DNA of 64,000 nucleotides from Liolophura sinensis (lineage: Eukaryota > Mollusca > Polyplacophora > Chitonida > Chitonidae). The position numbers and the translations under genes are program-made. Shown in pieces: positions 1 to 64,000 of the stretch. Location of the stretch: contig NC_088302.1 of assembly GCF_032854445.1 (NCBI RefSeq), positions 19,835,338-19,899,337 on the forward strand. Reading direction: 5' to 3'. Below the pieces are notes generated by a model. It was not told where the DNA came from, made no database searches, and worked only from the letters and a program-made list of their open reading frames with translations. Within the stretch, counting starts at the first letter, position 1, and each line of letters starts with the position of its first letter.

Positions 1-343
1 GGATTCTGGACCCTGGAATCTGTGAAAAACTTGGTCAGCATGTAAGGCTATGTCATCAGTATCACCACTAGTAGATTCTGGAATCCATGTTAGGCTATGT
101 CATCAGTATCATTACCAACAGATTCTGAACCCTGGAATCTGTGAAAAACTTGGTCAGCATGTAAGGCTATGTCATCAGTATCACCACTAGTAGATTCTGG
201 AATCCATGTTAGGCTATGTCACCAGGATCATTACCAGCAGATTCTGGACCCTGGAATCTGTGAAAAACTTGGTCAGTAAGCATGTAAGGCTATGTCATCA
301 GTATCACCACTAGTAGATTCTGGAATCCATGTTTACAGGACGG
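1..343. repeat. Tandem repeat, about 118 bp, three copies
   Basis: Three successive near-identical units start near 1, 120 and 238. Each has a 'gattctgg..ccctggaatctg' block and a shorter 'gattctggaatccatgtt' block, joined by 'aggctatgtcatcagtatca'. The array may continue left of the window. No reading frame resembles a known protein. Confidence 0.9.
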
Positions 344-1100
344 AATGTTTACACATATCATTCTCACCCGTTTTTCAAGTCTGAACATAAAATTCCTAAG
401 ACAAAAAAGAGGAAACAAAAAGTAAAATGACTGGGTTAGATAACATTTAATCACTTTTCTGGTGCAGAAAACAAATTACATAAGTTAAGTGAGTTCACAG
501 CTGGGATATATATATATATATATATATATACAGGTTAGAATGTCTATACTAGCCTTGCACTTTAAACATGGGTTTACCCCCTCCACCCTCCCCCCACCCC
601 AAGAAATTAAAAAATAAACAAAAATGGACCTTAATTCATGCTGATATACACGCATCGTTACGAATAAACAAGAATAAAAATATTAGTTATTTCTATTTCT
701 AGGCAGACACTCTAACTATTAGATCACCAAAGCTGTCAGAAAAAGACTTGAAACTGGTCTATCAAACACGTATACCCGTTACTTCATTCTGCAGAAGTAG
801 TTTGTAACGCTAGATCGTTGTAATATTTGAACAGTTATGCAGTTAAGGACAGGTGTGTTTTTACATTACCTATAAATCTGCATGGAAAATGTGCTGGAAT
901 TTTCATGTGAGGATTTTTTGCATCGGTGAACATTGAAATATAAGATGTATTTATATTTACATTTTATACAAAGGTACATATTCCTGAGATCAATGCAAAA
1001 ATAAAAATTGATAAAATCATGGAAATAATCAGAATATAGAAATTTGGTACTGAATTTACATGTGCAACTACAACACAAGTTATTTATTTATTTTTTTTTT

Positions 1101-1330
1101 TATTGGTGTTTTACGCCGTACTCAAGAATATTTTATTCATACGACGGCAGTCAGGATTATGGTGGGAGGAAACCCACGACCATCCGCAGGTTGTTGCAGG
1201 GCTTCCGACTTACAGCCGGAAACGAAGCCAGCATGAGCTGGACTTGAGCTCACAGGGACTGCATTGGTGAGAAACTCCTGGGTCATTACTCTGTGCTAGT
1301 TCACTAACCAACTGAGCCATGGAGGCCCCC
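1101..1330 (-). mobile_element. SINE family A, nearly full length
   Basis: Read on the minus strand, it begins with a tRNA-like head ('ggcctccatggctcagttgg', an A-box-like motif), continues through a conserved body and ends in the family tail just before a T-rich stretch. The same sequence recurs, for example at 19.9, 39.1, 52.1, 58.2 and 60.1 kb. Confidence 0.85.
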
Positions 1331-2518
1331 AACATGACGTATGAGGCAAGTATATACGTATTGGAGACGCTGTCATACAGTTGGGATGGTAGGTTACTTT
1401 GAAATAGCACTGTTATTATATGCAGGACATCATTATGAATCTGACTTGGCCCATTCACAATTCCACCTCCATTGAATTCTCCTCCACTAATTCATCTGGT
1501 CATGAGGTGAGAATATGCTTACATAAATCACTTATACTTATAAATTAAATCATTTTTTTTATATATAATACATATATATATATATATATATATATACAAA
1601 GAACAGTGCTTGCTCAGTACTGGCCATACAACTCTTTAGGATTCCATTGTTAAAAAATTGAGCTACATAAGAGTAGGCCTATACAAGGTGCAGAATTTGC
1701 ATGTTTGTTTTTTTTTTTCAAATTATCTCATGTTTTAAATTACATCCCGTACATTTTCTTTACTGTGTTGTTCGTTATGCTAACAAAAGCAAACCGTGCA
1801 CCTGAGACTGTCTGTTATTATCTGTTTAATTTGGTGATGTGTCTGAAAGATCAGCCAGTGGGGGGAGTTTTACATTCGAGCTCTTATCACTTACACTAAA
1901 TCAATGTCATTTGTACCTCTGGAACATGGCGAGACAGATCATTGGTAAATCAATGTCAACAAAGGTTACCCAACGTTTTTCACACGTCAGATTTTAACTT
2001 TAACGACAAAAGTGGTCGAATTCAAAACTCCTCTACTGCGGAGAACACAAACCAGAATTTCCTGGCATCCAATATACAATGTATGTATAAACAGCTGGCA
2101 AGTAGAGAGGACTGAGTGCGAACAGAATCCACCTAACAGCAACTGTCAATTACAGCAGCCCTAAGTCCTCCACATTTTCGCACACGAAAGAGCAAATTTC
2201 ATCGCAATTTATGCACATTTTTGAATATGATTTTAGAGACAAAAGTACATTGCTTAGATTGGCCAATTTCAGGGCTTTACAAAAAAGTATAACTTTTATC
2301 AGTCTGAACAGAATAATGAAATTTATGAAAACAGTGTGGGTTATTCAAGTCATATGGTGTATTATATACAAGGACTTTGATATATAAAGCTTAAAATAAA
2401 GTGGTAAATTAGAAACGTACACCTTTACTTCACAGACCTGGCGTATAAGGAAGTATGAGAACATAAAATAGACTGGCCCAACATATGCACTATATACAAA
2501 CTCATTATTAGTCACACA

Positions 2519-2737
2519 TACCCTAATTCTTCAACCTTTTCAACCAGCTCTCCAACCAATATTCTGAAACATTTTTAGCAGTTGGTGATGTGGAGGACTA
2601 ATTTGCACAGTTTTATGAAGCCTACACCTTTAATAACACAAACGAATCATTTCTAACATCGTTTTCACAACAATTGTATGCACAGATTCCACTGAAGAAA
2701 GTGTTCTAATGGTTGAAAAAGTTGAAGATTTACAGTA
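2519..2737 (+). mobile_element. MITE-like element family 1
   Basis: An element of about 220 bp whose ends are imperfect inverted repeats: 'taccctaattcttcaacc' at the left, and the complement of '..ggttgaaaaagttgaag' near the right. Related copies lie at 6.06 and 58.95 kb, with a partial reversed copy at 27.1 kb. No coding capacity, so probably a non-autonomous DNA transposon. Confidence 0.65.
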
Positions 2738-2949
2738 CCCTAGAACCTCAACAATTTCCACTAGCTAAATGTAACTTTGGAAGCAATTTGAAAACAAATT
2801 TCATCAGAATTTGAAGACTAAAATGTATTTATATGAACTTCACAGAGCTAATAGAATAATCTACCATCTAGGTCAGATATCATTCCTCGATGAAATATGC
2901 AAAAACATACACTATGTCTTTGGTCGAATTTGTCGAGGATTTAGGGTCA
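2736..2949 (+). mobile_element. MITE-like element family 2
   Basis: Abuts the preceding element. It starts 'accctagaacctcaacaa' and ends 'tgtcgaggatttagggt', which are inverted relative to each other. A related sequence with similar ends lies at 28541-28716 in an RGP1 intron. Confidence 0.45.
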
Positions 2950-3801
2950 ATCATGATCTATGATACATATATAACAAAAATAGTTCAACAGACAATTCAT
3001 GTATAAAATGGATATCATTAAACTTACTAATACTCAAACTGACTCTATAGTTCAATGAGGTGGACGGTGACATGGGGGGTTGTACTTTGAATGCTGACCC
3101 CCTCATAGCTAAAACAAGGAGAGGGGGTGGGGGTGAGGGTGAGGGATGAGAGTCTCTATGCATAGCCCTGTTCATTAAAGCTCTCTGGGGTTAACAGCAT
3201 TCAATACCATGTTAATTATAGTCATAACACTTTCACATTAGTCACATTAAAATAACTTAGCTTCAAAGTACCTCAGCTTTTTTATACTTATAAAAATGCT
3301 CTTTCCAAATATAAATTTTTCATACAGGCCTTCAAGACAAAAAAAAAAAAGCACAATATATATGTCAATGCCATCACTTATGTTATGGTCATAATACATA
3401 CATACATACATACATATATATTTATATATATATTTATGCATTTATGCATTTTACAGACCTATCGTTAACAACCAAATGTGTAAGAATATATCTTGGCCCA
3501 ATAATATAAATATGCTCCATAAAGTCCACCTTAAAAAACAATAAGTACAAATTAATATTAGGTACCATAGTTTTCATTGACTTGTCACATGATAAGATCT
3601 TTTCTGTTTCAGTTAATATCCTGTACATTAATAAATTCATTGTGGAAATAAATTTATCCTGGCTTGGCTAGTCGACTTCAGGGATTTATAAATGTTTGAG
3701 TGTATAAGGTTACACAAAATAGTCTCCATACAATATGTGTAAATAAGGACGTCAGAAAGCACAAAATTACAAGTAGCCTACTGACAAATAGGCCAAATTT
3801 T

Positions 3802-4171
3802 ATTAAACTCCACTGACTTAAAAAGATAAATATTTAACACATCACTGATGATTTTCTATCATATTCTTAAAATATAAAATCCTTTATAGATTCATTTGAG
3901 TAAGTGTTGGTTTTTTTTTTCTCGTTCAAGGACCAACACACTTTTATGTCCTCTTACTTGGGTAGGTTTTTCAGTACAAATTGTTAATTAAACTCCACTG
4001 ACTTAAAAAGATAAATATTTAACACATCACTGATGATTTTCTATCATATTCTTAAAATATAAAATCCTTTATAGATTCATTTGAGTAAGTGTTGGTTTTT
4101 TTTTTCTCGTTCAAGGACCAACACACTTTTATGTCCTCTTACTTGGGTAGGTTTTTCAGTACAAATTGTAA
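3802..4171. repeat. Tandem duplication, 185 bp, two copies
   Basis: The segment starting 'attaaactccactgactt' at 3802 is repeated almost without change from 3987. Both copies contain a T-run followed by 'ctcgttcaaggaccaacac'. The near identity implies a recent event. Confidence 0.92.
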
Positions 4172-4247
4172 AGTAACCTATCATCAGATGAATAATACCT
4201 GAGATGGTATCAAATCAAAACACATAATTCAGTGAGCGTTAGATAAG

Positions 4248-4352
4248 ACAGAGCCCGGATGAAACCCACGACCATCTGCAGGTTAATGACAGACCTTCCC
4301 AGCATGAGCTGGACCTGAACTTGCCGCGACTGCATAGGTGAGAGGCTCCTGG
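4248..4352 (-). mobile_element. SINE family A fragment
   Basis: Matches the middle of family A ('gagcccgg.tgaaacccac', 'catgagctggacctgaact', 'gtgagaggctcctggg'). Both ends are missing. Confidence 0.7.
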
Positions 4353-5269
4353 GTTGTTAGATAAGAAAGTTCTCATTTCACAATACACAAGGCACAATTC
4401 CAGATCAGAGTTATGTCCTTTTGTCACAACACGGTTATGTTGTGACATGAAATGCTATTTGCCTATCAATAGACCTGAATACCAGCTGCATAGGCCTCTT
4501 CTGAATTACCTCCCTTGTTCCACGTCAGCGACTATAACATAACACAAGATTAGTTTTTAAGCCGCGAAGCTACAAGAAGTGTTAAAGCACGCATTATGTA
4601 GGCTTTGTCAGGACACCTACGCCTATTTTTAGACAACAGAATATAAATAAGCATACCTCAGCTTCTGATAGTCACAGAAATGTCGAGAGATCTTAAATGA
4701 AGTCTTATGTTTTCAGATTAGTTAGAATGTACACAATTTATGGAGTTCATTGAAGCTCTTTACTGTATTTAATTAGGACCAGGATTTTTACATTACCTCC
4801 AAATGGATTAAAAAATTAGATACTGTTAATGTTTACCTTGAGATTTCCATATCAGTTTACAATATCAAAATCTGTTCTAAAGCTAGTTATTCAACTAACT
4901 TACGCTGCTTTATCTCCCAAACATGTCATTAACCATTTTCTGAGGTACCACCTAACCACAGTTGAAAACTCCTAAAAACATGTCTTTTAAACAGGAGAGT
5001 GGCCTCAAGGGAGGTAATTTGGCGCAGCCCTATTTAAGCCTGGAGTAAAAATAAATAGTCCTCATGATTATCATTGTCTGCTCTCAGTCTCGGCCAATTT
5101 TAAATGCTCAGAAGGGCAAGATACAATGTATATCATAAATATTCCCTGATTATGAACAACAATAAAATATACTATCAAATACCCTAATTTTATTTCATTG
5201 TTGTTGTTGTGGATCAATTTCAGAAGTGTTTTAAACACCTTAGCATGCAGTTCATCAAGAAATGGAAGG

Positions 5270-5469
5270 CACCATATCAACACATTTGGTTGATGATCCT
5301 GCACCATATCAACACATTTGGATGATGATCATGCACCATATCAACACATTTGGTTGATGACCCTGCACCATATCAACACATTTGGATGATGATCATGCAC
5401 CATATCAACACATTTGTTTGATGATCCTGCACCATATCAACACATTTGGATGATGATCATGCACCATAT
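5270..5469. repeat. 31 bp minisatellite (62 bp higher-order) just past the GBA2 stop
   Basis: The block 'caccatatcaacacatttgg' recurs every 31-32 bases. Alternate copies end 'ttgatgatcctg' and 'atgatgatcatg', giving a 62 bp higher-order period. It begins within 50 bases of the GBA2 stop on the 3' side, so it probably lies in the 3' UTR. Confidence 0.9.
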
Positions 5470-5514
5470 TATGCTGTGCACAACAAGTGCATGTCAACAC
5501 ACTGAACAACAATG

Positions 5515-5883
5515 TTAATCCGGTTTGAGCCCAATACTGATGTTGTCAAGTAATGCAGTGCTATCACTGTCTCCCTCAGCACTGCCAGTGACCTCTGCGA
5601 CAGGGCTCAGTTGTATGGTACCTTCCATGAGAACGTCTGGCTCTCCACCACCATCCAGCTTATCACGGATCGTGGGCTTGTCTCCGATACCAAACAGCAG
5701 CTGTGGTTGCCATGTTTGTAGCGCCCACTGTATGGCCCAGATGGCCAGGGGCCGCATGTAGCCCAGGGAGCGGTAACATCGACTCTCAAAGTAGGCCTCG
5801 GGAGTCTGGAACGCCAGGCCCATGTGTTCGTAACACATGTGGTAAGGGCCACTGGCAGTCCGGAAGCCTTCCTCTACCATACC
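5515..5883 (-). CDS. GBA2: GBA2 exon 17 (residues 776-897 and stop)
   Basis: Encodes [20 protein letters not shown], then [20 protein letters not shown] and [15 protein letters not shown] with E804 and R813. A poorly conserved acidic, serine-rich tail ends in TAA. That the tail lacks recognisable conservation is normal for the family. Confidence 0.96.
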
Positions 5884-8800
5884 CTGTACAAACACATACC
5901 AAATGGTGATTCAACTTGTTGGTTGGTTACGTACATGGGCTATTATTACAGTCACTTTTAACATTATGCCATATTCTTAGTGCTGCCTAACTGGAAAGCC
6001 ATACCACACACACCACACCTGTCACAATAATTACACACTGGCACCAGGCTGGCCAGCACTTACCCTAATTCTTTAATCTTTTCTACCACCAATATTTTGA
6101 AACATTCTGACAGAGCTATGGTCTGTAGAGAAATAATCTGCACAGTTTTATGAAGCTTGCATCTTTAGTGATGCTAACAAATCATTTTTGTGTCATTTTA
6201 ATAATAATTGTATGCATAAATTCCACTGAAAAAAGTGCTCAAGAGGTCGAAATGGTTGAAGATTTACAGCAAATCATCCCTTTAGGTTGAGCATTAAGTG
6301 ATAGATTAAATATCGGAGACAGGCTCAAGGACATATCCAGATGGCTCAATATATATTCATGTGATTAGTTACTAACGTTTCATACCACAACACACCGATA
6401 AGCTTACCAGAAACTGGATCATGAAAAATGGCATGGCTTGTAAACAATTCAGATTTTAAAACCTTTTTTCTTCTTTCACTTTAGTTAAACAAGCTCGAAT
6501 TTGCAACAGTTGTGATATCAACCTGATAGGCATTCGTGTCATCTTGCACTGAGGCCCTTGGTTAAGTGAATGGCCCATGTTAATAGATGGCAAGCCCGTA
6601 TTAAAAGACAGAATGTCAAACATTTGACTGACCAACCAACAAAACAATAAACAGAACAAACAACAGAACAACCACCTTAAAAGCAGATTAGTCACAACTA
6701 AAAATGGTTTATAGAATGACCCTTTGTGGGCATATGTGCAAAGTTCCCTCCCTTCTTACCTCCTGGATCATGGTAGCTGCTAATGCATACGTTGTCCCCA
6801 CCCAGAACTCATCCGACTGCACGCTGGATAGATCCTTCTTCCCATTGGGTCTCATGCCATTGATGGCTCCCATTTTACCATTGGCAAAGGACATCACATT
6901 GGTCTCATAGATGACCTTCAGAGCTGAATGGATGAACTCAGAAGGGAACACCTACATGTAAATGTACAAAAAGACAAAGAAAATACAGTTATTTAAAAAG
7001 GACAAGTTTAAAGGTGGAGAAAACATAAAAATTAAATTAAGTTCACATAAATGAGTGCAAAAAGTTAGTTGTAAGGGTGGTCTTCAATATTTTTTTTCAA
7101 TTTTTCTTTAAAGAGAATAAAAAAAACAAAAGAATAATTTTTGTATGGTGGGTATTGGGGCCACCTTTTGGTACCATGCATGGTGTCTTGGCATAATAAT
7201 GTTATAAATGAGGACATAATACATGTTTAATAAATATATCTGCACTAGAATTTGATCTTTTCAGCTAACAAATGTGTTCAATCTGGGTTCTGATCATGTT
7301 TATATTTTCAATATATTCATAAATATTATCATAATTATGTCTTATGTTTTTCTTCTCCTTTAAAGTAAGTTTTTCACACAGATATATCTTTATGACACTC
7401 TCATAGATTTCACTCATTTGTGACTTAATTCTGTATATAATATTTGATTTCATAAACATATCAAAACAATGTTCAACTCATTGGGCTTGCATGTTCAGGT
7501 ATAGTTTCACGAATATGAGAAAATAGGGAAAATGACTACAACATGCAGGTGTAGATATCTTTACAAAAGCTTGTTTCATGTCTGCCATCACATTGCCATA
7601 GTAACTGCTCTCATTGGTGAATATTTAGCTTATCTGTTCATCCTGGAGTTTAGCTGCCTTGAGGAACCATGGACCACACACCATGTCTGCCATGATGCTG
7701 TCATGGTAACTGCTCTCATTAGAGAATATTTAGCTTACCTGTTCATCCTGGAGTTTAGCTGCCTTGAGGTACCATGGACCACACAACATGTCTGCCATGA
7801 TGCTGTCATGGTAACTGTTCTCACTTGCGTCGTAGTTGTAATAACGACCTGCATTGAGGAAGTAGAATAAAGCTTTGTCAGTAAACTTGAACAGCATTCC
7901 TTAACCATTATGTATTTACATCATCAGAAAGTTAATAATTTTCCTTGGAGTAATTTGAGACTAACATACATGTACTTTGTGATTTGAAACAGAAAAGTTT
8001 ATTCAAATTTGGAGGTTAAATTTGGATGTAATTAACTCTTGGTTTCCCACCAACCAACTGAATTATGCGGCACTGTTTTACATCATAAACAACTCATGTG
8101 TCATGTCTATAGGTATAGATACCCAATTGTTTGATTTGAATTTTTCACTCACAAGGGTAGTCAGTTTTATCAATGGAGGAAACTCACGACAATCTTGAAC
8201 ACCCTATATTTTTAAAAATTTTAACAATGATGAATCCTGTAGAAACTGGCATATTCTAAGAAGATTTTAATGTTCAGAAACATTTACAACATACCTCCGT
8301 AAAGCAATCTGAGGCCAGTTGTTCAATAGTGTATCAAAGTTCAAGCCAGGCTTAAATCTTAATACGTCTTATCCTAATACAACGTAAATGGCCTTTTAGT
8401 CTACAGAAAAGTTAATACTGAACCCAAGTCCTAATACTTGGTCGAACAACTAGGCCCTGCATTCAATTTTGATCATGCATGTAAAATGGTTGAGAATGAA
8501 GAATATACATGCATATGCATTATCAGGTACCATTCCACAACTTTTCGCTGAAAGATTTCTTGCCACGGTCCAGAATTTCCTGATACTTAATGACATCTTC
8601 ATGCTTTTCCAACAACAGGCCGATCTCTACCATCATACGCACTGCAGTCAGCCATATGCCTCCACAGTATGCACTGTCAACCCAAACACAATAACAACAA
8701 CATTATTCTGAGCAAAACCATGACAAAATTACTTTCACTGTCATTGGGAAGATTGTACATTTGGGCAATGTGACTGAGTCATAAGCCTCCACAGTATGCA

Positions 8801-11800
8801 CTGTCATACCAAACACAATAACAACAACAACATTATTCTGAGCAAACCATGACAAAATTACTTTCACTGTCATTGGGAAGATTGTACATTTGGGCAACGT
8901 GACTGAGTCATAAGCCTCCACAGTATGCACTGTCACACCAAACACAATAACAACAACAACATTATTCTGAGCAAACCATGACAAAATTACTTTCACTGTC
9001 ATTGGGAAGATTGTACATTTGGGCAATGTGACTGAGTCATAAGCCTCCACAGTATGCACTGTCATACCAAACACAATAACAACAACAACATTATTCTGAG
9101 CAAACCATGACAAAAGTACTTTCACTGTCATTGGGAAGATTGTACATTTGGGCACGTGACTGAGTCATAAGCCTCCACAGTATGCACTGTCAATCCAAAC
9201 ACAAACAACATTATTCTGAGCAAACCATGACAAAATTACTTTCACTGTCATTGGGAAGATTGTACATTTGGGCAACGTGACTAGTCATAAGCCTCCACAG
9301 TACGCACTGTCAACCCAAACACAATAACAACAACAACATTATTCTGAGCAAAAACCATGACAAAATTTACTTTCACTGTCATTGGGAAGATTGTACATTT
9401 GGGCAACGTGACTGAGTCATAAGCCTCCACAGTATGCACTGTCAATCCAAACACAAACAACAACAACAAATCTTATTATTCACAACAAAACAAGACAAAG
9501 CTGATTTCAACTGTTCTTGATAAGAATGATAATTTGGGCTATACGACTGGCCTTCAATCAGACATAAGCTCTAGATTATTTACATGGGGTTTAACTTTCC
9601 ACAAATAACTCATTACTTATTATATAACACTGTTGACAGAAACTACCGAAATTTTATTCTTATCAAAGTTGTACAAAAGCCAATTTTACCAGCTTTCTCT
9701 TTGGCTACCCTTTAAACGATGGATTCACAAAATTATTTGATTATAGATTTACAAAGTCACACATAGCATTGTCAATAAATGTTTGATATTTTTATGATGA
9801 TTTGCACACACGGTAAATCACCTAATTTTTCGCCCTGAAAATCTGAATGAGTTTATTTATTTATTTATTTATTTGATTGGTGTTTCCACACCATTACAGG
9901 TTCACTGTAATATTATTGTTATTTTGTGATAAATGGGAGTTTGGGAGAAAACTCTGTTAGGAACTATTACGCATGTGGAGTGTCATGTCAAATATCCATT
10001 TTTAAACTCCGTATACGAAGCTGTAGCAGAATTTAGCGCACCACAAATCCATACATGCAAACTAGGCCTAGCAGCAGACAAGATGAAGATGTCAAATTGC
10101 GATTAAAACGACACCTACACATAGGCATTTGCACCTTTGCAGCAAAACATTTCTTGCTCATTTTGGCGTAATTTTCATTTTTGGCCCATATTTCGTAAAC
10201 AGGAATACTTAATTTACTTAATATTTAATCTCTGAGTGCCCCCAGAGGATATTTAGTCATACGGATTAGTTTTATCTGCATGCACATACAATCACTTACA
10301 ATCACAGACTTGAAATTTCCATGTGTCTACCTATTTTTGCTGGCAAAAGGCAAAACAATAATTTTATCCGTTGCTGGCAACACGTAAAATCACGTCTGGG
10401 CAAAACTGTATACAGGAAATCATAAGAAACATTCTGTTTTTAAAACCAGCGACAGTGTAGTGCGAACTCCTAATGTGATAACAAATACTGTCTTCGATAT
10501 GCCCAGGCTTGCACACAGTGCTACTGAAAATGGATAAAAATAAATTGTGGTACTTTTCGGAAACCTTGCATAGAGTATGTTTTCAAGGTTTCAAATCTGT
10601 CATCAGCTTCCTGTGCCCATGTAATTCCAATGTATTATGTCAGTCTACACACACATTTTGTTTCTTTACAGTTGGAACTGTCCTCCTATTGCAGAAGCGT
10701 TCATTTTCCTGCGTGTTTATATTTCAGCAGACAACCGTAGGCCTAACCAAAATAATCAGTTCATCAGCAGTGCACTGTGCAGTTACATTCCTTGTTTGAT
10801 GTGGTCATGCTTTCAGACAGTGTAAGAAATTCAAAGGTTTGTAAGAGAACATCACCTGTCTTAGTTCTTTCTTAGATTTTCATTTATGTGTATATTTAGA
10901 GAAGTACATGTAGGCCTACTAGTCGGGAGACCTGCACACGTGGATGTCAGTGACTTGACCCCATGTGGCAAGGATTACAAACCAGAGTGGTTAAGAGGCA
11001 ATGCAAGGTAATGAAACTGGTGGAGGGGCTAATCACTCACTTCTGTCATCTTACTGCCGTGCGAAGGCAAACTCACATGCGAAACTTTAGGTAATTTACC
11101 GTATATATTACTGACTTTTTACCAGTTTTACATTAGATGTAATTACCATATCTACAAAATTCTGAATAAGTTTGTTGGAAATGCAATTATGCCACAAAAA
11201 TTTATCATAGTGTTACAAATAACACATTCATACTGTAGTAACATTACCTTTACCACATAAAAAATGACTTGATAAACAAGATAAACTGTTAACAACTTTT
11301 GACTTTTTATACCTGGCTCCCGTTGACATCCAGCCATCATAAGTCTGGTCAGGAAAGCCTCCATTGTCAATGACACCGTCATTGTCTGTGTCCCACTGTA
11401 GGGAGTAGTCCATCACAGCCTGGGTAAGGGAATGAACACAGGTTCAGGGACAAAGCTGCTGTGTACTTACAGTGCTGGAAGCCAGGTCTAAAATTGTAGC
11501 TGTGATGATCTAGATAGGTATGGCGTCAATGAATGCTATAAGTGAACATTGAACACTTTTCAAAATAGTGTTGAAATAAACAGTTAATTAAATTCTCAAC
11601 AAGGAAATAAAACAATCTGCTTTGCTAATCATATTTCTAACATATTACTTCTAATTTCTACTGCATATGAAGACTAAGACTGACAGCCTATTTATTGTCT
11701 GCCACATAAGCCCTGTGCACCTGTCCAACGGTCCTGTACACCTGCCGCATAGTCCTCGTACACCTGTCACACAGTCCCTATACACTTGGCTGCTTCATAG

Positions 11801-14800
11801 TCCCTGTACACCTGCCACAGTTCCTGTACACCTGCTACATATTCCCTGTACACATTTTACGTCGTCACTGTACACCTGCCAAATAGTCCCTGTCTCACTG
11901 TCTCACAGTCCCTGTACACCTGTCACACAGTAACAGTGCACCTGTCACATACTGTAGTCCCTGTACACCTGCCATATACTCGCTATGCACATGTCCCTAT
12001 GCACCTGTCTCACAGTCCCTGTACACTTGTTACACAGTAACAGTACATTTATCACATACTGTAGTCCCTGTACACCTGCTAAATAGTCCCTATGCACCTG
12101 TCTGACAGTTCCTGTACACCTGTCACATAGTAACAGTACATCTGTCACAAACTGTAGTCCCTGTAGTCCTCAGCAGTACCTGCTGACTTACCCTTATCAC
12201 TGGATACATGTCCCCTTAGACAGTCCACCTTGCTGAGAGCAACATAGTCCCTGTACACCTGCCTTACCTGTTGACTTATAGTGACCACTCTATACATGGC
12301 CTTTGAAAGTCCACCTTGCTGAGAGCAATATAGTCCTGTATATATTTCACATAGTCCCTGTATATATTTTACATAGCCCCTGTACATCTGCCAAATAGTC
12401 CCTGTACACCTGTCTCACAGTCCCTGTACACCTGTCACATAGTAACAGTGCACCTGTCATATAGTCCCTGCACACCTGCAGTACCTCTTGACTTACCCTG
12501 ACCACTGGATACATGTCCCTTAGATAGTCCACCTTGCTGAGAGCAACAAGGTCCCTGCACACCTGTCAAATAGTATAAGTACACCTGTCACAAGGTATAT
12601 ATCCCTGTACACCTGAAGTACCTGCTGACTTACCTTGACCACTGGATACATGTCCACTAGGTAGTCCACCTTGCCGAGAGCAACATAGTCCCTGTACACC
12701 TGCAGGACAAACTTCAGGTTGAGGTCCTTCCACATGTACGTGGGGTGTATTAGGTAAGCATTCACCTGTAGCCATGGCTCATTTTCTGGAAAACACAAAC
12801 CACCTGGCTTGAATGATATCAACACGTACATCATAATAATCAAGGATAAGAATGGCAATTGAAAAAAAAAAAATGAAAATATTTTATATTCCAAATGGAA
12901 CGAGTACCCCTAGTGAGTTAACAAGCAACATAAATGAGGGAGGGTGAGCATGAGAGAGGGGCTTTCCTCCTTCCTTGCTGGTTGAATATTTTGCATGTTT
13001 TCATTATGGTAAGATGTGCTGAGACAGCATTTCAGTCTACTAACCTATATGCTTTTGTGTGTGCATGAGTTCCACGATTGCCCTTGCTCCCTTCTACTCC
13101 CGTAATTGATCAGATCAGAACAGAGAGAGCACATGACTTTACCACGCATGTAAACTTTTTTTTGTAAATGTCATAAAATAGTCAGCATACAACCTGTTCC
13201 CAACGCAATATCACTTCAAGGCTTCTTAGTTACGTCTACAACAGAGCCCGGTTACTGCTGATATAGAGGAATATGCAAAGTGCAAAGAAGTCTCGCGTGA
13301 AAGGAGGTAGTAAAGCACCATTAATGGATCAAGCCCTCACCCGCTTTGGTTTGCACAGGCTGTGTAGCAGACAGGAAGAAAGTAAGATCTAATTGCCCTC
13401 ATACGAAACCTACAAGCCACCCCTCCCCCCCAAAGTTTTATTACAAATTTAAATGAATCTCAAGAGTCATATTTTTTGCTAGAACAAGTTGGAAATCTGT
13501 GAATCTGTGAAAAATTCTCATCCCTGAGTAAATGTGTTCAACCGGGTCCCTGATGCCATGAAGACTTGTGTCAGTAATATATTTACCTGGGTATTTATTG
13601 TAAGAAGACTTGTGTTAGTAATGTGTTTACCTGGGTTCCCAATATCATGAGGACTTATTATGTTTACCTACATGTGGGTGCTTTATGTCATGAGTGAGTG
13701 GTGAGTAAGCTGCCCCACCAGAGCCGTTCTACTGATACGGGTCAACCAGTCGTTGCACTATCCCCTTACTGCTAAACGCCAAGCATAACTACAACTCCCC
13801 CTTTAAAAGTCTTATATGTGACCCACCACCCCTGAAGCAGACGTTCTACCAACTGAGCCATCTGGGCCGTTTCCCTACGTCATGAAGACTTGTTAGTAAT
13901 GTGTTCAGCTGAGCCCTGATGTCATGAAGATTTGTGTTAGTAATGTGTTTAACTGGGTCCCCAATAGCATGAGGAGGTCTTAATAATTTGTTTAGCTGGG
14001 TCCCTGGGTCCCAAAAATTTGTCAGCAACATTTCTGTAACTGGGTCTTTGAGGTCATTAAGGCTTGTTAGTAATGTGTTTATCTGGGTCCTTGAGGTCAT
14101 TAAGAGTTGTATTAGTGATGTGTTTACCTGGGTCCCCAATGTCATGAGAATTTGTATCAGTAGTGTGTTTACCTGGGTTCACAATGTCATGAAGACTTGT
14201 TAGTAATGTGTTTTGTACATGTACCTGGGGCCCAGATGTCATGAAGATTGTTAGTAATGTATTTACCTAGGTTTCCAATGTCACCAAGGCTTGTTAGTAA
14301 TGTGTTTACCTGGTTCCCTGATCTCTTGAAGGCTTGTTAATAAGGTGTTTACCTGGGATCCCGTTGATATAAAGACTGGTGTCAGTAATGTGTTTACCTG
14401 GGTCACAAATGTCAGAAAGACTTTTTAGTAATGTGTTTATCTGGGTTCTTGATATCAGGAAGACTTATGTTAGAGATGTGTTACCTGAGCCCAGTTGTTC
14501 AAATTGTTCGGGTTATTATTAGGGTCCACACTAGTGTGGTAGAGAGACACATCTTGAAATCATTTGGATTATTAAGGGTCCATGCTAGTATCTTAACGGG
14601 ACACCTCTTGAAATTGTTCTGATTATTCTCCTTAGTCAACTCGTAAAAATGCAATATCTCGAAAAGGTAGTTTTGAATTTTATTGATAAGCTAAAAAAAT
14701 CTTCTGCTCCAAAAAGGCTAAACCTATCAAGATACACCTTTAATTTATATATATTGTAAAAACTTTTAGTTCAGTATGCAAATAAGGCCAAAACTGACTA

Positions 14801-17800
14801 ATGCATTTGACTCAAAAATAAATTTATTTTTAAAACCGCTTAAAATCATTAAACAATCACACTGCCTGGTGCTCCTTGAAATCACAATTACAAATCTGCA
14901 AGAATTATGTTTGTACTTGGTGTTGTTTTCATGAGGGAAAAAAATTGGACAAAACCGTCCTATGTAAGTAACACAGAAGCTTTGTGCTAGACTGCATGGA
15001 ACCACTGATTGCAGTTGAAAGTGGCAATGGGCATCAGCTCTGCAACAATGTGTTCCTTCTCTCTTTTGTGGTCGGCTATCAGCAGAAGATCAAAGCCGCC
15101 TATTCTCTATGCTAGTCTTCGTACTTGGCCAACTGTAAATGATGCCTGGCAATCTAGGGTTCAATTCTATTACATTCCTTTCCATTTTGTTTTTCCGTGT
15201 TTTTTTCCACTATCATAAACTTTACAGACATCAGATTACCAGAAGTTAAAAGTCTAGTACTATGGACCCTGGCCATACAGTTCGACACCAGCTTTAATTT
15301 CTATTTGAAATTTTAACCAACATCAGCAGTAAATGTAATTATCCACTCAAAGTATAACAGCAGTAGATTAAGTTCATATTTATTTGACTGTTGCATAATT
15401 TTGCTGGCAGCAGGTACAAAACTGAAGACTTGGCTTAAAGTTAAATCTAAGATTAAGTTTTAACACAGTTTTCAATAACATGGCCCAGAGTCCCTGACTG
15501 AGTTCCTGACTTGTGACAGTAATGTATTCAGCTGGGTCCCTGATGTGATGAAGATTTGTGTCAGTAGTGTAATTACCTGGGTCCCCCAAGTCATGAGGGA
15601 CCACGCTGTGAGGTTTCAGAGGTTCCGTGTGGCCAGTAAACAGGAACTTCACCTGGCGCAAGTCTTCCTGCATTATCACTTCAGCTGAAATAACAACAAA
15701 CAACACTTCTAAGCCAATGAAGAGCAGTCTGGAAATAAACACAGCGAGCTTTGTTATTACATCCTGTTGAGACAAGGCAAGAACATCACATTTAAAATGA
15801 CATTATGACAATCAGTAGATTATGTTATGTAATATGTATTATGGGGACCTTAATACAATGCAATATGCCCATAATCCTTTTCCACAGACTAATTATTTGG
15901 TTGTTTGGTTAATTAGTTATTTGAATGACATGTGGTTGGTTAGTCAGTTATCCAAAAATCGAAAAAAAAATAAAATAAAATAAAACTAAAAATCCATCTT
16001 TTCATTTTTCAAATCTTAATATGGTTATAATTTTCCTGTTTTTTTCAAAGCCTTCTGATCCGGTGGGACAGTCCACTTTTCCCACAAATTAGATAATTGT
16101 AAAATTTAATTTCTATTCTTATATCCTCCTCTGACATTGGAAAAAGATATTTTCAGCTGGTAAAACAAGTATTTAAATTGGTTCAGCCTAATGGTCCTAA
16201 TTACAAAAATATAATCTGTTAATACATTATACTTTCGGAAGGCCCTCTGAGAAATGCATTAATCTCCAGAACCCGATACCACTCACATCACAGCTCTTTT
16301 GCCTTTCAATTCGTGTCAAAATGATGTCAATTTTGAGTTGGATTCTAGCTTCATACAGAAGCAAATACACTGCTGTATTAATCTGAATCAACAGTTGACA
16401 ATGTTGAAGTTCCAATTCATGACAATGACAGCAAATGTACAGGTTAGTTCAGGTTATGAGTTTTTCAGGCCAAGAATCTTTGGCTCTTATATGTATTTCC
16501 AGCAGCACTAGAAATACTGTCTGAAGACCTTGCATACAATCTACTGTTTTTAGTGAATTAAAGTCCTTATTTTTCTTCCCAGACACCCTTGCGAGAGTAT
16601 AATGTTTAAAGAGGTTATACTGTTAGTAATTCTAAATCTGTGCACTAATTCTGCAAGGCGAATAAGCCAGCGAGAGTCCTCAGGTTTGTAAGACTTACCA
16701 AATTCATACTGGATACACAGCTGTAACATGGGCCAAAGCATGGTGAGGGCAAAGGAGGCATAATGGTGGACATCATAGGTGTTGTACATCCTATACTCAT
16801 GGCCTGGTGACAGAAAACATACAGAGTGTATTGTCATGACGGAAAACACACCAAGTGTATAGTCATGCCAGAAAACACAAGGGCAAGGAGAGAGAAAAGG
16901 AGGCGTAATGGTGGACATCATAGATGTTGTACATCCTATACTCATGGCCTGGTGACAGAAAACATACAGAGTGTATTGTCATGACGGAAAACACACCAAT
17001 TGTATGGTCATGTCAGAAAACACAAGGGCGAAGAGAGAGAAAAGGAGGCGTAATGGTGGACATCATAGATGTTGTACATCCTATACTCATGGCCTGGTGA
17101 CAGAAAACATACAGAGTGTATTGTCATGATGGAAAACACACCAAGTGTATAGTCATGCCAGAAAACACAAAGGCGAGGAGAGAGAAAAGGAGGCGTAATG
17201 GTGGACATCATAGATGTTGTACATCCTATACTCATGGCCTGGTGACAGAAAACATACAGAGTGTATTGTCATGACGGAAAACACACCAAGTGTATAGTCA
17301 TGTCAGAAAACACAGAGGCGAGGAGAGAGAAAAGGAGGCGTAATGGTGGACATCATAGATGTTGTACATCCTATACTCATGGCCTGGTGACAGAAAACAT
17401 ACAGAGTGTATTGTCATGACGGAAAACACACCAAGTGTATAGTCATGTCAGAAAACACAAAGGCGAGGAGAGAGAAAAGGAGGCGTAATGGTGGACATCA
17501 TAGATGTTGTACATCCTATACTCATGGCCTGGTGACAGAAAACATACAGAGTGTATTGTCATGACGGAAAACACACCAAGTGTATAGTCATGTCAGAAAA
17601 CACAAGGGCGAAGAGAGAGAAAAGGAGGCGTAATGGTGGACATCATAGATGTTGTACATCCTATACTCATGGCCTGGGGACAGAAAACATACAGAGTGTA
17701 TTGTCATGACGGAAAACACACCAAGTGTATAGTCATGTCAGAAAACACAAGGGCGAAGAGAGAAAAGGAGGCGTAATGGTGGACATCATAGATGTTGTAC

Positions 17801-20800
17801 ATCCTATACTCATGGCGTGGTGACAGAAAACATACAGAGTGTATTGTCATGACGGAAAACACACCAAGTGTATAGTCATGTCAGAAAACACAAAGGCGAG
17901 GAGAGAGAAAAGGAGGCGTAATGGTGGACATCATAGATGTTGTACATCCTATACTCATGGCCTGGTGACAGAAAACATACAGAGTGTATTGTCATGACGG
18001 AAAACACACCAAGTGTATAGTCATGTCAGAAAACACAAAGGCGAGGAGAGAGAAAAGGAAGCGTAATGGTGGACATCATAGATGTTGTACATCCTATACT
18101 CATGGCCTGGTGACAGAAAACATACAGACTGTATTGTCATGACGGAAAACACACCAAGTGTATAGTCATGTCAGAAAACACAAGGGCAAGGAGAGAGAAA
18201 AGGAGGCGTAATGGTGGACATCATAGATGTTGTACATCCTATACTCATGGCCTGGTGACAGAAAACATACAGACTGTATTGTCATGACGGAAAACACACA
18301 AAGTGTATAGTCATGTCAGAAAACACAAGGGCAACGAGAGAGAAAAGGAGGCGTAATGGTGGACATCATAGATGTTGTACATCCTATACACATGGCCTGG
18401 GGACAGAAAACATACAGAGTGTATTGTCATGACGGAAAACACACCAAGTGTATAGTCATGTCAGAAAACACAAGGGCAAGGAGGGAGAAAAGGAGGCATA
18501 ATGGTGGACATCATAGATGTTGTACATCCTATACTCATGGCCTGGTGACAGAAAACATACAGAGTGTATTGTCATGACGGAAAACACACCAAGTGTATAG
18601 TCATGTCAGAAAACACAAGGGCAAGGAGAGAGAAAAGGAGGCGTAATGGTGGACATCATAGATGTTGTACATCCTATACTCATGCCCTGGGGACAGAAAA
18701 CACACAGAGTGTATTATCCCAATGAAAAACACTTCAAGTTTAATATCATTACAGGAAACACACTGAGTGTACTTCCACGATGGAAATCACAAGAGCATGG
18801 TGAGGGCAAAGGGGGGCATAATGGTGACATGCTTGGTAACTCAATAAATCAATTTCTAAACTGGAATTCTTGGAGCCAATGTTATAGAACAACTGGAAAC
18901 ATGATGCTGCATCACTCATACCCCACATATGGTTAAAAGGCAAACCGGACTTCAGGTGACACGAGCGGAAATAGCAGAGTTCCTGGGTTATAGAGATGAC
19001 CCATTTACGTCTGACTGATCAAAACTGATAACATGGAATTGCTTTTGATTTTCGCAATTTGTGCAATGTGCTTCCAATCAAATTGCAATATCTTGGTTGA
19101 GCAACATCCTAAAGACATAAAATTATGCTTTTTAAAACTTCCTGTGGGTATACTTCCTCGCTTGGCATTCAGCATGAAGGGGATAGTGCAACGACTGGTT
19201 GACCCATATCAGTATAATGGCTCGGGCGGGGCGGCTTGCTTGCCTTCGGTAAGTCGTCTCAGTGAAGCAGCACTAAATAAAAGAGCGGTGGAAATCCGTC
19301 CTGCAACAAGGAGGCACATTACACGTACATGCACCCTAATGATTCCTTCGTCGTCATATGACTGAAAAATTGTTGAGTACGACGTTAAACCCCAAGCACT
19401 CACTCACTCACTCACTCCTGTGGGTATAATTTATCAATGCATGTATACATTTGGCCTGGTGGTGCACTGGTCAAGATGTACACGTACTTCAGTTCATCTG
19501 ATACACATGAAACACATTTCTCTCAACACCATAATCTATAATGTATCTGGTAAGCCCTGTAACTTAAACACCTACCTTCCAGATAAGCAAATTTGCCATA
19601 CTCTTTGATGTGTGGATAAAATGGTTTGGCTTCAGTTTCACTGTCTGTCACATCAGAGAAATCATCTATGGGGTCTACCCATACCGTGCCTCCATCAGTG
19701 ATGAAGTACAACTCATTGAATAGGGCGGATTTATACCAGTTTGGAAGTTTGCTGCAATTGAAGAGAAAATAAGATATCCTGGTCATTTTGGTACCTAAAA
19801 CATACCATTACACGTGTAACTTGCTCTGTTCACTGTATAATATAGAATTTTTTTTTTTGATTTTTTTAGATTGATGTTTTACGCCGTACTCAAGAATATT
19901 TCACTTATACGACGGCGGCCAGCATTATGGTGGGTAGAAACCGGGGGAAACCCACGACCATCCGCAGGTTGCTGCAGACCTTCCCACTTACGGCCGCAGA
20001 GGAAGCCAGCATGAGCTGGACTTGAACTCACAGCGACCGCATTGGTGAGAGACTCCTGGGTCATTACGCTGCGCTAGCGTGCTAACCAACTGAGCCACGG
20101 AGGCCCCGTATAATATAGAACTCAATACTCAAGAATTTTTCACTTTCAGGATGGTGGCGAGTTGTATGCGTAGAGGAAAGCATCGTCCGAGGCTATACAT
20201 GTACATCAGTGATGGGCGACACGATAAGTTCTTGTGTGACATAACATCAGGCAAAACTGTAAGCAACAGAAAACTTGTGTTTTTGTGCAATCGTTCCAAA
20301 CTAGTGGAAGCGGTATAAATACCAATAAAACTGATTATAATTTAAGGGAAGAATCCAGATTATCTTGATCCTCTTTATTCAAAATATATTTTGAAGCACA
20401 AAGTCTTGGTAAATGGAGTAGGTCTGCAAGTTACATGTATGAAGCAGTCTGATATCTGTTTAACACATATATTAGATCTTTCCTTACGGATTCTGTAAGA
20501 TGGGACTTTGCCAAGCTTCAATCTTTTCCTCCCAAAATGGATAATGTTTGAAACAATGCCTGGCTAGGTCTGGAGAGGCATTTCCTTCTGTCCCAAACCA
20601 TCTGGTATAGCGCCTATACCAATGAAAAAAACACATCAATATAGTAATATCTTTGATTGATTGATTATTGTTTAATACTAAAAACCTTTTTTTGCTTATA
20701 GGATGGTGGTCAATTCTATGGTTGAGCAAACCAGTGTTTGGAACAAACCATTGACACCTGTTACACATAACACATAATATAATATATAATATATCTGAGG

Positions 20801-23800
20801 CATCAAAATATATTACAGACAACATGGACATTCATTTATTTTATTTATTTGATTGGTGTTTTACGCCGAACTCAAGAATATTTCACTTACACGACTGCGG
20901 CCAGCATTACTGTTTGAGGAAACCAGGCAGAGCCCGGGGGAAACCCACAACCATCAGCAGGCTGCTGACAGACCTTCCCATGTATGGCTGGAGAGGAAGC
21001 GACATTGAATATCAATATTAATATGAATAAATAAATGTTATTTTCATAAATTTCAGGCAAATGGTGGTTAATTCAGCTAAGGATTTGCATCGTCTATCAG
21101 CTTCTGACCAATGAGGTTGCAGACTTGAATCCACCTCTCCCTACTGAAGTTCTGCTGCGACTTTAAGGCAGAAGGCTTCTTCCACCCATGAGCTTTTTTT
21201 TTTAGAAGAACCTCAGTTTTTCATTTCATTGCCTATAAAGACAGAAAAAGTACTGCTGTTTATTCACGCACATTCTGAAAGCATTATTCTGTGTAGACTG
21301 GTAAAAACACACTTTTTGTGAAGCCCAGAAACTGGCCAATCCAATCAAGGTAGTTGTGGCTTCAAAATCAAATTAAAAATGTGCATAAATTGCACTGAAA
21401 GCTGCTCTTTCATATACAAAAAGCTCGAGAAATTAGGGTATTACAATATGAATTTCGCACTGGTCAAGATGTGTAGATGAAGCAGCAGGATTCTCTGTAC
21501 AGAGACAAAGTAATGATAAGATACTGTCTCAGAGAGAACAGTGTTTCTGGTTACTTTTCTTAGTATACCTGCATACCTTGCATAGCGTTTGCCGTTAGCA
21601 CCAAAATGAATGATGGGCATGTCCCATGTAAGGCACATTTCCACCTGCCCTGTGGAGTGAGCTTTGACAGTCCTCAGCCCACACACAGCCACGCCTACTT
21701 CCTCACTCTTCACAGTTCTGTTCTCTGAACCTTGAAAAAGACAACAACAAAAGTGATCCTCTACCCAATTTTAGTATGTACATGTATTTACAAAAACCTT
21801 AATGTAGAAATTACATTAAAATATACAAATGACTCTCATGACTTACATTTACCAATAACACCTTCCATGAAGTATATTTGCATATACATGATGTCAAAAG
21901 GGAAATTAGTTTTTCTGTAATTTTTAAACAATTTTAAGCATTATTTTTTTATATATTTGAAGAGTGAGTGAGTGAGTGCTTGGGGTTTAACGTTGTACTT
22001 AACAATTTTTCAGTCGTATGACGAACATAGTTGAAGAAGACAAAAAACTAGCGGGCTTTCTCCATGCGAATAAGCAATGTCCTAGACGTGTTTTAAATTA
22101 AACTACAAATTTTTAACTAAAGCTAAATCTTCAGCTAACAATGTAGTCATGACTATGGTAACCTTATAAATTCAACAGCACTGGAATGTATTAGAAATTT
22201 TACCTCGTGGTGTGCCTGGTTTTAGGCTGCCATTTTGCCACAAGTCCGACCACAACTCATGCCCTGAACCTTTGGGATTAAATGACAGCTTATGGCTTAC
22301 ACTCACACCATCCTGAAAGCAACAACAACGACATGAATCATCTGTGTCAGATTTGTAAAGTATTATGAAAGGAACCCAAATAGATTTATTTATCTGGTTA
22401 GTGTTTAATGTCATATCCAAGAATTTTGTAGGACATTTTGTCAGAATTAGTTAAGGACACTGCGCCCAGAAAGAACCAGGGTTCTTTACCCGGTACAGAA
22501 CAATTGTCCAGACTAAAACCACTGAGATTTATATATCCATTTATTTGATTGGTGTTTCATGACATGCTCAAGAATATTTCACTTATACAACAGCAGCCAG
22601 TGTTACGGTGGGAGGAAACCGAGGGAAACTTACAATAATCCACAGGTTGCTGCAAGACCTTCCCACATACGGCCCAAGACGAAGTCAGTATGACCTCGAC
22701 TTGAAATCACTAACCGCTAACCGCATGGGCCCCGAAGGCCCGAAAACCACTGAGATGTAATTTATAATACTTGATTGTTGTTTAAAGTCAGGCTCAAGAA
22801 TTTTTCACTTATACATGTTGTGCTGAGTAAACCACCGACCTTCATCAAGTACCTGACAAACCTTCGGACTCATAGCCACAGCCAAAACCGCAAGAGCTGT
22901 ATTTGAACACGCAACCTCATTGATCAAATATTCACTGAGATATAATGGGGCATGCCTGGACACAACATAAGTGTCCAGTGCAACATGATCCCCTCACATC
23001 CTAACTGCGCAAGCTTCAAGCTTTGTTCACAATATTTTCCCTTTACAGTAACTGCAGACAACACACATTTTTTCTATTAACCTCAAGTCAGAAACTTATA
23101 GTCAGAAACTGTGATATTGCACAGTGACAAAACTGCAGACATCCTACCCTTTGAGCTGCTGAGACACCATATGTACATGGCATGTGTTTGAACTGCTGAT
23201 GAATCATGACCCCAGATGCTGTAGACCCCTCACTGATGAATGGCTCGGTCCAGGCCCCACCAATTCCATCCTCCTTTGTCCCCAAACCATTTTTAAACGT
23301 GAATGTTACACTGACATCCACATCCTCTTCTCCACTGTTCTCAACTTGCCAAATAAACACAGCCACTGGCAGACATGTGTCCTGTCAAGCCACAAGAGTT
23401 GTAAATGAAACAAAACTTTGAATCAATTCTAATAAACAAGGACTAACAATTTTGTTCCATTATGCCCTGCAAAATTAATTTTAATAATATCTTTTTACTT
23501 ACTTCAGTTTTTTAGGTATAAGTAAACATGTAACACTGTATAAACCATTTATATATTGAATAAATAGATGTTAGTGAGCAAGTTAAGTCTGTAGATTAAA
23601 AGTACATGTACATGTCCTGGATCAACTATCCCCAGCTTTGTTGAACTCCACACTACAAATGTGTTTTTTTTTGGTACAGTGCATTTTATACAAACCTGAT
23701 AATCATGGGGGAATACTGGAGATATTTGACGACAGATGAGACGAATGTTTTGCTCAGGGATATCATACACAGTCCAGGACCGTGGGTAGAGACCTTGGTA

Positions 23801-26275
23801 GACACCATGAGAACCATTGTAATTCCACTGCCATGCGTTGAGATGACTTTTATTCTGAGGTTTGGATGGAGAGAGGACTTGCTGATAGACAGTCTCTCCC
23901 TTACGCCGGACACACACGATGAACTGTAAGCACAAAATCACGACACTTGGATGTTATGAATGATTTGAAGAAATAATGATGATGGATTACTCAACACATG
24001 ATGCAGACAATCAAGTGTCTTAAGTTTATTACAACTTCCAAAGCAGCCCAAATATGGACATGTTCTGGCGAAAGTATTAGTATCACTATACGGTCAGTAT
24101 TTTCCCCTACACTCAACACTGTGACATGGAGACTTGGCAATACCCACAGGGTGGGGGCTCTCGCGAACTAACGTAGCTAAAAGGCAAACACCAATCACCT
24201 TGTAGGTCATAACTGCACATGTGGAAGTTTCAAATTTTGTTGGCTCACATGAGTCTTGCTTGTCAGGAATGACATAGCCATGGTCACGAATGATGCATAA
24301 TAAACGTAGCACACTGCTACGACATCATGTGTTCAAGTTGTTTCTAAATGGGTAAAATTTGTCAAATACACCTGACACAAACGAACATTTCACAATCTGT
24401 CATTTCAAATTATGGTGGGTATTTCTTCGCTAAGATATTATTATTACTTACATGTCTATCAAGTCATAACATCTACCCATACCCTAAACGACATAAAATT
24501 TTGCCAACAAAAGTACATTTTAAGAGACAAATAAATGCCACAAAATATTATTTTCAGTACTGAAACTTACAATTTTCCAGCAGAATATCATTCCATGCTC
24601 TGCACAAAGCTCTCTAAAACCTACAGAGCTCTCAGAATCCGGAAAAAAGAGCAAGTTAGTCATGGACAAAATTTGTGGTCATTTAGGGATATTCATGGCA
24701 CACATGGGCAAAACTGTCTGATCCCTGCATAATACTGGACTTCCAAATGTGGATCTACCTGATTGGCCACAATAACTTCATGTTCATACATGCCAGGGAT
24801 CATCTGGTAGCGACAGAATTCCCCTTTATATCCTCGCCCAATAGTGCCACATCCAAGGCCACCAATTGGAACACCTACAGGAAAACATACAGGATTAAAA
24901 TAAACACATTTAAATACAGGAATTCAAAATAGTGGCTTTATACACCATATTTATATTACTTGGTTATTGGCAAAATTATTGTGGAGAAATACAAAGAAAG
25001 ACCCAATCTTGCTGTAAATTAACAAGGCTTACACACCAAAAAGCTTGTTACTTCATTAGCAAACAATATAAAGATTTTTTTAGTAATCTACATTGTAGGT
25101 ATCTAAAATATCACAAGCAGTAAAAGAATATGTATATATAAATGCTTGGGTTTTTATTTATAGGCTACTTAACCGCTTTTTAAGTCAACTGTAAATACTG
25201 TGCCTTCCTGAGGAAGGGCGAGTCCAGGCAGACAAAGTGCTGCCACCACTGTAATATCATGCCAGACAATATGACGCCCCACACAGTTACATAATACTGA
25301 CATCAAGCCAACCTCTCAGTGCTGAGCGTCATTCGAGGCAGCAACAAGTACCATTTTTAAAATCTTTGGTATGGCCTGACCCGGCAAAATGATGCCAGTA
25401 TGTATGAGCATGTACGTGTAAGCATGGGGCATTAAGCTTACCGTATATTGGAGAATGTGGAATCTGTCGTAAATTATCAATAAATGGCCTTTTCCCTTCT
25501 ATCTTTTTCAGGAGCCAAAACCAGATATACCTGTAATGAAAGAATAAACGAGTCAGATATGAAGACTGTAATGTGACCAAATAAATCAAGATACAAGATA
25601 GTACAATTAAACATTTCCAAGATTTTGTGCCAGTTTTGTGCCAGCAACAAAATTTCAGTTGCCTGAAATCTGATCTGTTATCACTGGTCATAGGCACAGG
25701 GCAAAATGCGGTGGTACAACAGATATACATGCACTGAATCAATAGTGATGTGGTTAAACCATTATCCTGGGTGCATGCAGTTATTCTTGATGGGTAGCCT
25801 ACTGTACATTCATGTATGTAACTACATCTAGTAAGACATGGTCAGGTGCAAGTAGGTACTGGTCCACATAGGTAGTTTTTTTTGGCAGTGAAAGAAATCC
25901 TCCTGATATGACTGTGTGTCAATGAGTGGACAACTTTATATTTGGTAGTTTCTGGTGCTGCATTTGTTTGTTGTTGAGTCACTTATTCCTCTGTTCATTG
26001 TAAAAAGCAGGTTTTCAATAAAAGTGAATGGGCTACGAACAGCATCATAAGCTTTAAAACTTCCATTTATTTTTTTTAACCAAACGCCTCACTAATTACC
26101 TGAGTCCAAAAAAGAACATCTGGATCACTTGTTTTAGTCGAGGACTGGTCCAAGGTTTACAACTTTCCGGACTGGAGTAGTCGATGGCGACCCTCCATCC
26201 GTAATCTGGTAGTCCTGGTATGGGTTCTTTGGGTTGAGTTGATCCTATACAATCCTCATACACAGTTCGACCCAT
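5515..26275 (-). CDS. GBA2: GBA2: non-lysosomal glucosylceramidase (GH116), complete, 17 coding exons
   Basis: GBA2 hydrolyses glucosylceramide to glucose and ceramide at the cytosolic face of ER, Golgi and plasma membranes. Coding exons, 5' to 3' on the minus strand: 26275-26100, 25530-25442, 24874-24759, 23923-23696, 23381-23148, 22312-22204, 21730-21577, 20613-20488, 19751-19576, 16803-16699, 15684-15577, 12785-12634, 11419-11313, 8673-8531, 7848-7739, 6951-6760, 5883-5515. All introns are GT..AG and the phases join to 897 codons plus stop (human about 927). An in-frame TAA lies five codons upstream of the ATG, so the start is firm. Residues expected from GH116 structures are present: nucleophile E469 (YLEG), D480 (YNTYD), H535 (PHDLGDP), acid/base D619 (DQTYDGW), and E804 and R813 ([14 protein letters not shown]). 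Nucleophile to acid/base is 150 residues, as in human GBA2. The promoter is shared with divergent RGP1. Introns 9, 11, 12, 13 and 15 carry arrays built from exon-junction copies. The UTRs are not resolved. Confidence 0.97.
6061..6270 (+). mobile_element. MITE-like element family 1 in GBA2 intron 16
   Basis: Same family as 2519-2737. It starts 'taccctaattctttaatc' and ends 'ggttgaagatttacag', with shared interior 'cacagttttatgaagc' and 'attccactgaa'. Confidence 0.65.
6760..6951 (-). CDS. GBA2: GBA2 exon 16 (residues 712-775)
   Basis: Encodes [20 protein letters not shown], then [31 protein letters not shown] and IQE. Phase 0 at both ends; donor GAG|GTAAGA. Confidence 0.96.
7578..7825. repeat. 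Exon 15 junction array, about 105 bp, 2.4 copies
   Basis: The 3' part of GBA2 exon 15 with its donor region occurs three times: the real exon, and copies around 7682-7740 and 7578-7635. The first extra copy still reads like exon (..AAKLQDEQ), but its donor is AG|ATAAGC instead of AG|GTAAGC. 'catgtctgcc' recurs at 7578, 7682 and 7788. Confidence 0.9.
7739..7848 (-). CDS. GBA2: GBA2 exon 15 (residues 675-711)
   Basis: Encodes [20 protein letters not shown], then [17 protein letters not shown]. Donor CAG|GTAAGC. Two further partial copies lie on the intron side; the nearer has a mutated donor. Confidence 0.95.
8531..8673 (-). CDS. GBA2: GBA2 exon 14 (residues 627-674)
   Basis: Encodes [18 protein letters not shown], then [17 protein letters not shown]. 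Acceptor GACAG|T. The acceptor and first 16 exon bases are repeated through intron 13. Confidence 0.95.
8658..9468. repeat. Exon 14 acceptor array, about 128 bp, 7 copies
   Basis: 'gcctccacagtatgcactgt' (minus strand: acceptor plus the first 16 bases of exon 14) recurs at 8658, 8785, 8914, 9043, 9171, 9291 and 9423. Only the 8658 copy continues into exon 14. The others continue into a shared intron unit with '(aca)n' and 'cattgggaagattgtacatt'. On the minus strand each decoy would read AYCGGL then TGA. Confidence 0.95.
9852..9890 (-). mobile_element. SINE family A tail scrap with (ATTT)n
   Basis: 'gtttatttatttatttattt' followed by 'gattggtgttt' matches the extreme 3' end of family A. The rest is unrecognisable. 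Confidence 0.4.
10740..10890 (+). repeat. Dispersed repeat shared with 44588-44740
   Basis: 'ggcctaac..a.ataatc.gttc', 'ttacattccttgtttg', 'atgctttcag' and 'ctgtcttagttctttctt' recur in the same order near 44.6 kb in KGD4 intron 1. The family is unidentified. Confidence 0.6.
11313..11419 (-). CDS. GBA2: GBA2 exon 13 (residues 592-626), acid/base
   Basis: Encodes [19 protein letters not shown], then [17 protein letters not shown]619 in DQTYD corresponds to the GH116 acid/base aspartate. Codon 627 is split after two bases. Confidence 0.96.
11700..12480. repeat. Minisatellite derived from GBA2 exon 12
   Basis: Many 20-30 base units of the type 'catagtccctgtacacctgt' fill intron 12. On the minus strand this is the exon 12 segment encoding QVYRDY, so the minisatellite appears to have grown from the exon. 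Confidence 0.85.
12180..12552. repeat. Exon 12 donor-side copies, three
   Basis: Besides the true exon end at 12634, the 3' half of exon 12 with its donor side is seen at about 12490-12550, 12186-12258 and 12263-12330. Each has 'agtccaccttgctgagagca'. The first two keep 'ggatacatgtcc' and a GTAAG donor preceded by a changed base; the last is more degraded. Confidence 0.88.
12634..12785 (-). CDS. GBA2: GBA2 exon 12 (residues 541-591)
   Basis: Encodes [17 protein letters not shown], then [18 protein letters not shown] and DMYPVVK. Donor AAG|GTAAGT. The 3' half with its donor is copied downstream in intron 12. Confidence 0.96.
13540..14490. repeat. Exon 11 donor-junction minisatellite, about 44 bp
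   Basis: 'gtgtttacctgggtccc.aat' and 'gtcatgaagacttgttagta' recur every 40-47 bases, about 15 times, interrupted by a SINE at 13.7-13.9 kb. A further unit lies at about 15510-15560 beside exon 11. On the minus strand the unit reads HDIGDP followed by G|GTAAACA, the end of exon 11 plus its donor. Confidence 0.9.
13688..13870 (-). mobile_element. SINE family B, diverged
   Basis: Minus strand: tRNA-like head ('ggcccagatggctcagttgg'), then 'cacatataagacttttaaa', then 'gatagtgcaacgactggttg'. It interrupts the exon 11 minisatellite. Confidence 0.7.
14491..15510. other. GBA2 intron 11, non-repeat part
   Basis: No exon or known repeat seen. Includes diverged edges of the exon 11 array and AT-rich sequence. 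Confidence 0.5.
15577..15684 (-). CDS. GBA2: GBA2 exon 11 (residues 505-540)
   Basis: Encodes [16 protein letters not shown], then [13 protein letters not shown], with active-site histidine H535. The donor junction CAG|GTAATT is the template of the minisatellite in intron 11. Confidence 0.95.
16699..16803 (-). CDS. GBA2: GBA2 exon 10 (residues 470-504)
   Basis: Encodes [19 protein letters not shown], then [15 protein letters not shown]. It is the only copy in the exon-10 array that continues into the full GBA2 sequence and a consensus donor (TTG|GTAAGT), so it is the functional exon. Confidence 0.96.
16740..18830. repeat. Exon 10 acceptor array, 145 bp, 14 copies
   Basis: 'tcatggcctggtgacag' (minus strand: acceptor CACCAG|GCCATGA of exon 10) recurs at 16801, 16946, 17091, 17236, 17381, 17526, 17671, 17814, 17959, 18104, 18249, 18394, 18539 and 18684, nearly all at exactly 145 bp. 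Only the first copy is the full exon. Decoys keep about 70 bases of exon, then diverge; in the spliced frame they read [14 protein letters not shown] then TGA. The 17814 copy has lost its AG. The far end (about 18796-18835) again resembles the true exon interior ('agcatggtgagggcaaagg'). Confidence 0.96.
19153..19416 (+). mobile_element. SINE family B, 5'-truncated, with 12 bp TSD
   Basis: Starts inside the body ('cttcctcgcttggcattcag') and ends in the family tail with (CACT)n. It is flanked by perfect 'cctgtgggtata' duplications at 19141-19152 and 19417-19428, showing retroposition into GBA2 intron 9. Confidence 0.92.
19576..19751 (-). CDS. GBA2: GBA2 exon 9 (residues 411-469), nucleophile
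   Basis: Encodes [19 protein letters not shown], then GGTVWVD and EYGKFAYLE. The last complete codon is the presumed nucleophile E469; its following glycine is split across intron 9, the intron with the 145 bp array. Confidence 0.96.
19848..20107 (-). mobile_element. SINE family A, full length, with 13 bp TSD
   Basis: Full family A element in GBA2 intron 8: tRNA-like head at the right end ('ggcctccgtggctcagttgg'), T-rich tail complement at the left. Perfect 'gtataatatagaa' duplications lie at 19835-19847 and 20108-20120. Confidence 0.93.
20488..20613 (-). CDS. GBA2: GBA2 exon 8 (residues 369-410)
   Basis: Encodes [19 protein letters not shown], then [15 protein letters not shown]. This is the linker into the (alpha/alpha)6 catalytic barrel. 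Donor TCC|GTAAGG. Confidence 0.95.
20831..21003 (-). mobile_element. SINE family A, head missing
   Basis: The tail and body of family A ('gattggtgttttacgccgaa', 'agcccgggggaaacccac') are present. It stops at 'ggagaggaagc', before the tRNA-like head. Confidence 0.82.
21577..21730 (-). CDS. GBA2: GBA2 exon 7 (residues 318-368)
   Basis: Encodes [17 protein letters not shown], then [19 protein letters not shown], the conserved 'WDMP..FG' end of the N-terminal domain. Codon 369 is split after two bases. Confidence 0.96.
21961..22026 (-). mobile_element. SINE family B tail fragment
   Basis: 'gagtgagtgagtgcttgggg' followed by 'tttaacgttgtacttaac' is the complement of the family B 3' tail. Confidence 0.75.
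22204..22312 (-). CDS. GBA2: GBA2 exon 6 (residues 282-317)
   Basis: Encodes [11 protein letters not shown], then [14 protein letters not shown]. The final G codon is split after one base; donor GAG|GTAAAA. Confidence 0.95.
22529..22742 (-). mobile_element. SINE family A, diverged, with 14 bp TSD
   Basis: Degraded body and head ('gggccccgaaggcc') in GBA2 intron 5. 'aaaaccactgagat' flanks it at 22515-22528 and 22743-22756. Another tail-like scrap lies at about 22381-22440. Confidence 0.8.
23148..23381 (-). CDS. GBA2: GBA2 exon 5 (residues 204-281)
   Basis: Encodes [15 protein letters not shown], then [13 protein letters not shown] and GGAWTEPF. Phase 0 at both ends; donor AGG|GTAGGA. Confidence 0.96.
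23696..23923 (-). CDS. GBA2: GBA2 exon 4 (residues 128-203)
   Basis: Encodes [18 protein letters not shown], then [15 protein letters not shown] and [10 protein letters not shown]. This is the N-terminal beta-sandwich domain typical of GH116. Confidence 0.96.
24759..24874 (-). CDS. GBA2: GBA2 exon 3 (residues 89-127)
   Basis: Encodes the family signature [20 protein letters not shown], then [13 protein letters not shown]. Acceptor CTGTAG, donor CAG|GTAGAT. Confidence 0.95.
25442..25530 (-). CDS. GBA2: GBA2 exon 2 (residues 59-88)
   Basis: Encodes [19 protein letters not shown] and continues to SPIYG. Acceptor TTACAG, donor ACG|GTAAGC. It matches the GBA2 segment before the first glycine-rich strand. 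Confidence 0.95.
26100..26275 (-). CDS. GBA2: GBA2 exon 1 (residues 1-58)
   Basis: Starts MGRTVYEDC and encodes the N-terminal region ending in QMFFFGL. The donor is CAG|GTAATT. Codon 59 (R) is split after two bases. Confidence 0.93.
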
Positions 26276-27504
26276 AGTGAACAAATATTACCTACACTAT
26301 TTAAGCGCTTATGCCAGAACAATTCACGCGGTTACACCACAGCCATCAAGGTATACTGCCTGCGGGCAGGTGTAACAGATAGATACATGTACATGTAAAC
26401 ATAGCAGTAACAAAACAGATGACATGACACCTCACCTGTGAAAAACGTCATCGGTTTTTGTCTACACCGAAACGAGGACGATGTCGTTATGCAAAATATA
26501 ATGAATATTTGACTTAAAATTTCATAAAGTATATTTCTTTTCAATTGAAAAATCCATGTCTGATTTTATTGCTATTATTTATCCGCGAAAAACACTTCTT
26601 GATATGTCGTAAATGTTTTTCAGACTAATTTGCGGTAACGTTGACGTTTTACACATGTCTCTTTAATTCGACAGGATGACAGTGTTCTGCAAATGTATGC
26701 TGCCTATCTGCTTGTAAAATGATTTTTTGAATTCACCTTTAAGGGAAAGTGCAAAATGGGAATTATGCGGCGATTCTAACTCGGCTGACTGGGCCAGTTT
26801 TTTCCCCTGTGCATTTCCAAAGATAAAGGGGGACCAGCACACAACACGGCACCAGGTAAACAGGCAGTGGGGCCAGCAGAACTTGGCAAACACTGTGTAA
26901 GTTTGATAGGTTTACATCTTGAATACGGGACCAGTAGACTTGCTGGTGCGCAATGGTTTAACCGAGGGTGTTTTTAGAAGTGTCATGGCAACAGAATATA
27001 CTGATGGTATAAACATTGATATGAAATACCATTAAGGCAAAAAAATGCTGGTATAAATGAGACAGCCTGGGCCCGCATTTATATTTTTTCACTAAACATG
27101 CAAGCTTCATAAAACTGTGCAAATTATTTTTCTACACCCCATACTTCTCAGAATGTTGGTCACAGAGGGGATTGAAAAGGTTGAAGAATTAGGGTATGTG
27201 ATATACTTGGAAGTATATTTCACAAGGATATTATCATATGTAAAAATGTCTGGTTTTAGTCTTATCTGTTATCTTTTTTATTGTCTTGTCATATAATAAT
27301 TTGTTGGCACTCATCCAGTCTATGTTGCCTGTTTGCCACAGTATACTAGGTTATTGTTCTATTTTATGCCACATTCATTTTGTGGGATAAAAGGATAAAT
27401 TAATATTTTTCATGAATTTCTTTGAAGTTTTATTGACATATGTTTATTGTGATAGGATTTGCTGCAATTCCTATCAGTTCTGTTTGCAAGTAGTCTGACT
27501 CACC
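26276..27504. promoter_or_regulatory. Divergent intergenic region between GBA2 and RGP1
   Basis: The two start codons face away from each other across 1229 bases. The 5' UTRs and both promoters must lie here, unless an upstream non-coding exon was missed. I see no clear TATA box. The RGP1 side holds a partial MITE-like element at about 27100-27197. Human GBA2 and RGP1 have the same divergent arrangement. Confidence 0.7.
27100..27197 (-). mobile_element. MITE-like element family 1, half copy
   Basis: Reversed copy of one half of the family: 'aagcttcataaaactgtgca', then 'gaaaaggttgaagaattagg'. The other half is absent. Confidence 0.6.
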
Positions 27505-27620
27505 ATGATTGAGGTGACAGCAACATTACCACGGGGCTCCGCCTACCTAGCTGGGGAACAGATAAAGTGTCATGTGACCTTCAAAAATTCTCGGCCAAAT
27601 AATGGTGACAGAAATCGCCT
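27505..27620 (+). CDS. RGP1: RGP1 exon 1 (residues 1-38)
   Basis: [20 protein letters not shown], then [18 protein letters not shown]. Donor CCT|GTAAGA; codon 39 is split after two bases. Confidence 0.94.
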
Positions 27621-30600
27621 GTAAGATGGATTTAAATGTTGTGTTATTTTTTTATATTATAAATACTTTATCTATAAACATATGTGCATGAATTTGCAAG
27701 GTTTCCTTTAATATCATAACTGAAAAGTAGTTTTTATGCCGTTAAATACAAGACTGTACAAGCTGGAATCATTGAAGAATTGTTCAACCCTAAATGTTTT
27801 TGTTTGTTCAAACCTAATTTTTTTGTTTTCAAAATGCCTTGTTCATGTTTTCAGGAATATTATTTGCAATTCAGTGAAAAAAAATTGATGCACACTTTTA
27901 CAGCTTCCTTAATGATGTAGAAAAGTGAAAAATGTTGGGCCCAAAGCCATTAATCTAACAAGAAATTGCTATATGTTTTGTGCAGCGAGAACTGTGATCA
28001 GATAGCTTGGGCCAGTGTACAGATCCACTGCCAGTGCTCCGTGAGTGAGAGCAGGGTGAAGCTGGTGCGCTCAAACTCTCTGAGCACAGAAGAGGTCTCC
28101 ACCACTGGGTGTAACACATCGTTTGTTCCCAACAGAGGTTAGGTCAGATGATATTCTTTGTGAGATATAGAAGCTATTACACAATAAAGATTGAACAAAT
28201 GGATCGAGTACTTTTCGTGACAGCATTTCGGCATTATAGCCTCCATATGATATTGTGGCGAGCTGTGAAGACTGAATGTGTATAATACAATAAAGGACCT
28301 AAAGTTTTACCCATGACTAATTTGCAAATTTTTGCCGGATTTTGAGGGTTGTATTGATCTTAAAAAGGTTTCGATCTCAGGGTTTGTTTCAGAGGTTGAA
28401 TGATGTACTGGGAAAAACTTAAGTTTTTAGCAACCAAAATGTTTTATGATATTTTATATTTGCCTTTGAAAATGAACTTTGGGGTGAAATTTTAGGTCAT
28501 TTAGAGTGTATACTGTTGGAGTAAAAGGTAAAATATGACAACCCTAAATCCTCAGTAAATGCATTGAGTACTCTATAACTGGTAAACGCAATTTGAAAAT
28601 ATAGTTCAGATACCAGATATATTATTCAGGTGTAAGCTCCACAGAAATCATAAAGTAAACCTTCCACACCAAATAACATTCCACTGATATGTGGTTGAAA
28701 TTGTTGAGGATTTAGTAAGTGCTAAACCCCAACTGCCCAGTGGGCTATCTTTTTTATCCCTTTGAAGGAAAAACATTCACAATATTTGAACTAGCAATAT
28801 TTTATTGTTGTGCTGTAGCCCAGGCACATGGGTATTTGGTATATGGCATGTATTTAGATGTTTAAAATAAAGAACACAGTTTCTGATATTTCAGTGTTAT
28901 ATGTAACACCAGACTGATGTGGAGAAAATGTGAAGTGCCTCAAGTTACAAGTGGGTGACTTCATTCCTTTCTTCTCACAGTTTTTGTTATAACCTCCATC
29001 GCTGTAGTACTGCATTAAAACCTAGCGCTGTAGCCTTATGTAGGAAATTTTTATGGAGCTTCTAAACAGATCTTCTGAGTATACCACCTAAAACTGCAAT
29101 CAGACCTGTTGCTGCAAGTAATCAAGTGTAGATTATTTTTTTTTTGTTCTTGTATATCTAGCCCCAGGTGGATTCCTCAACTCCTCTCTTTGTACTGGGC
29201 CGGCGGGTATCGTAGTACTGTATCAGGTATTTTGCCTCTCAGCTTGCCTGCACACGCAACATCCTGGGTATATTTCATTCGGTAAGGACACAAAAGATCC
29301 AAATTCACCTCACAGTCATCGCTAAAGTGCCAGTCATTTTGCCTTCACCACAGTTATGGGTCTTGAAAAAGTTATCGTTCCTAGATGAGACATGCGCGTT
29401 AAACCTGAAAACCTGCCATTACCAAATGGAATATACCTGGGATGTTGCAGTGTGCGTGCAAGCTGAGCGGTAAGAGCCAAATATGACACCAGTTTAGGAC
29501 TTCAGGCATTGCTTAGAAAGGATTTATCGAACATGGCATGAAGGAGTGTATTGTTTACCATTTGTTGCCCCTGTGGCTACGATACCTTTCAGCCCAGTAT
29601 AAAGAAAGGAGTTGAGGTAGCCACCTTGGGCTAATGTTTATCATAAAACCTAAACAGATGACTTGCACTAGTAGTATTGTAATAGGGTTGGGACTTTTGG
29701 ATGCGACTTTTAAGAGATTTGTCAGAAGGTGGGCGGTTTTGTCTGGAAACTCAGCTCATGAAGCACATGAATTAAATAAGTATTAAAATAAATATTTTTG
29801 TGACTTACATGTACTTGGATCGGGATTATTAATTGTATTTTCAGGTGAAAGAGGACTGACAGTGTTCTCCACAAAGCCAAAGATTTTGTTCTGTGATTTA
29901 CAGTTGTTGCCAGGTGAAAGCAAGACATGTAAGTTATAATATACTGACTGGCCCGGATAGCACAGCTGGTAGAGCGTCCGCTTCGAGACCGGTAGATCCA
30001 GGATCAATCCTTGATCGAGTCACACCTAAGACTTTAAAAGAGAGAAGTTGTAACTTCCTCGCTTGGCGTTCCAGCATGAAGGGGATAGTGCAAAGACTGG
30101 TTGACTCGTATCAGTATATATGGCTGGGGCGGGGCGGCCTTAGTGAAGCAGCACTAAATAAAAGAGCGGTGGAAATCCGTCCTGCAACAAGGAGGCACAT
30201 TACAGGTACATGCACCCTAATGATTTCCTTCGTCGTCATATGAGACTGAAAAATTGTTGAGTACGACGTTAAAACCCCCAAGCACGCACTCACTATAATA
30301 TACTGTAGTTAAACCAAAAGTTAAATATCTGATAAACTATAATCCGAATCAAGTAAAATGTGTTAATTGGAAAAATGCTAAACTTCAGATGTGAAGATAC
30401 TGTATATGTGATATACTACACTGTACTTTTGTTGTATATTTCAATATTTTCAAGACTTGGGCTTTCAAGACTTGGCCGTACATGGGAAGGTTTTCCAACA
30501 ACCTGCAGATGGTCATGGGCCTGTCCTCCTCCCGCCCCCCATAATGCTAGCCCCCTGTAATGCTATGCTTGAAGTATTCTTGAGTACAGTTTAAAAACCA

Positions 30601-33600
30601 ACCAATCAATGAAATCTACAGAAAAATATGCCCCAAAAAAAAATGCAGTATGGACCACCAAGGTTTTTTTTATTGCTTTGCATTCTGATGCCATCTGGCC
30701 AGCAGGCATCTTCCATCAATGTCTGCATTAAGTTATGAAGGATGATAGCTTTAGGCTTTATAAATTGCACTCAGAAAATGTTTGGTCGTGTTGACACCTT
30801 TGATATTAAGTGGGATATAAAGTGTCTTAGGTTTATTAAGATGTCAGTAAACCCATTTCTGTTTCAGATTTATATTGTGATTCCCTACCCCAGGATGCCC
30901 CGCCCTCTTTCAGGGGTCAAGCTGTCAAGTACTCATACAAACTCACGATCGGAACTCAACGCTTGAATCACCCAACAAGACTATTACGCATACCCATTCG
31001 TGTCTTGGTATTATATGGTGAGTATGTTTGAGATTATCTCTCATACTCAAGTATTATTACCTGTCTGCCTTTATCGGGCTTCAAGTCACTGGTAGACAAC
31101 TTCAGTTATGAGTGCAAGATTTCTTTAGAAAATGGATTAAGGTACGAGGCTTAACTGGGTATTCTCAGAGTGTGACAACGTATGGTTTATAGGGGGAACA
31201 AAAGTACGTGTAGCTTAAGTGCACCAGTGTACTTCGCATTCGCGTATAATTCGCAGGGTAAACTTAGCCATAAGTATTCTGGAAAAACATCTGTACCTGT
31301 GTACTTGACGCACCCCCATCATTCGATTGGTGTAAGTCCTCATAATAGGCGGCTTGTAAAAGGCTTCACTCTGTGTGATCCCTTATCAGTCGCCATCAGC
31401 CATCATCAGCTGATACCACATGCAGTGCTTCAGTGGGTTTTGACACCAACCAACACATGGTCAGCCCACGGTTACATGATAAAGCCATACCTGTGTATAT
31501 ATCATGTAAATACATTTATTGTCGGAGTTCTGTTCTATTTAGAGATAAGTCAGTTTACCTATTGGACCTCCTGTACCCATCTGTAAGGGACAAATTAACA
31601 CATGACCTATATGTGGCATTGACGTGACCGTGTTTTGATTTTAATATTTATTCTCCAGATTCGATCTTAAAATATTTCATCTGTGCTTTCTTAAAAATCT
31701 CTCTTACATGTCATGACTTAATCTCTTTTGTTGTTTGTTTTGAACATTTTTATTGCTTACATGCCAGCAAGTACCAGGTAGCCATGTTTATTTCTGGTTT
31801 CCCTACAAATTTTCTGAACACTCATGAGAGTTATCAGCGGTTATTTTGATGGAAATAAATCACCCGACTTCTATTCTGCTATATAATACGCATCCTGGAT
31901 GAAAAGTTTGATCCTAGAGGGAAAAAGTGGGAAGAATACTGGTGTATTTACGGTAAGTATTAAAAGTGCACCTGGAATGGACTCCAGATGACATAACTCT
32001 TGGAGTAATGTTATGTGTCAGTAATTGCATCCCAACATCATTGATCAAGGGCTGTACTTCAGTTTTCACTGTAGGATGCATCAGAAAAGTCCCTGTGCAC
32101 TTCAGAAAGAAGAAGTTGTCCACATGTCTTCCAAGCCAGCAGGTCACTGAATTTTGATGGCTGACGCTCTCTTTGCCAGGTCTCAATGATATCAGCGTTT
32201 ACAATGAACCAGAAGAGGTGGCCCCAACTAACCCCTTCCTGAAGGCACAAAGACAGGAAAACTCACTGCTGGATGTTGCTTTACAAGTGATTGCTACTGT
32301 GACTGCCAGAAAGTCTCCCAGTAAGCATTGAACTTTACACCAGATCCTAAATGAATAATAGTGTCTATTTGCCTTCTTTCAGTATCAGGGTTTCATAGAA
32401 ATTATGTAGAAGAGCCGGTATTCTGTTCGTCAGTTGAATAAAAAACTCAATGACTGGTAGCGGCCCAGATAGCACAGTTGATAGAGCGTCCGCTTCAGGA
32501 GCAGTAGATCCAGGATCAATCCTGGGTCGAGTCACACCTAAGACTTCAAAAGAAAAAAGAGGAAGTTGTAACTTCCTCGCTTGGCGTTCAGCATGAAGGG
32601 GATAGTGCATTGACTGGTTGACCCGTATCAGTATAATGGCTCGGGTGGGGTGCCTTACTAGCCTTCGGTAAGTCATCTCAGTGAAGCAGCACTAGATAAA
32701 AGAGCGGTGGAAATCCATCCTGCTTCAAGGAGGCACATTACATATGCCCTAAGGATTCCTTTGTCGTCATATGACTGAAAAATTGTTGAGTATGACGTTA
32801 AACCCCGAGCACTCACTCACTCACTCACTCGATAACTGGTTATATTTATTCAATTTGAGGTTTGGAATATTCAGAATTTTACATAAACTCAGTTTGAACA
32901 TATCCATAGCTCCGCGAAGCAACCTGTTCGCGTTTCAAGTTATCTCCTTTGTACGGAAGTCTATGTGACACTCTGCGTTATTTAGATTTAAGAAGGCAGT
33001 TTTTGGAAGTGGATGGGCATATGAAATCAAACATGACACATAGTAAGCTTCGTTGATCTCTGCCATATCGGTCCTCACAAATAATTCGACCTACTCCAAC
33101 TTCCAATCGCTCTGTTTTGCACAACAGAGTAGTGCGAGTTACTGAGTAGAGTGAGTGCATGCAGTCTGACTGTTTTCCTCCCCCTGGCATCAGGTGGTGC
33201 TATCTCCAGCTCCTTTGAAGGCAAGCATGCTGTTTGCCTCCAGGTTTCGTTTTCGTCTGAAATTTGATAAATGGGTTATAGCAGCGAAATTAAAACCTTT
33301 GCTATGGACATTTACCAGCGACAGTGGTTCGCTATAAAAGCTTGTTTGAACATGGAGAATTGTGGCTGACAGGGCCTGGTTTAACTGGTTTAAGACTTAA
33401 TACCAGATATAAGTCATGCGAGTTCAGTCATTCTGGAGTGATGCTCTAGGTTCTAAACTTCCTGAGCAGGTCTTCACACTTCACTGAACTGGTATCCTGA
33501 AATACATGTGACAATAACTGCAGTGTGTGCCAATTATCAGTTTTGCAGTATCAACAAGAAGGCCAGCTTGAGTTCATATATGATTGATTGAATTGATAAC

Positions 33601-36600
33601 TACTTCAATCAATGAAGCATAGCACAAAAATATTCAGTTTTAGTATTTAAATTGTCGGTCCAAACAAAAAAAAAAAAACAGCTCAATTTCAGTACTCAAT
33701 TTTACCCAGAAAGTAGCAGTCGGTACGTGGAAAAATGACTTCTGTGAACCCCTGAGTAACCACACTTATCTGTTCTATCAAACAGATATAAGAAGCTTGT
33801 CAATAGGGCTGCACCATACTGTGAAGATAAGATAGCTAGAGACGCATATCCTTGATCTGATGATTCATGTCAGAAATTTTTGAGAAAGAAAACAGGAAAT
33901 TGAAAAAAAAAAAAGAAAATACGAAATAACTACATGTAATGTCAGAGATGCAATATGTGCAAGTCATTTTCATTTTTTTTGTGGGGGAGTGTGGGTGGTG
34001 GGGTGAAATGGTATACTATATATATTTAATACGCAGGTTTACTCCTGTCTAGGTAGCTTAGGCATAAAGATGAAAAGTGTAATGCACACTAATTTTTAAT
34101 TTGAATAGTTAAAGAAGTATGTCCTGAAAAAAGTATGTACTTGTGCTGAGAAGAGATTGGAATGACTAGATAAAGTTGTGTGCACAGAATTTGGTTGAAT
34201 TGGGTTGTTTAATATTTCCTCTTCAGTAGGTTTACTGATCTTTTTAAAAGGTTGAAGCTGTATATTCTTGCAGATTGAACACTGCAGTTGAATTCTGATT
34301 TTGTTTTGTATGCTGTTTTTAGATACCTATAATATTACAAATGCTCGTGGGAAAGTGGGAAAATTCTGCCTGTTCAAGCTAGCATACAAGTTGGGTGAGG
34401 ACATCGTAGGAGTGTTTGACTTCACAGGATCAACAATTCCGTGTGTGCAGGTGAAATATGATCATATTGTAATGTTTTATAAGATTTTTTTCCTGTGCTG
34501 AATCTGCTCTTGTCATTTTATGCTTGTTACCTATCCGGTCAGACTATCCTATCCTGGCAAATCCACAAACCAATTCCTCTCATTGCAATACTGAATTTGT
34601 TCTTCAAGATCCCTGTGCCCCAATGTTAACTTAGTGGTAAATCACCTAACTCCCCAGTAGTGTGCCACTAGATGCTCATCTTGATCTCCTTCACAGATGT
34701 ATATCTTACCTCCATTGCCATCTTATGTGTATCTGACACAGAGTTCCCCATCTTATCTTTCTGTATTTCTCAAACCATAGCATCGTTGATCTACCACCAA
34801 AATCCTTATCAGTGTCTTCCTTTCTGATACATGTAGTTAATTTGATGTACTTGGGGCAGATTTCCACTCCACACTGACTTTCTGATCTCATCTTGTATCA
34901 AAACCTCTTTGACACATACAAGTTTACTGCTGTTTCAGTTTTCTGTGACATTACAAAGTGAGGAGCAGATTGCGGAGGAATGCCGTATTAAATCTAAAGA
35001 CAGCATTCTGGTGATGCCCTACAGCAAACAGCAAGAGATGTGTCTCCACCTGAGTAAGACCCACATATGTGTGCCCATCCCTATGGTGGTCACCCCTGGC
35101 TTCATCACTGATACAGGTTAGCTCTTGTTGTCTTGTGCAATGTGTGCTGTATTTGAGTATAACGTCACGCATGTGAAACAAATATCGGTGTGCTCATATA
35201 GAGTTTTTTAGTATGGCTGTACTCACATGTAGCTGTGGAATATGGGGATACTCACATGTCACAGAGCATGGCTGTACTCACATGTAGCTGTAGAATATGG
35301 GGATACTCATATGTCACAGAGTATGGCTGTACTCACATGTAGCTGTGGAATGTGGGGATACTCACGTCACAGAGTATGGCTGTACTCACATGTAGCTGTG
35401 GAGTATGGGGATACTCACATGTCGCAGAGTATGGTTGTACTCACATGTAGCTTTGGAATACTGGGATACTCACATGTCACAGAATATGGCTGGACTCACA
35501 TGTACTGTAGCCGTGGAATATGGGGATACTCACATGTCACAGAGTATGGCTGGACTCACATGTACTGTAGCTGTGGAATATGGGGATACTCACATGTCAC
35601 AGAGCATGGCTGTACTCACATGTAGCTGTGGAGTATGGGGATACTCACATGTCACAGAGCATGGCTGTACTCACATGTAGCTGTGGAGTATGGGGATACT
35701 CACATGTCACAGAGTATGGTTGTACTCACATGTAGCTGTGGAGTATGGGGATACTCACATGTCACAGAGCATGGCTGTACTCACATGTAGCTGTGGAGTA
35801 TGGGGATACTCACATGTCACAGAGTATTGTTGTACTCACATGTAGCTGTGGAGTATGGGGATACTCACATGTCACAGGGCATGGCTGTACTCACATGTAG
35901 CTTTGGAATACGGGGATACTCACATGTCACAGACCAATGCTGTACTCACATGTAGCTGTGGAGTATGGGAATACTCACATGTCACAGAGTATGGTTGTAC
36001 TCACATGTAGCTTTGGAATACGGGTATACTCACCTGTCACAGAGTATGGCTGTACTCGCATGTACTGTAGCTGTGGAATATGGGGATACTCACCTGTCAC
36101 AGAGTATGGCTCTACTCACATGTAGCTGTGGAGTATGGGGATACTCACATGTCACAGAGCATGGCTGTACTCACATGTAGCTTTGGAATACAGGGATACT
36201 CACATGTCACAGACCATGGCTGTACTCACATGTAGCTGTGGAGTATGGGGATACTCACATGTCACAGAGTATGGCTGGACTCACATGTACTGTAGCTGTG
36301 GAATATGGGGATACTCACCTGTCACAGAGTATGGCTGTACTCGCATGTCAAAGAGCATGGCTTTTTTGACATGTCACAGAGTATGGCTGTCCTCACATGT
36401 CGAAGAGCATGGTTTTCTCACATGTCACAGTGTATGGCTGTACACATGTCAAAGAGCATGGCTTTTCTCACATGTCACAGAGTGTGGCTGCACTCACATG
36501 TCAAGGAGCATGGCCCTTCTCACATGTCACAGAACATGGCTATACTCACATGTCAAAGAGCATCGCTTTTCTCACGTCACAGAGTATGGCTATACTCACA

Positions 36601-37478
36601 TGTCAAAGAGCATGGGTTTTCTCACATGTCACAGAATATAGCTATACTCACATTTCAAGAGCATAGCTGCACTCACATGTCACAGAGCATGGCTGTACTC
36701 ACATGTCACAGAGTATGGCTATACTCAGGAGTATAGCTGTGTTCGCATGTCTAGAGTATAGCTGTGGTGATATGTGGCAAGAGTGGGACTACTCACATGT
36801 AGCAAGACTGTATATTCGTATGTACTGTATATATATGTCTGCCAGCAACCTGGTCATGGGTTTTCGCTGTCAAACAAGTGAAATATTCTTGAGAACAACA
36901 TTAGACAGCAATGAAATAGGTCATATATAGTGGGTGTAGCTGTACTCACTTATAGGAAGAGTATGACTGTCTACTCACATTTATCAAGAGTATTACTCTC
37001 CACACATACCATGGCTCACACAGCTGTACCATTTCTCTTGTGAGCGCTGCCTATTTTTGGTGAATGAGGTGTGGACCAAAATGTTGTAGACTAGAGAATG
37101 AATATATCATAACGTTCCTGGCATGTTTGGTTTTCTGGTGTACCGGTATTCAATGAACGAAAAAAAAATGGACAGTTACATGTATGTGGAAGTGTTTTGT
37201 GTAAAACTTAACGTGCTGGCCATAAAGTTGCAGTGTGTGTTGTTTTTGTTTCAGTATGTTTGCGCTGGAGACTCCACTTTGAGTTTGTGACAGCACTTAA
37301 TCCCGTGCCTGGCCCTCCATTGCCCACTTCACCTGAGGAGAGCACCTCCTGGATGGGTGCACCCGTACTTGACGTAGAGACCATGGTCTGGGATCTGCCC
37401 ATCAAAATTTTCCCATCCAATCCAATCCATGCTTCAGGGGCACTTGTCTTGAGAACAACAAATAGCATTTCTGTTTGA
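27505..37478 (+). CDS. RGP1: RGP1: Rab6 GEF complex subunit, complete, 8 coding exons
   Basis: RGP1 pairs with RIC1 to activate Rab6 at the Golgi for endosome-to-Golgi traffic. Coding exons: 27505-27620, 27986-28137, 29845-29928, 30868-31017, 32180-32320, 34323-34450, 34939-35116 and 37255-37478. All junctions are GT..AG and the phases join to 390 codons plus stop, against 391 in human. Start context is caccATG with an in-frame TGA three codons upstream. The arrestin-like Rgp1 domain shows conserved blocks: [79 protein letters not shown] and [36 protein letters not shown]. Introns carry a foldback element, two SINEs and a 1.6 kb minisatellite (intron 7). Candidate AATAAA signals lie at 37705 and 38076. 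Confidence 0.96.
27986..28137 (+). CDS. RGP1: RGP1 exon 2 (residues 39-89)
   Basis: Encodes [20 protein letters not shown] and a variable linker ending NTSFVPNR. Acceptor GTGCAG, donor GAG|GTTAGG. Confidence 0.93.
28541..28716 (+). mobile_element. MITE-like element family 2 in RGP1 intron 2
   Basis: Starts 'accctaaatcctcagtaaat' and ends 'ttgttgaggatttag', inverted ends resembling those at 2736-2949. Confidence 0.4.
29160..29632. mobile_element. Foldback element with long inverted arms in RGP1 intron 2
   Basis: The left arm begins 'tagccccaggtgg' and includes 'cctcaactcctctctttgta'. The right arm contains its reverse complement with mismatches and ends 'ccaccttgggcta'. Inner arms also pair ('cacacgcaacatcctggg' with 'gatgttgcagtgtgcgtg'). 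The flanks suggest a TA target. No coding capacity. Confidence 0.82.
29845..29928 (+). CDS. RGP1: RGP1 exon 3 (residues 90-117)
   Basis: Encodes [20 protein letters not shown], then LLPGESKT. This matches the human [11 protein letters not shown] block. Acceptor TTTCAG, donor CAT|GTAAGT. Confidence 0.95.
29947..30293 (+). mobile_element. SINE family B, full length, with 12 bp TSD
   Basis: tRNA-like head ('gatagcacagctggtagagc' A box; 'ggatcaatccttgatcgagt' B-box region), body, and tail ending in 'gcactcac'. Perfect 'tataatatactg' duplications lie at 29935-29946 and 30294-30305. It sits just after RGP1 exon 3. Confidence 0.93.
30463..30617 (+). mobile_element. SINE family A, 5'-truncated, diverged
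   Basis: 'ggccgtacatgggaaggttt', 'cctgcagatggtcatggg', 'cataatgctag' and 'gtattcttgagtacag' follow in family A order. Confidence 0.7.
30868..31017 (+). CDS. RGP1: RGP1 exon 4 (residues 118-167)
   Basis: Encodes [20 protein letters not shown], then [20 protein letters not shown] and VLVLY. Donor ATG|GTGAGT. Confidence 0.96.
32180..32320 (+). CDS. RGP1: RGP1 exon 5 (residues 168-214)
   Basis: Encodes [20 protein letters not shown], then [20 protein letters not shown]. It corresponds to the acidic variable loop before the C-terminal half. Donor CCA|GTAAGC. Confidence 0.92.
32460..32830 (+). mobile_element. SINE family B, full length
   Basis: tRNA-like head ('gatagcacagttgatagagc'; 'ggatcaatcctgggtcgagt'), body and (CACT)n tail in RGP1 intron 5. 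Confidence 0.9.
32831..34322. other. RGP1 intron 5, remainder
   Basis: No exon seen between the SINE and exon 6. Contains poly-A and G-rich tracts only. Confidence 0.55.
34323..34450 (+). CDS. RGP1: RGP1 exon 6 (residues 215-257)
   Basis: Encodes [20 protein letters not shown], then [13 protein letters not shown] and STIPCVQ. Highly conserved block; phase 0 end, CAG|GTGAAA. Confidence 0.96.
34939..35116 (+). CDS. RGP1: RGP1 exon 7 (residues 258-316)
   Basis: Encodes [16 protein letters not shown] and [19 protein letters not shown]. Donor CAG|GTTAGC; the intron 7 array starts about 90 bases later. Confidence 0.95.
35205..36790. repeat. RGP1 intron 7 minisatellite, about 55 bp, over 25 copies
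   Basis: The unit combines 'gtactcacatgtagctgtgg' with 'atggggatactcacatgtca' and 'cagag.atggct'. Towards the 3' end the unit changes to 'tcacatgtcaaagagcatgg'. Open frames run through it in several phases because the unit lacks stops; none resembles a protein. A shorter related array is at 48.35-48.66 kb. Confidence 0.95.
37255..37478 (+). CDS. RGP1: RGP1 exon 8 (residues 317-390 and stop)
   Basis: Encodes [20 protein letters not shown], then [20 protein letters not shown] and [12 protein letters not shown]. Stop is TGA. A decayed second copy lies at 49026-49108. Confidence 0.96.
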
Positions 37479-39036
37479 GTGGCAGTAGTTCTCACTTAAA
37501 ATTTTAACTCCATCCTTCATTGGCAATTGAGAATATTAAACAAATAGTGCTGCTAGTTTTCAGCCAGAATTTTATGGGACGCTGAAGCTCTGTTAATTGA
37601 ATCGAGCTCATGCTTCAAGGGCACATACCTTCAAAACATTGTCCTACATATATAGCTGTGCTTTAGAAGATTGGTGCTAGTTCATTGATTCACAAAATTT
37701 TGTAAATAAATTTTTCGTAAGTTTGAGCCTGTTACGGTGTTATAATTGAGACGTCATTTCCCTAAAAGTAGTGACAAAATGGAATTATGAAGATTTGTTA
37801 AAGTGCCCCCTAAATTTTCCGTCAAACTTTCTAACGCAACATATGCTGAATATTAACTTATGAAAATGTTGCATCTATCTACCTTTTATGACAGAATGGC
37901 TAGGGGTAATGACCATTACAACATTATCAGCTAGTCTTACATTGACAGGAGCTATGTCATTAGGAGTATATTGATTGAATGGGATACACACTAGTCACAG
38001 ATCACACCTCAAAGCAAATCATAATTTTTAGTCTTACTGTTTTCATTTAAATATGTACAATATATTTATTTTAACAATAAAACTTCAGTAGTGAGCAAAA
38101 CTACTAGGGACAACATTATGTAATGCACGTATGACATGCTGTAATGTGCAGCTAGGTGCTATTAAGCTTTATCTGTTTGGGCAGATGTGTTAAGCATGGG
38201 TTTCAGCGAGTAATAAGCGTTCTTCAAAATTCCAAGGATTCAACTCTTCCGATTAAATTTTGATTTCAGCATTTTAACTTCATTATATTATTTTTTTTCT
38301 TTATCACTAATTTTAATTTGATTAACCCATTTTGTTTCCCATATATTTTTGTTTAGGTTATGTACATTGAAGGTAATATTACAAGTTTTGGGCAAATGAG
38401 AATTAATGTCCATGAGAGTTAAAACTTTAAACTATATGGTTGGGTATTTTCATCTCAGCTCTTTTGATATAGCAACCTTTAATGTCTCCTTAGTTCACTA
38501 TTGGTATCTCATCGTTATTATTAGTGGTATGATTATGTTGAGTCCTCTATTTAAGAGGCATATTTTTAACAAATTTGTTTCATTTTAGCAAAAAGTGTGC
38601 ACTGAGAAGATTTTAACACTATGGATTCACAAGACGTACAAATGATAAGCATTTATTGTACATTAAACATGTATACATGTATGTTATATTGTTATTCAGT
38701 TCATGTCGTCTTGTTCATGGTGTATATTTTAATAATTATTACATAAGAACATGTTTAAGCCATTAAATATATTCTTTTCTATTTATGGAAGTTTTCTGAT
38801 GTTTTTTCTTCCAAATCATTGTTTTTAAATGAACTTCATTAGTGTTTTTATGGGACCTTAAGTCATACCATGATTGTCGGCATGCAATACCAGTAAACTC
38901 CGGTTTTACGGGTATTTTAGGAATCTTGCCTTTCAAGTTACAAAGAGAAGGAAAAGTTAAAAGATCATTTGCATAAACACATATTATGCTTATTTAATCA
39001 AACTCTTACTCAACACTGAATATTCATAGTCCTTGG

Positions 39037-39309
39037 GGGCCTCCGTGGCTCAGTCAGTTAGCACGCTAGCGCAGCATAGTGACCCAGAAGCCCTCTCACC
39101 AATGCGTTCGCTGTGAGTTCAAGACCAGCTCATGCTGGCTTCCTCTCCGGCCGTAAGTGGGAAGGTCTGCCAGCAACCTGCGGATGGTCGTGGGTTTCCG
39201 CCGGGCTCTGCTCGGTTTCCACCCACCATAATGCTGGCCGCCGTCGTATAAGTGAAATATTCTTGAGTACGGCGTAAAACACCAATCAAAAAAAAAAAAA
39301 AAAAAAAAT
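39037..39309 (+). mobile_element. SINE family A, full length with poly-A tail
   Basis: Begins 'ggcctccgtggctcagtcag', has the complete body and ends 'gtacggcgtaaaacaccaat' followed by about 20 A. Confidence 0.93.
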
Positions 39310-39329
39310 CATTGTCCTTGTCTATTCAG

Positions 39330-39900
39330 TGTTAAAGGAGAAGAAAATTTAAATATCAATCAAATACCATTGAAAAGAGTATGCATTTCCTCGTAGGTGC
39401 ATGCCATAAAAAAATCCTAATATGTACCTCAAGTTGATAAATTATAAATAAAGTCAGCGCCAAAATCCGCTGTGGGCGACTCCATTTTGCCTAAGAACTA
39501 GTCCTGAAGTCTTTGCTTTAATTTGCTGTGGAAAACCGTCGAAGTGCAGTTCGTACATTTCCAGTAGAACTCTTCTTCCCAGAAGGTATCAAATAGTACA
39601 GTTCTTTTTCCGCTTGACGATCGGTAAACCGGAATGTTGGACATAGGTTCCGAGTTTACACGAATAAGCCGGCAGTTTCAACGACTCTCATTGGCTAAGG
39701 GGCAACATGCTCCAGCATAACTTACAAAGTGTTAAAGAGAGACGCGATGGACTCGATTTATGCCAGCTTTGCAGTTTTAAGGCTTTACATGTATGGCGAG
39801 GAAAAATCACAAAATTATGCAGCAGGCACCACCAGATAAAAGAAAATAGGCTCTTTTCAGCCTATAGTGTCATGTTTTAAAGTTTTCTTCTCCTTTAACA
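39330..39900. mobile_element. 571 bp element with terminal inverted repeats
   Basis: Left end 'tgttaaaggagaagaaaatt'; right end 'aagttttcttctcctttaac' plus a final a, its near-perfect reverse complement over about 20 bases. No long open frame. It begins 20 bases after the tail of the neighbouring SINE. Probably a non-autonomous DNA transposon. Confidence 0.82.
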
Positions 39901-39904
39901 TATA

Positions 39905-40085
39905 TTTATTTATTTGGTTGGTGTTTTATGCCATAATCATGAATATTTCATTTATATGATGACGGCCAGTCTTATGGTGGGAGAGGGAGGAGGGGCGGGG
40001 GGGGGGGGGGGGGGAACTGGGTAGGGGGAAACCCATGATCATCCAAAGTTTTCTGACAGACCTCTCCACTTACTCCTAGAGATGT
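39905..40085 (-). mobile_element. SINE family A, degraded, with poly-G tract
   Basis: Tail 'ggttggtgttttatgccata', then 'ggccagtcttatggtgggag'. It is interrupted by a G run near 39998-40014. Confidence 0.7.
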
Positions 40086-40479
40086 GTCAAGATATATCTC
40101 AAGAAGTTCTTTGTGTACATGTAGTTAGCTCATGTTTTGCATACTGGTACATGGTGAGAATAGTAGTGCAAGGGGAACGTTAATAATTGTGCATCTTGTG
40201 TATTAGAATCAGCGAAGAAAAGGAGAATCAAAAAAGAAAACATAAAAATGCCAAAAACAGATGAAAGAGATTGAAAAGTTCTTTGCACATGTGGTGTTAA
40301 ATATTTTTGTATGGTAGGTTAATGGGATCTTGGTATATATCATCTTTGCATAGTAATGTTCACAAACATCATAAAATAATTTTTCATAACTTTGTTTCTG
40401 GTGCAACAACCCAAACATTATTTACTAAAAAGTTATGAGAATATTGATTTATGAAGCTTTGTGAAAATTTGTCCTTTTC

Positions 40480-41410
40480 TCTACTTGACAGCCTGTAATT
40501 ATTGATAGTCACACCTCTCTAATTTGAAAATGATTGGGTGGTACTTTTCAGAGTTTTCCTCTGTCATTAGAACAGGATTGTGTGGTAGTTGCTAGGTTGT
40601 TCCTCTATGATGTGAACACAATTATGTGGTATTCCCCAGAGTGTTCTATCAGTTGAACATGATTGTGTGGTACTTGCCAGGGTGTTCCTCCACTTGTTTA
40701 TTTGTTTGATGGGTGTGTCCCGCTGTCCTCAACTATATTTCACTTGTATGACTGCAGCCAGCATTATGGTAAAAGGAAACCAAGCAGAGCCTGGAGGAAA
40801 CTCATGACCATCAGCAGGTTGTTGGAAGACCTTCCCACAGACATGTATGGCCGGAGAGGAAACCATCATGAACTCACCATTAGTGAGAGGCTCCAGAGTC
40901 ACTGTGCCCTGCTTGTATGCTAACCCCTTCACCACAGAGGCCCCTGGATGTTCCTCTATCATTTAAACATGATTGTGTGGCATTTCCCAGGGTGTTTCTC
41001 TGTCATTTGAACCTGATTGTGTGGTGCTTGCCTGAGTGTTCCTGCCTTGATTTGAACACGTTTACATGCCAGGATGTCCTCTGAAGTGAATCTGATGTGG
41101 TTTGTTTTTTTTTGTTTGAATCTCATTGCGATACTTATCAGAGTATCACTCTTTACAATAAATAATATGAGGTACCCATTAGAGTGTTCCTGGTTTTATT
41201 TGAACCAGGCTATGTGGTATTTGATAAGGTGTTCCTGTTGTTATTTGAACATGACAATGTTGCAATTGCCATCATATTGCAGTTGCCATCATGGTACTGT
41301 TCCTCTCCTGATTTGAACACATTTCCTGCCTGTGTTGGTCACTGATACATGCAATGTGTTCCTCTATGATTCGAACACGGTTATGATACTTGCCTGGTTG
41401 TTCCTCATTA
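40480..41410. repeat. Minisatellite, about 45 bp, interrupted by a SINE
   Basis: 'gtgttcctc' plus 'atttgaacatgattgtgtgg' and 'tacttgccagg' recur from 40.5 to 41.4 kb with much divergence, on both sides of the SINE at 40.7-40.95 kb. Confidence 0.8.
40693..40950 (-). mobile_element. SINE family A, diverged
   Basis: Tail-to-head order on the plus strand, 'tatttcacttgtatgactgc' to 'ccacagaggcccc'. It is inserted in the minisatellite. Confidence 0.8.
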
Positions 41411-42499
41411 AGGAGTAAAAAAATACAATGCAACAACTTGCATTATTTATTTGACTAGACTTGAATTTTTCACATATACGACAAGTTTTTTATGGCTTTA
41501 CAGGTGGAAGAATCTGAATGCCCTGAATAAACCGCCACCACTATACACTGGTCCAGGTATCTGGAAAACCTCCTGACTTAATTGCTGTCCAACTTTTTTC
41601 ATTGAACTTTTACTATGTGCAAATGTGATGACATGCCCATGTATCTCATCTTAATATTTATGGACCATTCTGATGACTCAATAAGGCTGTTACATCTTTT
41701 CAGACTAAAATAACATGACCTATCAAAATGGAACCACCAATCCGACTGACTGAAATACCAATCAAGGTAATCAATGTGGACTGCCTGCAATAAACCTGAC
41801 TGCAAAAATACAGATTGCTTGCCTTTAACGCTGCTCTTCTCCCCCGAACATTAGCAGCATTCTTATCTTCAGATAATAAGGTATTAAATTTCAATAATCC
41901 AATCTATCAATACGTGACATGCATTTTTATTTTCTTGATGCTGTGAATGTCCAAACATTAGGTGCTCTTTAAAAATAACAATATGGTACTCTATGTATGC
42001 AACAATACAGAAAAAAATGTAAAGTATAAGTTTTACTTTTTTCAGTTGCTTAAAAAATCTCTTCATCATACTCGACATATCAGTCCAATAGTCATACATT
42101 CTTGGTTAACTACATACATCTGTACATCTATTACAGTTACATCCTTTCAGAAGAAAAGTTACTACCACACATGGGACACAGCTCACACCTTCCGATATCA
42201 TAGTTCTGTAAAAATCTGCGCAGTTACCTCCACTAATCAGTGTGATGATGAAAGCAGAAGTAAAACCTGATTCAGCCGTGAGAAATGCTGAATATGAAAC
42301 TCCAATGAATCTGACATCGAAATAAATATATTTACAATTTCACCCCGAAATATACTCTTGCCTCTCCAAGTCAGAAATGCTAGATCACATCCTGTAAACC
42401 GGACCATCTTTTCACCATAGAAATCTTTATCTTTTCAGAATAGATCTTCGACCACTGACGAGTTATCTTAAGTAATTCATTTTCCTAAAATCTTGAAGG

Positions 42500-42517
42500 T
42501 TAAAGTGCTCCTCCTCT
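42500..42517 (-). CDS. MRPS36: KGD4 exon 4 (RGGAL and stop)
   Basis: Acceptor TTTTCAG, then AGA GGA GGA GCA CTT TAA. It completes the EFI-x-RGG ending seen in animal homologues. Confidence 0.85.
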   Translation of the reverse strand, partial: RGGAL

Positions 42518-45500
42518 CTGAAAATACAAAGCAAGTACAATGTACAGTTAAAACCTTTGTGGCTACTGCAGGGCAAATCGTTATGGCAAACGATCTTAAA
42601 TGAGTTAACACAGCTGTTGTATTAGGAAAGGTATTTTCACAGCAGATTATCTGACTAGGATTGGCATGAAATTCTTGTAATGTGAAATCTTGATTCTCAA
42701 CATGGATTTTTCTGTCCACTGACATGAGATATACCTAAAAGAAAAATGGTTATTAGGAAATATAAAATCTGCCTCTAAAACAAAATACTATTTTTGTTTT
42801 TTTTGTTTTTTGGGTGGGCACACCTTTCTTCATTTACCTTAAAACCCAAAATCTTTATTTTAGAGTGCCTTTTCATGTATCCTTACATACATTATCAAAA
42901 TTATCACAGTTCACCAGACACTGTTTATTCAAGAAGAAAACTAAGAACACACCCACATAGTTCTGTTGCTGTGCTTTGTCTGCAGATAAATACATGCTTA
43001 TATACCTCTATAAATTCCATTTCCTCTTCAGTCAAAGGTTTCCTGCGGTATCTGCTTGGTAAGTCTATGCTATCGATGCCTGATCCTCTTGGTGTGGAAC
43101 CAATGGGTTTAGATGAGGATGTGGAAGGATTGGAGGATGAAGATGAGGAAGAACTGGAGGAAGCTGCTGCTGTCCCATTCCTGCCATCTATTTCTGTAAA
43201 GCAGAAAACAAAAACATACCATATGCACATACGCAGGTAATGCAGACATAATGTGATTCTTAAACCATTTCATAGCTTTACACCCTGTTTTTTTAAGCAT
43301 TTTAGTTCATGACTGAGTTGTTCATTGTTCCAGATTCAGTTCCAGCAATCTTAGAATGATGTTTTGAAGTTTGCCTGGTTCAGCATGAAAAGTAATATAT
43401 AATGACATTTATGGCTCTTTAGTTTGTGATGGAACATACCCTGTATTAAAGTAAATCACTACATTGTATTAAATGCTTTAAAAGTCTTTAATATACCTGA
43501 GGAACTTAGGTCATAAGGTAAATATCAAATGACACTACAATGCAAAACTTAAGAGCTGCAGCAGTGCACTATCACAAACAGCAAACTTTTTAAGACGCAT
43601 GTGAATAAATAATAACACTTTCAAAACAGATTCATTGTCATTTTCTCAAATTAATACATGAGCTATCAAAAACAACTTTAACAACTCAATGCAGTTTCCA
43701 CAGACTGTATATTTATACACTGTCAAAAATATTCATCTTGATACCTATTCTAGCCTATTTTCACACTAAACCGACTAAAACTACATGCATCTTAAAGTAA
43801 AAAAAAAGCTAAATGTGAAGTAAGGTTCATCATACAGACAACTGAAACTATGCTTAAAAATACTTTCATTTATTTTTTTCAGATTTTTTAAGAATGTTGA
43901 AATGCATTCAAATATTTGAATATTAAGGTAGGCTTTTCTGACGGTACCTAGGAACTCTGAGGTCACATCACTTTTTTTCCTGATGTTCACCAGAAGGAAG
44001 GAATTATGGGAATCTTTTATTAGTAATCTTTTATTCAAGGGTAAAAGTGAGTTACTCCAACATTCAGTGTTGTGATTAGAATCGGAAAAAGTTTTTGTGA
44101 CCTCAGAGTTCCTAAACTCTGAATTATAGAACTGCATTTATTCTCCCAACAATTCAGAAATTTTAACTTAAACTCAATATCACCCTACTTACTTTTTCCA
44201 TCTGGACCTTTTCTCTGAGGAAACTTTATAAGTGGCACGTGCGGCTTTACTGCCTGAACAAAACAAAACATAAAAATACATATACTGCTAAGAACTTACA
44301 TTTCAATTTAGTGTTTAAAATTTATTAGTGGTATAAATACCTGAAAGCAATCCTGCAAACAGAAATTGTTAACATCTACAGACAATATGCTTAAACTGTA
44401 TTTTCTGATCTCTCTATTTAATTATGGAAGTTAAGGAACTGGCGTGCTCTGAGTAAACCACTGCCCTACACCAGGTACCTTACAAACACACCTAAGGCTT
44501 TAGCCAGACAAAGTATGCGGTAAAAGGACCTAATGGGGGCTCTCAGCAGATTACTGTTCACCAGTTAACGGTTTGTGGTGACATCCATGCAGGCCTAACC
44601 CACATAATCGGTTCGTCTGTAGAGTACATTGAGCATGTACATTCCTTGTTTGGCAAGGCGATGCTTTCAGTGTTAAGGTTTGTAATAGGCACTGCCTGTC
44701 TTAATTCTTTCTTCAGTTTCATTCATGGATATATTTAGTTGCTCAATGCTTTATTCAGTGTTCAAAGGTGGTGTTCTACTTTAAATTTTAGTTAGACGAA
44801 GGGTCCTTTGATTCCAAAAAAAAAAAGTTGACTCACACATATATGTATATTTCTTTTTATATTTGAATGCTGTGTATGATATTGGGATATATATTTATCA
44901 GCTGCATGATCACCTCATTTCCTGACACATGAAACGGAAAATACTTCTCAACCCTAATATTTTCTTCACACCAAAACTGTAGTAAGAGAACAATCTCATT
45001 ATTACCATATCTTGATACATAAAAAATAACAGTTGGTTGGCCCACAGTACACAACATGATCCCTTCATATATTTCATCAGCCGCTGCCAGTGGTTTAACT
45101 CTTATCTGTTGTATTATTATAACATAATAGCACATATTATTGCTTCACTCCACGTAGGTAACATACAAAGTCACAGTTATTCAATCATGCTGAACAAGTG
45201 CTTCTGTATGATATTGTTAATCAACATAACAACTTGCAAGAGATTCGTAACCCCTAACAACTAACATTGTTACACAATCACAAGGCAATGATTCTTGTCG
45301 AGGTATTTAAACAACAAATTCTCAGTCTCCATCCATCAACATGAAATTATTTTAAAGACTGTAGTGTACTATGTAGTGTGAAGACTAAAATTTAGTACAT
45401 GATCAGGAAATGACATTGAAAATAATCGGTGGACAACCGCTTTCCCAGGTTGTTTCAACGGCCACCATTGCAGCGAAACTAAGAAGATCTAATGAAGCAA

Positions 45501-45599
45501 GGAGATGACTGGAAATAAGAAGTTTACATTATGCTAGAGAGGCGTTTGAACGCTTTAGTTCCTCACCCTGATTGCTCTGGCACCGTTCGCTGCCATCAT
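42500..45599 (-). CDS. MRPS36: KGD4 / MRPS36: 2-oxoglutarate dehydrogenase adaptor, complete, 4 coding exons
   Basis: KGD4, first named mitochondrial ribosomal protein S36, tethers E3 to the E1-E2 core of the 2-oxoglutarate dehydrogenase complex in the mitochondrial matrix. Coding exons on the minus strand: 45599-45567, 44253-44193, 43193-43006, 42517-42500; phases join to 99 codons plus stop (human 103). The N-terminal part MMAANGARAIR-AVKPHVPLIKFP matches the human VVKPHTPLIRFP motif. The C-terminal part KPLTEEEMEFIE-RGGAL matches EEMEFIQRGGPE. Between them is a serine-rich linker with a run of about nine to ten serines. The last coding exon has only 18 coding bases and was placed by its AG acceptor and fit to the family's RGG end. 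Either adjacent ATG could start translation; the first is used here. Confidence 0.93.
43006..43193 (-). CDS. MRPS36: KGD4 exon 3 (residues 32-94)
   Basis: Encodes IDGRNGTAAAS, a polyserine run, GSTPRGSGIDSIDLPSRYRR, then KPLTEEEMEFIE. Donor GAG|GTATAT. Confidence 0.95.
43950..44113. mobile_element. Foldback element with perfect 17 bp arms in KGD4 intron 2
   Basis: 'aggaactctgaggtcac' at 43950-43966 is exactly complemented by 'gtgacctcagagttcct' at 44097-44113. The left flank (43861-43970) has a diverged inverted relative at about 52940-53065, so this belongs to a dispersed family. Confidence 0.75.
44193..44253 (-). CDS. MRPS36: KGD4 exon 2 (residues 12-31)
   Basis: AVKPHVPLIKFPQRKGPDGK, the core E1/E2-binding motif of the family. 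Acceptor TTCAG, donor AAA|GTAAGT. Confidence 0.95.
44588..44740 (+). repeat. Dispersed repeat shared with 10740-10890
   Basis: See the partner copy in the GBA2 region; same order of short identical blocks. Confidence 0.6.
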
Positions 45600-46700
45600 G
45601 TTGAATCTGTACCAGACGACAGAAACACTAGAGAGTCATAAAAGGGGAATAACTCTAATTGTGATGTATGGCCTTCCGCACACTTTGCACTCATAGTTAT
45701 GGTAACTAATAAATTGTGAACTTATTAAACTTCACAATGCAATCCAAGGAAGTAATTAACTTATACAGACCAAATTCAACGCAAACCATGCAGGATACTC
45801 ACTGATATAATAAAAATGTTTTCCACATGTTTCACAAAAGTATTTGTTGTTTACAAGGATACAAATTAGTTCATTCCTTGGAGGTGGAGAATATACCGAA
45901 GGCAATATGAGAAGATCTAGAATGATGTTTGACCCGCTGTACGCCTATTTCTGGATTTTATTCTTATACATATAGATGCCTATATTACAGATATGATTAA
46001 TACACACGTCGACTTTTTTTTTTGGGGGGGGGGGACTTTTTTGTGATGAGGTACATGTATGTTTGAAAACAATGTTGTTCACAGGAAAACTAAGTATCAA
46101 CTTCTACCACTAAACTCAGTATTACGGTGCGACAAGAAAACGTGAAGGTGTAGGCCTACGTCAAAAATTCTTATTTCGCGGGCGCAGCAGAATTGTTCAA
46201 TTGAGTGATGCATCGGAAGCCAGGTGTGCGCACACGTTACTCTGATTCCATATAAGCCAACAGCTCAAGTCAATTGATCTGTTCCACTCAGCGCCGTAAG
46301 GGATTCGGGATAGATCGAGAAACTGGCCCATTATATTCAACATACGCCTAAAGGGAATGCTGATGTTAAAACTTGAATCTCCATGGTTTAACATAATAAA
46401 TATCAAAATCTAACGAATCGCAGACAAATAACCTTGTTGAGTTAAATGATAAAGCTGTTTAAATCCACGTTAAATACGGTGCTAGATTGTCGGTGTTAAG
46501 TTTGTCTCAAACCCTAGTTGCTTCCGCAAAGAATATTTCGCACCCGATCGCATATTTAATCTTACCGTGTGGCATAGCTTACGAAAGTAAGGAAAAAGAA
46601 ACTGTTTTGTGCGTTTGTCACTTTAAGTAAAGCACTCGATACAACAGTTTTACAATATTTATGAACAGACGAAAATTAATATTTATGGCGTGGATGAAAA
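45550..46700. repeat. Duplicated segment B (unit 1): KGD4 exon 1 and upstream
   Basis: Matches segment B' at about 50.67-51.13 kb: 'ggggaataactctaatt' at 45646 and 50713; 'atccacgttaaatac' at 46464 and 50922; 'catatttaatctta' and 'cttacgaaa' further on. Confidence 0.78.
45567..45599 (-). CDS. MRPS36: KGD4 exon 1 (residues 1-11)
   Basis: MMAANGARAIR, phase 0, donor AGG|GTGAGG. A degraded copy of the junction lies near 50675-50703. Confidence 0.88.
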
Positions 46701-47394
46701 CTTTCTGCTAATTAGCTAAAGCGTGTACAAAAATATTAAATCATGCTTGAAAGTTGAAAACACATTAGGAATATTCGGTATAGAATAGAAAGTCCCATCA
46801 CAGAATATCTTATCTGCAGAGCACCGATGCTGAAGATTGCTGGCTGTACCTAACAGAACTGTCCAGACATCTGTAGGGGCTTACCAACCATTCTCCAGAA
46901 GAAAAGGATTCCCAGTTTTTGTTTCACTCCATGTTCCATGGAGGTCCACTTCATCAAGGGTTTTGTGAATAGATGGAAGGATTCTATTTCGTTGTTGTTA
47001 TAGGGCTGATTTCCCATAGGTGAATGTAGGGAAGACTTTGGCTACTTCGGTCTCATCTGATCTTAGCATTGATATCTCTTCGGTATAAACAGACGGCATG
47101 GGGGTAAGTTCATCTCGGGCTCGTTTGCCATAACATGCTGAACAGCAGCATCAGTATAGCTGGGAGGAGGGTTGTGGTTATTGCTAACCTGAACATATGT
47201 CATTCTCAGTAGTCAAGTTAGATGAACAACCAGTTTTTGTACATCGCCACCATATGTAAGAGATGACGGTTTACATGATTCAAGTAGCCTGTATGGGAAA
47301 GGTGTATATGGAATCTGTATTTTTTTCATGAGTTTGAAACAAAAAAAACTCAATACAAATCTAAATCGTTAGCAGTTTTGACCCTGGATTGCTC
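46701..47394. other. Intergenic, nothing recognised
   Basis: No exon, SINE or array was identified. A T/G-rich tract lies slightly upstream, at about 46013-46034. Confidence 0.5.
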
Positions 47395-48285
47395 AGATGG
47401 GAATTAACTGGTCAAGATCGTGCGAGGTGAGGCGATGATTGATGTCACCTTGTACGAAGGCTCGATCTAGTTTCCTGTGCTTTTGCTTAGGCCTATGTTG
47501 TTTTGGGGTTTTTTTGGTCAAACTTTGGCAAGGATTTATGGATGTCTTTCCTATTTATATGGTCGTCGTCGATGGATGTGCATTTCGTTTTCGCAGGTTA
47601 ACTTTTGTGCATACATGTATCGCAGTGCATGTGACCTTCTCAAAAATTTCACAAACCTGTGGATTAGGGGAAGTATATCTATGAGCTATTGATATACCTT
47701 ATAAAACTTTTCGATTTTAAGGTATTTGTAAATCTGGGCCTGTGGTAGTTTGATCTTGAATTTTTGAAGTAACATTTAAGCTATTATAGTTGTATTGCAG
47801 TTAATCTTCCATAAAACCACAATAAGCGTGATTGCCTAACGATGTTGAAGATGTATTCAAATCAAAATCCAGGCATTTGTTTCATATGAAATAACCTAAC
47901 ACTTAGGTCGAATTTCGATCGTACGTAAATAAAAGAGCGGTGGAAATCCGTCCTGCAAAAAGGAGGCACATTACACGTACATGCACCCTAATGATTCCTT
48001 CGTCGTCATATGACTGAAAAATTGTTGAGTACGACGTTAAACCCCAAGCACTCACTCACTCACTCGATCGTACGTAATAGAGAGCCTTGCGCAACTGTCA
48101 CTGGAAAACGACACTGTGAGAAGTATGATTGAGGTCAATGTTCAGCTGTGCTTTCAGATGATCGGCTGGCAGAGGCCCGATTCGTGTTCTCACGGTGACG
48201 TGGTTCGCAACGTTACATCAGTTGACGTCTGTATCAAAGATCTTAACACAGCATCGTTAACGATTGTCTGTGCCCCTGAGTGAAG
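47395..48285. repeat. Duplicated segment C (unit 1): convertase 5' flank copy
   Basis: Colinear with 59630-61755: 'gaattaactggt.aag' at 47401 and 59638; 'caaatcaaaatccaggcatt' at 47857 and 61482; 'cgatt/ggattcgtgttctcacggtgacgtgg' at about 48177 and 61653. It stops at about 48285, where RGP1-derived sequence begins. Confidence 0.82.
47929..48064 (+). mobile_element. SINE family B 3' fragment with 13 bp TSD
   Basis: 5'-truncated SINE ending in (CACT)n, flanked by perfect 'cgatcgtacgtaa' at 47916-47928 and 48065-48077. The paralogous position in segment C' (about 61541) is empty. Confidence 0.93.
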
Positions 48286-48299
48286 TTGTAAAGATTAGG

Positions 48300-50640
48300 G
48301 CGACCATGGGTACTTGTATGTGGTTGAACATAGGTATACTCCTATATAGCAGGAATCGGGCAGTATTCACATGTAGCAGGGATCTGGCTGTAGCTGTTGA
48401 GTATAGAATACTCACATGTCAAGAGTATGTTCTCACATGTATCAAGGGTATGTACTTACATATGCTGAGAATATGGCTGTTCTCACATATCAAGAGAATG
48501 CTCTCACATATTTTAAGAGTATGGCTCTCACATGTCAAGAGTATAGCTATACTCACATATGTTAAGAGTATGGCTGTTCTCACATATCAAGAGCATGTTC
48601 TCACATGTCAAGAGTATGGCTGTACACATATATGTAACAAGAGTAAGGCTATACTCACATAATTGTAAACTTCATGTCACATTTTTCATAACTATTCGTA
48701 AAAAACTTTGCCTAGCTATAAGGCGACGTCATGTACGAGAAAAGTTTTTAAAAATTGGTTTCCGAATTTTTGTGAAAGTGGCCCCTGGTATTTAGCAGGA
48801 GTAATGCTGTACTGACTCATGGCTCATATATAATGCGCTGTCTAATTTCCATGAATGTTTCCATGGACCAAAAGGTTGTAGACTTGTATAGACTAAGGAT
48901 ATACCAAGATTTTCCTGGCGTGTTTGCATTTTGGTGTATTTCGTGAATAAAAATTAAATGGACAGTTTTGTAAGCATTTTATTCAAGCTAAATGTGCTGG
49001 TGATAAAGTTGCCATGTTGATTCAGTATGTTTGGGCTGCAGGCTCCACTTCGAGTTTGTGACAGCATTGAATCCTGCACCTGGCCCTCCATTTCCACTTA
49101 TCCTGAGGATACATGTAGGTGCTATTAAGCTTTATCTGTTCGGGTGAAAGTATTAAGCATAGCTTTCAGGGAGTGATAAGCTCTTAAAAATGTTAGGTAT
49201 TTAACTTTTCAGATTAATTTTGATGACTTTTTATCAGTTATTTTAATTTGATGAACTATTTTTTTTTTTTTTTGGAAAATTACATTGAAATTAACATTAC
49301 AGGATTTGTGCACATGAGAATTTATGTTCAGGGTAGTTTGGTAGCTTGAAGGTATATTATTGAGTGTTGTCATCTCAGCTATGAAAATTTTGATACAGTA
49401 GTCCTTAGTTTAGTTACTAGAACAAGTAATGTCTCCACAATTCACTGATTTCCAGTGTCTTGTAGTTGTGATTATTAGTGTTAAGGTACATTGAGTCCTC
49501 CATTTAGAGTTACTACAGTTATGTTGTAAGAAGCACATTTTTTACAAATTTGTTTCATTTTAGCAAAAGGTGTGGACTCAGTGTGGATCACACAGTTCTG
49601 CACTGCGATGATTTTAACTATAGACTGACACAGATTACACTTGATAACCATTTATCATTCATTAAATACATTTATGTTATACTATTATTCAGCTCATGTT
49701 GTGTTGTTGTATATTTCAATAATTAGTACATAACAGTATGTGTAAACCATGAAATATATTTTTTTATAAGCCTCCAATTGTTTGTCTTCCAGATCAGTGT
49801 TTCATTGTCTTTAAAATGAATTTGACTATAGTTCTTACCAAGGTTTCTTAGTTCGCCAAAAGCACCGCTAGAGATTATTTCTTACCCTGATTGTCCGCCT
49901 GCAATATCCGTAGGTGTATAAGCAAGTTTACTATAATTATCAAATCTTGCCTTTAATGTCACAATTTCTAAAATTTAGAAAAGGGAATATTAAAATTATT
50001 CATAAGAAAGACTTGAAATTCAATTCAAGCCACTCAACCAATTCAATGTTAATTCATGACCTCATGAAAATTAATGTTTATGGTGAGATAGTAATGTATG
50101 TGTTAAACACGTGTAAACCACAACAACACAGATGTGATGTTCTGTCCATGATGCCTTGTGATACCGTACAACATCCATGAAAATTAAGGTTAGGGTTTTA
50201 TGTTTTAGGGTTATTTCTCATACAAACAAGATCTTTGGTAGCCATTGTTTCTGTGCTTGCACAAGCATGATTCCACTATGCAAGATTTCAGAGAGTGTTT
50301 ATTTTTGTCGGGAAAAAAGACAGTATTACATCTCCTGAATTGAGTGAGATTGTAACTGTCTTGGGATAACATCAAATGATCCTTGCCTACGTGACTCGGT
50401 ACCCATTTTCACAAATATCAGAAATTAATTTTTCATAACATTTTTTCCAAAAAAAAAAACAAACACATTAAGCATTTATTCACAATGACGTTTTTATGTT
50501 ATATGATTTTTGAAACTTTGTGGAAATTTGCCCCATTCTCAACCTGACAGCCTGTAATTATTGACGGTCACACCTTTCTAATTTGAACACAGCTGTGTGT
50601 CCCTCCATCATTTGAGCATGATACTGTTTAGCCAAATGAA
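48300..50640. repeat. Duplicated segment A' (unit 2): decayed RGP1 3' copy
   Basis: Contains a short version of the intron 7 array (48.35-48.66 kb), a relic of RGP1 exon 8 and the downstream sequence, all in the order found at 36.4-40.6 kb. Confidence 0.82.
49026..49108 (+). pseudogene. RGP1: Relic of RGP1 exon 8
   Basis: After an AG at 49024-49025, the sequence reads [20 protein letters not shown] in the RGP1 frame, then departs at 'atcctgagga' into sequence found about 800 bases downstream of the true exon. The WDLPIK end and the stop are absent. No other RGP1 exon lies upstream, so it cannot make RGP1. It is a duplicated, internally deleted exon. Confidence 0.88.
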
Positions 50641-50669
50641 TCAGATGTTGTATGCTGACGAAACAACGT

Positions 50670-51150
50670 GTTCGCGCTTAAGTTCCACGCTCTGACTGCT
50701 GTGGAATAAGAGGGGGAATAACTCTAATTGAACTGTCCCACTCTACATCGTCACGGATGTGGGATAGATTGCGATACTAATCTGTAATTCTCAGCTTCTG
50801 ACAAAGTATACGCTATACCTATATTAAGACATGTGCCTCCATGTTTTTACACATTACAGATGAAAATTAAAATTATGTTCTTCCAATAACTTTGTTGAAT
50901 TCTGTGGAGAAGCTCTTCACATCCACGTTAAATACTAGATTGACGGCGGTGAGTCCAAAGCCTAAGTGGGCTTCTGCATAGATTGTTTCACTCTGAATCG
51001 TATATTTAATCTTACAGTGTGGCTTGACTTACGAAAAAAAGCAAAAAGAGACTTTTTTGTGCTTTTGTCTATTTAAGTCAAGAATTTGATACAACAGATA
51101 AACATCATTTGTGGACGGAAATTAAAAACGCGGTTTTATTAAAGGCAAAA
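50670..51150. repeat. Duplicated segment B' (unit 2)
   Basis: Diverged copy of 45550-46700 with internal deletions. It follows segment A' and precedes a SINE. Confidence 0.75.
50675..50703 (-). pseudogene. MRPS36: Scrap of KGD4 exon 1 / donor
   Basis: 'cgcttaagttccacgctctg' and 'actgctgtgg' align with the KGD4 exon 1 donor region (45550-45580). The start codon region is deleted and no other KGD4 exon is present here. Confidence 0.5.
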
Positions 51151-51284
51151 AAAAAAAAAACGCTAGCATCAAGCACATATCAGATGAAAGAAATAGTTTG
51201 ATTTACTTTTTTAGAATATTTTTCGACCTGGTAAAGTGCGTTTGAAACTTTAGATTCTACTTTGGCCTTTTCTGACCATATTAC

Positions 51285-51642
51285 CGGCCCCGATAGCACA
51301 GTTGGTCGAGCGTCCGCTTCGGGAGCGGTAAATTCTGGGTCAATCCTGGGCCGAGCCACACCTAAGACTTTAAAAGAGGAAGGTGTAACTTCCTCGCTTG
51401 GCGTTCAGCTTAAAAGGGGATAGTGCAACGACTGTTTGACCCGTATCAGTTTAATGGCTCTGGCGGGGAGGCTTACTTGCCTTCGGTAAGGCGTCTCCGT
51501 GAAGCAGAACTAGGTAAAAGAGTCGTGGAAATCCGTCCTGCAACAGGGAGGTACATTCCATCGGCTCTAAGGATTCCTTTGTCGCCATGTGAGTGAAATA
51601 CTGTTAAGTGCGACGTTAAACCACAAGCACTAACTCACTCAC
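51285..51642 (+). mobile_element. SINE family B, full length
   Basis: Head 'gatagcacagttggtcgagc', B-box-like 'gggtcaatcctgggccgagc', body and tail. Flanked by 'tctgaccatatt' (51271) and 'tctgaccacatt' (51643), a 12 bp duplication with one change. Confidence 0.92.
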
Positions 51643-52004
51643 TCTGACCACATTGGGACCAGTGACGTCATATCACTTTTTTCCCCATTTGACTCACAAA
51701 GATTGCTATATTTCATCATTCAAAATGCATATAACTTTAGAGCTATGAATGCATTTAAGAAATGGACCTTGAAACAAACTACACTGTATTTCAAGACAAA
51801 AATATTTCTGTGACATCACTGATACGCTTTGGGTCCTAGTAGACGACCATAGAATCCTATGCTTTAAACGCATTTCACTCGATAAGGTTTCTTAACCTTT
51901 CTGTTAAATACAATACAATTTTTGAGTGTATACTAACCAGTGTTTTTGTATGGGAATGTTACAACTTTCACATTCTTTACTTATTTACTTATTTATCTAT
52001 TTAA

Positions 52005-52262
52005 TTATTTATTTATTTATTTATCTATTTGATTGATATTTTACGCCGTACTCAAGGATATTTCACTTGTACACCGACCGACAGCATTATGGAGCGGGGA
52101 GACTGGGCAAAGCCCGGGGGAATCCCACGACCATCCGCAGGTTGCTGACAGACCTTCCCGCGTACGGCCGGAGAGGAAGTCAGCATGAGCTGGACTTAAA
52201 CTCACAGCAACCACATTGGTGTGAGGCTCCTGGATCGTTGGGCCGCCACTTTGGCCCTCAAT
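52005..52262 (-). mobile_element. SINE family A with (ATTT)n
   Basis: Preceded by ATTT/ATCT repeats (about 51977-52030), the complement of its 3' tail. The body is complete, but the head is degraded at 'gggccgccactttggccc'. Confidence 0.85.
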
Positions 52263-52837
52263 TATACATTAGCATCTATAAATATACTTAGGTTAAATGA
52301 TATGTATGGGGACATACAAATATGGCGATAATCTACATGCCTTCTAGGGGAACGTCTGTGAAACTGCGTTTGCTGTATTGATGATTTCGCAAATGTTGGC
52401 ATATAATTCTGACGGAATGAAATGTTGACTTTAGGTTTTTGTTTGGCAGATCCCAGACGTGACGATGACCAATTAAGAAGTCTCTTGAAGTAATATAACT
52501 CCGTTTTCGCGTCACTGACATTTGATACCGAGTTCCTTGATTAAACTACTAACATTGATATGTGGCATTGACGATGTTTTTAGATTCTTGTGCTTGGTGC
52601 TGTCCCAAGCATAGGAAATCTAATACTGTTTTCCGGTTTAGCACAATCCCACTTATATAGATGTATATGCTATGTATAGAAGTACATTGTTTGTTTGTTT
52701 GCTTATGACATCGTCCTTTTCAGTATTGTTTCGGTCATTTTACAACAGCGCCTAGCTCCCTGTAAAAGACTTTCTTTGGTAACTTATTTATAGTGTGGAC
52801 ACACAGGAAATCACACTGAGATCAGGGCTGAATTCCT

Positions 52838-52905
52838 TGTCGCCGTCGTATAAGTAAAATATTTTTGAGTACGGCGTAAAACACCAATCAAATAAATAAA
52901 AAAAA
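52838..52905 (+). mobile_element. SINE family A tail fragment
   Basis: 'cgccgtcgtataagtaaaat' through 'gtacggcgtaaaacaccaat' and (AAAT)n only. Confidence 0.8.
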
Positions 52906-52924
52906 TAAAAATTCCTTCCTTCTG

Positions 52925-53065
52925 ATGAAAATCAGGAAAAACAGGCGATGTGACGTCAGAGTTTCTTGATACCGTCAGTATGGCTCATAAAACCCACCTT
53001 CGTATTCAAATATTTAACTGAATGCCTTTCAACACTCTCAAAAAATCTGAAAAAATAAGTGAAAG
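52925..53065 (-). mobile_element. Inverted relative of the 43.86-43.97 kb element
   Basis: The reverse complement shares 'tactttca.ttattttttcag' and 'attttttgagagtgttgaaa' with the KGD4 intron 2 element. Confidence 0.65.
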
Positions 53066-53605
53066 TATTATTACGCATAGTTTCCAGTTGTCTTCATGAT
53101 GAACCTTGCTTCTTATTTTAGTTTTATTTTACTCTTAGCTCGAGATCGTGACAGGGTAAAAAAAATCATCATTTTTTCCACATATGTATTATCATTTCAG
53201 TTTAAGGAATTATCTTAGAAAAGGTTTCCATTTCTACAGAAGATGGAAGTCCTATAATTTGCGTAAATACAAAATGGCCGTCAAATTTCATAACATTCCA
53301 TTTAGGTATTTTTCCCCATAAGGATTTTTTTTCTTTAGATAAGACAGCTTACCAAAGAAATGAAGGACTGATAAACACTATAATAACAATTAGTGAAAAC
53401 TATATTTCTCCGTAAGTTTTAGAAATAACCGATGATGTAACGCCTAAGGCAATTATTGTTGTGTTACACGCATTATATATGGTCTCCGGCAAATCTGATG
53501 TATGTCTTAATACCACGTATATACAAGATAATCGAACAAATGCAGGCGCCCCTCTAATAGTGTAGGTCTATACATGTATCTTCAAGTAATTTATCTCTAT
53601 GTTGG

Positions 53606-53700
53606 CCCATTTATAGCGGGTAAGCCTTCGCCTCATGTAAGTGGGAGGCACGAAGTTCAAGCCTAGGCGGGTCACCGCCTCAGTTTCAGTCTGTAAAAAT
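53606..53700 (+). mobile_element. Degraded tRNA-derived element, third family
   Basis: 'agcgggtaagccttcgcctc' resembles an A box, and 'gaagttcaagcctaggcggg' a B box, in tRNA spacing. No other copy is seen in the window. It is too diverged to be a functional tRNA gene. Confidence 0.4.
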
Positions 53701-54002
53701 GGTACTTGTGTGGTTTGTAGTATTTTTTATAGTACACGTGCAACCCCAAGTTCCAATCGATAAGAACCGACACAGTGTATTAAATTTTGTATATATCAAT
53801 GTACATACTGGTATAGTAGATTTACCAGCGCAAGTTCCATCATCATGCATGGGTCAACGGTATCTGTTTGGCGAATTCGCTCAGGTGTTATTTGAACTTT
53901 GGGCTCCTCGGTTGATTAGTTAGAATATCTCAGATCTGTTAATAATAAAAATCTAACATATTCTGTAAACAGCAAACACATATTCAAAAGTACTTGTGCT
54001 TG

Positions 54003-54155
54003 TGCAGCGTATACGTGGGGAGGTTTGTCAGCTATCTGCGGATGGTAGTGGGTTTTCCAGGACACTGCCCCCTTTCCTTCCACCATAATGCTGGCATCCG
54101 TCGCATATGTAAGTGAAACGTTTTTGGGTAAGGCGTGAAACACCAATCAAATAAA
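54003..54155 (+). mobile_element. SINE family A, 5'-truncated
   Basis: 'atctgcggatggtagtgggt', 'ccaccataatgctggc' and 'aacaccaatcaaataaat' in family order. Confidence 0.8.
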
Positions 54156-54454
54156 TCATGATGTTATTGTGCCCGAAACAATGGATGATATGACGATATA
54201 GTTACCGTGTATGTGATATATGCCGACGAAACACCTACAATACTGGTTGCCATGGAAGATACTTGCACCGAACGTTACGTGCGCTTTATGAAACCGGACC
54301 CTGATGTTGACGTACTAGTATCGTCCCGAGAACGATGCTAACCAGGCGACGCGAGGACGGTGTAGTCCATAATATGCTGGTTAGATCTCGATATGAAGGA
54401 TTCTCTATTACGGATAGACCTCCAAGTTAAAATGTCCTACTTGTCTTATTTTGG

Positions 54455-55150
54455 GTCTGATCGACTTTGGACTTGAAACTGCGTGACAAAGATAGTTTTT
54501 CACACGCAGTTGGGCTTGATTGACTTGAGACTTGGAATTATGTTAAAAAGGATAGTTTTCCGCACACAGAAGGGTTTGATCAACTTGGAACATGGAATTG
54601 TGTAATGTCTAAGGATAAATTTACACGCACAGTAGGGTTTGATCGATATGGGACATGAAATTCTGTAACAAGGATAGTTTTACACACACAGAAACGTTTG
54701 ATCAACATTCGACTTAGAAGTGTGTAACAACGATATTAGTAGTTCTACACAGACAGTAGGGTTTGATCGGCATGGGAATAGGAATCATGTAACAAGGATA
54801 GCTTTACAAATGCTGTAGCGTTTGATCGACTTGGGATTTGGGACTTGGAATTTGTAACAAGGATAGTTCTACACGCACAGTAGAGTTTGATCGACTTGGG
54901 AATAGGAATAAAAAAGGATAGCTTTACACAGACTGTACGGTTTGATGGACTCGGGATTTGGGACTTGGAATTATGTAACAAGGATAGTTCTAAAGATAGA
55001 GTAGGGTTTGATCGACTTGGGATTTGGGACTTTATTGGTGGAATTTATTTGGGGAATTTGTAACAAGGATGGTTCTACACGCACAGTTGAGTTTGATCGA
55101 TTTGGGACTTGGAATTGTGTAACATGCGATGGCAGTTTTACACACACGGA
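54455..55150. repeat. Minisatellite, about 68 bp, roughly 10 copies
   Basis: 'gggtttgatcgacttggga', 'cttggaatt.tgtaacaagg' and 'atagttttacacacacag' repeat with indels. No coding sense seen. Confidence 0.9.
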
Positions 55151-58129
55151 TGTGTCAGGTCGGTCGGGATAGTTTTATACAAACATTTTATGTCTGATTT
55201 GAGGGCTATTGTACACAAGGTTAGTTTTTCCTGAACACGTTATTGGTAACATTAGCCTTGTACCAGTGACTAAGGAAATAACCCCCGAGGCCATCACTGG
55301 TCACAGATTCACCCCTGGGGCTCAGAATTATGGGCACCCCTTTTGACATTGTTGTGCATATCCAGACAACCTGTGTGTATAATTCTATACTTATTCCACT
55401 CGGTATTATAATAACCAATATTAAAATCAATATTTACGGATAAACCACCGGATTGTTCCATGCTGTATATTAAAATTGGGTCGACCAAAACTTGTATATT
55501 TACACATTTATATGTTCAGTACGAGTACCAAGATAACTCATTTTTAAATTCCTTTATATATGTTACCGCATATACATATATGTATATATGACATGACTTG
55601 GTTTTGCACTCTTGTCTCCTGTTAATAAGGAAGGCAGTATACTCCGGAATAGAGAACCGTTACATTCTTATATATACTTTGTGTGATGTGGCATATACTC
55701 GTGAATGTATTTGCTATATTATTGATGTGGGTAAAACTCGGTACACTGGCACTGAAAGTGCAGATGTGCCACCCGTGACCTGAAATATCGACCAGGGTCA
55801 CTGTTTATAAAACGTCTTAAGACTTAAGTCAAATATTCAAACGCAGCTACAGTTAAAACGTTTTGCTTTAGAAAGTTTAAAATTTGTACACCGCTTCTTT
55901 ACTGCAGAACAATATACCAACCACAATTTGAGTTCTTTCCTGTTCTGTTTGCCTTTTTGAGGACCTGCAGTTTATGACAAGTCAAGTATAGGAATATGTA
56001 ACTCGATACTTAAGACTACAGCCTTATAGATGCAACATATATAACGATATATGTGTATAGTGTACGTATACTTACGTGTACTTATGTGAAATTTATCACT
56101 TGACAAAATGGTTACAAGATGTTTCAAGGTAAAACTATCTTACGTTTTAAATTAAGACTTATAGGTTTTGTGGTCCTCATTATTAATGTTAATAATTTTG
56201 TTCTCTTGGCATTAAGTTACAACCCGCAAATTATAATCTGTGCACCGAGTAACATTTCAAGATGTTTGGATGTGAATGCATTTTACAACATTTAGCATAT
56301 TGTGCCATTTGAATACTTAGAAAATGTTGACAGATTTTAACAGAGTATGGATATTTCACGTTCAGTGTAAGAAACGTGTTACAGGCATATACAAGATACC
56401 CACGTCCAATCAAGCTTTTTTTTACTTTTGGAAAATACTGAATTTGAAGTTACATTCCTTGCAGATCTATTACCGTTGGCCTATATGGACAACCAGAGAG
56501 TAACATACGCATGTCATATGTTTAATGTACACAGGACATATAACGAATCACCTGGAAATGGGAAGCCATCTGGGACAGACGGAAGTCTTAAATTATTGAT
56601 CCAATTGAAGGTCAACTCCCCCACGCGTATTGTAATTGTATTCAGGGATGTCATATAAATTTACATATCTTCACAGGGCTGTTTGTGGTCAGTTTGAATG
56701 AATGTGTCATGGTAAACAATGCTATATGGGTCGCATGATGGTATACAAAAGATACTTTTGCCATTGTAGTATGTGACACTTTTGAGCATGCGTGATATAC
56801 ACTGACTGTGACCTAAACCTGTATGACAAGCTGTCGATCAAATAATTATATATCTATGTTGAAGACTACAGTCATTATATTGGATATGGTATATTTCAAT
56901 CTGAAGGTCGTGAGAAAACTGAGAAGATATGCCATTCCCAGCAAAACAAACATGCAACAAATATCACATTCCAATTTAACACCGGTATAATATAATAATA
57001 ACTGTATGCCTAAAACAAAGATTTCAGAAGAATCTTACGCATTTCTATAACAGAAATTTTAAAGATATTCAAAAGGTTCTTTGCTTTCATTCGGCAGACG
57101 AATGTTCGAAACTACGGAAACTTAACGCGGAGTAATTAAAACATAACGTGGTAATAAGCAATATACCATGTGCATGCCGGGCCCTTTGGTATATTACTAT
57201 CGAAATATGGATATATAATGCTCAGTTTCGACATTTAAATTATCCCTTTATCATAGGGCAACACGAGAGCAGATCTTGACTATCCTGGAACAATTATAAA
57301 GGTACAGTCAGGGATATCCGTTGTCTTCTTTAAGTCCAATGAATATGGCTGTAGATATCTTTCATCGCCTTGATTGTCTAATATATATATATAGGTCGTC
57401 AATATGCCATCTGCATGACGGTAAATTAAGCGGATTGTACTTTTAGAAGGTTAATATTTCAGTCATTCCTGCACACATAGTTGTATTTTATATGCGAGTG
57501 AATACAGAGATGAGTGTGCCAAAAGAGATATACCATCCTTAGATATTGGCAATGAGAAATTCAAGCCATTCGGTGAACAACGAAAGGTCCCGTGACTTAT
57601 AACTTTTCTAAACAGGGTAACTTTACAAGGCCATATATACTGATACTGATGTTAGCAAAAGAGATTTGTTTTAGTAAATATCAAGAAAATCAAAGACGAA
57701 TTTCTACATGTCAGTTAAATCTTTGGAAGGAATTGAAGTGTGGAGAGCAGAGAAATCCAAAGTGAGTATATGTCTTTGTATGAATATAAGTTCTTCCCCA
57801 AGAAGTCATATTCAATTGTATTAATTGATGATTGATATGATTTAAATGCACACCTACTCCAATGTGAAGGAGCTACTTTCTTCCACTGGACAAATTCTTG
57901 CAGGAAGAACATTTTTCGTTTTGACTTTATGTTTACATCTTCTCTATATGACTTCTAATTAAGAAAGAAATTCCTATTGGCCTTAACTCTTAAGAGACAG
58001 GACATATTTTGTCATGAATATATAACATATAATCCGCAATCATAACTGTTGCAGCCGGAAGCATGTCGGACAATCGATCGAGATAGGCGTACAGTATAAA
58101 CCAATATGGGGCCCTACGTGTGTTATATT

Positions 58130-58406
58130 TTATTTATTTATTTTATTTGATTGATGTTTTACGCCGTACTCAAGAATATTTCACTTGTACGACGGCAGCC
58201 AGCATTACGGTGAGAGGAAACCAGGCAGAGCCCGGGAGAAACCAACAACCATCCAAAGGTTGCTGACAGACCTTTCCACGTACGGCCGGAGAGTAAGACA
58301 GCATGAACTGGACTTGAACTCACAGCAGCCGCAATTGGTGAGAGGCTCCTGCGTCTTTGCGCCGCTCTGGTGCGTTAACTCCCTCGGCCACGGAGGCCAC
58401 CTACAT
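58130..58406 (-). mobile_element. SINE family A, full length
   Basis: Tail complement 'gattgatgttttacgccgta' at the left, tRNA-like head ending 'cacggaggcca' at the right. Confidence 0.9.
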
Positions 58407-58951
58407 GTATTATATAGACGTGGGTGCTCTTGTTCGTTTTATGTAATTTATGGTAAACTAAAGAAGACTATATAGCTATGTCGCTAAAACAGGGTATAAC
58501 ATTACTGACATTCCATGATAGTTAATCACCACAGCTATGCATGTCAGTGCATGTATGCGTGTCTGTCACGCTGACCGAATTCGGTTATATGTAGAATATG
58601 GGATATATTCATATACGAAATGGACATAGATTGGTAATTTTCACACAACATGCAAACAACCATTGAATAAGATATACCAAAATGTAGACGTCAAAGGCAA
58701 AATTGTATGCAGATCTGAGTTTCCTAAGCAGTGAAAAAGGGCAATGTTTTCTTCAAAACTGTACCCTACTTCATGTATAGGTTCTGGTCACAAGTACACT
58801 GTTTGTTCACTTATAAATGAGCTATCGTGTGGATACCTTTCAATATCGTTTCGGTCATATCACGACGCATAGGCCTACGGTCATATAACCGGCCGTTTTC
58901 TTTAGCGACATATTTTTAGTGTTGATTCACAAATAGCTACATGTATACATG

Positions 58952-59169
58952 TACACTCTAATTCTTCAGCCTTGTCAACCGACTCTGCAACGAATATTTT
59001 GAAACATTTTGAAAGAACTGTGGGGTGTAGAAATATAATTTGCACAGTTTTACGAGGCTTGTATCTTTAATGAAACAGGCACTTAGAGTCATTGTCATAA
59101 TATTTAATTAATGCATAAATTCCACTGAAAAGTGCTTTAGTGGTTCAAAAAATTGAAGATTTACAGTAT
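58952..59169 (+). mobile_element. MITE-like element family 1
   Basis: 'ctctaattcttcagccttgt' to 'attgaagatttacagta', with interior blocks shared with 2.5 and 6.1 kb copies. Confidence 0.65.
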
Positions 59170-59629
59170 AAATCACAGTGTATAATGTATATACCTGTAT
59201 TAATGTACTTCACAAACAAAATCAAACCTTACATGCATGCATTTACAAAGTTAATAACTACTTCCCTAAAGCTATTTAAAACTTTAATAATATTATATCC
59301 AACATTTATGGATTGAAAAAGAGCAATGTTTACTTCGAAACTTATAGCTTATTCCATACGTCTTCATTCCAAGTACCTCGCTCGAGAGTTTACAGACAAA
59401 AGAAATTAAAATTGGCAGTCGTACCCATTGATCATTGTCAGTTAAATCGTGGAAAATCTAGTGCAAAATCCTCCAAGAAAAATCGTCCAAGAAAGTTGGT
59501 CTAACTGTTCAAGATATTTAGTCATATCGCCAAAGACTAAAATAACATTGGAATTAATTCCAGGCGAATTATTTATTACGGGGTCAACTGTTATAGACAA
59601 TCTAGTAAAGATCTGCCTATATATATCTT

Positions 59630-61755
59630 CAGCTGCGAATTAACTGGTTAAGCCCGTGTGAGCTGAGGGGACCAATGTCACCTAAAAGGAGCCATCTAAA
59701 TCGAAGGATTGATCCAATTATACTTTTGCTTTTGTTGGTAAGCGGGATTAACGCGTAAGATTATTAAACTAAGTTACTCAAAAATTGTCTATAGTCGGGT
59801 GATGAGAAGTGATCTGACTCCACGTCTAACCCACCAGAAATACCATAGGCATTTTCTTTAAAAAAAACAAAAGATACCATGCAACAACTTCTCAAAATCA
59901 CGCAGATTGATCACGGTGGTTGTCTGTGATTTTGAGACAAGGATTTGGTAACGACTCAAGGATATTTTTCTTATGGCCGTTGTTTATAGGGTTGTGCTTT
60001 TCAGTACAAGTAGGTCGATTTTCGGAAATGTGCTAAATGTATTTATATATCACAAGGGGACCTCCGTGGCTCAGTTGGTTAGCACGCTAGCGCAGCGTAA
60101 TGACCCAGGAGTCTCTCTCCAATGCGGTCGCTGTGAGTTCAAGTCCAGCTCATGCTGACTTAATCTCCGGCCGTATGTGGGAAGGTCTTCCAGAAACCTA
60201 CGGATGGTCGTGGGTTTCCCCCGGGCTCTGCCCGGTTTCCTCCCATCATAATGCTATGTCCATAAACCTATGTCGAGCTGTAGTATCTTATATAATAAAC
60301 TCAAATCTTATTATGCTATGAGTTGAAGTCCATCTCGATCTGACTTCCTCTCTGGCCGTAAGTGGTAAGGCCTGCCAGCACATTACTGCATGGCCACCGT
60401 CGTACAAGTGAAATATTCTTGAGTACGGCGTAAAAAAAACAATCAAATAAATAAACAAATCTTGCTATGAAAGTGGACTCCACTGTGTTTACTAAATGAT
60501 TATGTATCTTGGACGATATGATTCAATAACTTGGAAGATTTGATCAACTCTTCAACGATTTGTCTTAGACTTTCCCTCATGAACGATTTGGTCATATTCC
60601 TTGACCGTCAGCTTTACACAGATGGATATAAAGCCATAGATAAGGTATATTATGGTATATTAGCCGCTCAGTGAACTATTGTGAAGACACGTATAAAATG
60701 ACTGCATCAAGGGTGTGTCATCTTGGAGTCTTCCGCATGCATTTATATAAACACACAATATTCCAGTTAGACAGCAGAGTAAATAGGTCGACACAACGTC
60801 GTGAATACGCGGAAATATGTGCAAGGCCTACTCTGTTTTAATAACGTTTGAACAGCACAGCTGCCCTTCTTCTGAAAAGGCTATAGCCTATATATATTAC
60901 AAGATACAATATCAATGTATTATTCTGATAAGCTATAAAAAAAGTTTGTGGTTTTCTCAATTGAACCAGGATTCTCGATATTTTTATGATGGTTAAAAAA
61001 ATTTGTCTTTTTTGGTTGTCATATCGCTTTCTGGTTAAATCATTTTTTTCTGGTTTAATTTCAACGAAATGGCTGAAATACTACCCATGAGGTTTAATGC
61101 CATAATGATTTACATGTATCAATGATAAATTTCCAACAAAAGAGGTTATAAACAAATCATTTTCACCAAATTGAAAAATGCTAACTTTAAGTAAAGTATT
61201 TATATTTCGGAATCTAATGCTGAAAATCGTATTTCAGAATATGTGACTAATTTTAATACAACATTCAAATGAAAAGTAAGTCAAATATATAGATATTTAT
61301 GTATATTTTTATATATACATCTGAATGTCTATTTATATGTAAATCTGCACTGGAGTTTGAGCTTGACTCGTTGAAGTGCCATTTGAAATATTATATCAGT
61401 AGTTGTGTTGTAGTTAACCGTCTACAAAACCCCAATAAAATGTGCTCTCGTGATTGCCTGGCAATCCCGAAGTTATACATTCAAATCAAAATCCAGGCAT
61501 TTGTTACGTATGAAATAACCTGACACTTGGGTCGAATTTCGATCGTAAATCCTGGAGAGCAGAGCACAGCTGTCTCCGCAAAACGACACTGCGAGGAGTG
61601 TGATTGAGGTCAAAGTTCAGCAGTGCTTCCCGATCGTTGGCTGGCAGGAGCCGGATTCGTGCTCTCACGGTGACGTGGTCCTCGAGTTTACACTAATTGA
61701 CGTCCGTTTCACAGAAGGGAACAACGTCGTTAACGATCGTCTGTGTCTCTGTATA
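59630..61755. repeat. Duplicated segment C' (unit 2): convertase 5' flank
   Basis: Partner of 47395-48285. It contains additional sequence and the SINE pair at 60.06-60.46 kb that unit 1 lacks, and ends about 300 bases before the convertase start codon. Confidence 0.8.
60058..60462 (+). mobile_element. Two overlapping SINE family A copies
   Basis: A head-bearing copy (60058-60255) breaks off at 'cataatgctatg'. After a short spacer, a second body and tail (60318-60455) begin at 'gagttgaagtccatctcgat'. This may be nested insertion or an internal duplication. Confidence 0.8.
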
Positions 61756-62051
61756 ATTCTGGGCGAGCTCCCATCTTTATTTCTTCCACTCTTTCACGGG
61801 TATATGCTGTACTCAGAGCTGTTTCTGAGAGCTCATCCAAATCATGTTCACTGCTCGCGCTGCAGTTTGACGCTCGCCCAGTTCGCTCACAAGTGAACTG
61901 GCAGAAGTCGGTGCTTTTCAACTTCAGGCCTCATCTGCCTATAAAGTGTAAACTTCTACTCAGAATTTCTCACTATCGGAAGTGAAGGAAATACTTTTGT
62001 ATCGTCAACTGGCCCACTGGAAAGTCGGCCATCAACAAAAGTTTGACCAAA
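61560..62051 (+). promoter_or_regulatory. Probable promoter / 5' UTR of the convertase
   Basis: Less AT-rich than its surroundings. It contains 'cacggtgacgtggt', a CRE/E-box-like sequence also kept in the unit 1 copy (about 48196), and a 'tataaag' at about 61940. No transcription start can be assigned by eye. Confidence 0.4.
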
Positions 62052-62252
62052 ATGCGCCGGTTATCAAATGGAAGGGATTGTTTTCTAGCAAATGTAATAC
62101 ACTCTGTTGTTGTTGTATTGTGGTTAGTGCTTGTTTTGACGGACAGCGTGGTTTCGGGGTTGTACACTAACCAGTTAGCCGTGCACGTCGAAGGGGGACC
62201 AGAGGTGGCCCATCGGATAGCTAAACGACATGGCTTTATAAATCTAGGACAG
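62052..62252 (+). CDS. Furin-type proprotein convertase, first coding exon only
   Basis: Encodes 67 residues. After a short basic N-terminus, a hydrophobic stretch (about residues 17-33, VIHSVVVVLWLVLVL) acts as a signal peptide or anchor. It is followed by YTNQLAVHVEGGPEVAHRIA and KRHGFINLGQ, the opening of the inhibitory prodomain of furin, PC5/6 and PACE4. The exon ends in phase 0 at CAG|GTAAAT. These enzymes cleave proproteins after dibasic sites in the secretory pathway. No further exon was recognised before 64000, so the gene continues outside. Furin cannot be told from PC5-like on this exon alone. Confidence 0.85.
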
Positions 62253-63696
62253 GTAAATATACTGTTGAATGTTCTTGTAAACATTTCTTTCGTTTGTTTT
62301 AATGTCTGAATTGACATGATTGCAAGTGTGTTATATGGAAAAAAAAAAAAAAGCCAATTAGCAGTATTTGATACCAGAAGAAATCACTTGAGAGCCACAG
62401 GATTTGGAAAGTAGTTAACAGATTGTGAGAAGGCATATTACTTTATCATGGATTTGTGTGGGGATTTTGATCATTTATTTTAGCCCTTGTCTATGAGTGC
62501 ATTAACTCCTACTTAAAAATTCATGGAGTGCTTTGTATATACACAACACAGATACGAAAGAAACGCAGATGACGTATATTCTCAGTTCTTAACAGTACAG
62601 TGTTGAGTACCTTCGTGTCAAGTTGAGAAATCCACCTGAAGTGACAAGCCTTTCCGCAATCTGTTGCTTCCACTTGTATAACCAGCAAGATTTCTGCAGA
62701 ACTTGAGTATTGCTTACAGGGGTAAGCTTGCCAAAGCTACCATGGCTGTAATGTAGTTTATGTGCATGAATAGTGCTTGTAAAACTTGGTGACCCCCCCT
62801 GAAGGTGAAAATCTCAGCCACCTCATCTTTCCCAAGTTAAACATAAGGCTAGAGGCAAAAACATTGGGTATAGGGGCTGGGATGATGGGATTGGTTAAAC
62901 AAGCTTAATTTAACACGGATGTTAATGGACAGAAAGCAGTGCCATAAGGATACACCTTAGTTTTTATATTTTTCATGTTAAAAACGTCTTTCTTTCTATC
63001 TGACCTGTGTTTATAAGCCCCTTTTTGAGCAGCTTTTAGGCAGGAGAGAATGGCAATGAGCAGTAGTTTAGTGTGGTCACTAGATGTTTCCTCCACCCAT
63101 AAACCTGCCTGGGGCCCATTTTATGAAGCTGGCGTAGCACTACGCCAAGTGCATTGGCGTAATTTGCTGCTGCTTCGTAGCACAGGCCCCTGATATCATA
63201 CCTCGTGAAAAATTATTCAGTACAGTGTTAATAAATAAAGAAGTGAATATCCCTCCTGTAAAATACAGGGTTTGCCAACCACGGGTGAAATAGAAAGGTG
63301 TCCCTATTTGAACACCCTGTTTTACAGTAGGAGAAAACAAAATCTGGACGCCCTGCTATAACAAAATGGTCTCAAAATTTGATGTTTGGACACCCTCTTT
63401 CACATTTCTGGCTAACTCCCTGCTCTCAAAATGATGTTGTATTGTGGGTCTACCACACTGACTTATGTTATGGCTAGGAAGTGTTAGCACAATTGCTTCG
63501 CCATGAAAACATACATGCAGCTTGATGTGGATGACAGAGACAGCTTGCACAATGCCAAAGTCCTTTTATTGTTAATATCTTAACTAATGTGGCATCTAAG
63601 CATTTAGCAAAACACAATGGTGGAAAGTGCCCCACAACCCGGAAAGACACAGAATATTACATTGTATAGCACATGTTGGTAAGAGGGTAAGTAACA

Positions 63697-63741
<45 letters not shown>

Positions 63742-64000
63742 ATCAGGATGTAATCAGAAAACCAATAGCAGTCATGAAACCTGAAGCTAGCAAACAACCA
63801 AGCAAACAGTCGGACTGTGACAAGTGACCTAGTTCTCAGATGTACGGGTTCCAGTTTAGAAATTACATTTATAAGTTTGTCCTATGATCTTAGTAGCCTC
63901 CATCTACAGGCTATTTATGCTAAACTTGTACATACTGATTGACTTGTTCCACCATGTCATAATTTGACACAATTTCTGAAAATTCCACCATTGATGAAAA
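62253..64000 (+). other. Convertase intron 1 (partial)
   Basis: No second prodomain exon was found. It contains a (GT)n microsatellite at about 63699-63740 and otherwise nothing recognised. Confidence 0.6.

What the first reader, a model, noticed from the sequence alone, without database searches (positions are those of the whole stretch)
6700..18830. At least five GBA2 splice junctions have seeded tandem arrays
Introns 9, 11, 12, 13 and 15 each contain tandem copies of the adjoining exon edge plus its splice site. Acceptor-side arrays (exons 10, 14) lie upstream of the exon and donor-side arrays (11, 12, 15) downstream, so the working exon is always the edge copy. Unit lengths differ (44, 105, 128 and 145 bp, plus irregular for exon 12), so these are separate events in one gene. 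I know of no described precedent for so many in one locus.
Basis: partly seen in the sequence, partly recalled or inferred. Interest (0 to 1): 0.9.

Follow-up and report, generated by a model that had tools for sequence, protein, structure and literature searches.

The report
Splice-site "mirage" repeats in a mollusc
Five exon edges of what looks like a mollusc's GBA2 gene have been copied, splice site included, into tandem repeats inside the neighbouring introns; the same was seen at about four percent of the exon edges sampled elsewhere in this genome, and a like phenomenon called "mirages" is on record from lancelets, so it is real but neither unique to this gene nor without precedent.

Summary
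GBA2 (17 exons, minus strand, open 898-codon frame) has intronic copies of exon edge plus splice site at 5 of 32 junctions: acceptors of exons 10 and 14, donors of exons 11, 12 and 15. The other 27 show none. "No precedent" fails: such boundary duplications are known in lancelets as "mirages" (passages in PMC3087553, PMC3902484). GBA2 is not special either: in 33 other gene stretches (250,532 bases), 12 of 290 predicted junctions carry them, 15 of 390 with newly predicted exons. The host looks like a mollusc (haemocyanin); my capped searches listed no mollusc report. Arrays are about as frequent in eight arbitrary stretches (9 arrays; 0.23 against 0.24 per kb). Junctions are caught slightly more often than intron points (4.1% against 2.7%, P about 0.1), so chance seeding plus tolerance suffices. 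Donors exceed acceptors (10/150 against 2/140, P=0.036): suggestive. Most donor decoys keep GT, and using the nearest intact decoy would break the frame in 14 of 17 judged arrays. So splicing presumably picks the exon-edge copy, most likely by exon definition. No RNA or reads were available.

The parts
5515..26275 (-). GBA2 (GH116 glucosylceramidase) gene, 17 exons, coding sequence rebuilt
   Evidence: open 898-codon frame (stop included) with GT and AG at the chosen junctions; Pfam PF12215 and PF04685
16699..16803 (-). exon 10, working copy
16804..18837 (-). acceptor-side array of intron 9: 13 copies of acceptor plus up to 69 nt of exon 10, period 145, and one degenerate copy at 18794-18837
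   Evidence: unit found only here in the assembly
15577..15684 (-). exon 11, working copy
13540..14487 (-). donor-side array of intron 11: copies of about 20 nt of exon 11 end plus donor plus about 23 nt of intron, period about 43; a further copy at 15520-15551. Junction-spanning hits run from 13619 to 14421; the start at 13540 is read by eye
12634..12785 (-). exon 12, working copy
11699..12565 (-). donor-side array of intron 12: three copies of about nt 83-150 of exon 12 with the donor position (12180-12262, 12268-12340, 12489-12565) among 22-bp repeats that resemble the exon interior
   Evidence: unit found only here
8531..8673 (-). exon 14, working copy
8674..9469 (-). acceptor-side array of intron 13: 6 copies of acceptor plus about 24-35 nt of exon 14, period about 129
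   Evidence: unit found only here
7739..7848 (-). exon 15, working copy
7577..7738 (-). donor-side array of intron 15: one full copy (7634-7718) of exon 15 nt 26-110 plus donor region (GT changed to AT) and a partial copy (7577-7613), period 105

Best explanation
These are mirage-type minisatellites. In this genome short segments (about 20-150 bp) are often duplicated in tandem and then expanded and homogenised in place. Some seed segments happen to span an exon edge. If the copies lie on the intron side, the exon and its own splice site stay whole, so the change is tolerated and the array can grow. The spliceosome keeps using the copy at the exon edge, most likely because exons are short and introns long, so splice sites are paired across the exon and the nearest pair wins (exon definition); the other copies are decoys with no needed function. 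Shown here: exon origin, local origin (three units), edge position, occurrence in other genes, near-chance frequency, many intact decoys. Inferred: the duplication mechanism, use of the edge copy in RNA, and exon definition as the reason.
For: Copies carry exon letters and splice site at 5 of 32 GBA2 junctions. Units of exons 10, 14 and 12 occur only in their own array. Direction exon to array: the working exon 10 has a Thr codon where all 13 intronic copies printed have an Ile codon, and a GH116 enzyme of known structure aligns a Thr there. Homogenisation: the 13 intronic exon 10 copies average 97.2% identity to each other, 93.7% to the working copy, over 100 nt (one array only). Other genes: 12 of 290 predicted junctions in 9 of 33 stretches; 15 of 390 in 12 of 33 with new predictions. 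Frequency near chance: 82 of 3000 random intron points, counted with each array reduced to one unit and both flanks searched, against 12 of 290 (P 0.10-0.12). Arrays per kb: 0.243 in gene stretches (61 arrays), 0.234 in 8 arbitrary stretches (9 arrays). Decoys: GT intact in 95 of 111 donor copies, AG in 21 of 36 acceptor copies, and 108 of these 147 copies are intact and score at or above the 5th percentile of this genome's own sites (20 arrays); an alignment-based count of 17 arrays gave GT 86 of 96 and AG 32 of 35. In 14 of 17 arrays that could be judged (of 20) the nearest intact decoy would shift the frame or bring in a stop. In lancelets RT-PCR and Adh3 data suggest mirages do not disturb splicing (passages, PMC3087553), and in long introns splice sites closest across the exon are preferred (abstract, PMC9225289).
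Against: No RNA was examined; decoy use is not excluded. Donors are hit more often than random intron points (10 of 150 against 82 of 3000, P=0.011), and with the ascertained GBA2 and RGP1 added all junctions together exceed chance (P=0.027), which pure chance seeding does not predict. Decoys are not always intact: AG survives in 1 of 15 copies in L028 and GT in 7 of 18 in L012, so some may have been selected against. Three arrays (L014, L019, L031) would give an in-frame, stop-free extension, so some could have been taken into use. The comparison with arbitrary stretches rests on 9 arrays.
Confidence: 0.7

Rival explanations
1. Seeding or survival is directed by splicing: arrays are born preferentially at donors (for example where transcription and U1 binding expose DNA), or acceptor arrays are removed by selection because an upstream decoy acceptor is transcribed first and harms splicing.
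For: Donors 10 of 150 against acceptors 2 of 140 (Fisher P=0.036); donors against random intron points P=0.011. With newly predicted exons 12 of 200 against 3 of 190, P=0.033; with GBA2 and RGP1 added 15 of 221 against 5 of 212, P=0.038.
Against: All surveyed junctions together are not clearly above chance (P 0.10-0.12). GBA2 itself has 3 donors and 2 acceptors. The sample is small, the three donor-acceptor tests share data, and junctions are predictions.
Confidence: 0.2
2. The arrays are kept for a function: alternative exon ends, splicing control or protein variants.
For: Many intact decoy sites; three arrays would give in-frame, stop-free extensions, such as the 66-nt unit of the CCT gene in L014.
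Against: 14 of 17 arrays that could be judged would frameshift or stop, including all four judged GBA2 arrays; unit lengths and exon shares vary widely; the exon 15 decoy donor is broken.
Confidence: 0.05
3. Assembly artefact: misjoined or falsely expanded repeats.
For: No reads were available; copy number in the near-identical exon 10 array could be off.
Against: Within arrays copies differ from each other (TRF 63-97% matches in the five GBA2 arrays) and periods are irregular. Exon-edge arrays appear in 12 of 33 other stretches and repeat arrays in 6 of 8 arbitrary stretches.
Confidence: 0.03
4. A mobile element carrying splice sites (introner-like) inserted at several places.
For: Several junctions in one gene are affected.
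Against: Each array matches its own junction and no array of the gene matched another junction above the null; the three units searched match nowhere else in the assembly.
Confidence: 0.02

Closest known systems
Mirages of lancelets (Branchiostoma Adh3, globins BflGb6 and BflGb9, troponin C, PGBD5)
   Same: Minisatellite-like tandem copies spanning an exon-intron boundary, at 5' or 3' boundaries, units of about 10-160 bp, many but not all units with AG/GT, interior copies homogenised and cluster edges not (passages, PMC3087553; passage, PMC3902484).
   Different: Reported there gene by gene in cephalochordates; here probably a mollusc, five in one gene, with a sampled frequency, a chance control and a donor excess. 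RNA, haplotype and somatic data exist for lancelets, not here.
Introns from tandem arrays and intron gain by tandem duplication (Rogers model; human internal tandem repeats)
   Same: Duplicated segments carrying splice signals; a possible next step for the arrays seen here (passages in PMC2812944; only listing with start of abstract for PMC4974935 and PMC2891723).
   Different: There the duplication makes a new intron. Here no new intron was shown; the copies lie inside existing introns.
Tandem dual-specific splice sites of polyubiquitin (UBC)
   Same: Tandem array of splice sites in one gene (passages, PMC10809524).
   Different: Those lie in coding repeats and serve as both donor and acceptor; these are intronic copies of a single donor or acceptor.
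Polymorphic intronic minisatellite of abalone TSSK1-like (Haliotis discus hannai)
   Same: Mollusc gene with a 27-bp intronic minisatellite that varies between individuals (passages, PMC6905558).
   Different: The passages do not say that the unit includes an exon edge.

Membership tests
Mirage (exon-intron boundary minisatellite) | Tandem copies that span an exon-intron boundary | tested here: met
   5 of 32 GBA2 junctions
Mirage (exon-intron boundary minisatellite) | Both donor and acceptor boundaries can be affected | tested here: met
   GBA2: 3 donors and 2 acceptors; survey: 10 donors and 2 acceptors
Mirage (exon-intron boundary minisatellite) | Many but not all copies keep the AG or GT signal | tested here: met
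   GT 95 of 111, AG 21 of 36; GT 86 of 96, AG 32 of 35 by another count on 17 arrays
Mirage (exon-intron boundary minisatellite) | Interior copies more alike than the edge copy (concerted evolution) | tested here: met
   exon 10 array only: 97.2% against 93.7%
Mirage (exon-intron boundary minisatellite) | Regular splicing not disturbed | not testable with these tools
   no RNA data
Mirage (exon-intron boundary minisatellite) | Copy-number instability between haplotypes or in somatic cells | not testable with these tools
   one assembly, no reads
Introner-type mobile intron | Same element at many unrelated loci | tested here: not met
   three of the five units searched; they match only their own array in 609 Mb
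Intron gained by tandem duplication | A new intron whose two splice sites come from the two copies | not tested
   ancestral intron positions were not compared

The most novel reading that the evidence does not exclude
In this genome the arrays record a direction rule of splicing: extra copies of a splice site are tolerated downstream of a donor but mostly removed upstream of an acceptor, so that a large set of natural decoy-donor arrays (perhaps thousands, by extrapolation from the sample) tests exon definition and supplies raw material for new introns and exons.
Probability: 0.3. Interest if true: 0.75.

Novelty: new member of a known kind. Interest (0 to 1): 0.5.

Why it matters
If the sampled rate holds, about four percent of splice junctions in this genome carry near-identical competing splice sites. 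That is a large natural experiment on how the spliceosome picks one of several like sites, and on whether such arrays are the nursery of new introns. It also takes mirages out of lancelets, so they may be common wherever minisatellites are frequent.

Tried and rejected
Rejected: a dispersed element; GBA2 as a special gene (its 5 of 32 against 12 of 290 gives one-sided P=0.018, but GBA2 was picked for this feature, so that is no test); enrichment of arrays in genes (coverage 14.7% against 9.4%, per-stretch test P=0.86); a test of splice-site decay in decoys by an anchored profile, which mixed registers (40 'copies' where exon 10 has 13) and is not used; breakpoint microhomology, looked at by eye for exon 15 only and not separable from the repeat itself.

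Limits of the survey: the regions were not random. I picked 33 stretches dense in Pfam exon matches from five families (myosin, TCP1, M1 peptidase, kinesin, GH31), covering 163 of the 369 matches listed; for L031 I had already seen a tandem exon pair in the list. Junctions are predictions: 290 of 326 had a scorable site. A first test flagged 15 of 282. Of 16 flagged of 290 I dropped 4 (three from whole-exon duplication in L003 and L031; one wrongly placed donor in L014) and kept one L014 acceptor after moving it to the true edge. Of 58 new predicted exons, 8 lay mostly inside arrays and were left out of the denominator. Of the 19 junction flags I kept 3 (L009, L012, L028), judged by eye; the 16 dropped were pseudo-exons inside arrays (L010, L014, L028), one more copy of the duplicated L003 exon, and one real-looking L005 exon with a single weak 19-nt match; counting it would give 16 of 390. 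Anything at the ends of stretches or missed by the predictor is not counted.

Literature: nine searches ran; their lists are capped, and I saw titles and starts of abstracts. None of the listed items was seen to report exon-edge arrays in a mollusc. The one abalone paper among them (PMC6905558) describes an intronic minisatellite, not an exon-edge one, in the passages I read. The founding lancelet paper (Nucl Acids Res 2002, PMC117041) is not held; I know it only through passages and the reference list of PMC3087553.

Recalled, from no call: the names GBA2 and RGP1 and their neighbourhood in other animals, the human proteins used in my head to recognise exons, that PF14830 marks molluscan haemocyanin, that the top myosin chains are squid and scallop, and that the GH116 structure is bacterial.
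Full report
WHAT IS THERE. The window holds a GBA2 gene on the minus strand. I rebuilt 17 exons between 26275 and 5515; they join into an 898-codon frame (stop included) with GT and AG at every chosen junction, and the protein matches both halves of the GH116 family (PF12215 and PF04685). For each of its 32 splice junctions I compared 30 nt of exon plus 12 nt of intron with the adjoining intron, using the 15 other introns as the null. Five junctions have copies above the null maximum: the acceptors of exons 10 and 14 and the donors of exons 11, 12 and 15; 27 have none. Exon letters alone find the copies for exons 10, 12 and 15; for exons 11 and 14 the shared exon part is too short for that test.

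WHERE IT COMES FROM. Searching the 609-Mb assembly with one unit of the exon 10, 14 and 12 arrays finds only the arrays themselves and their exon edge (14, 7 and 4 matches). They are local duplications, not a mobile element; the units of exons 11 and 15 were not searched. In exon 10 the working copy has a Thr codon where all 13 intronic copies have an Ile codon, and a GH116 enzyme of known structure (recalled as bacterial) aligns a Thr there, so the exon kept the old state and the array drifted. The 13 intronic copies average 97.2% identity with each other but 93.7% with the working copy over 100 nt, as expected if copies inside an array are homogenised while the edge is held by selection.

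NOT ONLY GBA2. I took 33 stretches (250,532 bases) around exons of five protein families elsewhere in the same genome, with 163 exon cores. Of 290 predicted junctions (150 donors, 140 acceptors) 16 were flagged. After dropping three due to whole-exon duplication and one misplaced donor, 12 remain: 10 donors and 2 acceptors, in 9 stretches. A coding-potential predictor recovered 112 of 163 cores and gave 58 further exons (14 predictions on the opposite strand as a false-positive gauge); 8 of the 58 lay mostly inside arrays, and among the rest I judged three flagged edges real (L009 and L012 donors, L028 acceptor). That makes 15 of 390, in 12 of 33 stretches. One weak further candidate (L005) was left out. 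The neighbouring RGP1-like gene has 0 of 11. GBA2 is at the high end but was chosen for it.

CHANCE OR TARGETING. In the gene stretches 14.7% of bases lie in arrays with period 20 or more, at 0.243 arrays per kb (61 arrays; median stretch 5.0%); eight arbitrary stretches (38,400 bases) have 9.4% and 0.234 per kb (9 arrays, in 6 of the 8; per-stretch test P=0.86). As far as this small sample shows, arrays are as common outside the chosen genes as in them. When each array is reduced to one unit, 82 of 3000 random intron points have copies nearby (2.7%), against 12 of 290 junctions (4.1%; P 0.10-0.12). No special attraction to splice sites is needed for the total. Donors, however, exceed acceptors (P=0.036) and random points (P=0.011). 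That could mean birth at donors, or removal of acceptor arrays. I rate it suggestive only.

HOW THE GENE LIVES WITH IT. Across the 20 arrays (5 in GBA2, 15 in the survey) a test blind to the dinucleotide found 147 copies; GT is intact in 95 of 111 and AG in 21 of 36, and 108 are intact and score at or above the 5th percentile of this genome's own sites. Two arrays yielded no copies under that test, and in L028 and L012 most decoys are broken (14 of 15 and 11 of 18). An earlier alignment-based count on 17 arrays gave GT 86 of 96 and AG 32 of 35. For the 17 of 20 arrays where it could be judged, using the nearest intact decoy would shift the frame or bring in a stop in 14. The exceptions include a CCT gene whose 66-nt unit keeps the frame open. 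So the edge copy is presumably the one used for most transcripts. The likely reason is exon definition: in long introns, sites closest across the exon are preferred (abstract of PMC9225289), and GBA2's array-bearing introns are 787-2791 nt. This step is inferred; no RNA was available.

WHAT IS KNOWN. The globin paper on lancelets (passages read, PMC3087553) describes tandem repeats spanning exon-intron boundaries, named mirages, at both 5' and 3' boundaries, with many units keeping AG/GT, length variation between haplotypes, somatic instability at Adh3, and data that suggest regular splicing; it proposes them as a source of new introns. A second paper adds troponin C and PGBD5 (passage read, PMC3902484). 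The present genome looks like a mollusc: it has eight matches to a haemocyanin beta-sandwich family, recalled as molluscan, in one 11.4-kb stretch, and of two muscle myosin exons tested one is nearest to chains recalled as squid and scallop, while the other ranks vertebrate cardiac myosin first and does not tell. Among the capped lists of my searches I saw no mollusc report of exon-edge arrays; an abalone gene with a polymorphic 27-bp intronic minisatellite is the nearest (passages, PMC6905558). I therefore file it as a new member of a known kind, with a first sampled frequency as far as I could find.

Noticed in passing
window 27985-37480, + strand: Upstream neighbour looks like RGP1 (name recalled); its last intron holds a 1.5-kb array (35210-36727) in which no exon match was found.
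   Followed up: partly
window 48411-49109: Partial second copy of the RGP1-like last exon (49017-49109, 85% identical) near an array that by eye resembles the one in RGP1's last intron; looks like a duplicated fragment.
   Followed up: no
window 3794-4176: A 185-bp segment duplicated in tandem at 98%, downstream of GBA2; also an array of 32/64-bp units (5269-5469) just after the stop codon.
   Followed up: no
L014 1560-2620 (CCT/TCP1 gene, minus strand): Donor array of ten decoys at an exon end; the nearest 66-nt unit keeps the reading frame open, so a longer exon form is possible.
   Followed up: partly
L003 1696-2887 and L031 8854-9221: Whole-exon duplications: three similar copies of a myosin head exon (1696-1800, 2189-2284, 2792-2887), and two similar GH31 exon matches 44 nt apart.
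   Followed up: no
G000 C8:37880506-37891931: Eight haemocyanin beta-sandwich domain matches in a row on one strand.
   Followed up: no
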